A stretch of DNA of 64,000 bases from Cliona cf. orientalis (taxonomy: Eukaryota; Porifera; Demospongiae; Clionaida; Clionaidae), in assembly GCA_963930775.1 (NCBI GenBank), contig OZ005694.1:6627054-6691053 (forward strand), read 5' to 3'. Under the pieces are notes generated by a model. It had not been told where the DNA came from and ran no database searches. It was given only the letters and a program-made list of their open reading frames with translations. Positions 1 to 64,000 of the stretch are shown piece by piece. Position 1 is the stretch's first letter, and every line of letters begins with the position of its first letter. Both the position numbers and the translations under genes were made by a program.

Positions 1-382
1 AGCTATACACTCAGTGGGCACCATCTAGCTGTGATACAGGATGGTATTTATCTTTACCTCACTAGGCAGCAGCGCCAAATGAGAACAGCTCAGGCAGCAG
101 ACGGAAGTACTGGCCTAAGTGCTCTTCAATTCTTGCAGGGCCATATATTGTAATATTATTAATATCTTGCACTGTCACTCAACAGCATTCTGGATCATGC
201 AATATTTTAGTACGACTGCTATTTGTCTATGTCCCTTCGTTAGACAATTAATTGGGATATTAATACTTGAGTATTGGCAACACTATGCTTGGTTATGGAT
301 ACAATTAACGTCCAATAATATTAGAGTGAGAAATGAAAAATAACTTGCAAGGTCGTCTTCAACAAAAATGAAATTTAGGTAA

Positions 383-816
383 GGGGGCTTATCCAGAGTC
401 CTTGTGGAAAAATTAACGTTATTACGACGTTAACATTTTATCCCCCTCCCACCCCTCTCTTAACGTCACATCATTTCAGCATAGATTCAACACTGAAACT
501 CTAATTTTGCTCCATTTAGCCTACACATTCGGTATTCACTTGTATTCATATCTGTGCTTCTTTGACAGTTTCTTGCTTGCCTGTAGCTACGTGTACACTT
601 TTAGCTACGTAGTGCTTGACATAGTAGTCACTAAAATGCAAATTTTGAAACTGCTGGAGGCATGTCTAGACTTATTCAACCACAAGAATGCATAATCACA
701 ACTAAAGCTAAAGTCTGCTGACAATGCAGTTATAAAACGTCATGGATCAAGACCGCCTCCACCCCCTAACGTCATAATGACGTTAATTTTTCCACAAGGA
801 CTTTGGACAAGCCCCC
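383..816. mobile_element. Harbinger-like MITE in last intron of copy A
   Basis: 434-bp element with terminal inverted repeats beginning GGGGGCTT, about 40 bp long and including TCCTTGTGGAAAAATTAACG, flanked by TAA at 380–382 and 817–819. A TAA target duplication fits PIF/Harbinger. Copy B lacks it at the matching place near 17440, so it inserted after the gene copies split. No transposase ORF. Confidence 0.75.
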
Positions 817-919
817 TAAACTAGAATAAACTACTCATAACCATTGGACAAGCCCCTATAAACTACTCGCAACCATAGGTGTGTGTACATACACTAGATG
901 TGACTACTGTGACACTCAC

Positions 920-1549
920 CTGCTTTGGTGATAACTGTAGCAACACAGTGGCCATAATGGTCCACAACGGCATAGACATCAGTGTCTCTGGAGTAGATGT
1001 TCTTTGCTGCTATGCCTTGACTTTCACCATTCACAGTGAACTCCAACACTCCATCTCGGGATAGACGTAATCCAACACAATCTCCCTCACAAAGATCATC
1101 TAAATCAACATAGCCATAGTCGGACCTCTCTCCAGGAGTGACAAGGTTATTGGATAGTCTCTGGCCAGCCCACACACAATGGTATTCAGTGTATTCGGAA
1201 TCTTCAGGGATATCAGAACCAGATTCAATGGGCATACCTTTCTTGCACTGCCTCAGTCCTACTTGTATTGATGCAGTGCCAGCCCATTTTGGTTCAAATG
1301 TCATTATTTTCACCTCAATCTCTGCTAGTCCTTTAAGAGGTTGTGCTCCATATGTTACACCGCCATCATACTTATCTTGAGGGTCCATCCTCTCAGCTCC
1401 TAGTCCATTATTGGTGATTCGAATGTTTTTTCCCGCTGCACTGTGGTAGCCAAATTGAATGTCTTTGTTTGGTGTTGACTCATCTGTATCTGACTCGGAC
1501 AGAGGATCTTGTAGTCTTCTGGTTTGGTCTTCCTCCACTAACATATTCC
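920..1549 (-). CDS. Copy A exon 6: NHR (Neuralized homology repeat) domain
   Basis: 630-nt internal exon, phase 1 in and out. NHR hallmarks in order: FGYHSAAGKNIRITN, AERMD, GAQPLKGLAEIEVKI, KWAG, IQVGLR, the YGYVDLDDLCEGDCVGLRL stretch, LEFTVNGESQG and DVYAVVDHYGHCVATVI at the C-terminal strand. NHR domains of Neuralized-type proteins bind substrates. It differs from copies B and C mainly in one patch, FEPKWAGTASIQVGLRQ. The donor AAAGCAG|GTGAG is identical in every copy and joins in frame to SOCS exons seen elsewhere. Confidence 0.88.
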
Positions 1550-4500
1550 CTGATAGTATAAAAGAAAAGTATGTACATGTATGTAACTTGATGTGTGCCC
1601 ACCCACATGACTCTTATCATCTATTAATTGATTTTGGGAGGATTTATTATGCTCCCCATACAAGCCCCTCTCATTTATGATTTGCATAATAATTACGTCC
1701 CTTCTTTATTAGATAGCCAAGCAATAGCAAGACTGTTATTCGAATGGCTTCTCTCATTTGCTTGTGTGAATCGTATTACTATTACACTGTGCATGCGTGA
1801 CAATACATGACAGTACATGCATGTAGTTGTGGTGGTATGTTACATTCAGGTATGTCTGTTAGTATGTGTGATGTTCGTGCTAGAGAGTAACTGTTGATTG
1901 GCTACACTTGAACCTAGTAATATTAAAACACTAGAGCTCTGTAGAGCACATAATATACCCTGCACGCACACTGCGTAATTAATAGATTTCCTTTCGGTGT
2001 ATGGTTATCATTGAGAGAAATAGTTGAAATGCTGCTTAGTTGCTGGGGGTCCCGGTGACATTTGAAAAACGCACTCTGCACCCAGACCTAGGAAGACATG
2101 CACTTTTACCTATATTTTATTGTAATATAATTAAATAGTATAGCTATCTTACATTATGATTGGTTCCATAGGGCTTCAGATTTCAGTCACGAGCATTATT
2201 TACAACATCGACGATCTTTACCAGTCATACGTTGGCCACTTAGTTGTGCGAATGAGCAGAAAGCACAATGGGCATGCATCATGCATTGATGGGCACTGTC
2301 GATAGGCGTGGCTACGGTGGCCAACAAAAAGGTACTATTTGTGACGCTCATGGACCGTATCCCTCAATTTGACGCACACTAAAGCCAGTTTTTCGTGATT
2401 CGTTGTACTTTGAGTCGCTTAGACGCCTACATCTCGAGATGTGGCGATTTTTGTGCTAACGACAACAACAACGACGACAACACAACCAATTACTTTACCC
2501 CCTTGCGCATGCTTGCAGGGTAAAAATTAGGTGATGTTGATTTCAGAGTTAGGATGGATGACCCCTTATCAGGCATGATCCCGCCACCCCCACCAAACTG
2601 GAACATTCTAGTGCAATTCATCAAAATGCTTTTGTATCTTTAATACACCATACTAAGAGGTACTATGGACAAGTAAATAATTATTAATATGAAACCCCTG
2701 ATCCTGTCTTTGTTTGACAAATTCATCAATAGCAGAATAGAACGAAGCACTATCATATGAACACTTATAGCTAACGTAAGTTATATTAGCTGCACATAGC
2801 AAGCCAAACCAGTCACATACCGTGTTTATTCCAATAGAACGCAAGCAAAAAAAATAATTTCAAATCTGGTTTGCGCACAATTAGAGTCAAAACAATTCCA
2901 GGAAGTAAATTTTCTTGCGTTAATTAGATGTTGCGTTGTAATAGAACTATTAGGATAGCTTTGAGCAACGACGAATAGTGGCTATCGATGGTATCGTACC
3001 TGTGCCCCTGGCCCCGATCATCACGAGGGTAGCCTGAGAAACGCCTTCTGACAGCCGCGCCGCATGGTTAGCAATGCCACTGAATCGTGCTGATCGCAGC
3101 CTGAGGCCCTGGCTGCTGGACTTAGTGCAGTTCCAACTAAGGTCAGTCCCGAGTGTAGTTTAGTACCCTCATGAACGAACGACACTTGCGATTTGGTTAA
3201 CTATAGCTAGCAACGAGTCCGAGAGATAGAGCGAGATATAACATAGAGGCTCCCAGAACGGTTTATTACTAAGCAGGTGTGGTTTAACCGTGCAGCACGT
3301 GGTTTGAGCATTCGCAATAGCCTCACCTTAGCACTATTGCGCTAATTGGATTCATAGAAAATAATTACAGACAGTCGCTTCCGTTCTAATAGAATATAAA
3401 CAATTGCTGGAATTGAATTTTCTTGCGGTAATTGGATCATGCGTTCTATTAGCATAAACACGGTAATTACAATAGAGTAAAACTGGAATATCATTATGCA
3501 ATATACATTTGCAGCAGTGGCATGCCTCACCAGAAAAGTTGAATTTTTAACAAAAGGCACATACATACAATATAATAATATTATGTGACCCTCCATGAGG
3601 AAACCAAGCATAATGTGCAGAAAAAAATTTTTGAGTTAAGGCCACCATTACCAACTATTGCTCCAGCAAATTGAAGTCTCTAGCCTGTGTAGTCATGGAG
3701 ACATAAGCAAAAATATACCCGGATCGCCCGTACTAAAGTATTGCAAAAAATGCAATGAACATTGCTACGTGCGTTGCACGCAGAAGTCCGTATATTCGCC
3801 GTTTATGCAAAATACGTGGCCCCGCCCACTAAGTCAATGAGCTAGATGGCTGCCAAAACGTTGGAAAGAGAGCGGCGGTCGGCGTTTTGATGGAAAAGAA
3901 CGAAAAGATTAGCGTGTCTATAGATCGTTAGTATACAATATCGAAGAAAGAAGTGACTGGAGAGTTTTTTTCTGTGTGTAGCTGCCGTACTTGCCTAGAT
4001 GCAACTATGGCAATGGCTCCGTATCATGGATGATCAATGTTAGCTACACGGCCGACTTCTTCGAGCCATAACTCGGTAAGGGTAAGTATAGCGTTCTAGA
4101 AGCTACGAAGCAGATTTTTGTGTAGAGGAATGATTCCTCTATCAAACTATACCAAAAAGTGAAAAACGATAATTATCACCTTGGGCAACTATTTTGGCCT
4201 GTATCTCAGATTGATATCCAGCGCATTATGCTTGGTTTCCTCCTGGAGGGTCACATATATCTTCATATTATATAAAAGTCTAATGGCACATCAAATGATT
4301 TCAATATACATTTGCATAACCACGTAGCACAGAAATAGACACACTCAACAACTCACTTAGTACTGAGTGACTCTACCTACATTGTTAGCCCTAAGGCACA
4401 TGAACTGACGGTAACAATGTTTTCCCCAGCATATAATTATGCCTTCATATCCACTATTTTTATGATGTGGGAATTGGACAGGGCCTAAAGCTTACAGGCT

Positions 4501-7500
4501 CTAGCCCCACCCTCCTAATATACCTCAGCCTCGGGGGATTAGAGAGGACACTGAATGCACATATAAATTCCTTAATCATGTATAATACATCTCCAGCCAA
4601 ATTTACAGTACATATAATAGTGGTGATTCAATGATGATCACCCTAACCAACAGATATACATGTAAAGGTAGCTTTACACGACTTACATCAGAACTATAAA
4701 ATTAATAATGATTTTCAGTTGTTCTGACATATTGTCCTAGCAATGTGAGATTTGGTCGGCCATCTCCTAACTTTGGTCGAACACAAGTGTTTGCCATTTT
4801 CTGCACGCATTTAACTATTGCAAGGTGCACAGAACAACAAAATTGAAGGATTGTCAAAATGTACAGAAACAAGATATATACTGTAGGGATACTAAATTAC
4901 ACATTCACTAGATCTATACATCCCTATGTTCGATTTTCGACGATTATCAGGCTGTCTCCCATCGTGATGTTCAGTTTTTCAGGATCAACACTTGTCCCTT
5001 TGCCGGAACGATAGCTGGTATCTTGAGTCAGACTCCCTCACTCACTCAAAAAATACCGAAGTACATAAGCTACAGTGTTCATTTAACCCAGGGCTAAAGC
5101 AGAAACTTGCCAGGTAGCTGTAAAACATTTCCGAGTTAATCGCGCAATAAATAGAAACAAACTAGCAGCCAGCTCAGCACTTTAGATAGTCTGTATTGCG
5201 CATGCATAACATTTTGACCTTTGCGCTTCAGTGTTTGGCCTGAATATGCAGCACTCAGCAAAAAAGAGATGCTAGGTCACTATGGCCGCTCAAATTGCTG
5301 GATGGTCGGTCAAGTGAGTTCTTTGCTCGGAAAATGGCCGATGGCCGACTGTTATTTACAGCTCTGTTCAGGAGCATATGAGCCACCGAAGGAGCATGCA
5401 ACTACCACGTACGCCCGGGTGCCATCAAAATACAAATTCAAGCGCAATACTTCCCAAATATGGAAAGTGTGCGTCTATTGGAACTAGCTATTGTCATATA
5501 CATACACGGATAGCCACGCCTAGTTCCACGTTGGAATTTATATTTTGATGGCACGCAAGTTACACGCTCCTTCGCTGCCTTCGGCAGCTTATATGCTCCT
5601 GCTCTGTTACATTGTACCTCCCACAACAACCAATTACAGTGTCACGTCTTTTCATACCTCTATAATTAATCCGTGGGTGTATATCCATCATTGAATCATC
5701 TGTGCTTCCTTCAAACTTGATAGTGGGTGGATCAAACCTTGTTCCTATCATTGTTATCTTGACACGATAGTCTAGCAGCCGATGTTGCAGGTCTTCATGC
5801 TCACTCTCCCTCCAAATGTCAGAAACTCTAATCTGTTGAAAATGGTAATTACATGTAACAGCAAAGAAAATTATTTCTGTACGAGGGAGGGAATATGTAG
5901 CTAGCCATCCACCTGCACTTGATCTAATACTTTGATGTGTCATTGCTAGCAACCTCCCACCGGCCTCAAGGCTTTCCCTAGAAATTCAGAGTATAGCACG
6001 GTACTCTTATTCATTTTGGCCAAACATCAAAGGCTTTTGCATTCATGACTACACTCCACTGACCAAATCAAAGGGAAATGAACACAAGTGGAGTGGTGCA
6101 GCGCTCAAGTGCTCAACTCTGCCCTAGGGAAACCCCTTAACCATTGAAGGATCACCCCTTGCTACTGATGCATTAGCTATTTAGACGTATACTGCTAGGA
6201 TCTATAGCTAAAGTGATTCAGCTGTTGTCTGTGCTAGTGTATTCATGTGGGCCAGCAATCGTATTTCTCTGTGCTCCGTCCCTTGCTCCCATCACCCATC
6301 ATTATTCTCTTGTCAGTTTAGTCTGCCAGTCTTGTTCATTACTTCCTACATGAAAACCTGTGTGCTCACTGTATGCAAGAGCTAACTTTACCTGCTTGCT
6401 TGTTGCGTAGATTTAGTATCAAATTCGGCACACTACAAATGGACTAGCCAACACCAATCAGATAACACCTGTTTAACACCATGTAGAGGGAAGCACTCGA
6501 GGGAAAAACTTTCATAGATCAGTACGAAGTGAGAATTTCACGGAGAAATCTTTCATGGAATGCTAAATCAATCATATATAGGTGGGTGGGGCATGCCTAA
6601 ATTTGTAAAAACTTTTGAAAGTTTTCTCCTGCGAAAGTTTCCCACTATACGGTATGCACATACATGTATATACTACTTCTTGATTTGGGTGCTACTGATC
6701 ATGAAAACACATTCACCCCTTTAAGTATCGCCATCACCCCTCTTGGTTCCTCGATACATTGCCTCTGCAGCCTAGCCTCTAAGATTTTCTAAACACAAGT
6801 GGCACTTGATATCTACTAGCTATCCATTGAGACATGTTACATGTACCATTCCATCTTCAGGCTCCACTGCAGTGATGTGTGGGCTCTTCTCAGGCAAAAT
6901 GACTCTTAAGGATCCACCTGAACTACCCGTCGAAGCAAATCTGAAATTCTTGATAAAGTATTGCTCGTTATTATCACCATGGACCTTGTGTTTACGTCGC
7001 AATTTCAAAATCTACAAGTTAACCAACATCAATAAGTAAAACAATTCAAGAGATAACTGAGGAATGCTACTTTACTTTGAGAGCTGTGTAATGAAAATGA
7101 GCATCGATGTAGACTTCATGAATGTCACCGGATGACTTTACTGACACAGCAAGAGAGTAGAGAGCATCAATACTGGCATCAGTTTGCTGTGGTGGACTCT
7201 CAACCTGCATGAGAGAGGTTCCATAAAATTGGATCTTGTAAAATAATTCGATTGTATGTCACACTTGGTAATTTGGCAAATTCAGTATAGATCACCAAAC
7301 ATAATTCATGAAGAAAACATGGGATATAGGACATTTCGGACTCATGGTCCATATTCTTTATGTTCCAGAATCGCTCAATAAACTACTCCAAACATTAAGA
7401 CAATGTAGTTATGAGCCTATACTCGATTAGTCAATGCATACGCCATTCTAGACAATATCAATGGCCGGATTTGCAAATCGATCAGATGCCTAGATCTCCA

Positions 7501-10500
7501 GATCTGACAATTATACAGACAAAACCAAATTTATTCTTTGCTACGCATGCACGCACGCACGCACACACACCACAGGATGGCAATGAAATCTTCAATATTG
7601 GTCTTGGCATAAAAGTAAGATAAAAAATTATGTGCATGTATATGTAGGTAAGATATAGAATTTGAGAACATGAAATACTTTCATAAATTCCCGCTACCAT
7701 GTATGTACACTAAAAGAAAATTTTGCACTTACATGAGTGAATGCTGATAGAGGCCCCGTAGCTGATGATGTCATACATTCAGCTGCAGTATTCCTCTGAT
7801 ACAGTGTCCTCTCACCCAGCGACAGCTCAATAATTTGTTCAGTCTGAAAAAATGTCGTGTCAATCTGGCTGATTGTTTCTGTTAATTCCTGGACAGCCAC
7901 AGTAGGGATAAACCACACAGCAGTGAACGAGTTGGCAGATTCCACCAACATAAGGATGGACACCGTAACAAACTCCGAACGTTGTAGCTCATTAAAGAAC
8001 CGATTTCGAAAGAAATCTAGCTTTTCGAGCGTGTATGATTTGGGATCACCTGCAAACTTTGCTCTTAGCAACTCATGGTCAATCGGTGGTACTTTAAGGC
8101 CAGGCCAACAGTTTATTAGTTCACCAATAGTTGTGTGTTTTTTGAATAACTGCACTTTTTCCGTGTATGATGTCATATCACGTTTTAACTTTTGGCTACC
8201 GAATTTTGAAACTAGATGCTGGAGCAGTTCATAATCAATGAACGTGAAGAGCGGATTGAGGCGATAGAACAGATTATCAATAACTCGTCTCTCTTCTAAT
8301 TCGGGTAACATGCTCCGTATTTTACTTTCATACTCCGTCCTGAATGTGATTGGCAACCTTGTCAACGCTCGCAATACCTTGCCTACCGAAATACCTCCTT
8401 CTGAAATTTCAGTCACGAGGCGTTCATGAAGGCAGTCAAACTGCTCTATCAATGTTTCAATCCACTTGGGTACATCCAGAGGGAGCACTGCATGGAATAA
8501 TAAAGGTTAAATTCAACTCCTCATGTTATTAAACATTAAACTTATGAGTCAAGTAAATAATAAAGCACTATCGTGAAAAAGTCTCGGTGTATTACTAAGC
8601 AGTATTACTGAATTATCATGGTTGCTTATATATAGGTCTAGAGCTCTTAGCTCCTGCCTAGAATCCTGGAGTATAAGAAAGTTGCAGCCAGTCATCGCTT
8701 ATAGCTCGCGGTTCATATTGTACTGTGCCATTAAATGTGTGGTTGTATCAAGAATCATTGGTGTATTTTCAGTCGAGAAAGAGCGGAGTCCCTGATCATC
8801 ATGCCAGTTGAATTATAGTCTCGATACCAGACCTCTCCCACCCTAGCATTTAGTTCTAGCGGATAGGTGAATAACATAGCTTAATGAAATTCTCGGCATA
8901 TTCCATACAATGTATCGGTAAGAGCTTCTCACTTTGGACATAATATAAACTGGGTACGTGACCGCTAGCACGACACAGAAAGGATACACAGACAGAATGA
9001 TCACCGTACCTTAGGGATAGGCATATCAAAAAGTTTTGTACTACCAGTGATCATGCTTACTAGTGTGCTAACACGATAAAGATGGTGTGAGTAGGCGTGA
9101 CTGGCTGTGATTGACGCCTCCGTTCTACGTATCCTCCACTACGAAGGAAGATTTCCGAATGTCCCAGCTTCTGAACGAATCGGCAGAAAGGCCATAATAG
9201 ATGAGATCACCGCTCCTGTTCCCTGTGAATCTCCGTTCTTTCAGGTTCCTGATGGTGCCCTATTTTTTTTCTTGCAAGCCTCTGTACTCGAGATATTAAC
9301 GCGGAAAAGCGGGACACTCCCGATTTTTCCATATATACTAATAATAAATTTTTGCGCAAAATCGGCAGAGAGACAAAGCTCCTCCTACTTGTATGTTTGG
9401 TATTGGTGCATAGCTAGTGATGCAAAGAAAGTGATGCTGGCCTATTTTTTTTTATATGGTACACCTGGAAGCAGAAAATGGCAAAGAACAAATCTATTTC
9501 CATAGAGATAATACATTGACTGAATGTGTCATTTGTGTGAAAAAGTGTGAGCTTGAGCAAATGATCACCAACTTCTTGATATGTTTAATAACGGGTACTA
9601 TTAATTGCAAATTTTGCGATTTATGTCAAAATCGCAATACTTAATACCCGCGAGTATAAAAATTAATATTAATTTTTATGAATGTAATTTTGAAATTCGA
9701 TTAATTAGAAACAAATATGCATGTTCTACAGCGTTCGAGTCCGTATCTTCTCCACAGTCTTCTGGCTACTGTAGCCGCATTAACGTTTACGCCCCCTCCC
9801 TGACTGGTAAATACAGTCCATAAGCCAATAAAAACAGTAGCTACAGCTCATATTATGCCTTGCTTTATCGTTTTTCTTGAGTTTTGCCCACCAAACAGCC
9901 AGAGAGAGACTAGATCGCACCCCCACGTTATATTCGACAGTCGGTAATGATTGTCACACAGAAATGTAACGGTCCCGCATATAAGCCCCCTCCCCACTTT
10001 TGCCTAATCCTAGCATGCACAAAGGGGGGGGGGGTAATATTGGGAGTAACAGCTAGCCGGGAGGATCCATACAAGGACAGCTATACATATATAAAAGCAA
10101 TTATTATTATACACTACTAAGCCATGATTGAGTGAGCAGATGCACAACCTGGGTTTCACAGCCTGGATTGAGCCGGTTAAAGGCACAGGTGCATGGCTAG
10201 AGGAATGACATTGAAGCAAGGGGGGCACTTCCAAACTACTTTTGGCAAATTTTAGTGCCATTATGACACTAGGAGGGAGGAGGATTGAAGTCATGACGAG
10301 AACAGTCTGGTATAAACTGTACTATAGAGGTTCCAAATGAAACGAACGATGCACTTGATGGGAGCATCCTCAGACTGTTAGGGGGAAGTGGGGACAAAAA
10401 TTAACGTCATGCACAATGACGTTAAGATCAATACAGTCTGCCACTGGGAGCTAAGTGCCAGCATGTACATGTACATTTGTATACAGAATTTAGAATTTCA

Positions 10501-10974
10501 GTAGCTACCTGAAGAGACGAGGCTGTTCTGAAAATGCTGAACTTGAAGCTGTTGATCGTTTCCAGAGGGCATTTCCAAACTGGTCACGTTTCCAGACAGT
10601 GGTACAAGGGTCAAGGTGGACTTAAGCTTCGTGCACAGAAGATCCACGAGATCTCGACGCTTTCGTCGATGGAAGGCTCGAGCTAGCTTCAAGAAAGTGG
10701 CTCCTCGTCCTTCTTTTTTATGCCAGGCGTCCAGTAGGGACACTCTGCACATTTCCTGGCTGCTATTTTCTCGACTTATGTCCCGTAGCTCGTCCAAGGA
10801 AAATTCCAGACAACGACCAATCATCTCCCAGTCCGCGCCAAGTTCGACAGCGATATCATCTCTGATATCTCGAGGGCACTCTCTGTCTAGGTCTTCTTCC
10901 TTGAAGCCGTGTCGCGACAAAATCTCTTCCAAAGTAGGGCTGGTTTCGCTCGGAATTGGAGCGATTGCTTCCAT
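920..10974 (-). CDS. Copy A of Death–helical module–NHR–(SOCS) gene, 3' end outside window
   Basis: Spliced minus-strand gene inferred by aligning three copies in this window. Exons: 10974–10509 (Death), 8487–7733 (helical module), 7204–7076, 7011–6847, 5832–5658, 1549–920 (NHR). Every junction has GT/AG and matching phase (1, 0, 0, 0, 1, 1), and exon lengths equal those of copies B and C (466, 755, 129, 165, 175 nt), the NHR exon being 630 against 624. The SOCS exon should lie about 590 bp or more past the NHR exon and is left of base 1. Predicted role, by family knowledge: the NHR binds a protein substrate, a SOCS box recruits Elongin B/C–Cullin, and the Death domain joins a death-fold complex. 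No lesion is seen in the exons present, so A may be functional. The gene model is inference; transcripts are needed. Confidence 0.72.
2275..2530. repeat. Dispersed repeat (first of three)
   Basis: About 250 bp containing AGGCGTGGC, a region like CGACGATTTCGTTGTGCTT, CTCGAGATGTGGCGATTTT and a GACAACAACAACGAC run, ending near TGCGCATGCTTGCAGGGTAA. Similar copies are at about 32805–33015 and 46395–46615. No coding potential or clear terminal repeats. Looks like a SINE- or MITE-like family, class uncertain. Confidence 0.5.
2820..3463. mobile_element. Tc1/mariner-type MITE, 644 bp
   Basis: Terminal inverted repeats of 24 bp (CCGTGTTTATTCCAATAGAA and its reverse partner with 3 differences) flanked by TA on both sides (2818–2819, 3464–3465). 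Present only in copy A, absent from the matching introns of B and C. Internal sequence has no long ORF. Confidence 0.75.
3582..4257. mobile_element. MITE with TATGTGACCCTCC ends
   Basis: Inverted repeats of about 35 bp (starting TATGTGACCCTCC and including GGAAACCAAGCATAATG) at both ends of a 676-bp segment, TA at the edges. Copy C lacks it at the matching intron position near 27305. The inside has no gene I can support. Confidence 0.65.
5658..5832 (-). CDS. Copy A exon 5
   Basis: 175-nt exon starting IRVSDIWRESEHEDLQHR and containing FDPPTIKFEGS and DDSMMDIH. It enters in phase 0 and leaves in phase 1 at a GAG|GTATGA donor. A second possible donor further on (GGAG|GTAC at 5618) would give a different length in each copy; the chosen one gives exactly 175 nt in A, B and C and keeps the NHR exon in frame. 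No domain name can be given; it may complete a beta-rich fold with exons 3–4. Confidence 0.66.
6847..7204 (-). CDS. Copy A exons 3 and 4
   Basis: Exon 3 (7204–7076, 129 nt) begins VESPPQQ and contains DIHEVYIDAHF. Exon 4 (7011–6847, 165 nt) begins ILKLRRKH and contains the Ser/Gly run SSGGSLRV and ends EPEDGM. Both start and end in phase 0 and have the same length in copies B (20580–20452, 20387–20223) and C (30022–29894, 29830–29666). The join LK–ILKLRRK is in frame. The alternating hydrophobic pattern suggests beta structure. Function is not recognised. Confidence 0.68.
7733..8487 (-). CDS. Copy A exon 2: helical module of unknown function
   Basis: 755-nt internal exon, acceptor after TGCAG at 8488 and GTAAGT donor at 7732. 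It encodes about 250 residues, mostly helical, with landmarks FIDYELLQHLVSKFGSQ, TSYTEKVQLFKKHTT and NCWPGLKVPPIDHELL, and a hydrophobic stretch VWFIPTVAVQELTE near the end. I do not recognise a named Pfam family, but FIDYxLLxHxxxKFG modules next to Death domains are, from memory, common in sponge and cnidarian proteins. The first 75 residues match copy C better than B; the rest is near-identical in all three. Confidence 0.8.
8488..10508 (-). other. Intron 1 of copy A
   Basis: No gene supported. It holds a short hairpin-like element at about 9592–9655, and a repeat block at about 9925–10030 (ATAAGCCCCCTCCCC…, TCCTAGCATGCACAAAGGGGG) that recurs inverted at about 63785–63900. An open frame at 9107–9505 has no recognisable domain. 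Confidence 0.4.
10509..10974 (-). CDS. Copy A exon 1: Death domain
   Basis: First exon, ATG at 10974–10972, 155 residues, ending in phase 1 at a GT donor. Residues about 20–120 carry a death-fold pattern: LEEILSRHG, then ADWEMIG followed by LEFSLDELRDI, then LLDAW and the ATFLKLARAF helix, which match the six-helix Death domain (conserved W and L in helices 2–5). A tail with LVPLSG and LEMPSG follows. The start was chosen because copies B and C have an ATG at the same place with diverged upstream sequence. The Death part is nearly identical to copy B but clearly different from copy C. Confidence 0.85.
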
Positions 10975-11186
10975 GTTTTGCAATTGGGGGTAGTAGTTAC
11001 ACCCTCCTGGCACTCTCCAGACACGCCCCCCAATATCTATAGCCCCACCCGAGGTATCCCGCAGCTCCTATCAAAGAGTCAACGCTATTGGTCAACAGCC
11101 ACCAAATAGGGTCATATGACTACCTATCAAAGTAAGGATCTGATTGGTTGGGTCACGTGATACATCTATACCACTACAAAAGATAG

Positions 11187-13629
11187 AGTGCTACACCATA
11201 CATCTCTATTAGCTACTACACAGTGCTACACCTATTGCTACACTGCTATACAGTGCTACACCATACATCTCTATTACTACACAGTGCTACACAATACATC
11301 TCTATTGCTACGCGGGTGCTACACCATACATCTCTAGTACGCGGGTGCTACACAATACATCTCTATTGCTACACAGTGCTACACAATACATCTCTATTGC
11401 TACGCGAGTGCTACACAATACATCTCTATTGCTACACGGTGCTACACCATACATCTCTATTGCTACACAGTGCTACACCATTATCTCTATTGCTACGCGG
11501 GTGCTACACAATACATCTCTATTGCTACACAGTGCTACACCATACATCTCTATTGCTACACAGTGCTACACCATACATCTCTATTGCTACGCGGGTGCTA
11601 CACAATACATCTCTATTGCTACACAGTGCTACACCATACATCTCTATTGCTACACAGTGGTACACCATACATCTCTATTGCTACGCGGGTGCTACACAAT
11701 ACATCTCTATTGCTACACAGTGCTACACCATACATATGCATCTCTATTGCTACGCGGGTGCTACACCATACATCTCTATTGCTACGCGGGTGCTACACAA
11801 TACATCTCTATTGCTACACAGTGCTACACCATACATCTCTATTGCTACGTGGGTGCTACACAATACATCTCTATTGCTACACAGTGCTACACCATACATC
11901 TCTATTGCTACGCAGGTGCTACACAATACATCTCTATTACTACACGGTGCTACACCATACATCTCTATTGCTACGCGGGTGCTACACCATACATCTCTAT
12001 TGCTACGCGGGTGCTACACCATACATCTCTATTCAGTGCTACACGGTGCTACACAATACATCTCTATTGCTACGCGGGTGCTACACCATACATCTCTATT
12101 GCTACACGGTGCTACACCATACATCTCTATTGCTACGCAGGTGCTACACCATATATCTCTATTGCTACACGGTGCTACACCATACATCTCTATTACTACA
12201 CGGTGCTACACCATACATCTCTATTGCTACACAGTGCTACACCATACATCTCTATTGCTACGCGGGTGCTACACAATACATCTCTAGTACGCGGGTGCTA
12301 CACAATACATCTCTATTGCTACACAGTGCTACACAATACATCTCTATTGCTACGCGAGTGCTACACAATACATCTCTATTGCTACACGGTGCTACACCAT
12401 ACATCTCTATTGCTACACAGTGCTACACCATACATCTCTATTGCTACGCGGGTGCTACACAATACATCTCTATTGCTACACAGTGCTACACAATACATCT
12501 CTATTGCTACGCGAGTGCTACACAATACATCTCTATTGCTACACGGTGCTACACCATACATCTCTATTGCTACACAGTGCTACACCATACATCTCTATTG
12601 CTACGCGGGTGCTACACAATACATCTCTATTGCTACACGGTGCTACACCATACATCTCTATTGCTACGCAGGTGCTACACAATACATCTCTATTGCTACG
12701 CGGGTGCTACACCATACATCTCTATTGCTACGCGGGTGCTACACCATACATCTCTATTGCTACACGGTGCTACACCATACATCTCTATTGCTACGCGGGT
12801 GCTACACCATACATCTCTATTGCTACACGGTGCTACACCATACATCTCTATTGCTACGCAGCTGCAGGTGCTACACCATACATCTCTATTGCTACACGGT
12901 GCTACACCATACATCTCTATTGCTACACAGTGCTACACCATACATCTCTATTGCTACGCGGGTGCTACACAATACATCTCTATTGCTACACAGTGCTACA
13001 CCATACATCTCTATTGCTACGCGGGTGCTGCACAATACATCTCTATTACTACACGGTGCTACACCATACATCTCTATTGCTACACGGTGCTACACCATAC
13101 ATCTCTATTACTACACGGTGCTACACCATACATCTCTATTGCTACACAGTGCTACACCATACATCTCTATTGCTACGCGGGTGCTACACAATACATCTCT
13201 ATTGCTACACAGTGCTACACCATACATCTCTATTGCTACGCGGGTGCTGCACAATACATCTCTATTACTACACGGTGCTACACCATACATCTCTATTACT
13301 ACGCAGGTGCTACACCATACATCTCTATTGCTACACTATACAGTGCTACACCATACATCTCTATTGCTACGCGGGTGCTACACCATATATCTCTATTGCT
13401 ACGCGGGTGCTACACTGTATATCTCTATTGCTACGCGGGTGCTACACAATACATCTCTATTGCTACACAGTGCTACATCATACATCTCTATTGCTACGCA
13501 GGTGCTACACCATATATCTCTATTGCTACGTGGGTGCTACACCACACATCTCTATTGCTACACGGGTGCTACACCATACATCTCTATTACTACACAGTGC
13601 TACACAATACACAATGTACATCTCTAGTA
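11187..13629. repeat. Minisatellite of 31/32-bp units upstream of copy A
   Basis: About 78 head-to-tail units of the form CTATTGCTAC–(ACAGT or GCGGGT)–GCTACAC–(C/A)ATACATCT, of 31 or 32 bp. Variants (ACAGTG, ACGGTG, GCGGGTG, GCAGGTG, CCATAC, CAATAC) are interspersed. A longer order exists: the block beginning TCTCTAGTACGCGGG at 11331 recurs at 12281 (offset 950 bp), and a block with the variant GCGGGTGCTGCAC recurs at about 13020 and 13240. It begins only about 210 bp upstream of copy A's start codon. The plus strand has almost no stops in any frame because the unit contains none. Confidence 0.95.
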
Positions 13630-13639
13630 ATGCTACACA

Positions 13640-15055
13640 CCAGCCCCTATACCTACATAAAAAGACTTCCCCAGCCACTACCCACCTATTAGAAAACATG
13701 CACAACACTAGTACTTGCGTATCTAGAGAATTTGTTAGTGGGACCAGCTGAGAGAGCAATTCTAGTGTATTCTGGGCAGTACATTCTAGTGTACATTTAA
13801 TATCTGCAAACAAAAGACTGTGATCCTTCAGTGGAATCATGGTGGAATTATTATTACTTCAACACATCAGAAATATGCTCTAATCCACTTCCGCTTGCTC
13901 AGGTACGTACATTAAGGACTGGGTCACGCGGGTTCATGCAATGATCGATGGGCGTGGTCAGATCGATTATAGCATAGTGCCAAATAGCCGTCTAAGACTT
14001 ATTTTTAAGCATAAAACATAGCATTTATGTAAAATACCGCTCACCTGGAGTTGAAATAGCCAAAAAATCCATTGAATAAAGCTGTTTCAGCACTCTTCAC
14101 GATCATGCAGCTGAGGTGTCACATGACCGGTGCCACGCCCACCCCTATACAAAGTATAGAGAGCTAGGCCAAGCGGTCCGTGAAATCGCCTGGATAGGAC
14201 TCTCTAGCCGTATTTTCATAGAGTTTGGATGAAAATAAGAGATTATGCCGAAGGAAAGTGTGTAAAATCGTCGTGGCACGGAACGGTAGCGTTCATTTGA
14301 TCGTGAAGATTGGTGGTCAGCTACAAATGACGCTCTAGGAGTCAAATAAAACTTTCCAAGTAAGTTTTCTCTCGGTAGATACTTAGATAATAATAAGTAT
14401 AAACCTATAAACAGGGAGAAGCTCCCAACAAATAAAATTTCGGATTTGGCGTTTTGTGTTGTGGGAGTGATGTTAGTAAACATTGCGGTTTGGACCACCG
14501 GAAGAAGGCGTGGCCAGTTTGTTTACATGCATGGCTAGCAGAAGAGTAGTACTAACCGTTGGTTGTTGTCTGGTGTTGTACATTTATGTACTTCAAGAGA
14601 TATTGTTCCTTGAATACCAACCATTTTACTTAAGAATTATGATGACCCGGTCCTTAACTGGCCTGTGCATGTGGTCTAAGTGCGTCTTTCAATGCTAAGA
14701 GGCTGAAGTGTAAAAAAAAAAACAGGCAAATTTATGTTTAACCCCAAGTTTTAGGCCAGAGGAGTAGAGTGGACACTGATTATTTAGCAGAGCCCTGCCT
14801 TAGATACACCACTGTAAGAGATGCATGACATTGTGCATAAAATCATGAAGAGGAATAATACTATAATATTATTATACACATGTAGCAGCTATAGGTATAA
14901 ATAAAATATTACTATTTATGTTCTGTCCTTTAGTATAACTGATAGTTTTATACTCCACGTAAGTGCATGTCACAGAGCGATCCTTTAGCTGATTGGCTAT
15001 TCCTGCTGATTTGAGAGTCAGTGTGCTTTGAGTAATTGGGGCAACTGTCGACTCA
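13640..15055. other. Intergenic DNA, no supported gene
   Basis: Lies between the two minisatellites. A 117-codon open frame at 14498–14145 (minus) has one hydrophobic stretch but no recognisable domain or partner exon, so I do not call it a gene. The stretch includes CCACGCCC-type motifs common across the window. Confidence 0.4.
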
Positions 15056-15059
15056 TTTC

Positions 15060-16005
15060 CAGTCCCAGGCAAGCACCCACTCCATGGCCAGGTAAGTTTA
15101 CGTAGCCCACCCAGTACCCTCACACATCCCTCAACTCTTCTCCTTTTTCCCTTTTTTGCCTCTCTTCCATAACCTAGTAGCCCATGGTCCCAGCCCTCAC
15201 ACATCCCCTCTCAAATCTTCTTTGCCACTCTTCCTAACCTAGTAGCCTGCCCAGTACCCTCACACGTCCCCCTCAAATCTTCTCTCTGTTTTGCCTCTCT
15301 TCCTTAACCTAGTAGCCCACCCAGTACTCTCGCACATCCCTCGATTCTTTTTTTTTTTTCATTTTTTTGCTTCTCTTTCATAATCTAGTAGCCTGCCCAG
15401 TACCCTCACACATCCCCCTCGAACCTTCTCTCTTTTTTTGCCTCTCTTCCTTAACCTAGTGGCCCACCCAGTACCCTCACATGTCCCTAGACTCCTCTTT
15501 TTTCATTTTTTTGCCTCTCTTCCTTAATCTAGTAGCCCACGGTCCCAGTACACTCACACATTCCCCGCGAATCTTCTTTTTGCCACTCTTCCTTAACCTA
15601 GTAGCCTGCCCCGTGGCAGTACCCTCACAAGTCCCCCTCGAATCTTCTCTCTTTTTTTTTGCCTCTCTTCCTTAACCTAGTAGCCCCTCAATTCTTCATT
15701 TTTTTACCACTCTTCCTTAACCTAGTAGCCCACCCAGTACCCTCATATGTACCTCGACTTTTTTTTCATTTTTTGCCTCTCTTCCTTAACCAGTAGCCCA
15801 CGATCCCAGTACACTCACACAGTCCCCTCTTCAACCTTCTTTTTGCCACTCTTCCTTAACCTAGTAGCCTGGGCCAGTACCCTCACATGTCCCCCTCAAA
15901 TCTTTTCTCTGTTTCTGCCTCTCTTCCTTAGCCCACCCAGTATGCTCACACGTCCTCCTCGAGTCTTCTTTTTCTACCACTCTTCCTTATTAAACTTGGT
16001 GAGCC
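15060..16005. repeat. Degenerate minisatellite, about 65–85-bp units
   Basis: About 12–13 imperfect units built from GCCTCTCTTCCTTAACCTAG, TAGCCCACCCAGTACCCTCA and a pyrimidine run (CCCCCTCGAATCTTC with T-tracts of variable length). Plus strand is pyrimidine-rich throughout. Open frames here are by-products of low complexity. Confidence 0.85.
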
Positions 16006-16075
16006 TCCCGCACTAGGCTACATTGTAGCCCAAATGTCCAACTGCCACGTCTAGTATAGTAGTATATGTATATTA

Positions 16076-16560
16076 TGCACCTATCAAAGTCATGCCCCAC
16101 CTACCCCCTACCGGGGATAGGCGGGGATTAGACTAGTCACATGATCTAATTCCCCCACTACAGGGCATAGTCAGTTTATCTAATGCCCGTATATTGCCCC
16201 TTGTCTCTAGTCTAATGTAGGTCTAATCCCCACCCATGTGACCTTGAGTTTCTATTCTCACAGCTTCCAATCGAGATTGAAGATACATTCTTCAGTAACT
16301 AAGAATACACACCACTTATAACATATTATACACAATGCTACAAGAAAATCATTCTGGTTCCACCATAAAGATCCATTGCTTCACACATAGCATCAGCGCT
16401 AGCGCTGAAGGATATCGGTTCAAAGGTCAATGCGATGACGTTTAATCCAGCGCTGTGGGAGGGGCTAAAGCCCGCTATGTGGGGCGCTTTGCGCAGGCAG
16501 GTCCCCACCCAATCCCCTTCATATGCCCGGTAGAGGTGGGGCACGACTTTGATAGGTGCA
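16076..16560. mobile_element. MITE with TGCACCTATCAAAG ends
   Basis: About 33-bp inverted repeats (TGCACCTATCAAAGTCATGC and partner) bound a 485-bp segment, with ATTAT-like sequence on both sides. It lies next to the pyrimidine minisatellite and just 3' of copy B. No coding content. Confidence 0.65.
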
Positions 16561-16707
16561 TTATATGTAGGTACATAGGCGGTAGGCCGGCCAGCCCATA
16601 TAAGAGGCGCGCGCAAGCTAAGTCATGTGATTACGCCGACCAATGGCGTGGACTTTTTGATAACAGCTGCGGTACTGTACCCCCACCCCTCGCATGACTT
16701 TTGGTTT

Positions 16708-16719
16708 TGCGCATGCGTA
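16708..16719. promoter_or_regulatory. NRF1-like palindrome 3' of copy B
   Basis: TGCGCATGCGTA followed by GTTAG. The same 17 bases occur at 24813 in the short spacer upstream of copy B. By position this could be the original promoter of copy A, now 5.7 kb from its start codon. Function is inference. Confidence 0.35.
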
Positions 16720-16787
16720 GTTAGATCTCAGCATAAAAAAGTGATTAATGGGAAAATGTACAATGTACATAAAATGAGGCTAGCTAG

Positions 16788-16931
16788 CTACTTATCAAAA
16801 TACCATTTCAACTTAATTTTGAGTTATGTTGGAAGTGGTAATCTATCAACTTCATCACCACTCTTTAGCCAACTTGATAGTCTTTCCAGGCACAGCTCTT
16901 CAAGGTCACGTGATAGCAACATACTCTGTAA
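16788..16931 (-). pseudogene. Copy B exon 7: broken SOCS box
   Basis: Homologous to the SOCS exons of C and D (LEELCLERLSSWLKSGDEVD, RLPLP), but a 4-nt insertion after GCTATCA brings TGA into frame before the box, and a TAA replaces the Arg codon after LPLPT. Splice acceptor CCACAG is kept. The box therefore cannot be translated from the predicted frame. Confidence 0.75.
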
Positions 16932-19900
16932 CTGTGGATGGGTGCAAATCTATTATTACTGATGTGAGAGAGAGTACTGATGTAGCTATTATTCCTTATG
17001 AAACACAGAATTTGACTTAGCAGGCACAACAATGTTATTAAATTTTTATAGTGGATTATGGCCGTTCAACAGCATCTGTAGCTGTTGGTTTCGATTCTGA
17101 AGCAAACATCCAGAGTCCAATACCTATCATTCACTCTAGCCCCACACCCATACCACAAATCTATAAGGCCAAGGTTCAAACCAATGTATAGCTACTAGCA
17201 CTGTCATAACAATAGTGCATCAACATAGCACTATATAGCTACATAGCACTTGCAGTATGTGTCCAATAAGTCTCAGAATTACTACATGTCCCTTTATTAG
17301 ACAGTTAATTAGTACTTGAGTATGTGCAAAGCCCGAATACTACAGTTGGCTATGGATACAATTAACATGCAATTATTAGAATGAGCCACAAAACGTAATT
17401 AATTTTGCCAGGTCGTCTTTGACAAAAACGAAATTAGGTAAGCTTGGCATGAACTATTAGCAATCATAGCTACATGTAGGTGTGTGTACATACACTAGAT
17501 GTGACTACTGTAACACTCACCTGCTTTGGTGATAACTGTAGCAACACAGTGGCCATAATGGTCCACAACGGCATAGACATCAGTGTCTCTGGTGTAGATG
17601 TTCTTTGTTGCTATGCCCTGACTTTCACCATTCACAGTGAACTCCAGCACTCCACCTTGGGATAGACGTAATCCAACACAATCTCCCTCACGAAGATCAT
17701 CTAAATCAACATAGCCATAGTCTGATTCCTCTCCAGGAGTGACAAGGTTATTGGATAGTCTCTGGCCAGACCACACACAATGGTATTCAGCACAATAGGA
17801 GTCCTCAGGGATAAAAGGACCAGATTCGATGGGCACAGCTTTCTTGCACTTCCTCAGTCCAAATTGAAGTGAATTAAACCAATTTGCTCCATATGTCATC
17901 ATTTTCACCTCAAACTCTGCTAGTCCTTCAAGAGGTTGTGCTCCATATGCTACACCATATCTGAACTCATCTTCAGGGTTCATCCTCTCAGCTCCTAGTC
18001 CATTATTGGTGATTCGAATGTGTTTTCCCGCTGCACTGTGGTAGCCAAATTGAATGTCTTTGTTTTGTGTTGACTCATCTGTATCTGACTCTGACAGAGG
18101 ATCTTGTAGTCTTCTGATTTGGTCTTCCGTCACTACCATACATCCTGATAGAAAAAGAAAAGTATGTACATGTACATGTACGTAACTTGATGTATGTCCA
18201 CCCACATGACTCTTATCTGCATGTGTATCTATTAATTAATTTTGGGAGGCTCACTCATAATAAATTTATTATGCTCCCCACACAAGCCCCTCTCATTTTT
18301 GAATTGCATAATAATTATGTTCCTTCTCTATTAGATAGCCAAGCAAAAGCAATACCGCTATTCATTATATGAATGGCTTCTCTCGCTTGTGTGAATTGTA
18401 TTCATATCATGATATAGTGCATACATGACAGTATATGTAGTTGTGGTGGTAAGTTGCATTCAGGTATGTGTGTTAGTGTGTGTGATGTTTGTGTTAGAGA
18501 GTGACTGATTGTATTTGATTTGCTAGGCTTGAACCTAGAAATAAAATCAGGTGAAGTTCCCCCTCCCCCACCAAATTGGAACATTCTTGTATAGTTCATC
18601 AAATGCTTTTGTATCACAACACTAATTAAAAGAGTGCGGAGAAGTAATGCAACTACTGTTGTGTATATTCCTAAGGGAAATCCCTTACCCTGTGTTTATT
18701 CATCAATAGCAGAATAGAATGAAGCACTATCATATAAACCCTCATACATGAACCAATATTTTCCCCAGCATATGCATGTTTAAGGGAACACAATATACAT
18801 GTACATAATATGCTTTCACAACAGGCTATTTTTTGATGTGTGAATGGGACAGGGCCAAAAGCTTTGATAGTAAATTACAGGTTCCAACCTAGCATGCCTC
18901 AGCCTTGGGGATTGGGAGGACACTGAGTCTCAGAGTACAAATTAATCATAATATTTCCAGCCAGGTTTACATGAAATAGTGGTGACATAATGATGATCAC
19001 CCTAACACGTAAAGGTAGCTCAACATGATTTACATTGTACCTCCTACAACAATAAATAGATTATGCTTGTGTGCACACATAATTATAAACTCATTCACAC
19101 CTTTATAATCAATCTCTAGGTGTATATCCATCATTGAATCATCAGTGCTTCCTTCAAACTTGATGGTAGGTGGATCAAACCTTGTTCCTCTCATCGTCAC
19201 CTTGACGTGATAGTCTAGCAGCCGATGTTGCAGATCTTCATGCTCACTCTCCCTCCAAATGTCAGAAGCTCTAATCTATTGAAAGCGTAATTAACAGCAA
19301 AAGATAATTATTTCATACGATATACTGAGTGAGGGAATATGTACATGTAGCTAGCCATCCACCTGCACTTCATCCAATACTTTGATGTGTCATTGCTAGC
19401 AACTTCCCACCGGCCTCAAGGCTTTCCCCAGAAATTCAGAGTATAGGGGGCATTCTTGTTCATTTTGGCCAAAGATCAACGGCTTTTACTTCCCTGACTA
19501 CATTCCACTGACCACATCAAAGGGAAATAAATATAGGTAGAGTGGTGCAGCACTGCAGTGCCCCTAGGAAACCCCTGAATCATTGAAGGATCAGCCCCAG
19601 CTACTGATGCATTAGCTATTTAGACGTATACTGCTAGGACCTACTGCTAAAGTGATTGTTATGATTGCAGCTGTTGTCTATGCTAGTGTATTCATCTGAG
19701 CCAGCAGTCGTGTTTCTCTGTGCTCCATCACCCGTCATTGTTTTCTTGTCTGTTTTGTCTGTGCCAGCCCTGTTATTACTTCCCTACATAGAAACCTGTG
19801 CGCTCACTCTATGCAAGAGCCAACTTTACCTTAGCATCAAATTCAGCATACTACAAATGGATAGCACCTGTTTAATAACGTGTAGAGGGAAATATTCGAG

Positions 19901-22900
19901 GGAAAAACTTTTGTAGATCAGTATGAAGTGAAAATTTCAAGAAGAGAACTTTCACGGAATGCTAAATCAATCATATAGGTGGGTGGGGCATGCCTAAATT
20001 TGTGAAAAAATTTGTGAAAGGTTTCTCCCACAAAAGTTTCCCACTATACGGTATACACATACTACTTCTGGGATTGGTTGGGGTGCTCCTGATCATGAAA
20101 ACAAATCATCCCTTTAAATAAATCCACCACTTCATATTCATTGCCTCTGCACCCTAGCCTCTAAGATTTTCTAAGCACAAGTGGAACTTGACATCTGCTA
20201 GCTATCCATTGAGACATGTTACCATTCCATCTCCAGGCTCCACTGCAGTGATGAATGGGTTCTTCTCTGGCATAATGACTCTTAAAGATCCACCTGAACT
20301 GGCCGTTGAAGCAAATCTGAACTTTTCGATATAGTATTGATCACCATAATCACCATAGACTCCGTATTTGCGTCGCAATTTCAAAATCTACATGTTTAAC
20401 AAATATCAATAAGTAAACAATTCAAGAGCCAACTGAGGAATGCTACTCTACCTTCAGAGCTGTATTACGGAAATAAGCATCGATGTAGACTTCATGAATG
20501 TCTTTAGATGATTTTACTGACACAACAAGAGAATAGAGAGCATCAACACTGGCATCAGCTTGCTGTGGTGGACTCTCAACCTGTATGAGGGATATTTCTA
20601 AGAATCTATAAACTAGGCGACATTCTAGTGCTGAACTTTAGAATCTCGTGATTCTGACAAATACTAAATTCGTAGTTATTTCGTTTTCAAGCTCAATTTT
20701 GCACCTAGAATTCGACACTTTTATTATCTTATCAAGTTATAGGCAGTGTGTGCTCTGCGATGGGTAAGTCCATGACATTGTGCACTTGTAAGCATAAACA
20801 GTACTATTATCATCTGTCAGGGTTTCATCTAGCGACAAAAAATTTGGGGTGGTAGCGCGATAAATGAGTGGGTATATTTAGCATGCCAAGTACCTTGGGA
20901 CGTATTAATTTTTTTTAGGAGAATTCCTCCAGATTACAGTCAAGCCTCTGATAACGGACCCTCCGAGAAGCAGACAATCTCTCTACAGCGGACAAGTGCC
21001 GTGTTACCGATTGAATTTAGCATAGCTATAGTACATTAGCAACCTCCGAGAAGCGGACGCTTCTCGATTCCGGACAGCGGACAAGATCTAAGCTCCCAAT
21101 GTGACTTTTCAATGCAAAACTGCCTCTAAATAGCGGACATCCGGAAACCACGCCCTTAAATTAATGATGCCACGCCCACCTTTGCCGCAATCTAGGCGGT
21201 CGCAATATTATGCCGCATACGCGATAATAATATTCGCCTTGAATCCAGATAATGATTCTGGAGTAGCCAGTACTTCAGAAACAGCCTGTGCTATGTTGAC
21301 ACTGAAAATAGAACATACCAACCACTTGATTATCATCTCTACTGCTCTTATCATGCATTTCAGTACATTTACTAACTTGTTAAGGATAATACAATCAAAA
21401 TGGATTGGAAAATAATGAACCTCCGTGATAGGGACAACCCCCATGCAAAGGACAAGAGGCCTATTCCCAAATTAAAGTGTCCTTTGTTCGGAGGCTCGAC
21501 TGTATCTCGGGTAACTTTTGATCAAAAACATGATTATAATATGCTAGTTTAATTTTGTGACTTATTGTCAAACTCTTAGGGGGGAAGCTTCCCCCCTCCC
21601 CCCACCACCCCCCATGGCCATCCCCTGTCCCACTCCCCCACATGTCTGTTGTAAAGCATATTATCACATAGGGTGGAAGCTATCACGTATTAGTCATTTT
21701 GCATGAGATAAAAAACTCGTAATAAAAAAGAATCGTGAATTACGGTATGTATGTTACTTACGTGAGTGAATGCTGATAGAGACCCCATAGCTGATGATGT
21801 CATACATTCGGCTGCGACACTTCCCTGATACAGTGTCCTCTCACCCAGTGACAACTCAAGAATCTTTTCAGTCTGAAAAAATGTCGTGTCAATCTGGCTG
21901 ATTGCTTCTGTTAACTCCTGGACAGCCACAGTAGGGATAAACCACACAGCGATGAATGAGTTGGCAGATTCCACCAACATAAGGATAGACACAGTAACAA
22001 ATTCTGAACGTTGTAGCTCATTAAAGAACCGATTTCGAAAGGAATCTAGCTTTTCAACCGTGTATAATTTGGGGTCACCTGCAAACTTTGCTCTTAATAA
22101 CTCGTGGTCAATCGGTGGTACTTTAAGGCCGGGCCAGCAGTTTATTAGCTCACCGATAGTGGTATGTTTTTTGAACAACTGCACTTTTTCTGTGTATGAT
22201 GTCATTTCTTGTTTTAACTCTTGACTACCGAATTTTGAAACTAGGTGCTGGAGCAGTTCATAATCAATGAACGTAAAGAGTGGACTGAGGTGATAAAACA
22301 GGTTATCGACAACTTTTTTGTTCTCTAATTTGGGTAACATGTTCTGTATCCTACTTTGATACTCCCTCCTTAACTTAAGTGGCAACATAGTTAATACCCG
22401 CAACACTTCTTCAACCGAAGTATCTCCTTTTGATAATTCATTCACCAGGCGTTTATGAAGGCTGTCAAACTGCTCTTCCAGTGTGTCAATCTTCATGGAC
22501 ACATCCAGAGGCAACTCTGCATGGAATGACAAAGAATTAACATCTCATGCATGCTCAAATACTAACATTAAGTATCTATCTACTAGTAGAAGCACTGTTA
22601 ATATAAATAGGCACCAAATGTAGTATCCAAATGTATGCAATTACCATCCTGAGTAAGCGCCCATGTGCAAGTTATGTTTATGTTATGTTATGTCATTCCA
22701 TCATAAATCTTAATGAAATCTTTAACATAGGACACAAAATTAACGTGCTAAAATTTTCGCCAAGAAGAGCATACAACCATAAAATACATGTACTACATGT
22801 ATGGTAAAAGTGTCCAAATCTGATTCAGCAGTTTTGCTCATTTTTAACCCATGGCATAAATAATTATCTGAAGCTTCGCGCTACACATGTGAGGAGATTG

Positions 22901-24745
22901 CATATCCCCATATTGTACCGTAGATCGGGATATTTTCGCCAATAAAATATTTTGTTTGTAAATTTTTTGCGTAGTCTAAATTTCGTTGCCAGACTTTAGC
23001 AACCAGAAAGGTCAACATACATTACACAAAATATTTTGCGTGTTCAATTTTCGTTGGAAAAGGTCATTGATGAAAAATTTTTAACTGCGAAAATTTCGTG
23101 ATCTACGGTATTTGACTACTAAAGGGAACCAGTAGATAACACTGATGGTTTCTCTGAAAATCAGGTCTCAGAAGCAAACAGAAATGGCCTCCGAGATCGA
23201 AAAGTTAAAATTTTCCTGATGGAGCATACGCTGAGATCCCCTAGGGTAAACTAGTTAATGAGCACTACATTTAAAAAGAACAGTCCTCACCCCGTCTTTA
23301 ACTCACTAATTGTTGCATTTGCCCCCCCCCCCCCCCCGAAAAATTTAAATGAAACCCTGTCGATGATTGGTCATGCAAACTTAATGATACCTCCACTACA
23401 TGAAGCACCACTCGAAGAGGGTTGTGGTGGCATGAGTTGAAATAGGCACCATTTAGACGCGTAAAGGGCATTCCTTTAGCTGATGCAAGTTTCATGATCA
23501 TACGATCTACGAGATAGTTCTACTTGTAGTATGTTTGGTGACTGATAATCAGCAGTATACGCTACATAATCTATACAATGCAACCTTAACCCTCAGGTGC
23601 TTTGCGCCCTCGTGCTTCGGTGCAATAAATGCCATACATCCCTCGTGCCCATGATATAACTATTACGTACACATACAGTACATATACATGTATATAGTCT
23701 ATTCTCGTGCCCAGTCCCCCTTCATGCATGTGTAAGAAAGGGTTTGGTCAAAAGGGTCCCACTTCCTTGTCCTCGAGATACGTATAATATTATTACTACG
23801 CCCAATAATTTTGTAGATCCACGGTCATATGACATTAGTGGAATGTAAATACGCGCAGTTTGTACATACTATAAATCTGGAACTTTTTGTTGTAAAAATA
23901 TTTTCGTAGTCGGTGGCGGCTACGAAAATTAGTATGCACTATTAACGCTAATGTGGTAAGGAGTCGTTCCTACGAAAATATTTTTACACGAAAATTTATC
24001 ATACGAAAGTTTCTGTACACGAAAATTTCCAGATCTACGGTATATGTTATTGTACACACATGTGCTCGGCCTATGCACACGGCACAGAAGTAGCGGTTAA
24101 TGTGCACACCACACTTGTGAATTATTGCATTCCAGCCGGACACGTTAGTGCAACCCTTTTGATCATAACCTTTCTGGGTAGGAGGGGCTGGTGCACAAGA
24201 CAATGTTTAATATACAGTGAACATTGTCTAGTACATCCAAAATAGACTTAGGTGGCCTGCAGATCGTGGATATCAGTACCTGTAGAGACGGAGCCATTCT
24301 GAAAATGTTGAACTTGAAGTAGTTGATCGTTTCCAGAGGGCATTTCCAAACTGATCACGTTTCCAGACAGTGGTACAAGGGTCAAGGTGGGCTTGAGCTT
24401 TGTACACAGAAGATCCACGAGATCTCGACGCTTTCGTCGATGGAAGGCTCGAGCTAGCTTCAAGAAAGTGGCTCCTCGTCCTTCTTTTTTATGCCAGGCG
24501 TCCAGTAGGGACACTCTGCACATTTCCTGGCTGCTATTTTCTCGATTTATGTCCCGTAGCTCGTCTAAGGAAAACTCCAGATAACGACCAATCATCTCCC
24601 AGTCCGCGCCAAGTTCGACAGCGATATCATCTCTGATACTACGAGGGAATTCTCTGTCTAGGTCTTCTTCCTTGAAGCCGTGTCGCGACAAAATCTCTTC
24701 CAAAGTAGAACCTGTTTCGCTCGGAATTTGACCGCTTGTCGCCAT
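16788..24745 (-). CDS. Copy B of Death–helical module–NHR gene, SOCS box broken
   Basis: Exons: 24745–24280, 22516–21762, 20580–20452, 20387–20223, 19275–19101, 18144–17521, 16931–16788. Lengths 466, 755, 129, 165, 175, 624, 144; phases 1, 0, 0, 0, 1, 1 all fit. Death, helical and NHR exons are fully open. The last exon has a 4-nt insertion and an in-frame stop before the SOCS box, plus a further nonsense change inside it, so the predicted protein ends just after the NHR. It could be a pseudogene or a product that binds substrate without recruiting a ligase. Start codon is only 175 bp from the stop of copy C, as expected for a tandem duplicate. Confidence 0.75.
17521..18144 (-). CDS. Copy B exon 6: NHR domain
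   Basis: 624-nt exon, phase 1 both sides. NHR landmarks FGYHSAAGKHIRITN, GAQPLEGLAEFEVKMM, NWFNSLQFGLRKCKK, YGYVDLDDLREGDCVGLRL, LEFTVNGESQG, VYAVVDHYGHCVATVI. Shares the NWFNSLQFGLR patch with copy C and differs there from A and D. Open throughout. Confidence 0.88.
19101..19275 (-). CDS. Copy B exon 5
   Basis: 175 nt, IRASDIWRESEHEDLQHR then FDPPTIKFEGSTDDSMMDIH. Donor AAAG|GTGTGA, phase 1, same length as in A and C. Sequence just past this donor differs between copies by insertions, as expected for intron. Confidence 0.65.
20223..20580 (-). CDS. Copy B exons 3 and 4
   Basis: Exon 3 is 20580–20452 (VESPPQQADASVDALYSLV, DIHEVYIDAYF); exon 4 is 20387–20223 (ILKLRRKYG, SSGGSLRVIMPEKNPFI, EPGDGM). 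Phase 0 at all borders, no stops. Not recognised as a named domain. Confidence 0.66.
20935..21504. mobile_element. MITE with TACAGTCRAGCCTC ends (first copy)
   Basis: 570 bp with inverted ends TACAGTCAAGCCTC/GAGGCTCGACTGTA, containing CCTCCGAGAAGCGGAC-type subterminal repeats. A second copy lies in opposite orientation at 44882–45458. The TA edges fit a Tc1/mariner-type element. Located in intron 2 of copy B. Confidence 0.75.
21762..22516 (-). CDS. Copy B exon 2: helical module
   Basis: 755-nt exon, in phase with exons 1 and 3. The first about 75 residues (SMKIDTLEEQFDSLHKRL, EYQSRIQNMLPKLE) differ strongly from A and C; from LFTFIDYELLQHLVSKFG on, the three copies are near-identical. Open throughout. 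Function unknown; likely an all-helical protein–protein module between the Death and NHR domains. Confidence 0.8.
22800..23358. mobile_element. Fragment of CAGGGTTTCAT-family element with a nested TACCGTA MITE
   Basis: Ends AAATGAAACCCTG at 23358 and contains AAGCTTCGCGCTAC, both shared with the fuller element at 30192–30664. A smaller inverted-repeat element with ends TACCGTAGATC (22916–23110) sits inside it. The left end is not found. A C-run of 16 lies near the right end. Confidence 0.5.
23867..24042. mobile_element. Small diverged TACCGTA-type MITE
   Basis: 176-bp palindromic element: AAATCTGGAA at the left pairs with TTCCAGATCTACGGTA at the right, with inner CGAAAATATTTT repeats. In intron 1 of copy B. 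Non-coding. Confidence 0.55.
24280..24745 (-). CDS. Copy B exon 1: Death domain
   Basis: ATG at 24745–24743 (MATSGQIPSE), 155 residues, phase 1 donor at 24279. Death-domain landmarks LEEILSRHGFKEEDLDRE, ADWEMIGRYLEFSLDEL and LLDAWHKKEGRGATF at the same positions as in copy A. Nearly identical to copy A outside the first dozen residues, although downstream exon 2 of B is the outlier. That mosaic pattern suggests gene conversion. Confidence 0.87.
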
Positions 24746-24919
24746 GTTTTGGCCTCCACCCTTCAAAAACGCCCCAACATCTAGCCCCACCTCTCCCATG
24801 ACATTATGATTCTGCGCATGCGTAGTTAGCTCACTGACTCTCAATCAAGAGAAATTATTATATACACACAACATAATTATTATTATTAAGAAAAAATGAG
24901 ACTAGCTATAATAATATGA
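24746..24919. promoter_or_regulatory. 174-bp spacer between copies B and C with NRF1-like site
   Basis: This is all the DNA between the stop of copy C (24920) and the start of copy B (24745), so it must hold C's 3' end and B's promoter. It contains the palindromic TGCGCATGCGTA at 24813–24824, an NRF1-type core promoter element in animals. A-rich sequence with no AATAAA that I can see precedes C's stop region. The regulatory role is inference. Confidence 0.5.
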
Positions 24920-25059
24920 CTACTCATTAAAATACCCTTTCAACCTGTCTTTGAGTCTTGTAGGAAGTGGTAGTCTATCAACTTCATCACCACTCTTTAG
25001 CCAACTTGATAGTCTTTCCAGGCACAGCTCTTCAAGGTTGATAGCACCATACTCTGTAA
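24920..25059 (-). CDS. Copy C exon 7: SOCS box and stop
   Basis: Acceptor CATCCACAG, then 46 residues: INLEELCLERLSSWLKSGDE, VDRLPLPTRLKDRLKGYF, stop. This matches the SOCS box pattern (SLxxLCRxxI … LPLPxxLKxYL), with the LC dipeptide of the BC box and the LPLP of the Cul box visible. SOCS boxes recruit Elongin B/C and a Cullin to ubiquitinate what the partner domain binds; NHR–SOCS occurs in vertebrate NEURL2. Confidence 0.83.
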
Positions 25060-25390
25060 CTGTGGATGGGTGCATGGCAAGAAAATTAATAATTACTACT
25101 TAAAAATTATGACATTGAAATGTGGTCAGTATAATTATGAGTGTTAATAATAATAATGATACAATTGCACCCACTAGATTGAAATCCTGCACTGAATTTT
25201 CAATCAACGACTGCATGTACGGAACATGATCACAAGAAATTTAGGCATATCAAAGAAAGAGGCTCAACTTCCTCAAGAGTTAGCCTTCAGCCAGCGCTGA
25301 AGGTACAAGGTCTATCTGGCATGGGGACATGCTATATAGCATGCCAAGCATGCATGAACATCAAGCCATGTAGTAACAGAGTACTTGTAG

Positions 25391-25580
25391 TACCGTAAAT
25401 CGCGAATATTTCGATATTAAAATATTTTCGGACAGCATGGCTTGTGCGAAAATTAAACGTACAAAATACTTGCGTAATATTAACGACAATGCGGTACAGG
25501 GTCGTTTGTCCGAAAATTATTTAACGCGAAAAATTATCGCATGAAATATTTTAGCCACGAAATATTCACGATTTACGGTA
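25391..25580. mobile_element. TACCGTA MITE, 190 bp
   Basis: Perfectly placed inverted ends TACCGTAAATCGCGAATATT and its partner (one mismatch region), TA edges, in the NHR–SOCS intron of copy C. Absent from the same intron of copy B. Tc1/mariner-type by TA edges. Confidence 0.7.
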
Positions 25581-25893
25581 TGATGTGTCCAATAAATATC
25601 GCCGACGGCTTATTCTACCGTACGGCGGGTAATTTTCATGGGGTGCTAATTTTCGTTATTTTCGTGGTGACTTGGCAGTCACGAAAGTTTTCAACTCACG
25701 AAAATTAATCCCTAAGGTGATATGGTACTATGTGAGTCCATGATGATGGGCATGGCCACAAACATCGTGATAGCACGGACAACAGTGACACTTGCAAGCA
25801 ACAGTAGCCAGCCGATAACGTCTTCGACACTAATATTCTTCTATCATGCTATATCCAAGTCTCTGTGTTTACATACACTACTGTAATACTCAC

Positions 25894-26517
25894 CTGCTTT
25901 GGTGATAACTGTAGCAACACAGCGGCCACAATGGTCCACAACAGCATAGACATCAGTGTCTCTGGTGTAGATGTTCTTTGCTGCTATGCCTTGACTTTCA
26001 CCATTCACAGTGAACTCCAACACTCCATCTTGGGATAGACTTAATCCAACACAATCTCCCTCATGCAGATCACATAAATCAACATAGCCATAGTCGGACC
26101 TCTCTCCAGGAGTGACAAGGTTATTGGATAGTGTCTGGCCAGCCCACACACAATGGTATTCAGCATCATAGGAATCCTTAGGGATACCAGGACCAGATTT
26201 GATGGGCACATCTTTCTTGCACTTCCTCAGTCCAAATTGCAGTGAATTAAACCAATTTGCTCCATATGTCATCATTTTCACCTCAAACTCTGCCAGTCCT
26301 TTAAGAGGTTGTGCTCCATATGCTACACCATCTCTGAACTTACGTTCAGCATTCATTCTCTCAGCTCCTAGTCCATTATTGGTGATTCGAACGTTTCTTC
26401 CCGCTGCATTGTGGTAGCCAAACTGAATGTCTTTGTTTGGTGTTAAATCATCTGTATCTGACTCTGACAGAGGATCTTGTAGTCTTCTGATTTGGTTTTC
26501 CGTCACTAACATAATCC
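25894..26517 (-). CDS. Copy C exon 6: NHR domain
   Basis: 624-nt open exon, phase 1 in and out. FGYHNAAGRNVRITN, GAQPLKGLAEFEVKMM, NWFNSLQFGLRKCKKD, YGYVDLCDLHEGDCVGL, LEFTVNGESQG, VYAVVDHCGRCVATVI. Same fold landmarks as copies A, B and D. Spliced directly to the SOCS exon 835 bp away. Confidence 0.88.
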
Positions 26518-27572
26518 CTGATACTAAAAGAAAAGTGTGTACATGTACGTAACTTGATGTTTGTCCACCCACATGACTCTTATCTGCATGTGCATCTGTT
26601 AATTAATTTTGGGAGGCTCACTCATAATAAATATTATATTGTGCTCCCCACACAAGCCCCTCTCATTTTTGAATTGCATAATAATTATGTTCCTTCTCTA
26701 TTAGATAGCCAAGCAAAAGCAATACTGCTATTCATTGTAATTATGAATGGCTTCTCTCACTTGCTTGTGTGAATTGTATTCATATAGTGCATACATGAGT
26801 GTACATGTAGTTATGGTGGTATGTTTCATTCAGGTATGTGTGTTAGTGTGTGTGATGTTTGTGTTAGAGAGTGACTGATTACATTTGATTTGCTATGCTT
26901 GAACTTAGCCGTATTAAAGCAAAATCAGGTGAAATTTATATTAGAGTTAAGATGGATGACCCCTTATCAGGCATGATCCCCCACCCCCTCCATATTGGAA
27001 CATTCTTATGCAATTCATCAAAATGCTTTTGTATCTTCAATATAATATGATAAAAGAGTGTAGTGAAGTAATGCAACTACTGTTGTGTATATTCCTAGCA
27101 GAAACCCCCCGACCCTGTGTTTATTTGACAACTTCATCGATAGTAGAATAGACTGAAGCACTATGATCATACAAACCCTCATAGCTTACATTAGCTGCAC
27201 ATAGCCAGCCAAGCCAGCAACATAATTAGCAGTGATACAATAGAGTAAAAATAGGAATGTCATTATACATTGCAGCAGTGGCATCAGAATTCACTTTTCA
27301 ACAAGTACATCAAAATTAATGATTTCAATATACATTTGTATAAACCACATAGCACAGCAATAGACTTGACTGATGCCAAAAATTGTCTTTGATTTCTTGA
27401 TCAATTTATAGTTTACTGAGGTGAACACCCACTTTATATAGTATACGGAGGTGAGCGGGATCAAAATGAACGGTCATGGGTATCAGTACATCAGGTATAG
27501 TAGTGACCACCCATTGATTGTTAACCCTATGGCACATGAGGGTTAATAATGTTTTCCCCAGCATAAGATACA

Positions 27573-27783
27573 TACCGTATAGCGGGAAATTTTCGAGGGA
27601 GAAAACTTTCGCGGATCGGTAGGAAAGGAGCATTTCGCGGAGAAAACATTCGCGGAACATTAAATCTGGTCGCATAATAGGTGTGGCATGCCTAGAATTT
27701 CGTGGAGAAAACCTTCGCGGATGTCTGAAAAATCGTGAAATTCGTGAGAGTTTTCTCCCTCGAAAATTTCCCTCTATACGGTA
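27573..27783. mobile_element. TACCGTATAG MITE, 211 bp
   Basis: Inverted ends TACCGTATAGCGGGAAATTT / AAATTTCCCTCTATACGGTA with repeated GAGAAAACNTTCGCGGA inside. Related older copies occupy matching intron positions in all three genes (about 6484–6652, 19886–20053, 29293–29460), so that insertion predates the duplications, while this one is specific to copy C. Confidence 0.75.
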
Positions 27784-28070
27784 ATTATAATAATTTTGCC
27801 TTCATGATGTGGGAATGGGACAGGGCCAAAAGCTTACAGGCTCCAGCCCCATTTCCCAATATACGTCAGCCTTGGGGATTATAGGGAGGACACTGAGCAC
27901 ACATGTAAATTCCTTAATCATATCTCCAGCCAGGTTTAGCTATATGTAATAGTGGTGATTCAACGATGATCACCCTAACCAACAGATATGCATGTAAAGG
28001 TAGCTTAACACAACTTACATTGTACCTCCCACAACATCAAATTTAATTACAGCATCATGTCTTTTCATAC

Positions 28071-28245
28071 CGTAAGAATATATCCGTGGGTGTATATCCA
28101 TCATTAAATCATCTGTGCTTCCTTCAAACTTGATAGTGGGTGGATCAAACCTTCTTCCTCTCATTGCTACCTTAACATGATAGTCTAGCAGCCGATGTTG
28201 CAGGTCTTCATGCTCACTCTCCCTCCAAATGTCAGAAGCTCTAAT
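28071..28245 (-). CDS. Copy C exon 5
   Basis: 175 nt, IRASDIWRESEHEDLQHR, FDPPTIKFEGS, MMDIHPRIYSYG; donor ACG|GTATGA, phase 1. Conserved in length with A and B. Confidence 0.65.
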
Positions 28246-28344
28246 CTGTTGAAAAGGGTAATTAATGGCAAAGAAAATTATTTCATACAATATACATTTA
28301 TGAGGGAGGGAATAATGTTATAGTAGCTAGCCATCCACCTGTAC

Positions 28345-28737
28345 CAAGAGTAAATAATAAGGAGGGGAAGAGAGTGTCGAACGCGCTATATACCCCGTGT
28401 AATATATTTTCGGCAAGTAACGTGACTTTCAGCCGTGCGCACGTGACTAGCCCAAGGGGCTAAACACTTGATTTTTCTTAGAACTGAGAAGAATAGAGGC
28501 GTTTTTCATGAGTTTTATGCTATAAATGCTTGTTTTATATTGTGATCTGCTCGTGCTTTCGGTCGAAATCGCACTCGCGTTAGCTTGCACTCGAGGCCAC
28601 GCCCACAACATATCATTTGAATCGAGCGCTCTGATTGGTCAATTTTTGAATTCCTGGCACGTGACTTTCCGAAAACATCTTGTACGGAGTATATAGCGCA
28701 TTCGATACTCTCTTCCCCTCCTTATTATTTACTTTCG
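28345..28737. mobile_element. MITE, 393 bp, 7-bp target duplication
   Basis: Inverted ends containing AGTAAATAATAAGGAGGGGA, followed by pairing over about 50 bp, flanked by CCTGTAC at 28338–28344 and 28738–28744. Copies A and B have the empty site (CCACCTGCACTT). A 7–8-bp duplication fits a hAT-like element. Confidence 0.75.
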
Positions 28738-29665
28738 CCTGTACTTGATCCAATACTTTGATGTGTCATCGTGAGCAACCTCCCACTGGCCTCAAGGCTT
28801 TCCCCACAAATTCAGAGTATAGGGCGGTATTCTTGTTCATTTTGGCCAAAGATCAATTGAAGGTTTTTACATTCCGGACTACATTTCACAGACCACATCA
28901 AAGAGAAATGAACACACATAGAGTGGTGCAGAGCTGCAGTGCCTCTAGGGAATCCCTGAGCCATTGAAGGATCAGCCCCTTCTACTGATGCATTGGCTAC
29001 AGAGATATATACTGCTAGGACCTATTGCTAAATGACTGCAGCTGTTCTCTGTGCTAGTGTATTCATGTGAGCCAGCAGTTGTGTTTCTCTGTGCTCTGCC
29101 CCTTGCTCCCATCACCCATCATTGTTCTTTTGTCTGTTTTGTCTGTGCCAGCTCTGTTATTAGCTACTTCCCTACATAGAAACCTGTGTGCTCACTGTAT
29201 GCAAGAGCTAACTTTACCTGCTTGTTGTGTGGATTTAGCATCAACACTACAAATGGACTAGCCAACACCAATTAGATAGCACCTGTTTAATAAGAGGAAA
29301 ATATTCGAGGGAAAAGCTTTCGCAAATCTGTAGTAAGTGAGAATTTCACAGAGAAAACTTTCGTGGAATGTTAAATCAACTGTATAGGTGGGTGGGGCAG
29401 GCCTAAATTTGTGGAAAAAATTTGTGAAAGGTTTCTCCTGGCAAACGTTTTCTACTGTAGGATAAATACATACAACTTCTGGGATTGATTTGGGTGATCC
29501 TGATCATGAAAACACATTCACCCCAGTAAATATAATATATCAGTAAATAAATCCATCACCCCTCTTAGTTCCTCGACACATTGCCTTTGCACCCTAGCCT
29601 CTAAGATTTCTAAACACAAGTGGCACTTGATATTACTTTATTAGCTATCCATTGTGATATGTTAC

Positions 29666-30022
29666 CATTCCATCTTCAGGCTCCACTGCAGTGATGTGTG
29701 GGTTCTTCTCTGGCACAATGACTCTTAACGATTGATCTGAACTAGGCATCAAAGCAAATCGGAAATTTTTGATATAGAATTGCTCATCATAATAGCCATG
29801 GGCTTTGTGTTTGCGTCGCAATTTCAAAATCTATAAGTGAATAAACATCAATAAGTAAACAATTCAAGAGCCAACTGAGGAATGCTACTTTACCTTGAGA
29901 GCTGTGTAATGAAAATGAGCATCGATGTAGACTTCATGAATGTCACCGGATGATTTTACTGACACAACAAGAGAGTAGAGAGCATCAACACTGGCATCAG
30001 CTTGCTGTGGTGGACTCTCAAC
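29666..30022 (-). CDS. Copy C exons 3 and 4
   Basis: Exon 3 is 30022–29894 (VESPPQQADASVDALYSLV, DIHEVYIDAHFHYTALK); exon 4 is 29830–29666 (ILKLRRKHKAHGYYDEQF, LRVIVPEKNPHI, EPEDGM). Same sizes (129, 165 nt) and phases as in A and B. No stops. Confidence 0.65.
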
Positions 30023-30191
30023 CTGTATGAGAGAGGTTTCCATAAAATTGGATCTTCTAAAACAATTCGATTGTATGTCACACTTGGCAATTTGGCAAAT
30101 TCAGTATAGATCACCAAATTAAAAACCAGTCAATTTAATGCTTGAGTAGTATATTAAACGATTTTGAACATAATTCATGAAGAAAACATGG

Positions 30192-30664
30192 CAGGGTTTC
30201 ATTTAGGGGGGGGGCGGGAGGGGTCACTCGCCCCCCCTTGGAAGCAGGCTGCCCCCCCTTGAGAGTAGCCACCATCCATACATGCAATACATGCACAAAT
30301 AAAAGATTTAAACGGTGAAAGTGTCCAAAGCGGCAATTTTGCTCCATAAATTAGCTAAAGCTTCGCGCTACGCGCGGTAGGAAACACATACCACATCCTT
30401 ATAACATTTGACTTGAAATAGAGGGGAACCAGAGGATATTACTGACAGACTTTCCCCATCTGAGTGCTCAGAAGCCACCAGAAACAGTCTCAGAGGTTGA
30501 AACATTAAAAAATTTTCCTGGGGGAGCATGCCCCCAGACCCCCCTAATATAATGAAGTTAATGAGCACAACATCAGACAGAAAACGTACTATAGTCTTTG
30601 CCCCCCTTAACTCTGGAATTGTCGTATTTGCCCCCCCTTGACAAAAATCCTAAATGAAACCCTG
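30192..30664. mobile_element. CAGGGTTTCAT element, 473 bp, 5-bp target duplication
   Basis: Ends CAGGGTTTCATTTAGG and CCTAAATGAAACCCTG, flanked by CATGG on both sides (30187–30191, 30665–30669); copy A carries the empty site once (ACATGGGATATAGG near 7318). Internal runs of C and G. Family undetermined. Confidence 0.75.
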
Positions 30665-31092
30665 CATGGGATATAGGACGTTTCGGACTCGTGGTCCTTA
30701 TTCTTCATGTTCTAGAATCGCTCAATAAACTACTCCAAACATTAAGACAATATAGTTATGAGCCTATACTCGATTAGTCAATGCATACGCCATTCTAGAC
30801 GATATCAATGGCCAGATTTGATTACAAATCGATCAGATGCCTAGATCTCCAGATCTGACAATTTTCATGTATATACAGACAAAACCAAATTTATTCTTTG
30901 CTACGTACGCACGCACGCACGCACACACACCACAGGGTGGCAATGAAATCTTCAATATTGGTCTTGGCATAAAAGTAAGATAAAAAATTATGTGCATGTA
31001 TACGTAGGTAAGATATAGAATTTGAGAACATGAAATACTTCCATAAATTCCCGCTACCATGTATGTACACTAAAAGAAAATTTTGTACTTAC

Positions 31093-31838
31093 ACGAGTGA
31101 ATGCTGATAGAGGCTCCATAGCTGATGATGTCATATATTCAGCTGTGGTATTCCTCTGATACAGTGTCCTCGCACCCAGCGACAGCTCAAGAATTTGTTC
31201 AGTCTGAAAAAATGTCGTGTCAATCTGGCTGATTGCTTCTGTTAATTCCTGGACAGCCACAGTAGGGATAAACCACACAGCGATGAATGAGTTGGCAGAT
31301 TGCACCAACATAAGGATGGACACTGTAACAAATTCTGAACGTTGTAGCTCATTAAAGAACCGATTTCGAAAGGAATCCAGCTTTTCGACGGTGTACAATT
31401 TGGGATCACCTGCAAACTTTGCTCTTAACAAGTCGTGGTCAATCAGTGGTACTTTAAGGCCGGGCCAGCAGTTTATTAGCTCACCAATAGTTGTGTGTTT
31501 TTTGAACAACTGCACTTTTTCTGTGTATGATGTCATTTCTCGTTTTAACTCTTGGCTACCGAATTTTGAAATGAGATGCTGAAGCAGTTCATAATCAATG
31601 AACGTGAAGAGCGGATTGAGGCGATAGAACAGATTATCAATAACTCGTCTCTCTTCTAATTCGGGTAACATGCTCTGTATTTTACTTTCATACTCCGTCC
31701 TGAATGTGAGTGGCAACCTTGTCAATGCTCGCAATACCTTACCCACTGAAATACCTCCTTCAGTCACCAGGCGTTCATGAAGGCAGTCAAACTGCTCTAT
31801 CAATGTTTCAATCCACTGGGGCACATCCAGACGGGACA
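31093..31838 (-). CDS. Copy C exon 2: helical module
   Basis: 746-nt exon, 9 nt shorter than A and B (a three-residue deletion after HERLVTE). Its first 75 residues match copy A (WIETLIEQFDCLHERL, LEERRVIDNLFYRLNP) and not B. Open throughout, acceptor TGCAG and donor GTAAGT kept. Flanking intron from about 30650 to 31090 is also almost identical to copy A's 7320–7730. Confidence 0.8.
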
Positions 31839-32290
31839 CTGCATGGATAATGAGCTTATGTGATCAGATGGTGAGATTTTTGTACTTAACATTATTTTTA
31901 ACGGGAGGTACATGTAACTTTCACAAGCACTATTCCGGCCTCAAACTCTATATAGAGTTTAGTAGAGCACACACATGTATATGCCCCATGTGCATCCAAG
32001 CACTTGTTGACAACCTTTACCTACCTAGCACGCTAGATTGTACGCATGGGCAGAATGCACAAGGCATAGGCGGTGGAAGGAAGCTTTGACTGGGAGGGCA
32101 AACATTAACAATTGCGCACAAAGCTCACGAGAAAATTTTAGGGACACATCCCCTTTAATTGCAGTTCAAAGGTCATTTGTGTCAATTGGTGGTGCTGTTA
32201 CTGTCAGAAACAAAAAATGTGCACTGTGATTGATTCTTGAAGCTACATGTACATGTATTCTAGGCAGCTTTTGTAGGTATTTTGATATAA

Positions 32291-32692
32291 TACCATAGAA
32301 ACTGGTTGTTAAGCACTGCTCGCTATTAAGCGCATATTTTTTATTAAGCACATAGTTTTGTGCATGCTTTACCGCTCTTTGTTAGGCGCATACATGTATG
32401 TCCAGCAAGCCAGCTGAACGACAAGCGATCGGTTACATGAGCCCAGAAAGAAGGCTAGACGTAGGCTGGAGAAGAAAACGTCGAGAATTTAATACACTCT
32501 GTGGTGGCTTCTTCGCCACCGTTGTAGGCCTTTCTACCCTCGACACGTTCTTTATGTACGCCCCACCTACCGTGTTTTAGCACTTTTAATTAAGCATATG
32601 CTTCCTATTAAGCGCATACTTTTTATTAAGCGCATATTTTCTTGCTGCCGCGTGTTATAAGCACATGCGCTTAACAACCAGTTTCTACGGTA
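32291..32692. mobile_element. TACCATAGAAACTGG MITE, 402 bp
   Basis: Ends TACCATAGAAACTGGTTGTT / AACAACCAGTTTCTACGGTA, TA edges, and inner repeats of TTAAGCGCATA in both halves. Tc1/mariner-type. It lies in intron 1 of copy C. Confidence 0.75.
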
Positions 32693-32741
32693 TTATTTGT
32701 TATGAAAAGTAGCCACTTTATGATATCACTAGCTTGGATTT

Positions 32742-33015
32742 GGGGGGGGGGGGGGGGGGGGGGGCAAGTGCACCCCTGCACCCCTATTCTGTTGCCTATG
32801 CAAGGGGGTGCAGTTGATAGGCGTGGCCAATAAAAATGCAGTTTTACAATGTTCCCAAACGATTCAAGCCATAATAGAGCAAGTTTTTCGACGATTTCGT
32901 TGTGCTTACGAGTGCCTAGATCTCGACATGTGGCAATTTTCATGCTGATACAGATAAACAGGCAGACAGAACAAATTACTTTACCCTTTATTGCGTATGC
33001 ACGCATGAGGTAAAT
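32742..33015. repeat. Run of 23 G followed by dispersed repeat (second copy)
   Basis: G23 at 32742–32764, then from about 32805 the same family as 2275–2530 (AGGCGTGGC, CGACGATTTCGTTGTGCTTA, CTAGATCTCGACATGTGGCA). Confidence 0.5.
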
Positions 33016-33144
33016 AATTAAAAATAGTTTGTCAAGTCCTAAATTATACGCAGTGGCTATAGATCCAGCAGCCCGACAACCATTGCCAACACTATAGATC
33101 CGGCAGAAATACTAGAAAGTTTTCAGCTAGAAAAAATCTGAAAT

Positions 33145-33215
33145 AAAAAGGAGAAGCTGGATCCGAGCCCGTACCATTGATTACACACTGCCACTACACC
33201 ACAATGCTGCCGCTG
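33145..33215 (-). repeat. Possible tRNA-derived SINE head
   Basis: On the minus strand TGGTGTAGTGG fits the Pol III A box and GGCTCGGATCC resembles a B box about 32 nt later, followed by a TTTTT run. The arms do not fold into a convincing cloverleaf, so this is a tRNA-like relic at best. Confidence 0.3.
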
Positions 33216-33617
33216 CCGCCGCCAGTGCTGGAACCCATACACCAAACAACAATGATACTAATGTAATACATCACCCTGTAATACAGACCCTAGAACTAAC
33301 CCTGCTAACATGCGGTAGCCGAAACACCCTACCTACCTACCCTGCCGAACTACTAACTAACCCTGCTAACCATACCATAGCCAAAACCCAGCCCTACCTA
33401 CCATACAAACGTATAGTCACCTATAGCATTGGAAAAGGTCGTCCGGCTGTGCCGGACCAATAGCCACTACGTAAATTATACATGTTACCGTATGATGTAC
33501 CTGGAGAACTTGATCCACCTTGGTGCTGTTGAGCCTGATGCTGTTGGTCACTTCCAGAGGGTATTTCCAAGTTGGTGACACTTCCTGATAGTGGTACCAG
33601 GCTCAAAGTCGACTTAA

Positions 33618-34627
33618 GGTACCATTTAATTGCGTGGGCGTGAGCGTCAGGAATGGCTAATTCAATTAGCGAATCGTGAAGGGGCGTGGCCGAAGAGGCC
33701 ATACGAGTGCTTTTGGTCGAAGGTGGGCGTGTCCAGAATCGGCCAGGGATGATTATGCGCGTGTAATTAGCGACCGGAAGTGGCCCCTGAAGAAAAGGCC
33801 GGTAATTGCCCACATCAAAGCAAGATCAAAGCATTCTTGCTTAACTATTAACCGCAACGACAAAAAAAAAAAAAAAAAAAAAAAAGCTAATTAGGCTTAA
33901 TTAAGCATGTGGGCGTGTTCCTGGCACTGTGTGGAGTGTGTGCGTGTGCGTTAATGCAGGTTTTATTGCTTCCGATTGGGCGTGGCTTCACGGGCCAGTG
34001 CTTGGACATCGGGGCCGGGGACTTGGCTGCGGCGATAGGTGGGCGTGTCCCGGATGCGATGGTGACCTTTGAACCCGTCCAGGAGGCTTTGGGGGCGTGG
34101 CAGGAGGTCAAAGGTGAGGCCATGTCTGTTAATGAGGCACTGTACGGCGGTGCGATCGAGGGGCCTGTACGGCTGGACGGAAGCTGACGATGGTTTGAAG
34201 CGGATGTGGTTGCGATGACGTGTTGTTACTCCGCCCACACAGGAAATGAGGTGAGCTCTTGCGTGGGCGGTGTGGCAGAACGGCCTCCAAGTGTTTGTGT
34301 GTGTTTTGGCCTTGAGGAAGCTGTGTGTTTTAATTGGGATTGATTGTGGGCTTCCGGTGGACATTCGGTGGTTAGTAGGCACTTGATTGAGAATGGTGGT
34401 CCTTGGGGAAGAGGGTGGGGCTGTTTTGGGCGTGGCCTGGCCCCTCCCTTCCGGCTCGGCTTCCGGTCCATGGAGGATATTAAATGAACACTTCCGGCTC
34501 TAGCAGCCACACCCCTGAGACCTGTGCAATTAAAAGGGCGTGGTTACACAACATGCACCTCACTAATGACTTTGATGTGGTTTAGGTGTCATATCCCCAC
34601 CTCACGCCCACGCAATTTAATGGTACC
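33618..34627 (+). mobile_element. TTAA element, copy 1 (1010 bp), in Death exon of copy C
   Basis: Inverted ends GGTACCATTTAATTGCGTGG… and partner (26 of 27 bases paired), flanked by TTAA at 33614–33617 and 34628–34631. TTAA targets are typical of piggyBac-type transposition; the ends GGTACC are not the classic piggyBac CCY ends, so the family is tentative. Contains an A-run of about 24 and no transposase. Same family at 61364–62343 and 62348–63368. Confidence 0.8.
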
Positions 34628-34803
34628 TTAAATTTGGCACACAGGAACTCCACGAGATCACAGCGTTGTCGACGATGCAAAACGCTAGCTAGCTTCAGAT
34701 ACGTGGCTTTCTTACCCTCCCTCTTGCCCCATGCAGGTATCCAACAGAGCTATCCTGCAGAGATCTTGGCTAGAGTTCTCGCGATTTATATCTCTCAGTT
34801 TCT

Positions 34804-35111
34804 CAAGGGGGGGTCACTCCCATAGGCGCCGTGTCCAGAGCTGCGACCGGGGTCAAAATGCAGTCAAACGGTCAAGGCACTTTTTGGGGGTCGGTCAAAC
34901 GGTCAAGCGGTGTTCTGGGCCCTATCTCCGGCATAGCTAGGCGGCCAAGAGGCGTGGCCGAGATTTTGCGCATGCGCAGTTAGTCGATGGTCAACGGGTC
35001 AAGGGCAAAAATTCGCCGTGGTCAAGCGGTCAAGGCCATTTTTAGACGGTCAAAAATCTTGACCCCGGTCGCAGCTCTGGACACAGCGCCTATGGGAGTG
35101 ACCCCCCCTTG
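34804..35111. mobile_element. MITE, 308 bp, in Death exon of copy C
   Basis: Long inverted ends starting CAAGGGGGGGTCACTCCCAT and pairing for about 45 bp, flanked by GTTTCT on both sides. Inside are repeats of GGTCAAACGGTCAAG. Inserted within the coding exon, after the LEFTLE codons. Confidence 0.8.
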
Positions 35112-35344
35112 GTTTCTCCAATGTGAACTCGAGGTAACACCCAACCATCTCCCAGTCGCCAAGCTTAACAGCAACCTCGTCTCGGACCCGCTTGGGGCAT
35201 TCCTTGTCGAGATCCGTGGGTTTTAAACCGTGTCGGGACAAAATCTCCTCCAAACTAGGACCTGCTTCTCTCACAATAGGACTGATCGACGCCATGATGC
35301 TGTTTATCTCGCTCACCACACCCCAAGAAGCAAGAAATATTATA

Positions 35345-36185
35345 GAGATTATACACTAAGTAGAAAAAAAGAAAAAAGGAATAAAAGTCTTAGGGGTCTA
35401 TAAAGCATATTATGCCACAATTTTTATATGGGCACGCAGAATGAGTCGAAACTAAGGATTCGATCTTGGGGAATTTTGATTCACACCTTAGAATTAAAGT
35501 TATGGTCCTTTGAAGTTATCCCATATGTTTGTATAGGAAGCCATGCATTTGCAATGTTTTCCGCCCACGCGCTACGTGAGGGGCGGGGCCACGCGCACAT
35601 CAACGTGACGACCAATACCCACTTTTTGTCAAAATTTATGTATAGGCTGCCTGCTTGCATTGTATGGCTCGACTACACATCCAGCTCAACTATGTGGTGG
35701 TTTTCGGACAATTTTTTTCTGCTTAGTGTGTGGTCTCCTTGTTACACATTACACAACAAGTAGAAAAAAAAGCAAATTTAAATAATTAAATAATTAAATA
35801 ATCTAATTCATGGGGGGTTTGGGAGCACTTGGGGGGATAATTTTTACATGGGCACGCAGAATGGGTCAAAACTAGAATTTTGATGGCGGGAAATTTTGAT
35901 TCACACCTTACAATTAAAGTTATGGCCCTTTGAAGTTTCCCCATATGTTTGTATAGGAAGCCATGCATTTGCAATGTTTCCGCCCACGCGCTACGTGAGG
36001 GGCGGGGCTACGCGCGCACATAGACGTGTCGACCTGTACCCAATTTGGCCAAAATTGGAGTATAGGCTGCCTGCTTGCATTGTATGGCTCTACTAAGCAT
36101 CCAGCTCAACTATATCATGGTTTCCGGACAATTTTTTTTCTGCTTGTTGTGTGGTCTCCTTGAAAAAAAAAAAAAAAAAAAAAAA
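35345..36185. mobile_element. Two tandem copies of an ACACTAAG-family MITE
   Basis: Each about 400 bp, with edges like ACACTAAGTAGAAAAAA and a shared core (GGGCACGCAGAATG, AGCCATGCATTTGCAATG, CCACGCGCTACGTGAGGGGC). Another tandem pair in the opposite orientation lies at about 56029–56852. Ends in an A-run (about 23). No gene. Confidence 0.65.
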
Positions 36186-36684
36186 ATCTGAATTTGGGGG
36201 TGTGGTCCGAGACTATCAAAATATTAAATTTTTTTAATTTAATGCATGCACATCCTGTACGTACAATCGTGGTGACCATTTCCTAATGGCACTGACTGTG
36301 GAACTAAAAAAAATTTATGGTACTATGATTATTCACACCATTGTGCATAACGTTATGGTCATCAGGCCTCAGTGCAGGGAGTCAGCTAGCTATAGGGTGC
36401 TATCTAGCTATTTTGATTTATGTATGAAAATAAATTATTAGATGTACTACTGTGGCTTTCTGAATTTGAGTAGCTAGTACTCTATTTTTATACAATAATA
36501 ATATTAGATGAGCTAATTGAATTAAGCTAAATAATAATTCGTTTTCTACATGGGACTGCCACATCTATAACAATGAAACAATAATATTAATGATAGTCTG
36601 CTTATAAATAATAATAATATTACTGCATACAAACAATAAAATTACACTAATAGCTATATTATAGCTACTAGCTATATATATGTG

Positions 36685-36964
36685 TCATGCAATTGTGCCA
36701 AGGTAGTCCTCCAGCCTGAGAGTGTCTCCATTATTGTATCTCATCAGATAGTCTATCATCCCGATGTTGAAATGCCACTGTCCACAATCTGTCTCTGCTC
36801 TCTCGTAAAGTGCTCAAAAGTCTCATGATGCTGCCATGGACTGAAAAGTGCTAAAGTCGGCAGCCATTCTCTGTCGCAGTTCGTCCTCTCTGTACCCAAA
36901 ATGCAAGAAGTATAACATCCTCTTGACTTGGGTGAAGGTATCCTGTTTTAGATCCTCATAATAC
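36685..36964 (-). pseudogene. Unidentified coding relic
   Basis: After an ACACAG acceptor at 36965 the minus strand reads YYEDLKQDTFTQVKRMLYFL and ELRQRMAADFSTFQS, then changes frame twice before MIDYLMRYNNGDTLRLEDYL and a stop at 36685. This looks like a once-coding exon with two frameshifts. I do not recognise the family; it is not part of the Death–NHR gene. Confidence 0.4.
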
Positions 36965-36989
36965 CTGTGTGTAGAATATTATTAATAAT

Positions 36990-38435
36990 TTTTGGGGGCA
37001 TATTGTGCGATATTAATGGAAAGTATTAGCCGGTTGATTTATCAACCGTAGTCAACTGAGTAAAGTGGACAGCCAGTAATGAATCATAATATACCGTAGT
37101 ACCAAAGTAGCTAATAGGAATGAAGCTAGTGTTACCTGACCACTAGCTAGCACTGATTTATTTCTGTGACCCTCCCCCACCCACTCATGGTAATAATATT
37201 ATGCCTGCAACACTGGAAGCTTACGCTTGATAAAAGACATCCAACCACCATTTTCACCTGGAAAGAGAGAGAGACAAAGCTAGAGCACTGATTGCCGAGT
37301 GGAACTGCCTCAATGCAGCAACACGCATGGCACACACTAACGGCAGCAATAAACACATATGGGCTCCACTGCACAGGAATACTTTGGTAAGACAAGAAAT
37401 GACGTAGCAACATTGTATATAGTACATGTTATTGTAAATAACGAGGTGTTGGTGGAAAATAATTCAGATGGTATTCTCTGAGTCTTATTTAGCCTTGATC
37501 TTTCCATTGTTGAGTATCTATCACTGCATGCTCCGCTTCCAATGGCCTCACTGTTCATTCCGGACACCCTAGTAATAGTCTTGTCACAGTATATGACACC
37601 TTTTATGCCAAGACAAGAGGACAGATCGATTCTAGAGAATATGTGACCTGCTCTGAGAATAGGGACCCACCCGTTAGCACATAAAATTTAGTATTCATTT
37701 TCCAATAATGGCTGAAATGTGAAAAAATAAGCTTTTCTTCAAAAATTGAAGGTTTTGGCTTCATTTTGATATATTATGTTTATATATTTGTATCAAATAA
37801 TTTAATTAAAAACGTAGCTATGGACGCAATTAATTGCTCCAATATATTATGCAACTTACCCAGTAATACCGAATTTAATTAAAAAATGCCTATTTTCAGA
37901 AAATGACTCTATCTACCCGAGTGAATAAAAATGGTCATGCATAACTCCATTTGTGATCAATATTTTTCCTTGCAACTTGCACCATTGTACTCAGCATAGA
38001 CAGAGCTATCTATCCATGCTAAAATCTCAATATTCATAAAAATTTCTCTAAGGTCCCTTTTCTCAGAGCATGCAGGTCACATATTATTATTATGAAGGGG
38101 GGGCCAAGATTGAGAGAAAGAGCAAGATCGAGTAAAACTGAGCGAGTACATTGAGATATATCGATATGAAGCAGAATAATAATTATTATAACCCAATTTA
38201 ATCCCGTATTTTGCTCACCAGTAATATTCCAGTTGCTTCCTCGAGTAGTCCTCTTACCCATGTGTTTCCAAAGCCAGAGGAAGCTGGCTATACTATAGAG
38301 CCACGGCTGCCCTCCTTGTCCCATTAATGAATTAAAGTGGAATTTAATTTATTTTTGTTTTGCATGGTATACCCTGCACATTAATATTAATTTTGATTCC
38401 TGTAGCTGGCTGCATAAATAATTTTCTTGATTTAC
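36990..38435. other. Region without a supported gene
   Basis: AT-rich, with scattered open frames lacking domains. It lies between the coding relic and the decayed Death exon. Confidence 0.4.
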
Positions 38436-38440
38436 ATGTC

Positions 38441-38598
38441 ATAGTTTATCCAATGAAAACTCTAAACAAAAACTAATCATTTCCCAGTACACTCCAAGTT
38501 CAACAACGATAGCTATTATCTCATAATTGGTCTGGATCTTCTGTGAATCTTTATTGCTCATGAAGCCATACTTATCGTGACAAAAAATTTAATAATGA
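38441..38598 (-). pseudogene. Decayed Death-domain exon
   Basis: Reading minus, GTTGAACTTGGAGTGTACTG and the following bases give VELGVYWEMISFCLEFSLDK, matching VELGADWEMIGRCLEFSLDE of copies A and B, with the upstream part (CACGATAAGTATGGCTTCAT) matching the SRHGFKEE codons but carrying stops and indels. Only the middle of the exon survives. It lies 3' of the SOCS exon of copy D, where the next gene's Death exon should be. Confidence 0.7.
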
Positions 38599-39560
38599 AT
38601 GTACTGGATGTGAGAATGCCACTCTGCCAGTTATAATAGGTAGTAGACATCCTTCTGGTTATACTTAAACACATGGAGCCATATGTGATATCACCAGCAA
38701 AACTTGCATGCAATGTAGTGGAAGGGGTAACTATATATATGTACACTGGGCTAAGCACATGCAGCAGTCTAATATCACAGACCCTACTTTGGTAATTAAC
38801 CCTTGCCGCATATAGTGTAAGCAGAAGGTTACTGTAATTGTTCGGCATTTTTTGTCCGTCCGAACCCTCCTGTGCTAAAATTAATGGTAAGGGTCGTCTG
38901 AGAGAAGGTATGCATTCGAGGTATAATTGGTATAAAGAAATGGTGGTCATATTACATGCAAGTTCTGCCCAGTGGTGTAGCACAATGCTACACACAGACT
39001 GGCAACAGCTGCACAATTTATGCAATTGTTGCAAGTCTGTGTTTACATGGCAACTACCTCAGCTAATTATTACCACTTCCACAGGGGTCTGTGATGCTCT
39101 AGTACTGTTTGGCTGCTATCAACACAGACAAGTGAGAGTGTGTGTGCCCATCCTTGTTAAGCTAAGAACTATCATGATGACCAATTGCCATCATTCTATG
39201 CTTCGCTTGTCAGTTGTCAATGCAATGACAGTGTAAACAGGCAGTGGCTCTCAATTAAGTCATTCTCTGCTCTCTCTCAGCTTCATTTGCAATATAATAA
39301 TTATTATACGATTGCAAATTCGCTGAATCTTTTCGGCCAGACTGCATTACATTTTCAAGATGCTATAATCTGATATTCTCTCTCTCTTTTCCCCTGTACT
39401 TCATATGTCCGGCATGGTGATCATTTCACCTCTCCCTCTCCCTCCCTCCCCTTCTTCTCCCTCCCATCCTCTCTCTCTTCTTTCTCTCAATATCACAAAT
39501 TAATGTATTCTCATTGTATAAACACTTCAAGATACACAAATATTGAGTGGGGAACGTATA

Positions 39561-39694
39561 CTACTTATCAAAATACCATTTCAACTTGTCTTTGAGTCTT
39601 GTTGGAAGTGGTAGTCTATCAACTTCAACACCACTCTTTAGCCAACTTGATAGTCTTTCCAGGCACAGCTCTTCAAGGTTGATAGCACCATACT
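39561..39694 (-). CDS. Copy D exon 7: SOCS box
   Basis: YGAINLEELCLERLSSWLKS, VEVDRLPLPTRLKDKLKWYF, stop. Acceptor sequence differs from copy C (TTGTACAG), shortening the exon by 6 nt while keeping phase with the NHR donor. Intact SOCS box. Confidence 0.72.
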
Positions 39695-40509
39695 CTGTAC
39701 AATGTCATGTAATTGTGGGTGGGTGCATGGCGAGAAAATTAGCATCATTAATATCAAGCCTTGTACTACAGTACTTACAGTACATATCCAACAAGTCTCA
39801 GCATAATATTATTATTATAATTACCCTGCGGGCATGTGCAAGGGGTATAAGGCGATCGGTTTGTCCATCTGTCATTGTCGTCCTCAGCACGAAACTCGCC
39901 ATATCTCACCACCTAGGCATCTGTGTGTGCTATAAGCACAATCGGTCGATAGATATCGGTGAAAAACTGATTTATACGCACTTCAAATTGCTCAAAAAGG
40001 CTTACTAATGCTACAAACGTGCATTTTCTGTTCAGCATGCCTATGGTTTATCAACCACACCCATTCTATTGGCATAATTAAATAATAAGTATTATGCTGA
40101 TGCGATTGCTCATGCTCCAAGTCAGTGTTGGAAAGGGTCGTCAAATCATAAAACAGTCTGCTGCAGCGTATAGAGGGGGCAGAGTACTACACTCATGCTA
40201 CAGTGGCTACAGAGCGCATGGGGTAGTATATTTTCTGTCAGTTGAATGCAATGAATTAGACGGAAAATAGGCTCCTACCGTTGATATTGCGCATGCGCAT
40301 GGGGGTGGGGCTGGTGATTGCTGCAGGCATGGTATGCGTCTATGAGACTGGGTTTGTACTGGCTGGTCTGAAGGTTTTGGCGCCATAGGATGCAGGATTT
40401 AAGGCCAGAGCCTAGAGGACTGTGACATTCTCTCTGGCAACTGCTCCCGCTGCCACTGGTCAAGAAAAATTCTTCTATTCGTCAGTATCATCTTTCCGTA
40501 TCGCTATCA

Positions 40510-41234
40510 TGTCGACGTCGCAAGAAGGGTCTACTGCCGTGCCCACGACCGAGTTCGGTCGCCTCATGGAAATGATGACGGGCTTACAGGAGCAAATGAG
40601 TTCCATGAAGCGTGAGCTTTCGGATGAGCGAGAGGCTGCCAACGAGCGGCTAGTGAAGAGGATCAAGTTGGACAAAGGACCGACGTTTAAGAAGAAGAGC
40701 AACGAGAAACAGTACCATTTTAACGAAGAGGTCCGGGAGAAGATGGCCACAGCGTCTGCGGCAATCAGCACCATGCCATCATCAACCACCGTGGACAAGG
40801 CCAAGGAGGCGCTAAAGGAAGGTGAGGACCTTATTGCGGCACGTCAGAAGGTAATAAGAATAGCAGACCGTTCGGAATACGGGTGGGCGACTGTTGACGA
40901 GTACGAGGAGGACGAGCTTGCGGACAACTCGGACGACGAGAAGCGGCTGTATAGGGCCGAAATGCGCGCCGGAAGAAAAATTAAGGCTAATGCGGCCAAG
41001 AATAAGAAGAAAAAAGATAGCTTTCGGAAAGAATGGAGGCCTAGATATCAACAGGATATCCTAAATACTAGTACTCAGTCTACTTCTCAGCAGTCCTCCT
41101 CCTCCGCCGCAACGACATCTGCAAGGGCAATACCTACTGTTCAGGGTCTTGGACCTTGTTTTTTATGTGGGAAGATGGGACATTTTAGAAGAACTTGCCC
41201 TCTGGTGCAAGGCAGTATTTCCAGTGCCAAGTAG
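40510..41234 (+). CDS. gag-like part of the DIRS-like element
   Basis: About 240 residues: an N-terminal coiled-coil-like stretch, a charged Glu/Lys-rich middle, a Ser/Gln-rich linker and a C-terminal zinc knuckle with CX2CX4HX4C spacing. Such proteins bind the element's RNA in the particle. Part of the fossil element. Confidence 0.75.
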
Positions 41235-41367
41235 TGCCATTCTGGCATAATATCATGCAGACCGTCTGACATGTTTATTGATCACGATGATGTTTACATT
41301 AATTTGTTAATAGTAATATTAGCTATGTGATTTGTATGTAGCTATGTATTCCTGTGAGACTTGTTGA

Positions 41368-43485
41368 TTGTTTGCAGATGCTACTGGTGTATTGGTGAGA
41401 GCTCGCGGTTGTCCGTCAGGGAGTGACTGTTCCAAGTCTCCTGACTTAGAAGTTTTGTTTGATGAGCATCTAATGCCTAGCATGCCGCATGTGCCTATTG
41501 CTGAAGCTCCTACTGTAACAGTGCAAGGAAGATTAGGAGAGCATTCGGATTTCTGGCTGACTAAGCTTGAGGCATCCGACTTTGTGATGGGCATTGTACA
41601 GCATGGCTATCGGATTCCTTTCTTAGCACGGCCTCCTCCAGTTTTTCGTTTTAATCACCAGTCAGCACTGCAGAATGGGCAATTTGTCTCATCGGAGATT
41701 GATAATTTGGTTGAGAAGAGGTGTGTTTGTTCATGCAATGAACCTCCCCTTGTGTGTAGCCCACTTTCGGTGGTACAGAATGACAAAGGGAAACAAAGGT
41801 TGGTAGTAGATCTCCGTTACGTAAACCAGTTTCTTCCCATTCAGAAATTTAAGTATGAAGGCTTAAATCTTGTACCCCAAATGTTCCGGAAAGAAGATTA
41901 TTTCTTTACATTTGATCTTAAATCTGGTTATCATCATGTTGATATTCATAAGGATTGTTGGCCATACCTTGAGTTTTCATGGGGCACGGGTGATCTTAGG
42001 AGGTATTATGTCTTTAGAGTCCTTCCATTTGGTCTGGCATCTGCCTGCTATGTCTTCACCAAGCTCTTGCGGCCATTGGTTAAGCGGTGGAGATCGTTTG
42101 GGATCAGGGCCATTGTATATATTGATGATGGTATTGTGGCTGCCGAGTCGCAAGATCGGTGCTTAGAGCATGAGCAGATTGTTCTGTCAGACCTCAATGA
42201 GGCAGGCTTCATTTTGAGCACTGATAAATGTTGCTTGAAGCCGTGTCAGGTGGGAAATTGGCTAGGCTTTATTATAGATCTTGTGCATGGTCAATTCCGT
42301 GTGCCTGAGCATAAACTTTCAAAACTGAAAAGTTCTATTGGTGCAATATCACAAATGGAAAAGATCCCGGTTCGTGCTTTGGCTAGTGTGGTGGGACAAA
42401 TTATGTCTATGAGTCTTGCCTTGGGTCCAATCACTAGACTTAGAACTAGGTCAGTTTATGCTGATATTAACTGCAGCCGATCTTGGGCTGATAGGCTATG
42501 TTTGTCAATAGATTCCCAGTTGGAGCTAAAATTTTGGTTAGACAGTGTGGATTTCCTAAATGGGAAGCCCATTTGGTTTAGCTCCGGTGCTACAAGGGTG
42601 GTGCATTCTGATGCCAGCACTACTGGGTACGGTGGCTACATGGTGGAACTTGGCAATGATGTTGTGCACGGGCTATGGTCTGCTGATGAGAGTGGATTGA
42701 GCTCCACCTGGAGGGAGCTGAAGGCAGTATACTTGGTCCTGTCATCATTTGCAACTAAGTTAGCTGGCCACACTGTTAAATGGTTTACTGATAACCAGGG
42801 TGTAGTCCATATTGTCAACAAAGGTTCCAGAAAAGAGCATCTACAAGACGGTGCTATGGCTATTTTCGAGATATGCTTTCAGCATGGCATCAAGTTAGAG
42901 GTGGAGTGGATTCCACGTTCTCGGAATGAGAGGGCTGATTTTGCCAGTAGGATTATTGACCATGATGATTGGAGCCTGGACCCTCGTTTATTTCAGGTTA
43001 TTGATGCAAGCTGGGGACCACACACTGTTGATTGTTTCGCTTCCCAGCACAATGCATTATTACCTCGGTTTCACAGTAGATTCTGGGTGCCTGATTGCGA
43101 GGCTGTGGATACATTCACTACTAACTGGGGTGGTGAATTGAACTGGTGGTTGCCTCCTTTGTATTTAGTGTGTCGTACTATTTCCCATGCTCTATCATGT
43201 CAAGCTAAAGGTACACTTGTGGTACCAGCATGGAAATCTGCCCCATACTGGCCTGTAATCTGTCCCGATGGTCGGCACCTTGCTGGTTTTATACATCTTT
43301 GGTGGCCTATTGAATTTTACCAGGGGCTGTTTCAGGATGGCAGAAGTAACTGCAATGTTGGTAACTCCTTAACTGATGGCACTATTATCTTAGGTCTATT
43401 CATTGACTTCACTGTCGCCCCTAGACTTACCCATTATGGATTTTGTACTCTCAATGAATCTGGTATTTGTGACATGTGTATGTGA
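41368..43485 (+). CDS. RT–RNase H part of the DIRS-like element
   Basis: About 705 residues, with a reverse transcriptase (VVDLRYVN, FDLKSGYHHVDI, a YIDD box) followed by RNase H (HSDASTTGYGG, WRELKAVYL, FTDNQG) and the DIRS-type tail with PHTVDCFASQHNALLPRFHS. Copies the element's RNA into DNA. Part of the fossil element. Confidence 0.85.
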   Translation: MFADATGVLVRARGCPSGSDCSKSPDLEVLFDEHLMPSMPHVPIAEAPTVTVQGRLGEHSDFWLTKLEASDFVMGIVQHGYRIPFLARPPPVFRFNHQSALQNGQFVSSEIDNLVEKRCVCSCNEPPLVCSPLSVVQNDKGKQRLVVDLRYVNQFLPIQKFKYEGLNLVPQMFRKEDYFFTFDLKSGYHHVDIHKDCWPYLEFSWGTGDLRRYYVFRVLPFGLASACYVFTKLLRPLVKRWRSFGIRAIVYIDDGIVAAESQDRCLEHEQIVLSDLNEAGFILSTDKCCLKPCQVGNWLGFIIDLVHGQFRVPEHKLSKLKSSIGAISQMEKIPVRALASVVGQIMSMSLALGPITRLRTRSVYADINCSRSWADRLCLSIDSQLELKFWLDSVDFLNGKPIWFSSGATRVVHSDASTTGYGGYMVELGNDVVHGLWSADESGLSSTWRELKAVYLVLSSFATKLAGHTVKWFTDNQGVVHIVNKGSRKEHLQDGAMAIFEICFQHGIKLEVEWIPRSRNERADFASRIIDHDDWSLDPRLFQVIDASWGPHTVDCFASQHNALLPRFHSRFWVPDCEAVDTFTTNWGGELNWWLPPLYLVCRTISHALSCQAKGTLVVPAWKSAPYWPVICPDGRHLAGFIHLWWPIEFYQGLFQDGRSNCNVGNSLTDGTIILGLFIDFTVAPRLTHYGFCTLNESGICDMCM

Positions 43486-43870
43486 TTGTACATGTTAGTT
43501 TGCATACATAATATGTAGATGGCATTCATGATAAGTGCAATTGTTGTGCGGAGATTAAATTGTGTTGAAATCCCTATTGAGGGATCTGTCATGTCCTCGG
43601 TGGACGGTCGTGGAGACCAAGTTTCGGCAGTAGCTATGCCGTATTAGTGACTGAAATCACTAAGTCTTGTTCTATTGAGAACAACATGTCCTCGGTGGAC
43701 AGATGTGTAGACTCGGAGCTCGAGTACCTTTGAAGAGTTTGGCCATAGTGGTAGACTAATTATGTATAATAATATAAAGGGAAATGTGGGCATGCCTAGT
43801 TAAAATTAATATCCCTTGACAACATCTAGCAGCTTACCATGCATGCGTTTCTCTCAATTATTGCTTAGAT

Positions 43871-44452
43871 ATGCTCAGTCAACCTGTATGGCAGGAAATT
43901 TCTGGTATCCAAGATCCAGAGCTAAAGGAGCTATCAGAGTCGCTCCCACTAGTAGTCCTCCAAAGCAGGGCCCCTTCAACAGTTAAGAAGTACAGTGGTG
44001 CCTTTTTACGCTGGAAAAGGTGGGCATTGAGTAAGACGGCTGATATTTCAGTGCTACCTGCCAACCCTCTACATGTGGCACTTTACCTAACCTTTCTTAT
44101 TCAAAAATCCTCAACAAGTGCTCCTGTAGAGGAAGCTGTGAACGCATTATCTTGGGCCCACCAAGTAGCTCTTACACAAGATCCTACACGCTGCGCTATC
44201 GTTAGAGAGACAATGGCAGGTGCGAAGCGCATGCTAGCACACAGAACACAAAAGAAGGAGCCCATCACACCTGAAATTTTAAAAGATCTTGTCGACAAGT
44301 TTGCCTCTGCTGAAGCATCACTATCAAACATTCGCGTCGTCACCATCTGCCTGATAGGCTTTGCTGGTTTTTTATTCTCGCACAGTTGCCCAACACCAAT
44401 ATTCGGTGATATTGTTGCATGCGGGGCATGTCGGGGTGCATGCGCATCTTAG
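43871..44452 (+). CDS. Tyrosine recombinase part of the DIRS-like element, incomplete
   Basis: About 193 residues with the N-terminal SAM-like fold of phage-integrase-type recombinases (STVKKYSGAFLRWKRWA, PLHVALYLTFLIQKS). Shorter than family members. DIRS-group elements use such an enzyme in place of a DDE integrase. Confidence 0.7.
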   Translation: MLSQPVWQEISGIQDPELKELSESLPLVVLQSRAPSTVKKYSGAFLRWKRWALSKTADISVLPANPLHVALYLTFLIQKSSTSAPVEEAVNALSWAHQVALTQDPTRCAIVRETMAGAKRMLAHRTQKKEPITPEILKDLVDKFASAEASLSNIRVVTICLIGFAGFLFSHSCPTPIFGDIVACGACRGACAS

Positions 44453-44881
44453 GTAGGAGTGTGCTCTACAGAGCTCTAGTTATAGTATGTCCCTTCATTA
44501 GACAATATTGATTGGGGAATTAGTGCTTGAGCATCATGAGCATGTGCAAAGCCTAACTGACTCTATGCTTGGCTATGGATACAATTAATGTATAATTCAT
44601 TTCAATTAATGAGTGAGCCACGAAACATAATTATCATAGAGCTATGCAGAGCTCGAGCGCATGCTTGATCGATCCTGAACTAGACTATGAGCACTCAGCG
44701 ACAACTGAATGGTAGCTACATGTACCAACACTAAACATCGCTTCCTATTTAGATGGTATATACTCATCGCTACGTGGCCCAAAACAGCCTTCTTTCAATT
44801 TTGTCACTGAGTCAGCTATCTTCAGCATAGATTATATAGCACATGTCTCAAAGTTAATTGGGGAATTAGTATATGCTTGAC

Positions 44882-45458
44882 TACAGTCGAGCCTCCGAAC
44901 AAAGGACACTTTGGGAACGGGCCTCTTGTCCTTTGCTCGGAGGTTGTCCCTATCTCGGAGGTTCATGATTTTTCAATCCATTTTGATTGTATTATCCTTA
45001 ACAAGTTAGTAAATGCACTGAAATGCATGATAAGAGCAGTAGAGATGATAATCAAGTGGGTGGTATGTTCTGTTTTCAGTGTCAACATAGCATAGGCTGA
45101 ATTTTTTGTTTCTGAAGTAGCTACTGGCTATTCCAAAATCGTTATCTGGATTCAAGGCGAATATTATTATCGCGCATGCGGCATAATATCGCGACCGCAT
45201 AGATTGCGGAAAAAGTGGGCGTGGATCATTAATTTAAGGGCGTGGTTTCCGGGTGTCCGCTATTTAAAGGCAGTTTTGCATTGAAAAGTCACGTTGGGAG
45301 CTTGTATCTTGTCTGCTATCCGGAATCGAGAAGCGTCCGCTTCTCGGAGGTTGCTAATGTACTATAACTATGCTAAATTCAATCGGTAACACGGTACTTG
45401 TCCGCTGTAGAGAGGTTGTCTGCTTCTCGGAGGATCCGTTATCAGAGGCTCGACTGTA
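44882..45458. mobile_element. MITE with TACAGTCGAGCCTC ends (second copy)
   Basis: 577 bp, same family as 20935–21504 but opposite orientation: ends TACAGTCGAGCCTCCGAACA and partner. In the NHR–SOCS intron of copy D. Confidence 0.75.
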
Positions 45459-45824
45459 CATGTATGTGCAGAGCATAAATACAACAGGCTATATGGATAT
45501 GATCCGTAGTTAATCGAATACAATGCATGATCCAATTTAACGCAATAAATTAGCATTTTACGAAATCTCATACGTTTATCTATGGAGCGACTGACGACCT
45601 TTACCAAAAGATGCGCGTTTTTCAAAATTGAAATTTTTTTTTTTTTTTCTATGCGTAGTATTAGATTAAGTATGGTAACGTACATGTACATGTACAATTT
45701 ACAGTGAGCTACAGACACTACAGGGTCGCCTTCAACAATAGACAAACTAAACTTCTTTTGGCGCAAACTATTAGCAGTCATAGGTGTGTGTACATACACT
45801 AGATGTGACTACTGTAACACTCAC

Positions 45825-46238
45825 CTGCTTTAGTGATAACTGTAGCAACACACTGGCCATAATGGTCCACAACGGCATAGACATCAGTGTCTCTGGTGTA
45901 GATGTTCTTCGCTGCTATGCCTTGACTTTCACCATTCACAGTGAACTCCAGCACTCCACCTTGGGATAGACGTAATCCAACACAATCTCCCTCACGAAGA
46001 TCATATAAATGAACATAGCCATAGTCGGAGTCCTCTCCAGGAGTGACAAGGTTATTGGATAGTGTCTGGCCAGACCACACACAATGGTATTTAGCGTCAT
46101 AGGAATCCTCAGGGATACCAGGACCAGATTTAATCGTTATCCCTCTCTTAGTCCTCCTTATACCTAATCGTAGTGATCCAGTCCATTTTGCTCCATAATA
46201 TGTCACCATTTTCACCTCAAACTCTGCCAGTCCTTTAA
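45825..46238 (-). CDS. Copy D exon 6: 3' part of split NHR exon
   Basis: Starts abruptly after TTAA with KGLAEFEVKMV, then KWTGSLRLGIRRTKRG, YGYVHLYDLREGDCVGLRL, LEFTVNGESQG, VYAVVDHYGQCVATVI, and the conserved GTGAG donor. The substrate-facing patch (TGSLRLGIRRTKRGI) is unique to this copy. Lacks the first 213 nt of the exon. Confidence 0.82.
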
Positions 46239-46394
46239 ACGGCGGATTCGTTCCTGGAACCGCCCAAATAACGAGCTCTGTTTACAGTGTACCCGCGTGC
46301 TGATGGCTGCATCTGTAGCTGCAGAGCGCCTGTTGACGATCTTTACCTACATATGCAAAATAGTTATGCGTACATGGCCTGATGTTGGGTATGG

Positions 46395-46615
46395 TTTATA
46401 GGCGTGGCCATAAAACGCAGTGTTTACGACGTTCGTGGGCTTCATCAAACGATTAGAGGCATAATGGAGCCAATTATTCGACGATTCCGACGGATTCCCT
46501 GTGCTTATGAGTCACTCACATGCCTAGATCATCAGATCTGGCGATTTTCGTGTTGACGACAAACAAACCCGATTGCTTCACACCTTGCTGCGTATGCGCG
46601 CGCGGGATAACTAGC
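46395..46615. repeat. Dispersed repeat (third copy)
   Basis: Shares AGGCGTGGCCA, AAACGATTAGAGGCATAATG, ATTCGACGATTCCG and GATCTGGCGATTTTCGTG with the copies at 2275 and 32805. Lies about 150 bp beyond the broken edge of the copy D NHR exon. Confidence 0.5.
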
Positions 46616-46734
46616 AAAGAAGAGGTGTGGCTGGTGTTTTAAGGCAATAATGAAGGTAGAAGCGGTAGCTAGGTAGCTTACCAAAGAATCGCTTACCGCT
46701 AGCTTAAGGTTGAATCGCTTAGGTCCTACAGTTC

Positions 46735-47184
46735 TTTATGTAAAAGTATAGAAATTGCCATGATTATATCATGGGAAGATTTTACGTGACTTGTTCCTTG
46801 GGTTAATCATGGGAAGATTTTACGTGACTTGTACCTTGATTTAATCATGGGGACATTTTACGGCACATGTAATGAAAGCCCAGTTGCTAAATGGATTGTA
46901 TACATGGGAAGATTTTACGTGAGGTCAAAGTACTTATGTAAAAGATCCGAGAACATAATAATCAGGTGAGGATTTATGTGTGAACTTTGACCTCACGTAA
47001 AATCTTCCCATGTATACAATCCATTTAGCAACTGCATGGGCTTTCATTACATGTGCCGTAAAATGTCCCCATGATTAAATCAAGGTGCAAGTCACGTAAA
47101 ATCTTCCCATGATTAACCTAAGGAACAAGTCACGTAAAATCTTCCCATGATATAATCATGGCAATTTCTATACTTTTACATAAA
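46735..47184. repeat. Giant hairpin, about 200-bp arms
   Basis: Arm 46735–46931 pairs with 46984–47184, leaving a loop of about 52 nt. Each arm contains repeated CATGGGAAGATTTTACGTGA units. Arms are almost identical, so the palindrome is young or kept by conversion. It is flanked by GAATCGCTTA-type repeats on both sides. Could be a foldback transposon. Confidence 0.85.
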
Positions 47185-47194
47185 CATCTATTTG

Positions 47195-47550
47195 ACCAAT
47201 CGCTTACTAACAAATCGATTAGGGTTGAATTGCTTACCAACGAATCGCTTAGGGTCGAATCGCTACTAACAAGTCGATTAGGGTCGAATCGCGTGCTTAC
47301 CAATGAATCGCTTAAGGTTGAATCGCTTAGTGTCGAATCGTTTACCAACGAATCGCTTAAGGTTGAATCGCTTACCAACGAATCGCTTACCAGCGAATCG
47401 CTTAAGGTTGAATCGCTTACCAGCGAATCGCTTAAGGTTGAATCGCTTACCAACGAATCGCTTACCAGCGAATCGCTTAAGGTTGAATCATTTAAGGTTG
47501 AATCGCTTACAGTGGCATGAATTACGATCGAATCACTTAAGGTCGAATCA
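47195..47550. repeat. 15-bp tandem repeat
   Basis: Over 20 units of AATCGCTTAAGGTTG and AATCGCTTACCAACG type. The unit length is a multiple of 3, so several frames stay open and read as 5-residue repeats such as ESLKV or SDSLV; no domain or start context suggests a protein. A few similar units precede the hairpin at 46680–46725. Confidence 0.85.
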
Positions 47551-47652
47551 TAGTGCGTGTGTGTCTCTCTCGGCCACCGTAGAAACATGTATTAGGCCAC
47601 TGTTTGTTGTAAACGTGTTTCTGGTCACATCAGAACTCACTTAGCCATGCGC

Positions 47653-47679
47653 GGGGGGGGGGGGGGGGGGGGGGGGGGG
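47653..47679 (+). repeat. Run of 27 G
   Basis: Homopolymer of 27 G, a possible G-quadruplex former, and a likely assembly weak spot. Confidence 0.9.
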
Positions 47680-48649
47680 CGGTTATCATTATTCATTACT
47701 TCATTATTTTACCTCAGCATATCCTGTACAATTTGAACATTTCCTGGACAAACCACAGACAGGATAGTGACATTAATTTTGGTGATTGAACTGAGCATGC
47801 GCAGTGCCAAATAATGACAATATTAAATGCCAAAACAGGCGGCCTCCAAAATATCATGCGGGCGGGTGACCAGAAACACATTTACAACTAACACTGGCCT
47901 TATAGTCATCCAGTAGTCTATAGCCCAGCTGACTCAGAAACACACTTACGCCCCAAATCAAGAGGTGACTCTGGCTAACATGTACACTGTACATGGAATA
48001 CTGCCGATATTGTGACCGCTATTTCTGAAACCGTCTATAGTTCATCAGCGCATGCTTAGCTACCCCTTGGACAATCTCCGATGCTTCCACACTTGTAGTA
48101 GGAAAAGGTCGTTAGTTTACAAACACAAAAGTGCAGGTTGACGGAACAGAAAATCAATAGAGAAACATGGAAAGTCATAGGCGTAGATAATGGTTGGAGT
48201 ATGGTTGGAGGGGCCAGCACACGAAGCGCGCGCGATATTATTGACCACACCCACATTTCATTCGAACCACGGCCGTTTTCGCATCAACGACGCTGTGTGA
48301 AAGGGAGGCAAGATCGAGGTTTCCTGGCTGTAGAATGAGCAGTAAGTCAAGTAGAGCATACTTAGATTTAGCTGGCATGAAGTTTCATAAGTTGACTCAG
48401 TCAGGCCTGTGAAATAGCTATCTGTTGATAGCGCTGTATCTTGGGCTCTCTGGCAGCCTGGCCAGCAATCACTGCAGATGGTTAGGGGGGCCATGGCCCC
48501 CCCCCGGCCCCCCCCTAATCCTACGCCTATGATTTAAGTAGCTGATTCCCTCAAGAGGCAAAATATTCTGATATCCTCAATTAAAGTGTGGTTGTACATG
48601 TCCAGCCTCGGATTTATACTGAGTGTGCTGTAACGTTAAATAGAGACAG

Positions 48650-48970
48650 CAGTGGTGTCGCCAGGGGGGTGCATGTGGGTTCATTTGCACCCAATCCATG
48701 CACCTGTGCACCCATCCTATGCATGATATTGTGCAGTTTTGTTGAGCCTACACTATCACAGCCAGTGATGTAACATGTCATGTATACTTCACTACATATT
48801 ACATAGACTGTCTACATGGAATATAATAGTACCTAGCTAGGTTATTACACTATTAATAGTACTACAATGTCATGTATACTATAGTACACTTCTGCTAGCT
48901 TTATGCATCCACTTGTGCGGTTACTTTCGATAACTTGCACCCAGTAAACAATTGCCTAGAGACGCCACTG
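48650..48970. mobile_element. hAT-type MITE with perfect 8-bp target duplication
   Basis: 321 bp, ends CAGTGGTGTCGCC and GACGCCACTG, flanked on both sides by AGAGACAG (48642–48649 and 48971–48978). Typical hAT ends and duplication length. No transposase. Confidence 0.85.
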
Positions 48971-48999
48971 AGAGACAGAGAGAGAAGTTCACGGATATT

Positions 49000-49930
49000 G
49001 CACTGGTACACAAACTACAGCGTGTGGGATCACACTTTCAGTACCGCCAACACCTCCTGACAAGAAATCCTAAGATTTATCCAGGCAAATGTATTCGCCT
49101 TGGGAATAGAGATCCTAATTGCATATTCAAATTAGGCAATTTTCATGCCAAAAAATTCTAGGACAAAATCTGAGTTTTTGGCAGCACTGCACTTTATCAG
49201 GAAAGGGTCATTAATTCTGATCAAGAAATGATGAGGTGGGGGGGGGGGGAGGGTTTAGCGCAAAAGGCTGGTGCACCAGACCAGTCAACTATATGATGCA
49301 CACATTACATCATATTGTGCTATGTAAGTATGAGTTTAGCTACCTGCAGTGGTGCATGTGTGAGGTTGTGCCAAGTTTGTGGAGTTGTGTACAATAAGCT
49401 GAAATAGCTGCAGCTGGTAAATTTAATATTATAATAGTTCAAAGGTCGTCTAGCTAGCTATCAAAAACTGATCAAGCTAGAGCTCTATAGAGCACATACC
49501 CCGTGTGCCAAGTGCCTATAATAGGGTTGCTACAGTGAAAATTTGATTTTCATGATATCGTTCAACGACTCTCGGGGCATACTCACTTTGCCGTAAGGAA
49601 CCTTCGGCTGCCATAAAAACCAATATCGTGCTCCTTATGAAGTAGCTATACAGGCTGTAGATCGATTTTTTTTGCTAAGGGGTTAAAAATGAAATTATGT
49701 CATAGAATAAGGGGTGAATTGTGAAATTTCTCTCTAATTCCGAGCAAAGCGAGGTCCTCTACTCGGACTTAGCCGAGATCGTATGGCTTCAATGGCTACT
49801 CTTCGCGTGCCCTCTAAAATTTCGTTCTTGCTCGCCACGGTGAATCAAGCTCCATCGCCAGCTCTAAGGATTTCAAACATGGTCAGCTACATTCATGAAG
49901 AACCATGGTAGTCACAGATCCACAGTTTTT
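49000..49930. other. Region without a supported gene
   Basis: Repeat-like fragments such as AGAGCTCTATAGAGCACAT (also near 1930 and 44460) and a G-run; no domain-bearing frame. Confidence 0.35.
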
Positions 49931-50216
49931 CCGATTTCGTTCAAAGGACCATAAAAATTAATGGTACGTTGACTTTTAAAACCTCACCCTTCTTCGTACA
50001 ATTTGATACTGATTTCTTTTCAGCAGCAGTAAACGTCAAACATGGATTTCTATCTTGTGAAACTCTCACAGAATGTATGTGGCTACAGCACCGCTGAACT
50101 GAATCACCCCTAAAAGTCTTTTTCGCAACGTTCAAAATGATCTTATTCTGTTGATCGAAGATCTCTGGATCGTCTGCTTACATCAGCGATATTATACCTT
50201 GTGGGCTACCTATTCG

Positions 50217-50810
50217 CTAACTCTTAACTTTAGTGCTATCACCAGCGTCTTTCACTTGAAACTTTACAGAAACATAGACTTTAAAATGTTTTAAAGAGCA
50301 ATTTAATATACGTAATGTACTTTTTATTGCTGTGAGAGCTGTACCAAAGTCTCTTTTCCGTGGTAAAGCAGTTCCATTACCCAACCAAGTACTCGAATGA
50401 ATTGTCAAGTCACCAACAGACTTGATTTTTGTGTTAATACATCCTCTAAAATCAATGCTGTTCATGATGACTTTTGCTATAGAATCGATGTTTATTTCTC
50501 CTGACAAGTAGCACGTTATTATGGGCTTCTCGAAAATATCTTCACTCTGATAGTAGTACAGTGACATTCTTAGAAACGTTATATCTGTGACATTTAATTG
50601 CACTTCAAGTACATGAATTTCCGATGTAAATTTCAGATGTATCTCGAATTCCTTCAATAAAGGGACATTGGTAGCGAATTGAGAAAGTGTGAGACATAGG
50701 GCATCCAGAGGATATTTTCCCGGAGAAGAGATGATGTATGGTGAGCATCCAACATTATAAATAAATGCAGTGAAAACGAATAATAGAAGTATTAAATTTC
50801 TTCTAGACAT
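50217..50810 (-). CDS. Secreted-type protein fragment, beta-helix-like
   Basis: Starts MSRRNLILLLFVFTAFIYNV, a clear signal peptide, at 50810. The rest of about 198 residues has spaced Ile/Leu and Asn/Cys motifs (INIDSIAKVIMNSIDFRGC, LRILNCSLKHFKV) resembling one-sided parallel beta-helix turns. In sponges such ectodomains can precede the Cys-rich multi-pass module seen next door, so this may be the 5' end of a sibling gene running left. A further frame at 50135–49941 could be a continuation. Low certainty on function. Confidence 0.5.
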   Translation of the reverse strand: MSRRNLILLLFVFTAFIYNVGCSPYIISSPGKYPLDALCLTLSQFATNVPLLKEFEIHLKFTSEIHVLEVQLNVTDITFLRMSLYYYQSEDIFEKPIITCYLSGEINIDSIAKVIMNSIDFRGCINTKIKSVGDLTIHSSTWLGNGTALPRKRDFGTALTAIKSTLRILNCSLKHFKVYVSVKFQVKDAGDSTKVKS

Positions 50811-51834
50811 CGTGAATTTCAGTGACTGATTTGACTGTTGACCCACCAATTGGCTGACTGCTTAAATTGTCTAAACTATATATAGATAAAATTTTCCAAA
50901 CATTTCAACTTACAAACTTTGGGAGAATATCAAGTGACATGGGATTCAGTTTTTTGACAAAGAAATCTATCGTTTGCACAACATGCTATCATAGAGTCGG
51001 TAGACTATAAGTAGGGATGGCCCAAATATGCCATATTATGTGTAATACATTAAATAACTCAGAGCAAATAGATCATAATCTACACCAAAATACCTATCTA
51101 TCAAGCCTCAAACCATCCATGGAAACAATCAGGTATGCCTGAACCAGCAGTGTAAAGATATCATAAAAATGCAAAAAAAATCAAATTAATCTCGGGGGGA
51201 TTTCCCTATTCAGTCTCGGTAGAGGTCATGTCCGGGTCAACCGGCTCAAGCCGCGCACCCCTAATATACGCGTATACGGAGCATGCGCAGTTTGTTATTG
51301 TGTCTTTGTAAAATAAGCGTTGGTAACATGGATGAAATTGATTAATAAGAGCAAAATAGTCAACTGTGATCTGTCTCTGCACTTTGGTTGACAAATTCAC
51401 ACTTAGCTTAAAGTGTAAATTTAATTGTACTGAAATTCTTAGAGTGACATAATAAAAAAACAGTTGACTCTTAATATTATTCTATATCTGTGCCAATTTA
51501 TAATGTCATGCATGTCATTAATTTTTATAGGCAAACAGTTGACACTCAAAACATTTAATTTAGTTCCTAGTGATTTAATTTAGTTCCTAGTGTATATGCA
51601 TGACATTGTACCTTTCCTGTAGTAAACGTAAGTAATGTTCGTTTTTATTACACAAACCAGTTGATAATGGCAGAAAATTATGAAAGACACATAGCTTAAT
51701 TCTCTTAAAAATGTTTAGTCACAACTATAAGATGCTACTTTGATAAAAATTACAATACTGCAGTCTAGCTGATGTCTTATCTATTAAAGTAATACAGTAG
51801 TACATGTGTCATACTAAGTCTTGTGCGTCAATCG

Positions 51835-53551
51835 TCAATGACATGAGTTGTAGTCAATAGACCCAGGATTTAAAGGAGCTCTATCTCCTTCATTCACTCC
51901 ACTCATCTTGATTTTGCTCATTAAGTGCGTCTTATATTTCTTGCAGCACTGTATAGCCTTAGGCAAAACACAAGCCAGGATACGGAATACCACGTAGCTA
52001 ATAATGATCAGGATAGAAATACCAGCAATGATCGTATACGACCACTTGGGGAACATAAACCGTCCAACGTTATACATAGTTGATGATATGAATCCATTAA
52101 TCGTCATGAACAACAGGATAATGTCGACCACGTTAATTCTCTTGTTCTTGTACGGCTGGAACTTCGCAACAAGAGCTAAAGCAATAACAAACACGAGTGT
52201 AGCAGCTGGAAGGTAAAGAGTAAAGCTAAACACAGATGCCGTTAGAAGATTCAGGAATCTCACTGCCAGATAGAGAGCAGCAAAATGGCGATAATCATGT
52301 GAAGTGTCCTCATAGCAGCCGTGAAATGAATCCATGTAAATTTGAAGCACCAGCCTACAGTTTGGACTTAAACAAAAATCAAGAACTCTTTGAAAACATT
52401 TAAAAGGATAGAGAGCTAAAAGAGCCAAGGGGAGCACATTAAAAAACAGTAACATTAACAGTGCCAGTACTAGGGTCGGCATATAGCCCTTCGAAGTCAT
52501 ATCCACTCTACCATCGTAATACCAGTACGACTTGAGTATGCGGTTTTTATGCATATCATAGAGTTGTGAGGGTATCAGGAGTTCAAAGGATGTATTGAGA
52601 ATTTTGACATAGGATAGGACAATAAAGGTGGCAAAAGCATGGACAAGGTAACTTTGAATGTTCCATTGTCTCCGAAAAACAGTTAAGCATCTGTGAAATG
52701 GCTTCCAAAGCCAAACAACAAAGGCAAAATTATCATGCAGCTTGACCAAGATGAAGGTGAGTAGTATGAGGAATAACGGATAGATGCCAATGGCATACTC
52801 AAGCAAGAGTACTTGCTGGTAGTTTAGATCAGGATGAATACAAATATATTCATAAAAGCTTCGAAAGAAATCTAGGTTCCAAATGGCAACAACTGCAGTA
52901 ATGAACTGGACCGAAAATTGCGCGAGGTAGCTAACATGATAAGAATCCCTCACCAGATTAGAGGAATAAACAGTTCTAATCACTGGTGGACTTGCAGCAA
53001 TTTGATTGACCATGACGAAAGCATTAAGTGTTGAAGAAGTAACTGATATCCTGAATACAATCACTAAAATGTAAAAAAATTATTATTGGAAGAAAAGAAG
53101 CAATTATGAACTTAATACATCCGTTGTTGTAATCTTTGCATTTGACACATCCAAGGTAGTATGAATTGGCTGGGAGAGTATAGTTATCTGAACATTCTCC
53201 ACAAAGCTGTCCCTTTCGATTGTAAAATGAGCACAGGCTGCTATCTTCATGTGACATACTAAAGTTCCTAGGTAGTTCATCTCTGCTACCATAAGGGCAG
53301 GTACCAAGGAGTGTCATATTCACACCATTACTATTGAATAACATGAAGCAAAAAAAATTTACATTGAAGCGTACAGTTAATGTTTCTGGATCGCAGAGAA
53401 CTATATTATCAAGATCATCTCCACAAATGCACTCATTACCAGCAGGGCTCTGATATGTCCATATAGGACAAGTAGGCAGGTCTGAGTTCTCTGCACACAC
53501 TGTAAATATTATTAGAAAGAAACTGACAAGAAAATGCACCAAATTTGGCAT
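51835..53551 (-). pseudogene. Multi-pass Cys-rich membrane protein, copy 1 (one frameshift)
   Basis: From MPNLVHFLVSFFLIIFTV (signal peptide, 53551) through a Cys-rich ectodomain (CICGDDLDNIVLCD, GQLCGECSDNYTLP, YYLGCVKC) to about eight hydrophobic segments and a cytoplasmic tail ending IDYNSCH. I recognise the layout (CGEC…YxLGCVxC followed by many TM helices) as an expanded invertebrate receptor-like family but cannot name a ligand. A 7-A run at 53073–53079, six A in copy 2, breaks the frame after the first TM segment. Either pseudogene or sequencing error. Confidence 0.7.
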
Positions 53552-53599
53552 GATACTCAAATTCAGGTGCCAAACTCTACACATCTAATACCTGACTTG

Positions 53600-55175
53600 C
53601 TCACTGACTTGCTCACTGTAAGCTATGGGATTATGATATAAAATTGAGTCATAGAGATGAGGGGGATATGATACATGTAGCTAGCCTGAGCTATTAGCTG
53701 CTTACAGAACTGGCAGGAGTTGCATGGGGTTCTCAGCATAATAGTGAATTCAGTTAGGAATAGCTAATCCCTTCACTGTTCATTATTGATACATACAGGA
53801 TAGGTGAGGCATACTAAACTTCAAATCTCCAGCCCATCAAAACCTACACGTAGCCTCGTACACAGGCCCTTCTAGAGGAGGAGGAATGGCCTGGGTACAA
53901 GGCTACACCTAGCCTCCTGGGAGCGGGACTATTATCAACACTCGTTATACGTAATCACTTGCCATTTTCAGTTGTTGCATGCTACATGTACATGTACAGC
54001 TACTGTGCCACCTATACCTGTTATTTAATGCATAACTGAGCAATTTGCATACAAAAAAGGGTACACAAAATCTGCTAGCTATTATAATATCTATTAAACC
54101 GTGAATATGAACGTGAACAATCACACTTGTGGCAAATTATGTACATCTTGATTTATACAGTTACGCTCTCTTCTCCCTATGCGCACATAGCTACCACTAT
54201 TGTTGGGCTAAAATTGAGGTCAAAGGTCAATCCAGTAGTCCATTCCAGTAGTCCAGCGGGGATCGGACAAAGGATCGGCGATCGAATTACTGAAAGCATC
54301 TACTCATTCATCTTTGCAGTGGCGTTTGTGCTCACAGCTTCTGGAACGAGGTAGGAAGAAAAACAACTCAATTTTGCATATAATCATTGAAAACTTGACC
54401 ACATGCCCAGTAGCTGCATAAGGCCAAACAAACTTAATTACTAGTTTCTCAGGCTTTCAAATTTCAAAATCCATGCGGGAGGCAGCTTTTTAATGAAAAT
54501 AGGCGTGGTGATAGTGACCACGCCCATTTTCGCTAGTGCTGCACATGGTTAATACACAATGATCTAGTGCTGACAAGTATTGAAGTCCAACCAGAGAGAA
54601 TATAGTTCTATTTACACACACTGATCCAGATTAAGTCTGAACCGGTTTAAACTGCATTTACACACTAGCGCTTAATCCGGATTAACATTTTCATGGCCCA
54701 TTACATGCATTCTGAGCCAATCTGTTGACAATTTTCATCATGCCACCCTCGTCACTCTTGAGTTGACGCCATACCTCCAGACTCAATTAAAGAAAAAGTA
54801 GCGCTCTCAAATAGTAACCGCCTAGTAATCTGCAGGCCACTCTAACCATGTACATGACTCTATTACTGAATTTTGTCAGCTGAACATTATAAGTAGCTAT
54901 AGTTTTGTATAATAATACCATGACATTGTATGAGTTTATGTTCACTGCAATCAATTAGTTATCATGTATGTGATCTGATAACCTGACTAATTTATGCCCC
55001 AAGTTTACTTATCCTTATGCGAACAGCAAAACAAGTCAGTAGCTACCCTGTACTAGCTGGCGAGCCCTAAATCTCTTCTGCCTTTGTAGCTATTCTATAG
55101 AGCAAGGTGATGGAAAGGGAAATGATGCTTTTCCCAGAATTTTGATCACATATACGTGGACTCCATTTACATGGG
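53600..55175. other. Spacer between membrane gene copies
   Basis: No gene supported. Includes a 58-bp hairpin-like element at about 53850–53908 (AGCCTCGTACACAGGCC and partner) and half of a GGTCAAAGGTCAATCCAGTAG element near 54220, whose complete form is at 58528–58833. Confidence 0.45.
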
Positions 55176-55690
55176 CTTTGTAAAATATTCATTGGCAACA
55201 TGGATGAAATTGATTAACAAGAGCAAAATAGTCAACTGTGATCTGTCTCTGCACTTTGGTTGATAAATTCACACTTAGCTTAAAGTATAAAATTAATTGT
55301 ACTGAAATTCTTAGAGTGACATAACTTTAATTAATAAAAAAACAGTTGACTCTTACTATTATTCTATATCTGTGCCAATTTATAATGTCATGTCATTAAT
55401 TTTTATAGGCAAACAGTTGACACTAAAACATTTAATTTAGTTACTAGACTAAGTGTATAAGTATATATTCATGACGTTGTACCTTTCTTGTAGTAAACGT
55501 AACTACAATGTTCGTTTTTATTACACAAACCAGTTGATAATGGGAGAAAATTATAAATATTTAGTCACACCTATAAGATGCTACTCGATAAAAATTACAA
55601 TACTGCAGTCTGATGTCTTATCTATTAAAGTAATACAGTAATACATGTGTCATATACTAAGTCTTGTGTGTCAATCGTCAATGACATGAG

Positions 55691-58463
55691 TTAGCTATAG
55701 TCAATAGACCCAGGATTTAAAAAAGCTCTATCTCCTTCATTCACTCCACTCATCCTGATTTTGCTCATTAAGTGCGTCTTACATTTCTTGCAGCACTGTA
55801 TAGCCTTAGGCAAAACACAAGCCAGGATACGGAATACCACGTAGCTAATAATGATCAGGATAGAAATAACAGCAATGACCATAGCCAACCACTTGGGGTA
55901 CATATAAAACCGTCCAACGTTATACATAGTGAATGATATGAATCCATTAATTGTCATGAACAACAGGATAATGTCAATCACATTATTTCTCTTGTTTTTT
56001 TTTGTTTTTTTTTTTTTTTTTCCAGAACACTAAGCAGAAAAAAATTGTCCGAAAATCACCACATAGTCGAGCTGGATGCATAGTAGAGCCATACAATGCA
56101 AGCAGGCAGCCTATACATCAATTTTGACCAAAGTGGGTAATGATCGTCACGTTGATGTGCGCGTGTGGCCCCACCCCTCACGTAGCGCGTGGGAGGAAAA
56201 CATTGCAAGTGCATGGCTTCCTATACAAACATATGGGGAAACTTCAAAGGGCCATAACTTTAATTGTAAGGTGTGAATCAAAATTTCCCGCCATCAAAAT
56301 TCTAGTTTTGACCCATTCTGCGTGCCCATGTAAAAATTATCCCCCCAAGTGCTCCCAAACCCCCCATGAATTAGATTATTTATTTATTTAATTATTTAAA
56401 TTTGCTTTTTTTTTCTACTTAGTGTTAATTTTTTTTTTCAAGGCGACCTGAACACTAAGCAGAAAAAAATTGTCCAAAAATCACCATATAATCGAGCTGG
56501 GTGCATAGTGGAACCATACAATGCAAGCAGGCAGCCTAAATTTCAATTTTGTCAAAAAGTTGGTAATGGTCGTCACGTTTATGTGCGCGCGCGTGGCCCC
56601 GCCCCTCACGTAGCGCGTGGGCAGAAACATTGCAAACGCATGGCTTCCCTGTACAAACATATGGGGAAACTTCAAAGGGCCGTAACTTTAATTGTAAGGT
56701 GTGAATCAAAAATCTGTCCGGTCAAATCTCTAGTTTCGACCCATTCTGCGTGCCCATGTAAAAATTATCTCCCCAAGTACTCCCAAACCCCCCATGAATT
56801 AGATTATTTAATTATTTAATTATTTAAATCTTTTCTTTTTTTCTACTTAGTGTTTAATTTTTGTCTATAATACTTTATGCATTTCAATATGCACAGGATA
56901 CACAAGTAGCAATAAGCTAATAGCAAAGTGCACCCAAAACTAAATAAAGATAACTATGAGATAGTAGTATGGTATAGTAGTATGGTATAATAATTAAGAC
57001 TATTGTGAGCGTAAATGGTACTTAAATGAGTGGTAAGAGGTAGACAGATTAATGTTGTTCTTGTACGGCTGGAATTTCGCAACAAGAGCTAAAGCAATAA
57101 CAAACACAAGTGCGGCAGCTGGAAGGTAAAGAGTGAAGCTAAACACAGATGCCATTAGAAGATTCAGGAATCTCACTGCCAGGTAGAGTGCAGCAAAGTG
57201 GCGATAATCATGTGAAGTATCCTCATAGCAGCCATGAAATGAATCCATGTAAATTTGAAGCACCAGCCTACAGTTTGGACTTAAACAAAAATCAAGAACT
57301 CTTTGAAAACATTTAAAGGGATAGAGAGCTAAAAGAGCCAAGGGGAGCACATTAAAAAACAGTAACATTAATAGTGCCAGTACTAGGGTCGGCATATAGC
57401 CCTTCGAAGTCATATCCACTCTACCATCGTAATACCAGTACGACTTGAGTATGCGGTTTTTATGCATATCATAGAGTTGTGAGGGTATCAGGAGTTCAAA
57501 GGATGTATTGAGAATTTTGACATAGGATAGGACAATAAAGGTGGCAAAAGCATGGACAAGGTAGCTGCGAATGTTCCATTGTCTCCGAAAAACAGCTAAG
57601 CATCTGTGAAATGGCTTCCAAAGCCAAACAACAACAGCAAAATTATCATGCATCTTGACCAAGATGAAGGTGAGTAGTATGAGGAATAATGGGTAGATGC
57701 CAATGGTATACTCAAGCAAGAGTACTTGCTGGTAGTTTAGATCAGGATGAATACAAATATATTCATAAAAGCTTCGAAAGAAATCTAGGTTCCAAATGGC
57801 TACAACTGCAGTAATGAGCTGGACCGAAAATTGCGTGAGATAGCTAACATAATAAGGATCACTCACCAAATTAGAGGAATAAACGGTTCTAATCACTGGT
57901 GGACTTGCAGCAATTTGATTGACCATGACGAAAGCATTAAGTGTTGAAGAAGTAACTGATATCCTGAATACAATCACTAAAATGTAAAAAATTGTTATTG
58001 GAAGAAAAGAAGCAATTATGAACTTAATCCATCCGTTGTTGTAATCTTTGCATTTGACACATCCAAGGTAGTATGAATTGGCTGGGAGAGTATAGTTATC
58101 TGCACATTCTCCACAAAGCTGTCCCTTTCGATTGTAAAATGAGCATAACTTGCTATCTTCATGTGACATACTAAAGTTCCTATGTAGTTCTTTTTTGCTA
58201 CCATAAGGGCAGGTACCGAGGAGTGTCATATTCACACCATTACTATTGAATAACATGAAGCAAAAAAATTTTACAGTGAAGCGTACAGTTAATGTTTCTG
58301 GATCACAGAGAACTATATTATCAAGATCATTTCCACAAATGCACTCATTACCAGCAGGGCTCGGATATGTCCATATAGGACAAGTAGGCAGGTCTGAGTT
58401 CTCTGCAAACACTGTAAATATTATTAAAAAGAAACTGACAAGAAAATGCACCATATTTGGCAT
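55691..58463 (-). pseudogene. Multi-pass Cys-rich membrane protein, copy 2 (insertion in last part)
   Basis: MPNMVHFLVSFFLIIFTVFA signal peptide at 58463, then one open frame through CGEC…YYLGCVKC and about six TM segments to KFQPYKN near 57055. There a 1.06-kb insertion (about 55999–57050) separates it from the rest, IDIILLFMTINGFIS to the stop region at 55691. Over 90% like copy 1 by eye, including 3' flank (51300–51830 against 55180–55690), so the pair is a recent tandem duplication of about 3.9 kb or more. Without splicing out the insert, the last two TM segments are lost. Confidence 0.72.
56029..56852. mobile_element. Tandem pair of ACACTAAG-family MITEs inside membrane gene copy 2
   Basis: Units about 56029–56423 and 56451–56852, each beginning ACACTAAGCAGAAAAAAATT and ending CTACTTAGTGT, with the same core as the pair at 35345–36185 on the other strand. 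Together with about 200 bp of other sequence they make the insertion in the coding region. Confidence 0.72.
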
Positions 58464-58527
58464 GATACTCAAATTCTGGTGCCAAACTCTACACATCTAA
58501 TATCTGACTAGCTCACTGTAAGCTATA

Positions 58528-58833
58528 GGAGTCTGTAAATAGTGGACTGAACTACTGGACTGACCTTTGACCTCAAATTTAGCTACAATTTTTCTCATCT
58601 AAAGCATAGCATAGATCACCAGAAGTGGGGAGTTTGTAGGATTCTAGTAGATGTCAGGCAAGCTACTTCATGCATATTACATGCACGTATTAGCTAGCTG
58701 TTTTGTTTAAAGCTACCTCACCCTCTTTAGTTGCAGAGTACTTTGATCTAGTCTGTAACTGCGGCTAAATTTGAGGTCAAAGGTCAATCCAATAGTCCAT
58801 TTCAGTAGTCCAGTCCACTGTTTGCAGACTCCC
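58528..58833. mobile_element. MITE, 306 bp, about 10-bp target duplication
   Basis: Inverted ends starting GGAGTCTG and continuing about 55 bp (TGACCTTTGACCTCAAATTT in both arms), flanked by GTAAGCTATA on both sides (58518–58527, 58834–58843). A 9–10-bp duplication with long inverted ends fits a Mutator-like element. Confidence 0.75.
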
Positions 58834-59059
58834 GTAAGCTATAGCACTACTAACTACGGTGGCTCATATATACGGTCAGAAGGGCCATTCCATCTCAAAC
58901 TTGTTTTGTAAACCTGACTTTTTCAATTTGCATTTGTAAACTATTATCATAATGTAGCTACTTTGTAGACAAAATTTATTATTATTGCATGTCAACAATC
59001 TGAATCAACTAATAGTTGTGAATAGAAGGTAATGTCAACCGTGCATATTATTTCTGTTT

Positions 59060-59240
59060 GTATGGCTGGAACTTAGCTATGTTATAAGTGTTAAAGTGAA
59101 AACAAACACAAGTGTAGCAGCTGGAAGGTAAACAGTGAAGTTAAACACAGTTGCCATTAGAAGATTCAAGAATCTCACTGCCACGTAGAGTGCGGCAAAG
59201 TGGCGATAATCATATAAAGTGTCATCATAGCAGCCATTAG
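59060..59240 (-). pseudogene. Membrane protein fragment, copy 3
   Basis: Minus-strand match to the DYRHFAALYLAVRFLNLLMA region of copies 1 and 2, with more changes and broken ends. A relic of a third tandem unit. Confidence 0.65.
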
Positions 59241-59249
59241 CCTACAGTT

Positions 59250-61200
59250 TGGACTTAGCTATACCTTAAGGACACTTTAATGTGCATGAATCCCTTGTTG
59301 CTGGCATGACTCTGAAACACCCTTTCTCATGCACAATTCCCTAATTACAGTATATAACAGAAACTTAACCTTAACGTTTACATAATTATATGTACTGTCA
59401 CATTAGGATTCACGGACATGTCTGTATAGTTACTACACCCACTCTCCCCCTCTCCCTCCCTCCCCTTCCATGGCTGCTCCCTCTCCTCCCTCCTCGTCCC
59501 TCTAGCTGCATGCAGACAATGCAGTGGATGTTGTATTGGCGTCTAGACCAAAATCCAAACTTCTCACTCCTATTATTATTATAAGTATAGACCGTGAAAG
59601 ATCATGGGCCTCGGCAGATCTGGGAGGTGGAAAGTCTAATTAAAACTATAATGCAATGTAGCGGCGTGGCAAATATTTTCCTTCTGTGTTACCCTTGTTT
59701 CGTTGCTGTCATATCTAATCAGTAGCTAGCTAAGTCTTTTATACCCATGTTACAATTTTTCCCACCAAAATTAATTACCAGTATATTAAGAGCCGCGAGT
59801 TCACGGCAAACAAACTCACCCTTGTGTTTGTTTAGTAACATAAAGAGAAGCTTTTACGCCACTCATATGGTTGGCATATTATCTTCCCTTTATAACGTTA
59901 TAATGATGTTCAAACACAAGGGCAGATATATACGCCAAAATACCTTGCGAAAAATGTCCCCATTAGCTATATGTACAAAACGGCGTGCATGGCATAAAAT
60001 CTCCCCTTTAGGTTTAAAGGAAACACTGGCATAAAATCTCCTTTAGGTTTAAAGGAAACACTGGCGTAAAATCTTCCCTTTAGGTCTAAGGGAAATATTT
60101 CATAAAATACGCCATTGTCTACACAACCCTCCTGCTACACTCACTGTAGCTAGCTATATAGTCAGTTTGGGTTACATTCAGTTGTAGCAAGGGCTTATCG
60201 ACCTTCGGCGGTCGATAAGCCCTTGGTTGTAGGCTGCAATAGCTGTCTGCAACTAATTATAATTGCACTAATATGATACCTACTCTTGAAGTTTCATCAT
60301 ATAGCTCTCATTTCTCCTCTCTATGCCAACTGATGCAGATGCAATGTACGCATGTGTATATGGAGCTCTGATTAATTTGATGTTGTAGATAAAAATTTAA
60401 TACGTAAAGTTTACGCAATCATGATTTCAAACATTCATTTCAAACAAAATTAATGCTGCATTAATTCTACTCGGTTAATATGGTTGACTCAATTTCACAT
60501 ATAGATCTAGCATTCATTCCATCTCAGGCATATCCCTGTACTCTTCCATATACGCCATCACTCCAACCCATGATGTTAAATTGTATAAAGGTGAGAATGA
60601 CAAATTAACGCTGACGGTTGTGAGCGTATATCGATGCGACCTAGTAAGCAAGCAGGGTGTCCATTTACAAGAGGGCGTTTACATAATTATTCGATCTACG
60701 AGCCTATAATGTCGATGGCGATCGCCATCGATGGTTGGAGATTCGTAGACAGTGTCAACGTGCTTTTGACAGTTAAAATAGCCTGAGTGGTAGCGTACAC
60801 GGACTCTCTGCTAAACTCCGTTGGTGATCTATTAGCCTCATCCCCAGGCCCCTCCTCCCGCGCTGGGAGGGGCCTGGGGACGATGCTGAAGCGAACCACG
60901 CACTATCTGCTGCAAGCTGTCGGGTAATTAGCATAGTATCACTGAAATCACCGCGGTACCACACGTGAAACTCACCGATCCCCGTACCTGAAGGTAGTTG
61001 CAGTCAATGGCGAGATAGGCGTGGCTCGGCGGTTATGCGTGAATCAACGCAGTAACCGCGAAAATAAGCGATCCTTTTCTCACGGGCAGATTACGTTTCA
61101 GTCAATCCGCCAACGTACGCATTGCCGTATACTTGTATTGAAATTTATTTGCACTCTCTAATTGTCCGAATTGATACACATTTCAGCGCGAAATCAATGG
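59250..61200. other. Region without a supported gene
   Basis: Contains a short tandem of about 40 bp ×3 (GGTTTAAAGGAAACACTGGC, 59988–60110), a perfect hairpin at 60188–60225, a 20-bp palindrome at 60712–60731 and a GC-rich hairpin at about 60838–60883. No domain-bearing frame. Confidence 0.45.
60188..60225. repeat. Perfect 16-bp hairpin with TTCG loop
   Basis: CAAGGGCTTATCGACC at 60188–60203 pairs perfectly with 60210–60225; the loop TTCGGC forms a C(UUCG)G-type tetraloop in RNA. Very stable if transcribed. Confidence 0.8.
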
Positions 61201-61222
61201 CGGTTTTTTTTGTTTTTTTTTT

Positions 61223-61362
61223 GCAGAAACTATCGGCTGCCAAAACGGCAGCTGCATAGCGATATAATACGTTTAATACCTGAATGCACCAAGAGTATCA
61301 CAAGATTAAGCAGAAACTATCGGCTGCCAAAACGGCAGCTGCATAGCGATATAATACGTTTA
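61223..61362 (+). repeat. 53-bp direct repeat, period 87
   Basis: The block GCAGAAACTATCGGCTGCCA…ATAATACGTTTAA occurs at 61223–61275 and again at 61310–61362. Both copies end in TTTAA; the second is the edge of the TTAA element pair. Confidence 0.85.
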
Positions 61363-61363
61363 A

Positions 61364-62343
61364 GGTACCATTAAATTGCGTGGGCGTGAGGTGGGGATAT
61401 GACACCTAAACCACATCAAAGTCATTAGTGAGGTGCATGTTGTGTAACCACGCCCATTTAATTGCACAGGACTCAGGGGTGTGGCTGCTAGAGCCGGAAG
61501 TGTTCATTTAATATCCTCCATGGACCGGAAGCCGAGCCGGAAGGGAGGGGCCAGGCCACGCCCAAAACAGCACCACCCTGTGCCCCAAGGACCACCATTC
61601 TCAATCAAGTGCCTACTAACCACCGGATGTCCACCGGAAGCCCACAATCAATCCCAATTGAAACACACAGCTTCCTCAAGGCCAAAACACACACAAACAC
61701 TGGGAGGCCGTTCTGCCACACCGCCCACACAAGAGCTCACCTCATTTCCTGTGTGGGCGGAGTAACAACACGTCATCGCAACCACATCCGCTTCAAACCA
61801 TCGTCAGCTTCCGTCCAGCCGTACGGTCCCCTCGATCGCACCGGCGTACAGTGCCTCATTAACTGACATGGCCTCACCTTTGACCTCCTGCCACGCCCCC
61901 AAAGCCTCCTGGCGGGTTCAAAGGTCACCACCGCACCCGGGACACGCCCACCTATCGCCGCGGCCAAGTCCCAGGCCCCGATATTCAAGCACTGGCCCGT
62001 GAAGCCACGCCCAATCGGAAGCAATAAAACCTGCATTAACGCACACGCACACACTCCACACAGTGCCAGGAACACGCCCACATGCTTAATTAGGCCTAAT
62101 TGGCTTTTTTAAGTCGTTGCGGTTAATAGTTAAGAAAGAATGCTTTGATCTTGCTTTGATGTGGGCAATTACCGGCCTTTTCTTCAGGGGCCACTTCCGG
62201 TCGCTAATTATACGCGCATAATCATCCCTGGCCGATTCTGGACACGCCCACCTTCGACCAAAAGCATTCGTATGGCCTCTTCGGCCACGCCCCCTCACGA
62301 TTCGCTAATTGAATTAGCCATTCCTGACGCTCACGCCCACGCA
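61364..62343 (-). mobile_element. TTAA element, copy 2 (980 bp), minus orientation
   Basis: Same family as 33618–34627, reversed. Left end GGTACCATTAAATTGCG complete, after TTAA at 61360–61363. The other end is truncated at GCCCACGCA where copy 3 begins. The internal A-run is only 6 long here. Confidence 0.8.
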
Positions 62344-62347
62344 TTAA

Positions 62348-62590
62348 GGTACCATTTAATTGCGTGGGCGTGAGCGTCAGGAATGGCTAATTCAATTAGC
62401 GAATCGTGAAGGGGCGTGGCCGAAGAGGCCATACGAGTGCTTTTGGTCGAAGGTGGGCGTGTCCAGAATCGGCCAGGGATGATTATGCGCGTATAATTAG
62501 CGACCGGAAGTGGCCCCTGAAGAAAAGGCCGGTAATTGCCCACATCAAAGCAAGATCAAAGCATTCTTTCTTAACTATTAACCGCAACGA

Positions 62591-62628
<38 letters not shown>

Positions 62629-63368
62629 TATTAGGCCTAATTAAGCATGTGGGCGTGTTCCTGGCACTGTGTGGAGTGTGTGCGTGTGCGTTAATGCAGG
62701 TTTTATTGCTTCCGATTGGGCGTGGCTTCACGGGCCAGTGCTTGGACATCGGGGCCTGGGACTTGGCCTCGCCGATAGGTGGGCGTGTCCCGGAAGCGGT
62801 GGTGACCTTTGAACCCCGCGAGGAGGCTTTGGGGGCGTGGCAGGAGGTCAAAGGTGAGGCCATGTCTGTTAATGAGGCACTGTACGCCGGTGCGATGGAG
62901 GGGACCGTACGGCTGGACGGAAGCTGACGATGGTTTGAAGCGGATGTGGTTGCGATGACGTGTTGTTACTCCGCCCACACAGGAAATGAGGTGAGCTCTT
63001 GCGTGGGCGGTGTGGCAGAACGGCCTCCAAGTGTTTGTGTGTGTTTTGGCCTTGAGGAAGCTGTGTGTTTTAATTGGGATTGATTGTGGGCTTCCGGTGG
63101 ACATCCGGTGGTTAGTAGGCACTTGATTGAGAATGGTGGTCCTTGGGGAACAGGGTGGGGCTGTTTTGGGCGTGGCCTGGCCCCTCCCTTCCGGCTCGGC
63201 TTCCGGTCCATGGAGGATATTAAATGAACACTTCCGGCTCTAGCAGCCACACCCCTGAGACCTGTGCAATTAAAAGGGCGTGGTTACACAACATGCACCT
63301 CACTAATGACTTTGATGTGGTTTAGGTGTCATATCCCCCACCTCACGCCCACGCAATTTAATGGTACC
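62348..63368 (+). mobile_element. TTAA element, copy 3 (1021 bp), plus orientation
   Basis: Complete ends GGTACC…GGTACC with TTAA at 62344–62347 and 63369–63372. Head to head with copy 2. A-run of about 35. Its right TTAA is the TTAA of the NHR exon piece that follows. Confidence 0.82.
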
Positions 63369-63585
63369 TTAAGTGGTTGTGCTCCATATGCTACACCATC
63401 TTCGAACTTATATTCAGGGTTCATCCTCTCAGCTCCTAGTCCATTATTGGAGATTAGAATATTTTCTCCCGCTGCACTGTGGTAGCCAAATTTAATGTCT
63501 TTGTTTGGTGTTGACTCATCTGTATCTGACTCTGACAGAGGATCTTGTAGTCTTCTGGTTTGGTCTTCCTCCACTAATATACACC
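63369..63585 (-). CDS. 5' part of split NHR exon (other half of copy D)
   Basis: Acceptor CTATCAG at 63586, then phase 1 frame LVEEDQTRRLQDPLSESD, FGYHSAAGENILISN, AERMNPE, GVAYGAQPL, ending at TTAA (63369–63372). This is the first 213 nt of a standard NHR exon. Added to the 410 nt of copy D and one TTAA it makes 627 nt, in frame, giving GAQPLKGLAEFEV across the join. Upstream exons would lie beyond the window end. Confidence 0.82.
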
Positions 63586-63649
63586 CTGATAGTAAAAGAA
63601 AATGTACGAACTTGATGTATGTCCACCCATGACTCTTATCCAGGGGCGG

Positions 63650-64000
63650 AACAAGTATATTTAAAGTGGTGGGGCTTAGGTATAATAAAAAGTTTGCGAG
63701 CATAAGCGTGTCGCGAAAATTTTGGATTTGCCACGCCGACTTTTGGTGTTTGAAGGGTACAAAATACCGTAGAATCCCGCGATTACGCCCCCCCGGGCCC
63801 CTTTGTGCATGCTAGGATTGGGTAAAAGTGGGGAGGGGGCTTATACGCGGGATCCTTACATTTCCGTGTGACGACCATTACCGACCGTCGACTGCCACGG
63901 AATCTCGTTATGTACAGACTTACTCATTCGTAATTAATCACAGGGTTTGCCCCCTGGAGCTGCCGCTGCCGCATAATATTGAATTTAACCCCTTTCGTGT
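63650..64000. repeat. Repeat-rich window end
   Basis: From about 63765 a TACCGTAGAATCCCGCGATTACG element begins, whose inner part matches 9925–10030 in reverse (CATGCTAGGATTGGGTAAAA region). The element runs past the window end or is truncated. No gene. Confidence 0.5.

Follow-up and report, generated by a model that had tools for sequence, protein, structure and literature searches.

The locus described here raises the question of whether Death, Neuralized (NHR) and SOCS-box exons that follow one another on one strand of a sponge contig encode parts of a single protein and, if so, what such a protein would do. The window, by which we mean the whole 64,000-nt stretch of DNA analysed, carries members of a single gene family in tandem on its minus strand: copies A, B and C and a fragmented copy D. 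Copy A extends from 10974 to 920 and continues past the window edge, copy B from 24745 to 16788 and copy C from 35295 to 24920. A decayed Death exon fragment containing stops was detected on the same strand at 38241-38510 (tblastn E 9e-9). Death, NHR and SOCS parts are all intact in none of the four copies within the window.

Exon structure of the array copies

All exons lie on the minus strand. In copy A, exon 1 (10509-10974) comprises the start codon and the Death domain in 466 open nucleotides with donor GTAGCT, and exon 2 (7733-8487, 755 nt), with putative helical and alpha/beta halves, has a fitting acceptor, donor and phase. Exons 3 (7076-7204, 129 nt, phase 0), 4 (6847-7011, 165 nt) and 5 (5658-5832, 175 nt, ending in phase 1) are each bounded by AG and GT, and the 630-nt exon 6 (920-1549) contains the NHR domain; all six exons of this copy that lie inside the window are open. 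Copy B has a likewise open Death exon 1 of 466 nt (24280-24745), an exon 2 of again 755 nt (21762-22516) with 81% identity to that of copy A, exons 3 (20452-20580), 4 (20223-20387) and 5 (19101-19275), a 624-nt NHR exon 6 (17521-18144) and a 144-nt exon 7 (16788-16931) containing a broken SOCS box. In copy C a broken Death exon is present in pieces between 33547 and 35295, followed by a 746-nt exon 2 (31093-31838) with 91% identity to that of copy A, exons 3 (29894-30022), 4 (29666-29830) and 5 (28071-28245), a 624-nt NHR exon 6 (25894-26517) and a 140-nt exon 7 (24920-25059) with an open SOCS-like box and a stop codon. Exon 6 of copy D is split into an N-terminal part (63368-63585) and a C-terminal part (45825-46242), and its exon 7 (39561-39698) contains an open SOCS-like box.

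The sequence-only reading of this DNA had claimed a single seven-exon model with equal exon lengths in three copies. Exons 3, 4 and 5 do measure 129, 165 and 175 nt in each of copies A, B and C, and exons 1 and 2 agree in length between A and B; the model does not extend to the split exon 1 and 746-nt exon 2 of copy C, to the broken exon 7 of copy B or to exon 7 of copy A, which is not present in the window. Its claim of consistent splice phases was borne out, in that the junctions 10509/8487, 7733/7204, 5658/1549 and 25894/25059 are all GT/AG with compatible phases, and splice sites and phases are consistent across copies A, B and C except at exon 1 of copy C and the broken exon 7 of copy B. 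The NHR exon ends in phase 1, and exon 7 of copy C follows it in frame to ...INLEELCLERLSSWLKSGDEVDRLPLPTRLKDRLKGYFNE and a stop codon. In the A-B alignment the final match within intron 6 stops at 229 in copy A and 17286 in copy B, so exon 7 of copy A would lie just beyond the window edge.

Domain content of the predicted products

Pfam searches matched the Death domain (PF00531, cut-off 22.6 bits) in copies A (43.0 bits, E 4.9e-11) and B (43.8 bits, E 2.8e-11), with no match in two ORFs from the split exon 1 of copy C. The NHR domain (PF07177, cut-off 23.3 bits) was matched at 71-76 bits in copies A (E 1.2e-20), B (E 1.2e-19) and C (E 3e-21) over profile positions 1-145 of 149, with one NHR stretch per copy. 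The NHR exon also matches the KIAA1787 NHR domain in PDB (E 4e-7), and a SPRY match in copy A (14.2 bits) is below its Pfam cut-off of 26.3. As predicted from these translations, the Death and Neuralized/NHR assignments can be regarded as certain.

SOCS boxes combine a BC-box, LxxxCxxx(hydrophobic), with an LPxP Cullin-5 box. When exon 7 of copy C was searched alone, the SOCS profile (PF07525) gave 19.6 bits (E 0.0011), below the cut-off of 23.5, and the match covered only profile positions 22-39, the Cullin-5-box half; in the joined copy C product the score was 15.0 bits. The string LPLPTRLKD in this exon is identical to SOCS2 in PDB, within a match that is weak as a whole (E 1.5). A pattern of BC-box plus LP(LIVM)P (LEELCLERL...LPLP) was found at three sites in six-frame translations of the window, all of them in a proposed exon 7 (copies B, C and D), against a mean of 0.04 occurrences and a maximum of two in 50 shuffles of 500-base blocks. 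The last exon therefore probably encodes a SOCS box. Of the profile matches anticipated in the sequence-only reading, those for Death and NHR were obtained above cut-off and that for SOCS was not, and the "intact SOCS box" ascribed to copy C is better described as an open, SOCS-like last exon with a sub-threshold profile score.

The module encoded by exon 2

The TRADD-N superfamily has the order beta-alpha-beta-beta-alpha-beta, and a small-Ser turn joins its strands 2 and 3. Judged by eye, the second half of exon 2 has the order strand-helix-strand-strand-helix-strand and includes an NS turn. This resembles TRADD-N in topology and a short motif only, and the putative assignment is a lead and nothing further. 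Exon 2 matched no Pfam family at E<=10, including PF13820 and PF20694, and a TRADD-N identity was not supported by Pfam, by alignment to NCOA6, by profile-profile comparison, by AlphaFold2 or by Foldseek. In single-sequence alignment to a human NCOA6 segment, 499 of 3000 shuffles scored as high for copy A and 1751 of 3000 for copy C. A survey of 244 genomes from a single bacterial phylum (cyanobacterial) yielded PF20694 domains in 12, and 12 of the 13 matches served for comparison, the weakest (L141) being left out. In hhalign comparison with these 12 domains, 104/200 column shuffles scored as high for the second half of exon 2 and 46/200 for the whole exon; with NCOA6 added, the corresponding values were 25/200 and 46/200. 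AlphaFold2 models built from three near-identical rows reached pLDDT values of 35.5 and 44.8, too weak to use; their elements follow the order helix-strand-strand-helix, a helix taking the place of the first strand. Foldseek returned no match at E<=0.001. Searches with the exon 2 alignment in collections of non-eukaryote genomes and viral contigs confirmed no relative, nor did searches of viral contigs with the exon 2 core and the NHR domain. Among seven genomes reached via cyanobacterial loci, the exon 2 alignment gave two matches (E 0.4-0.5) that were attributed to chance, and PF13820 exceeded its cut-off in 0/7.

Disrupted copies, mobile elements and other features

In exon 7 of copy B, four extra bases shift the frame and a stop falls within the box. 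The Death exon of copy C was recovered by tblastn as pieces at 35295-35107, 34807-34718 with the overlapping 34740-34609, and 33618-33547, and is interrupted twice, once by ~0.3 kb of inserted sequence and once by an element of 1 kb that has inverted ends. The two halves of the NHR exon of copy D lie ~17 kb apart.

A mobile element of ~1 kb with inverted ends (GTACCATTAAATTGCGTGGGCG...) was observed at 33614-34631, 61359-61912 and 62344-63372. The sequence at 62344-63372, next to the point where the copy D NHR exon is broken, shares 97% identity with the element inside the copy C Death exon; TTAAG is present on both flanks of the copy C element and on the near side of that in copy D. Between the NHR and SOCS exons of copy D lies a retroelement (40416-44452, plus strand) with a zinc-knuckle ORF and a reverse transcriptase (PF00078, E 2e-20), together with weak RNase H-like and Dam matches that are both below cut-off. 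Its last ORF, without a Pfam match, resembles a tyrosine recombinase, and the element is DIRS-like in layout.

Elsewhere in the window, a minisatellite of 31-32 bp units at 11187-13751 has three open plus-strand frames of 366 to 804 codons; it is low-complexity sequence and probably non-coding. Tandem minus-strand ORFs at 50217-58496 appear by eye to be membrane-protein-like, being Cys-rich towards the N-terminus and containing hydrophobic stretches; the three ORFs tried gave no Pfam match at E 0.01. A 15-bp repeat array at 47157-47564 is open in both directions.

Divergence between copies

Pooled Nei-Gojobori dN/dS values were 0.42, 0.28, 0.33, 0.64 and 0.33 for exons 1-5 and 1.01 for exon 6, with single-pair values of up to 1.14 (exon 4, B-C) and 0.77 (exon 5, A-C), exon 4 being the least clear; the six changes in exon 7 are too few for an estimate. 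A codon model of exon 2 gave an omega of 0.44 and no sign of a positively selected class (2dlnL 0.57). For the NHR exon 6, omega was 1.1-1.25 (1.25 in copies A, B and C) with a class of sites above 1, and comparison of M2a with M1a in these three copies gave a 2dlnL of 11.0, a value reached in 0/60 simulations under M1a (maximum 5.05). Inclusion of copy D gave 24.5 to 36.9 over three trees, with 24.5 on the likeliest. The site models were our own implementation and the three-copy result is preferred, since copy D is a broken copy. Removal of the indel-rich columns 82-100 did not weaken the signal (2dlnL 13.1 in copies A, B and C). Analysed alone in these copies, segments 1-52, 53-127 and 128-end gave 7.0, 0.9 and 4.6, the latter two non-significant; with copy D the values were 10.6, 2.5 and 16.6. 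The plain dN/dS of exon 6 is not significantly greater than 1 (codon bootstrap 0.66-1.36), the signal being confined to the site models.

Synonymous divergence within exon 6 is uneven, with a pS of 0.21 in 53-127 compared with 0.04 and 0.07 elsewhere, an approximately 3-5-fold difference. This is a sign of gene conversion, which is able to mislead site tests, and the site-model signal could be inflated by conversion or by uneven synonymous rates. Identity between copies is also mosaic. Exon 1 of copies A and B (10975-10510 and 24746-24280) is 93% identical with nothing found in the flanks, and part of intron 2 in copies A and C (7732-7318 and 31092-30665) differs by 3.4%, compared with 9.5-17.3% for three other introns. 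These patches point to gene conversion between copies as the probable source. Exon 2 is constrained, and the NHR exon is fast-evolving yet open.

One gene or two

Judged from the DNA, exons 1-7 probably form one gene. In all three copies the frame of exon 2 lacks an ATG between its acceptor and the nearest stop upstream and therefore wants an upstream exon. The order of Death exon, exon 2 and onward to the NHR and SOCS exons is preserved in copy C despite its old and divergent Death exon, which has 59% identity to that of copy A over the first 64 residues (tblastn). Between copies A and B, no match was found at E 1e-3 in intron 1 or in the 5' flank of exon 1, and homology of exon 1 stops within at most 6 bases of the exon ends; with the exon alike and its surroundings unmatched, it may have moved or undergone homogenisation independently of the rest. 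An arrangement of two neighbouring genes, one with the Death and helical exons 1-5 and the other an NHR-SOCS gene of exons 6-7 starting at the exon 6 Met, would account for the Met found 2-3 codons into exon 6 in copies A, B and C and for the 4.1 kb length of intron 5 in copy A. It is nevertheless quite improbable, as in all three copies exon 5 has no stop and ends in a phase-1 donor matched by a phase-1 acceptor at exon 6, the gap between these exons is only 956 bp in copy B, and copy D has Ile at the position of the exon 6 Met.

Predicted function and alternative interpretations

The interpretation we favour, to which we give a probability of about 0.6, is that the array would encode a family of Cullin-5 substrate receptors in which the death-fold half is conserved and the binding half diversifies. 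For this we infer a single transcript, Elongin/Cullin binding and a target. A single spliced product of ~820 residues would begin with a Death domain, continue through a helical and alpha/beta module and an NHR domain, and end in a SOCS box. Its Death and helical parts would insert it into death-fold signalling assemblies, the NHR domain would bind a target, the SOCS box is predicted to recruit Elongin B/C and Cullin-5, and the target would be ubiquitinated at the site of the death-fold complex. A conserved front half combined with a fast-changing NHR domain fits copies whose NHR halves would bind different or fast-evolving targets, as in an immune-type role. We hold only tentatively a more specific version, in which the NHR exon of such a death-fold ubiquitin-ligase adaptor family would be under diversifying selection and shuffled by gene conversion, with the Death/helical half conserved, so as to provide an innate, copy-variable recognition repertoire acting via Cullin-5 ubiquitination at death-fold assemblies.

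The same parts could work in the opposite sense. SOCS-box proteins often terminate signalling, and the Death domain might itself pick the target, with SOCS/Cullin-5 ubiquitinating and removing death-fold complexes and the NHR domain serving in dimerisation or localisation. The NHR domains of Neuralized and Ozz are indeed discussed as oligomerisation surfaces in the available part of one account (PMC9098882). Such an off-switch appears doubtful, since among exons with enough changes the NHR exon has the highest dN/dS between copies, as expected of the side that reads the target. An exon 6 omega near 1 is also what lost constraint would produce if the cluster were decaying and most of its copies were pseudogenes riddled with mobile elements; in keeping with this, the SOCS box is broken in copy B, the Death exon in copy C and the NHR exon in copy D. 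However, exon 6 contains no stops in the four copies, compared with 5.7 expected in a neutral simulation (P 0.001), or in copies A, B and C alone (P 0.0175), and its indels are all of 3 or 6 nt, whereas 64/81 pairwise intron indels have lengths not divisible by 3. Lost constraint is therefore a poor explanation for exon 6, and with all in-window exons of copy A open, wholesale decay is an unlikely account of the array. If the Cullin-5 substrate-receptor interpretation holds and the exons encode one protein, an early-branching animal would have targeted ubiquitination built directly into a death-fold complex, and, with the NHR exon changing so fast, NHR swaps between copies could be used to test how targets are chosen.

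Comparison with known systems

SPSB proteins are Cullin-5 substrate receptors in which a SPRY-like fold is followed by a SOCS box, the order also predicted for the array; they are not known to have a Death domain. The array differs in carrying an NHR rather than a SPRY domain by Pfam, and its PDB match to SPSB3 is weak (E 0.22). An NHR domain followed by a C-terminal SOCS box is likewise the arrangement of NEURL2/Ozz, the substrate receptor of CRL5-Ozz, for which the text available describes protein binding by NHR domains and docking of Elongin B/C-Cullin-5 by the SOCS box (PMC9098882). That protein has 285 residues with two NHR domains as its bulk, and the same portion of text mentions no Death domain, whereas the array has one NHR domain and a long Death/helical front end.

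Neuralized domains have also been described in immune architectures of the Death/TIR kind, a likeness to the array. For a sea-anemone immune gene of kinase/Death/TIR type, the nearest architecture given in the accessible sections has Neuralized replacing kinase and SH3 and occurs in a centipede and an oyster, with Death implied there rather than spelled out (PMC5094078), and a figure legend for Aplysia, the part of that source available, names both NHR and Death for the domains it depicts (PMC9334734). Within these excerpts the centipede, oyster and Aplysia proteins carry TIR and/or Roc-COR domains and SOCS is not mentioned (PMC5094078; PMC9334734); neither TIR nor Roc-COR was found by Pfam in the array copies. 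More broadly, SPRY-like domains as a group, Neuralized included, are reported in excerpts of a further study to be coupled to Death-superfamily members (Kaur et al. 2021, PMC8195603). The sections of that study available describe 357 TRADD-N proteins in Amphimedon, and most of their architectures consist of one to three Death-like domains followed by TRADD-N and a variable C-terminus. These proteins of the NCOA6 clade, for which a role in immune conflict is proposed, share with the array a sponge-type lineage-specific expansion with an N-terminal Death-superfamily domain, a middle module and a variable C-terminus; Neuralized and SOCS are not named among their C-terminal domains in those sections (PMC8195603). 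The middle module of the array, unlike theirs, fails PF13820, PF20694 and profile comparison.

The sequence-only reading knew of no described protein with this combination. This is only partly right. No record of Death, NHR and SOCS in one protein was found in open-access literature listings; the pairwise parts, Neuralized with Death/TIR-type proteins (PMC5094078; PMC9334734) and NHR with SOCS in Ozz, are already in print in the portions cited above. As predicted here, the Death-NHR-SOCS triple looks new and follows a known mix-and-match theme, and, if true, it would bring a new C-terminal partner to the many sponge proteins that are headed by a Death domain.
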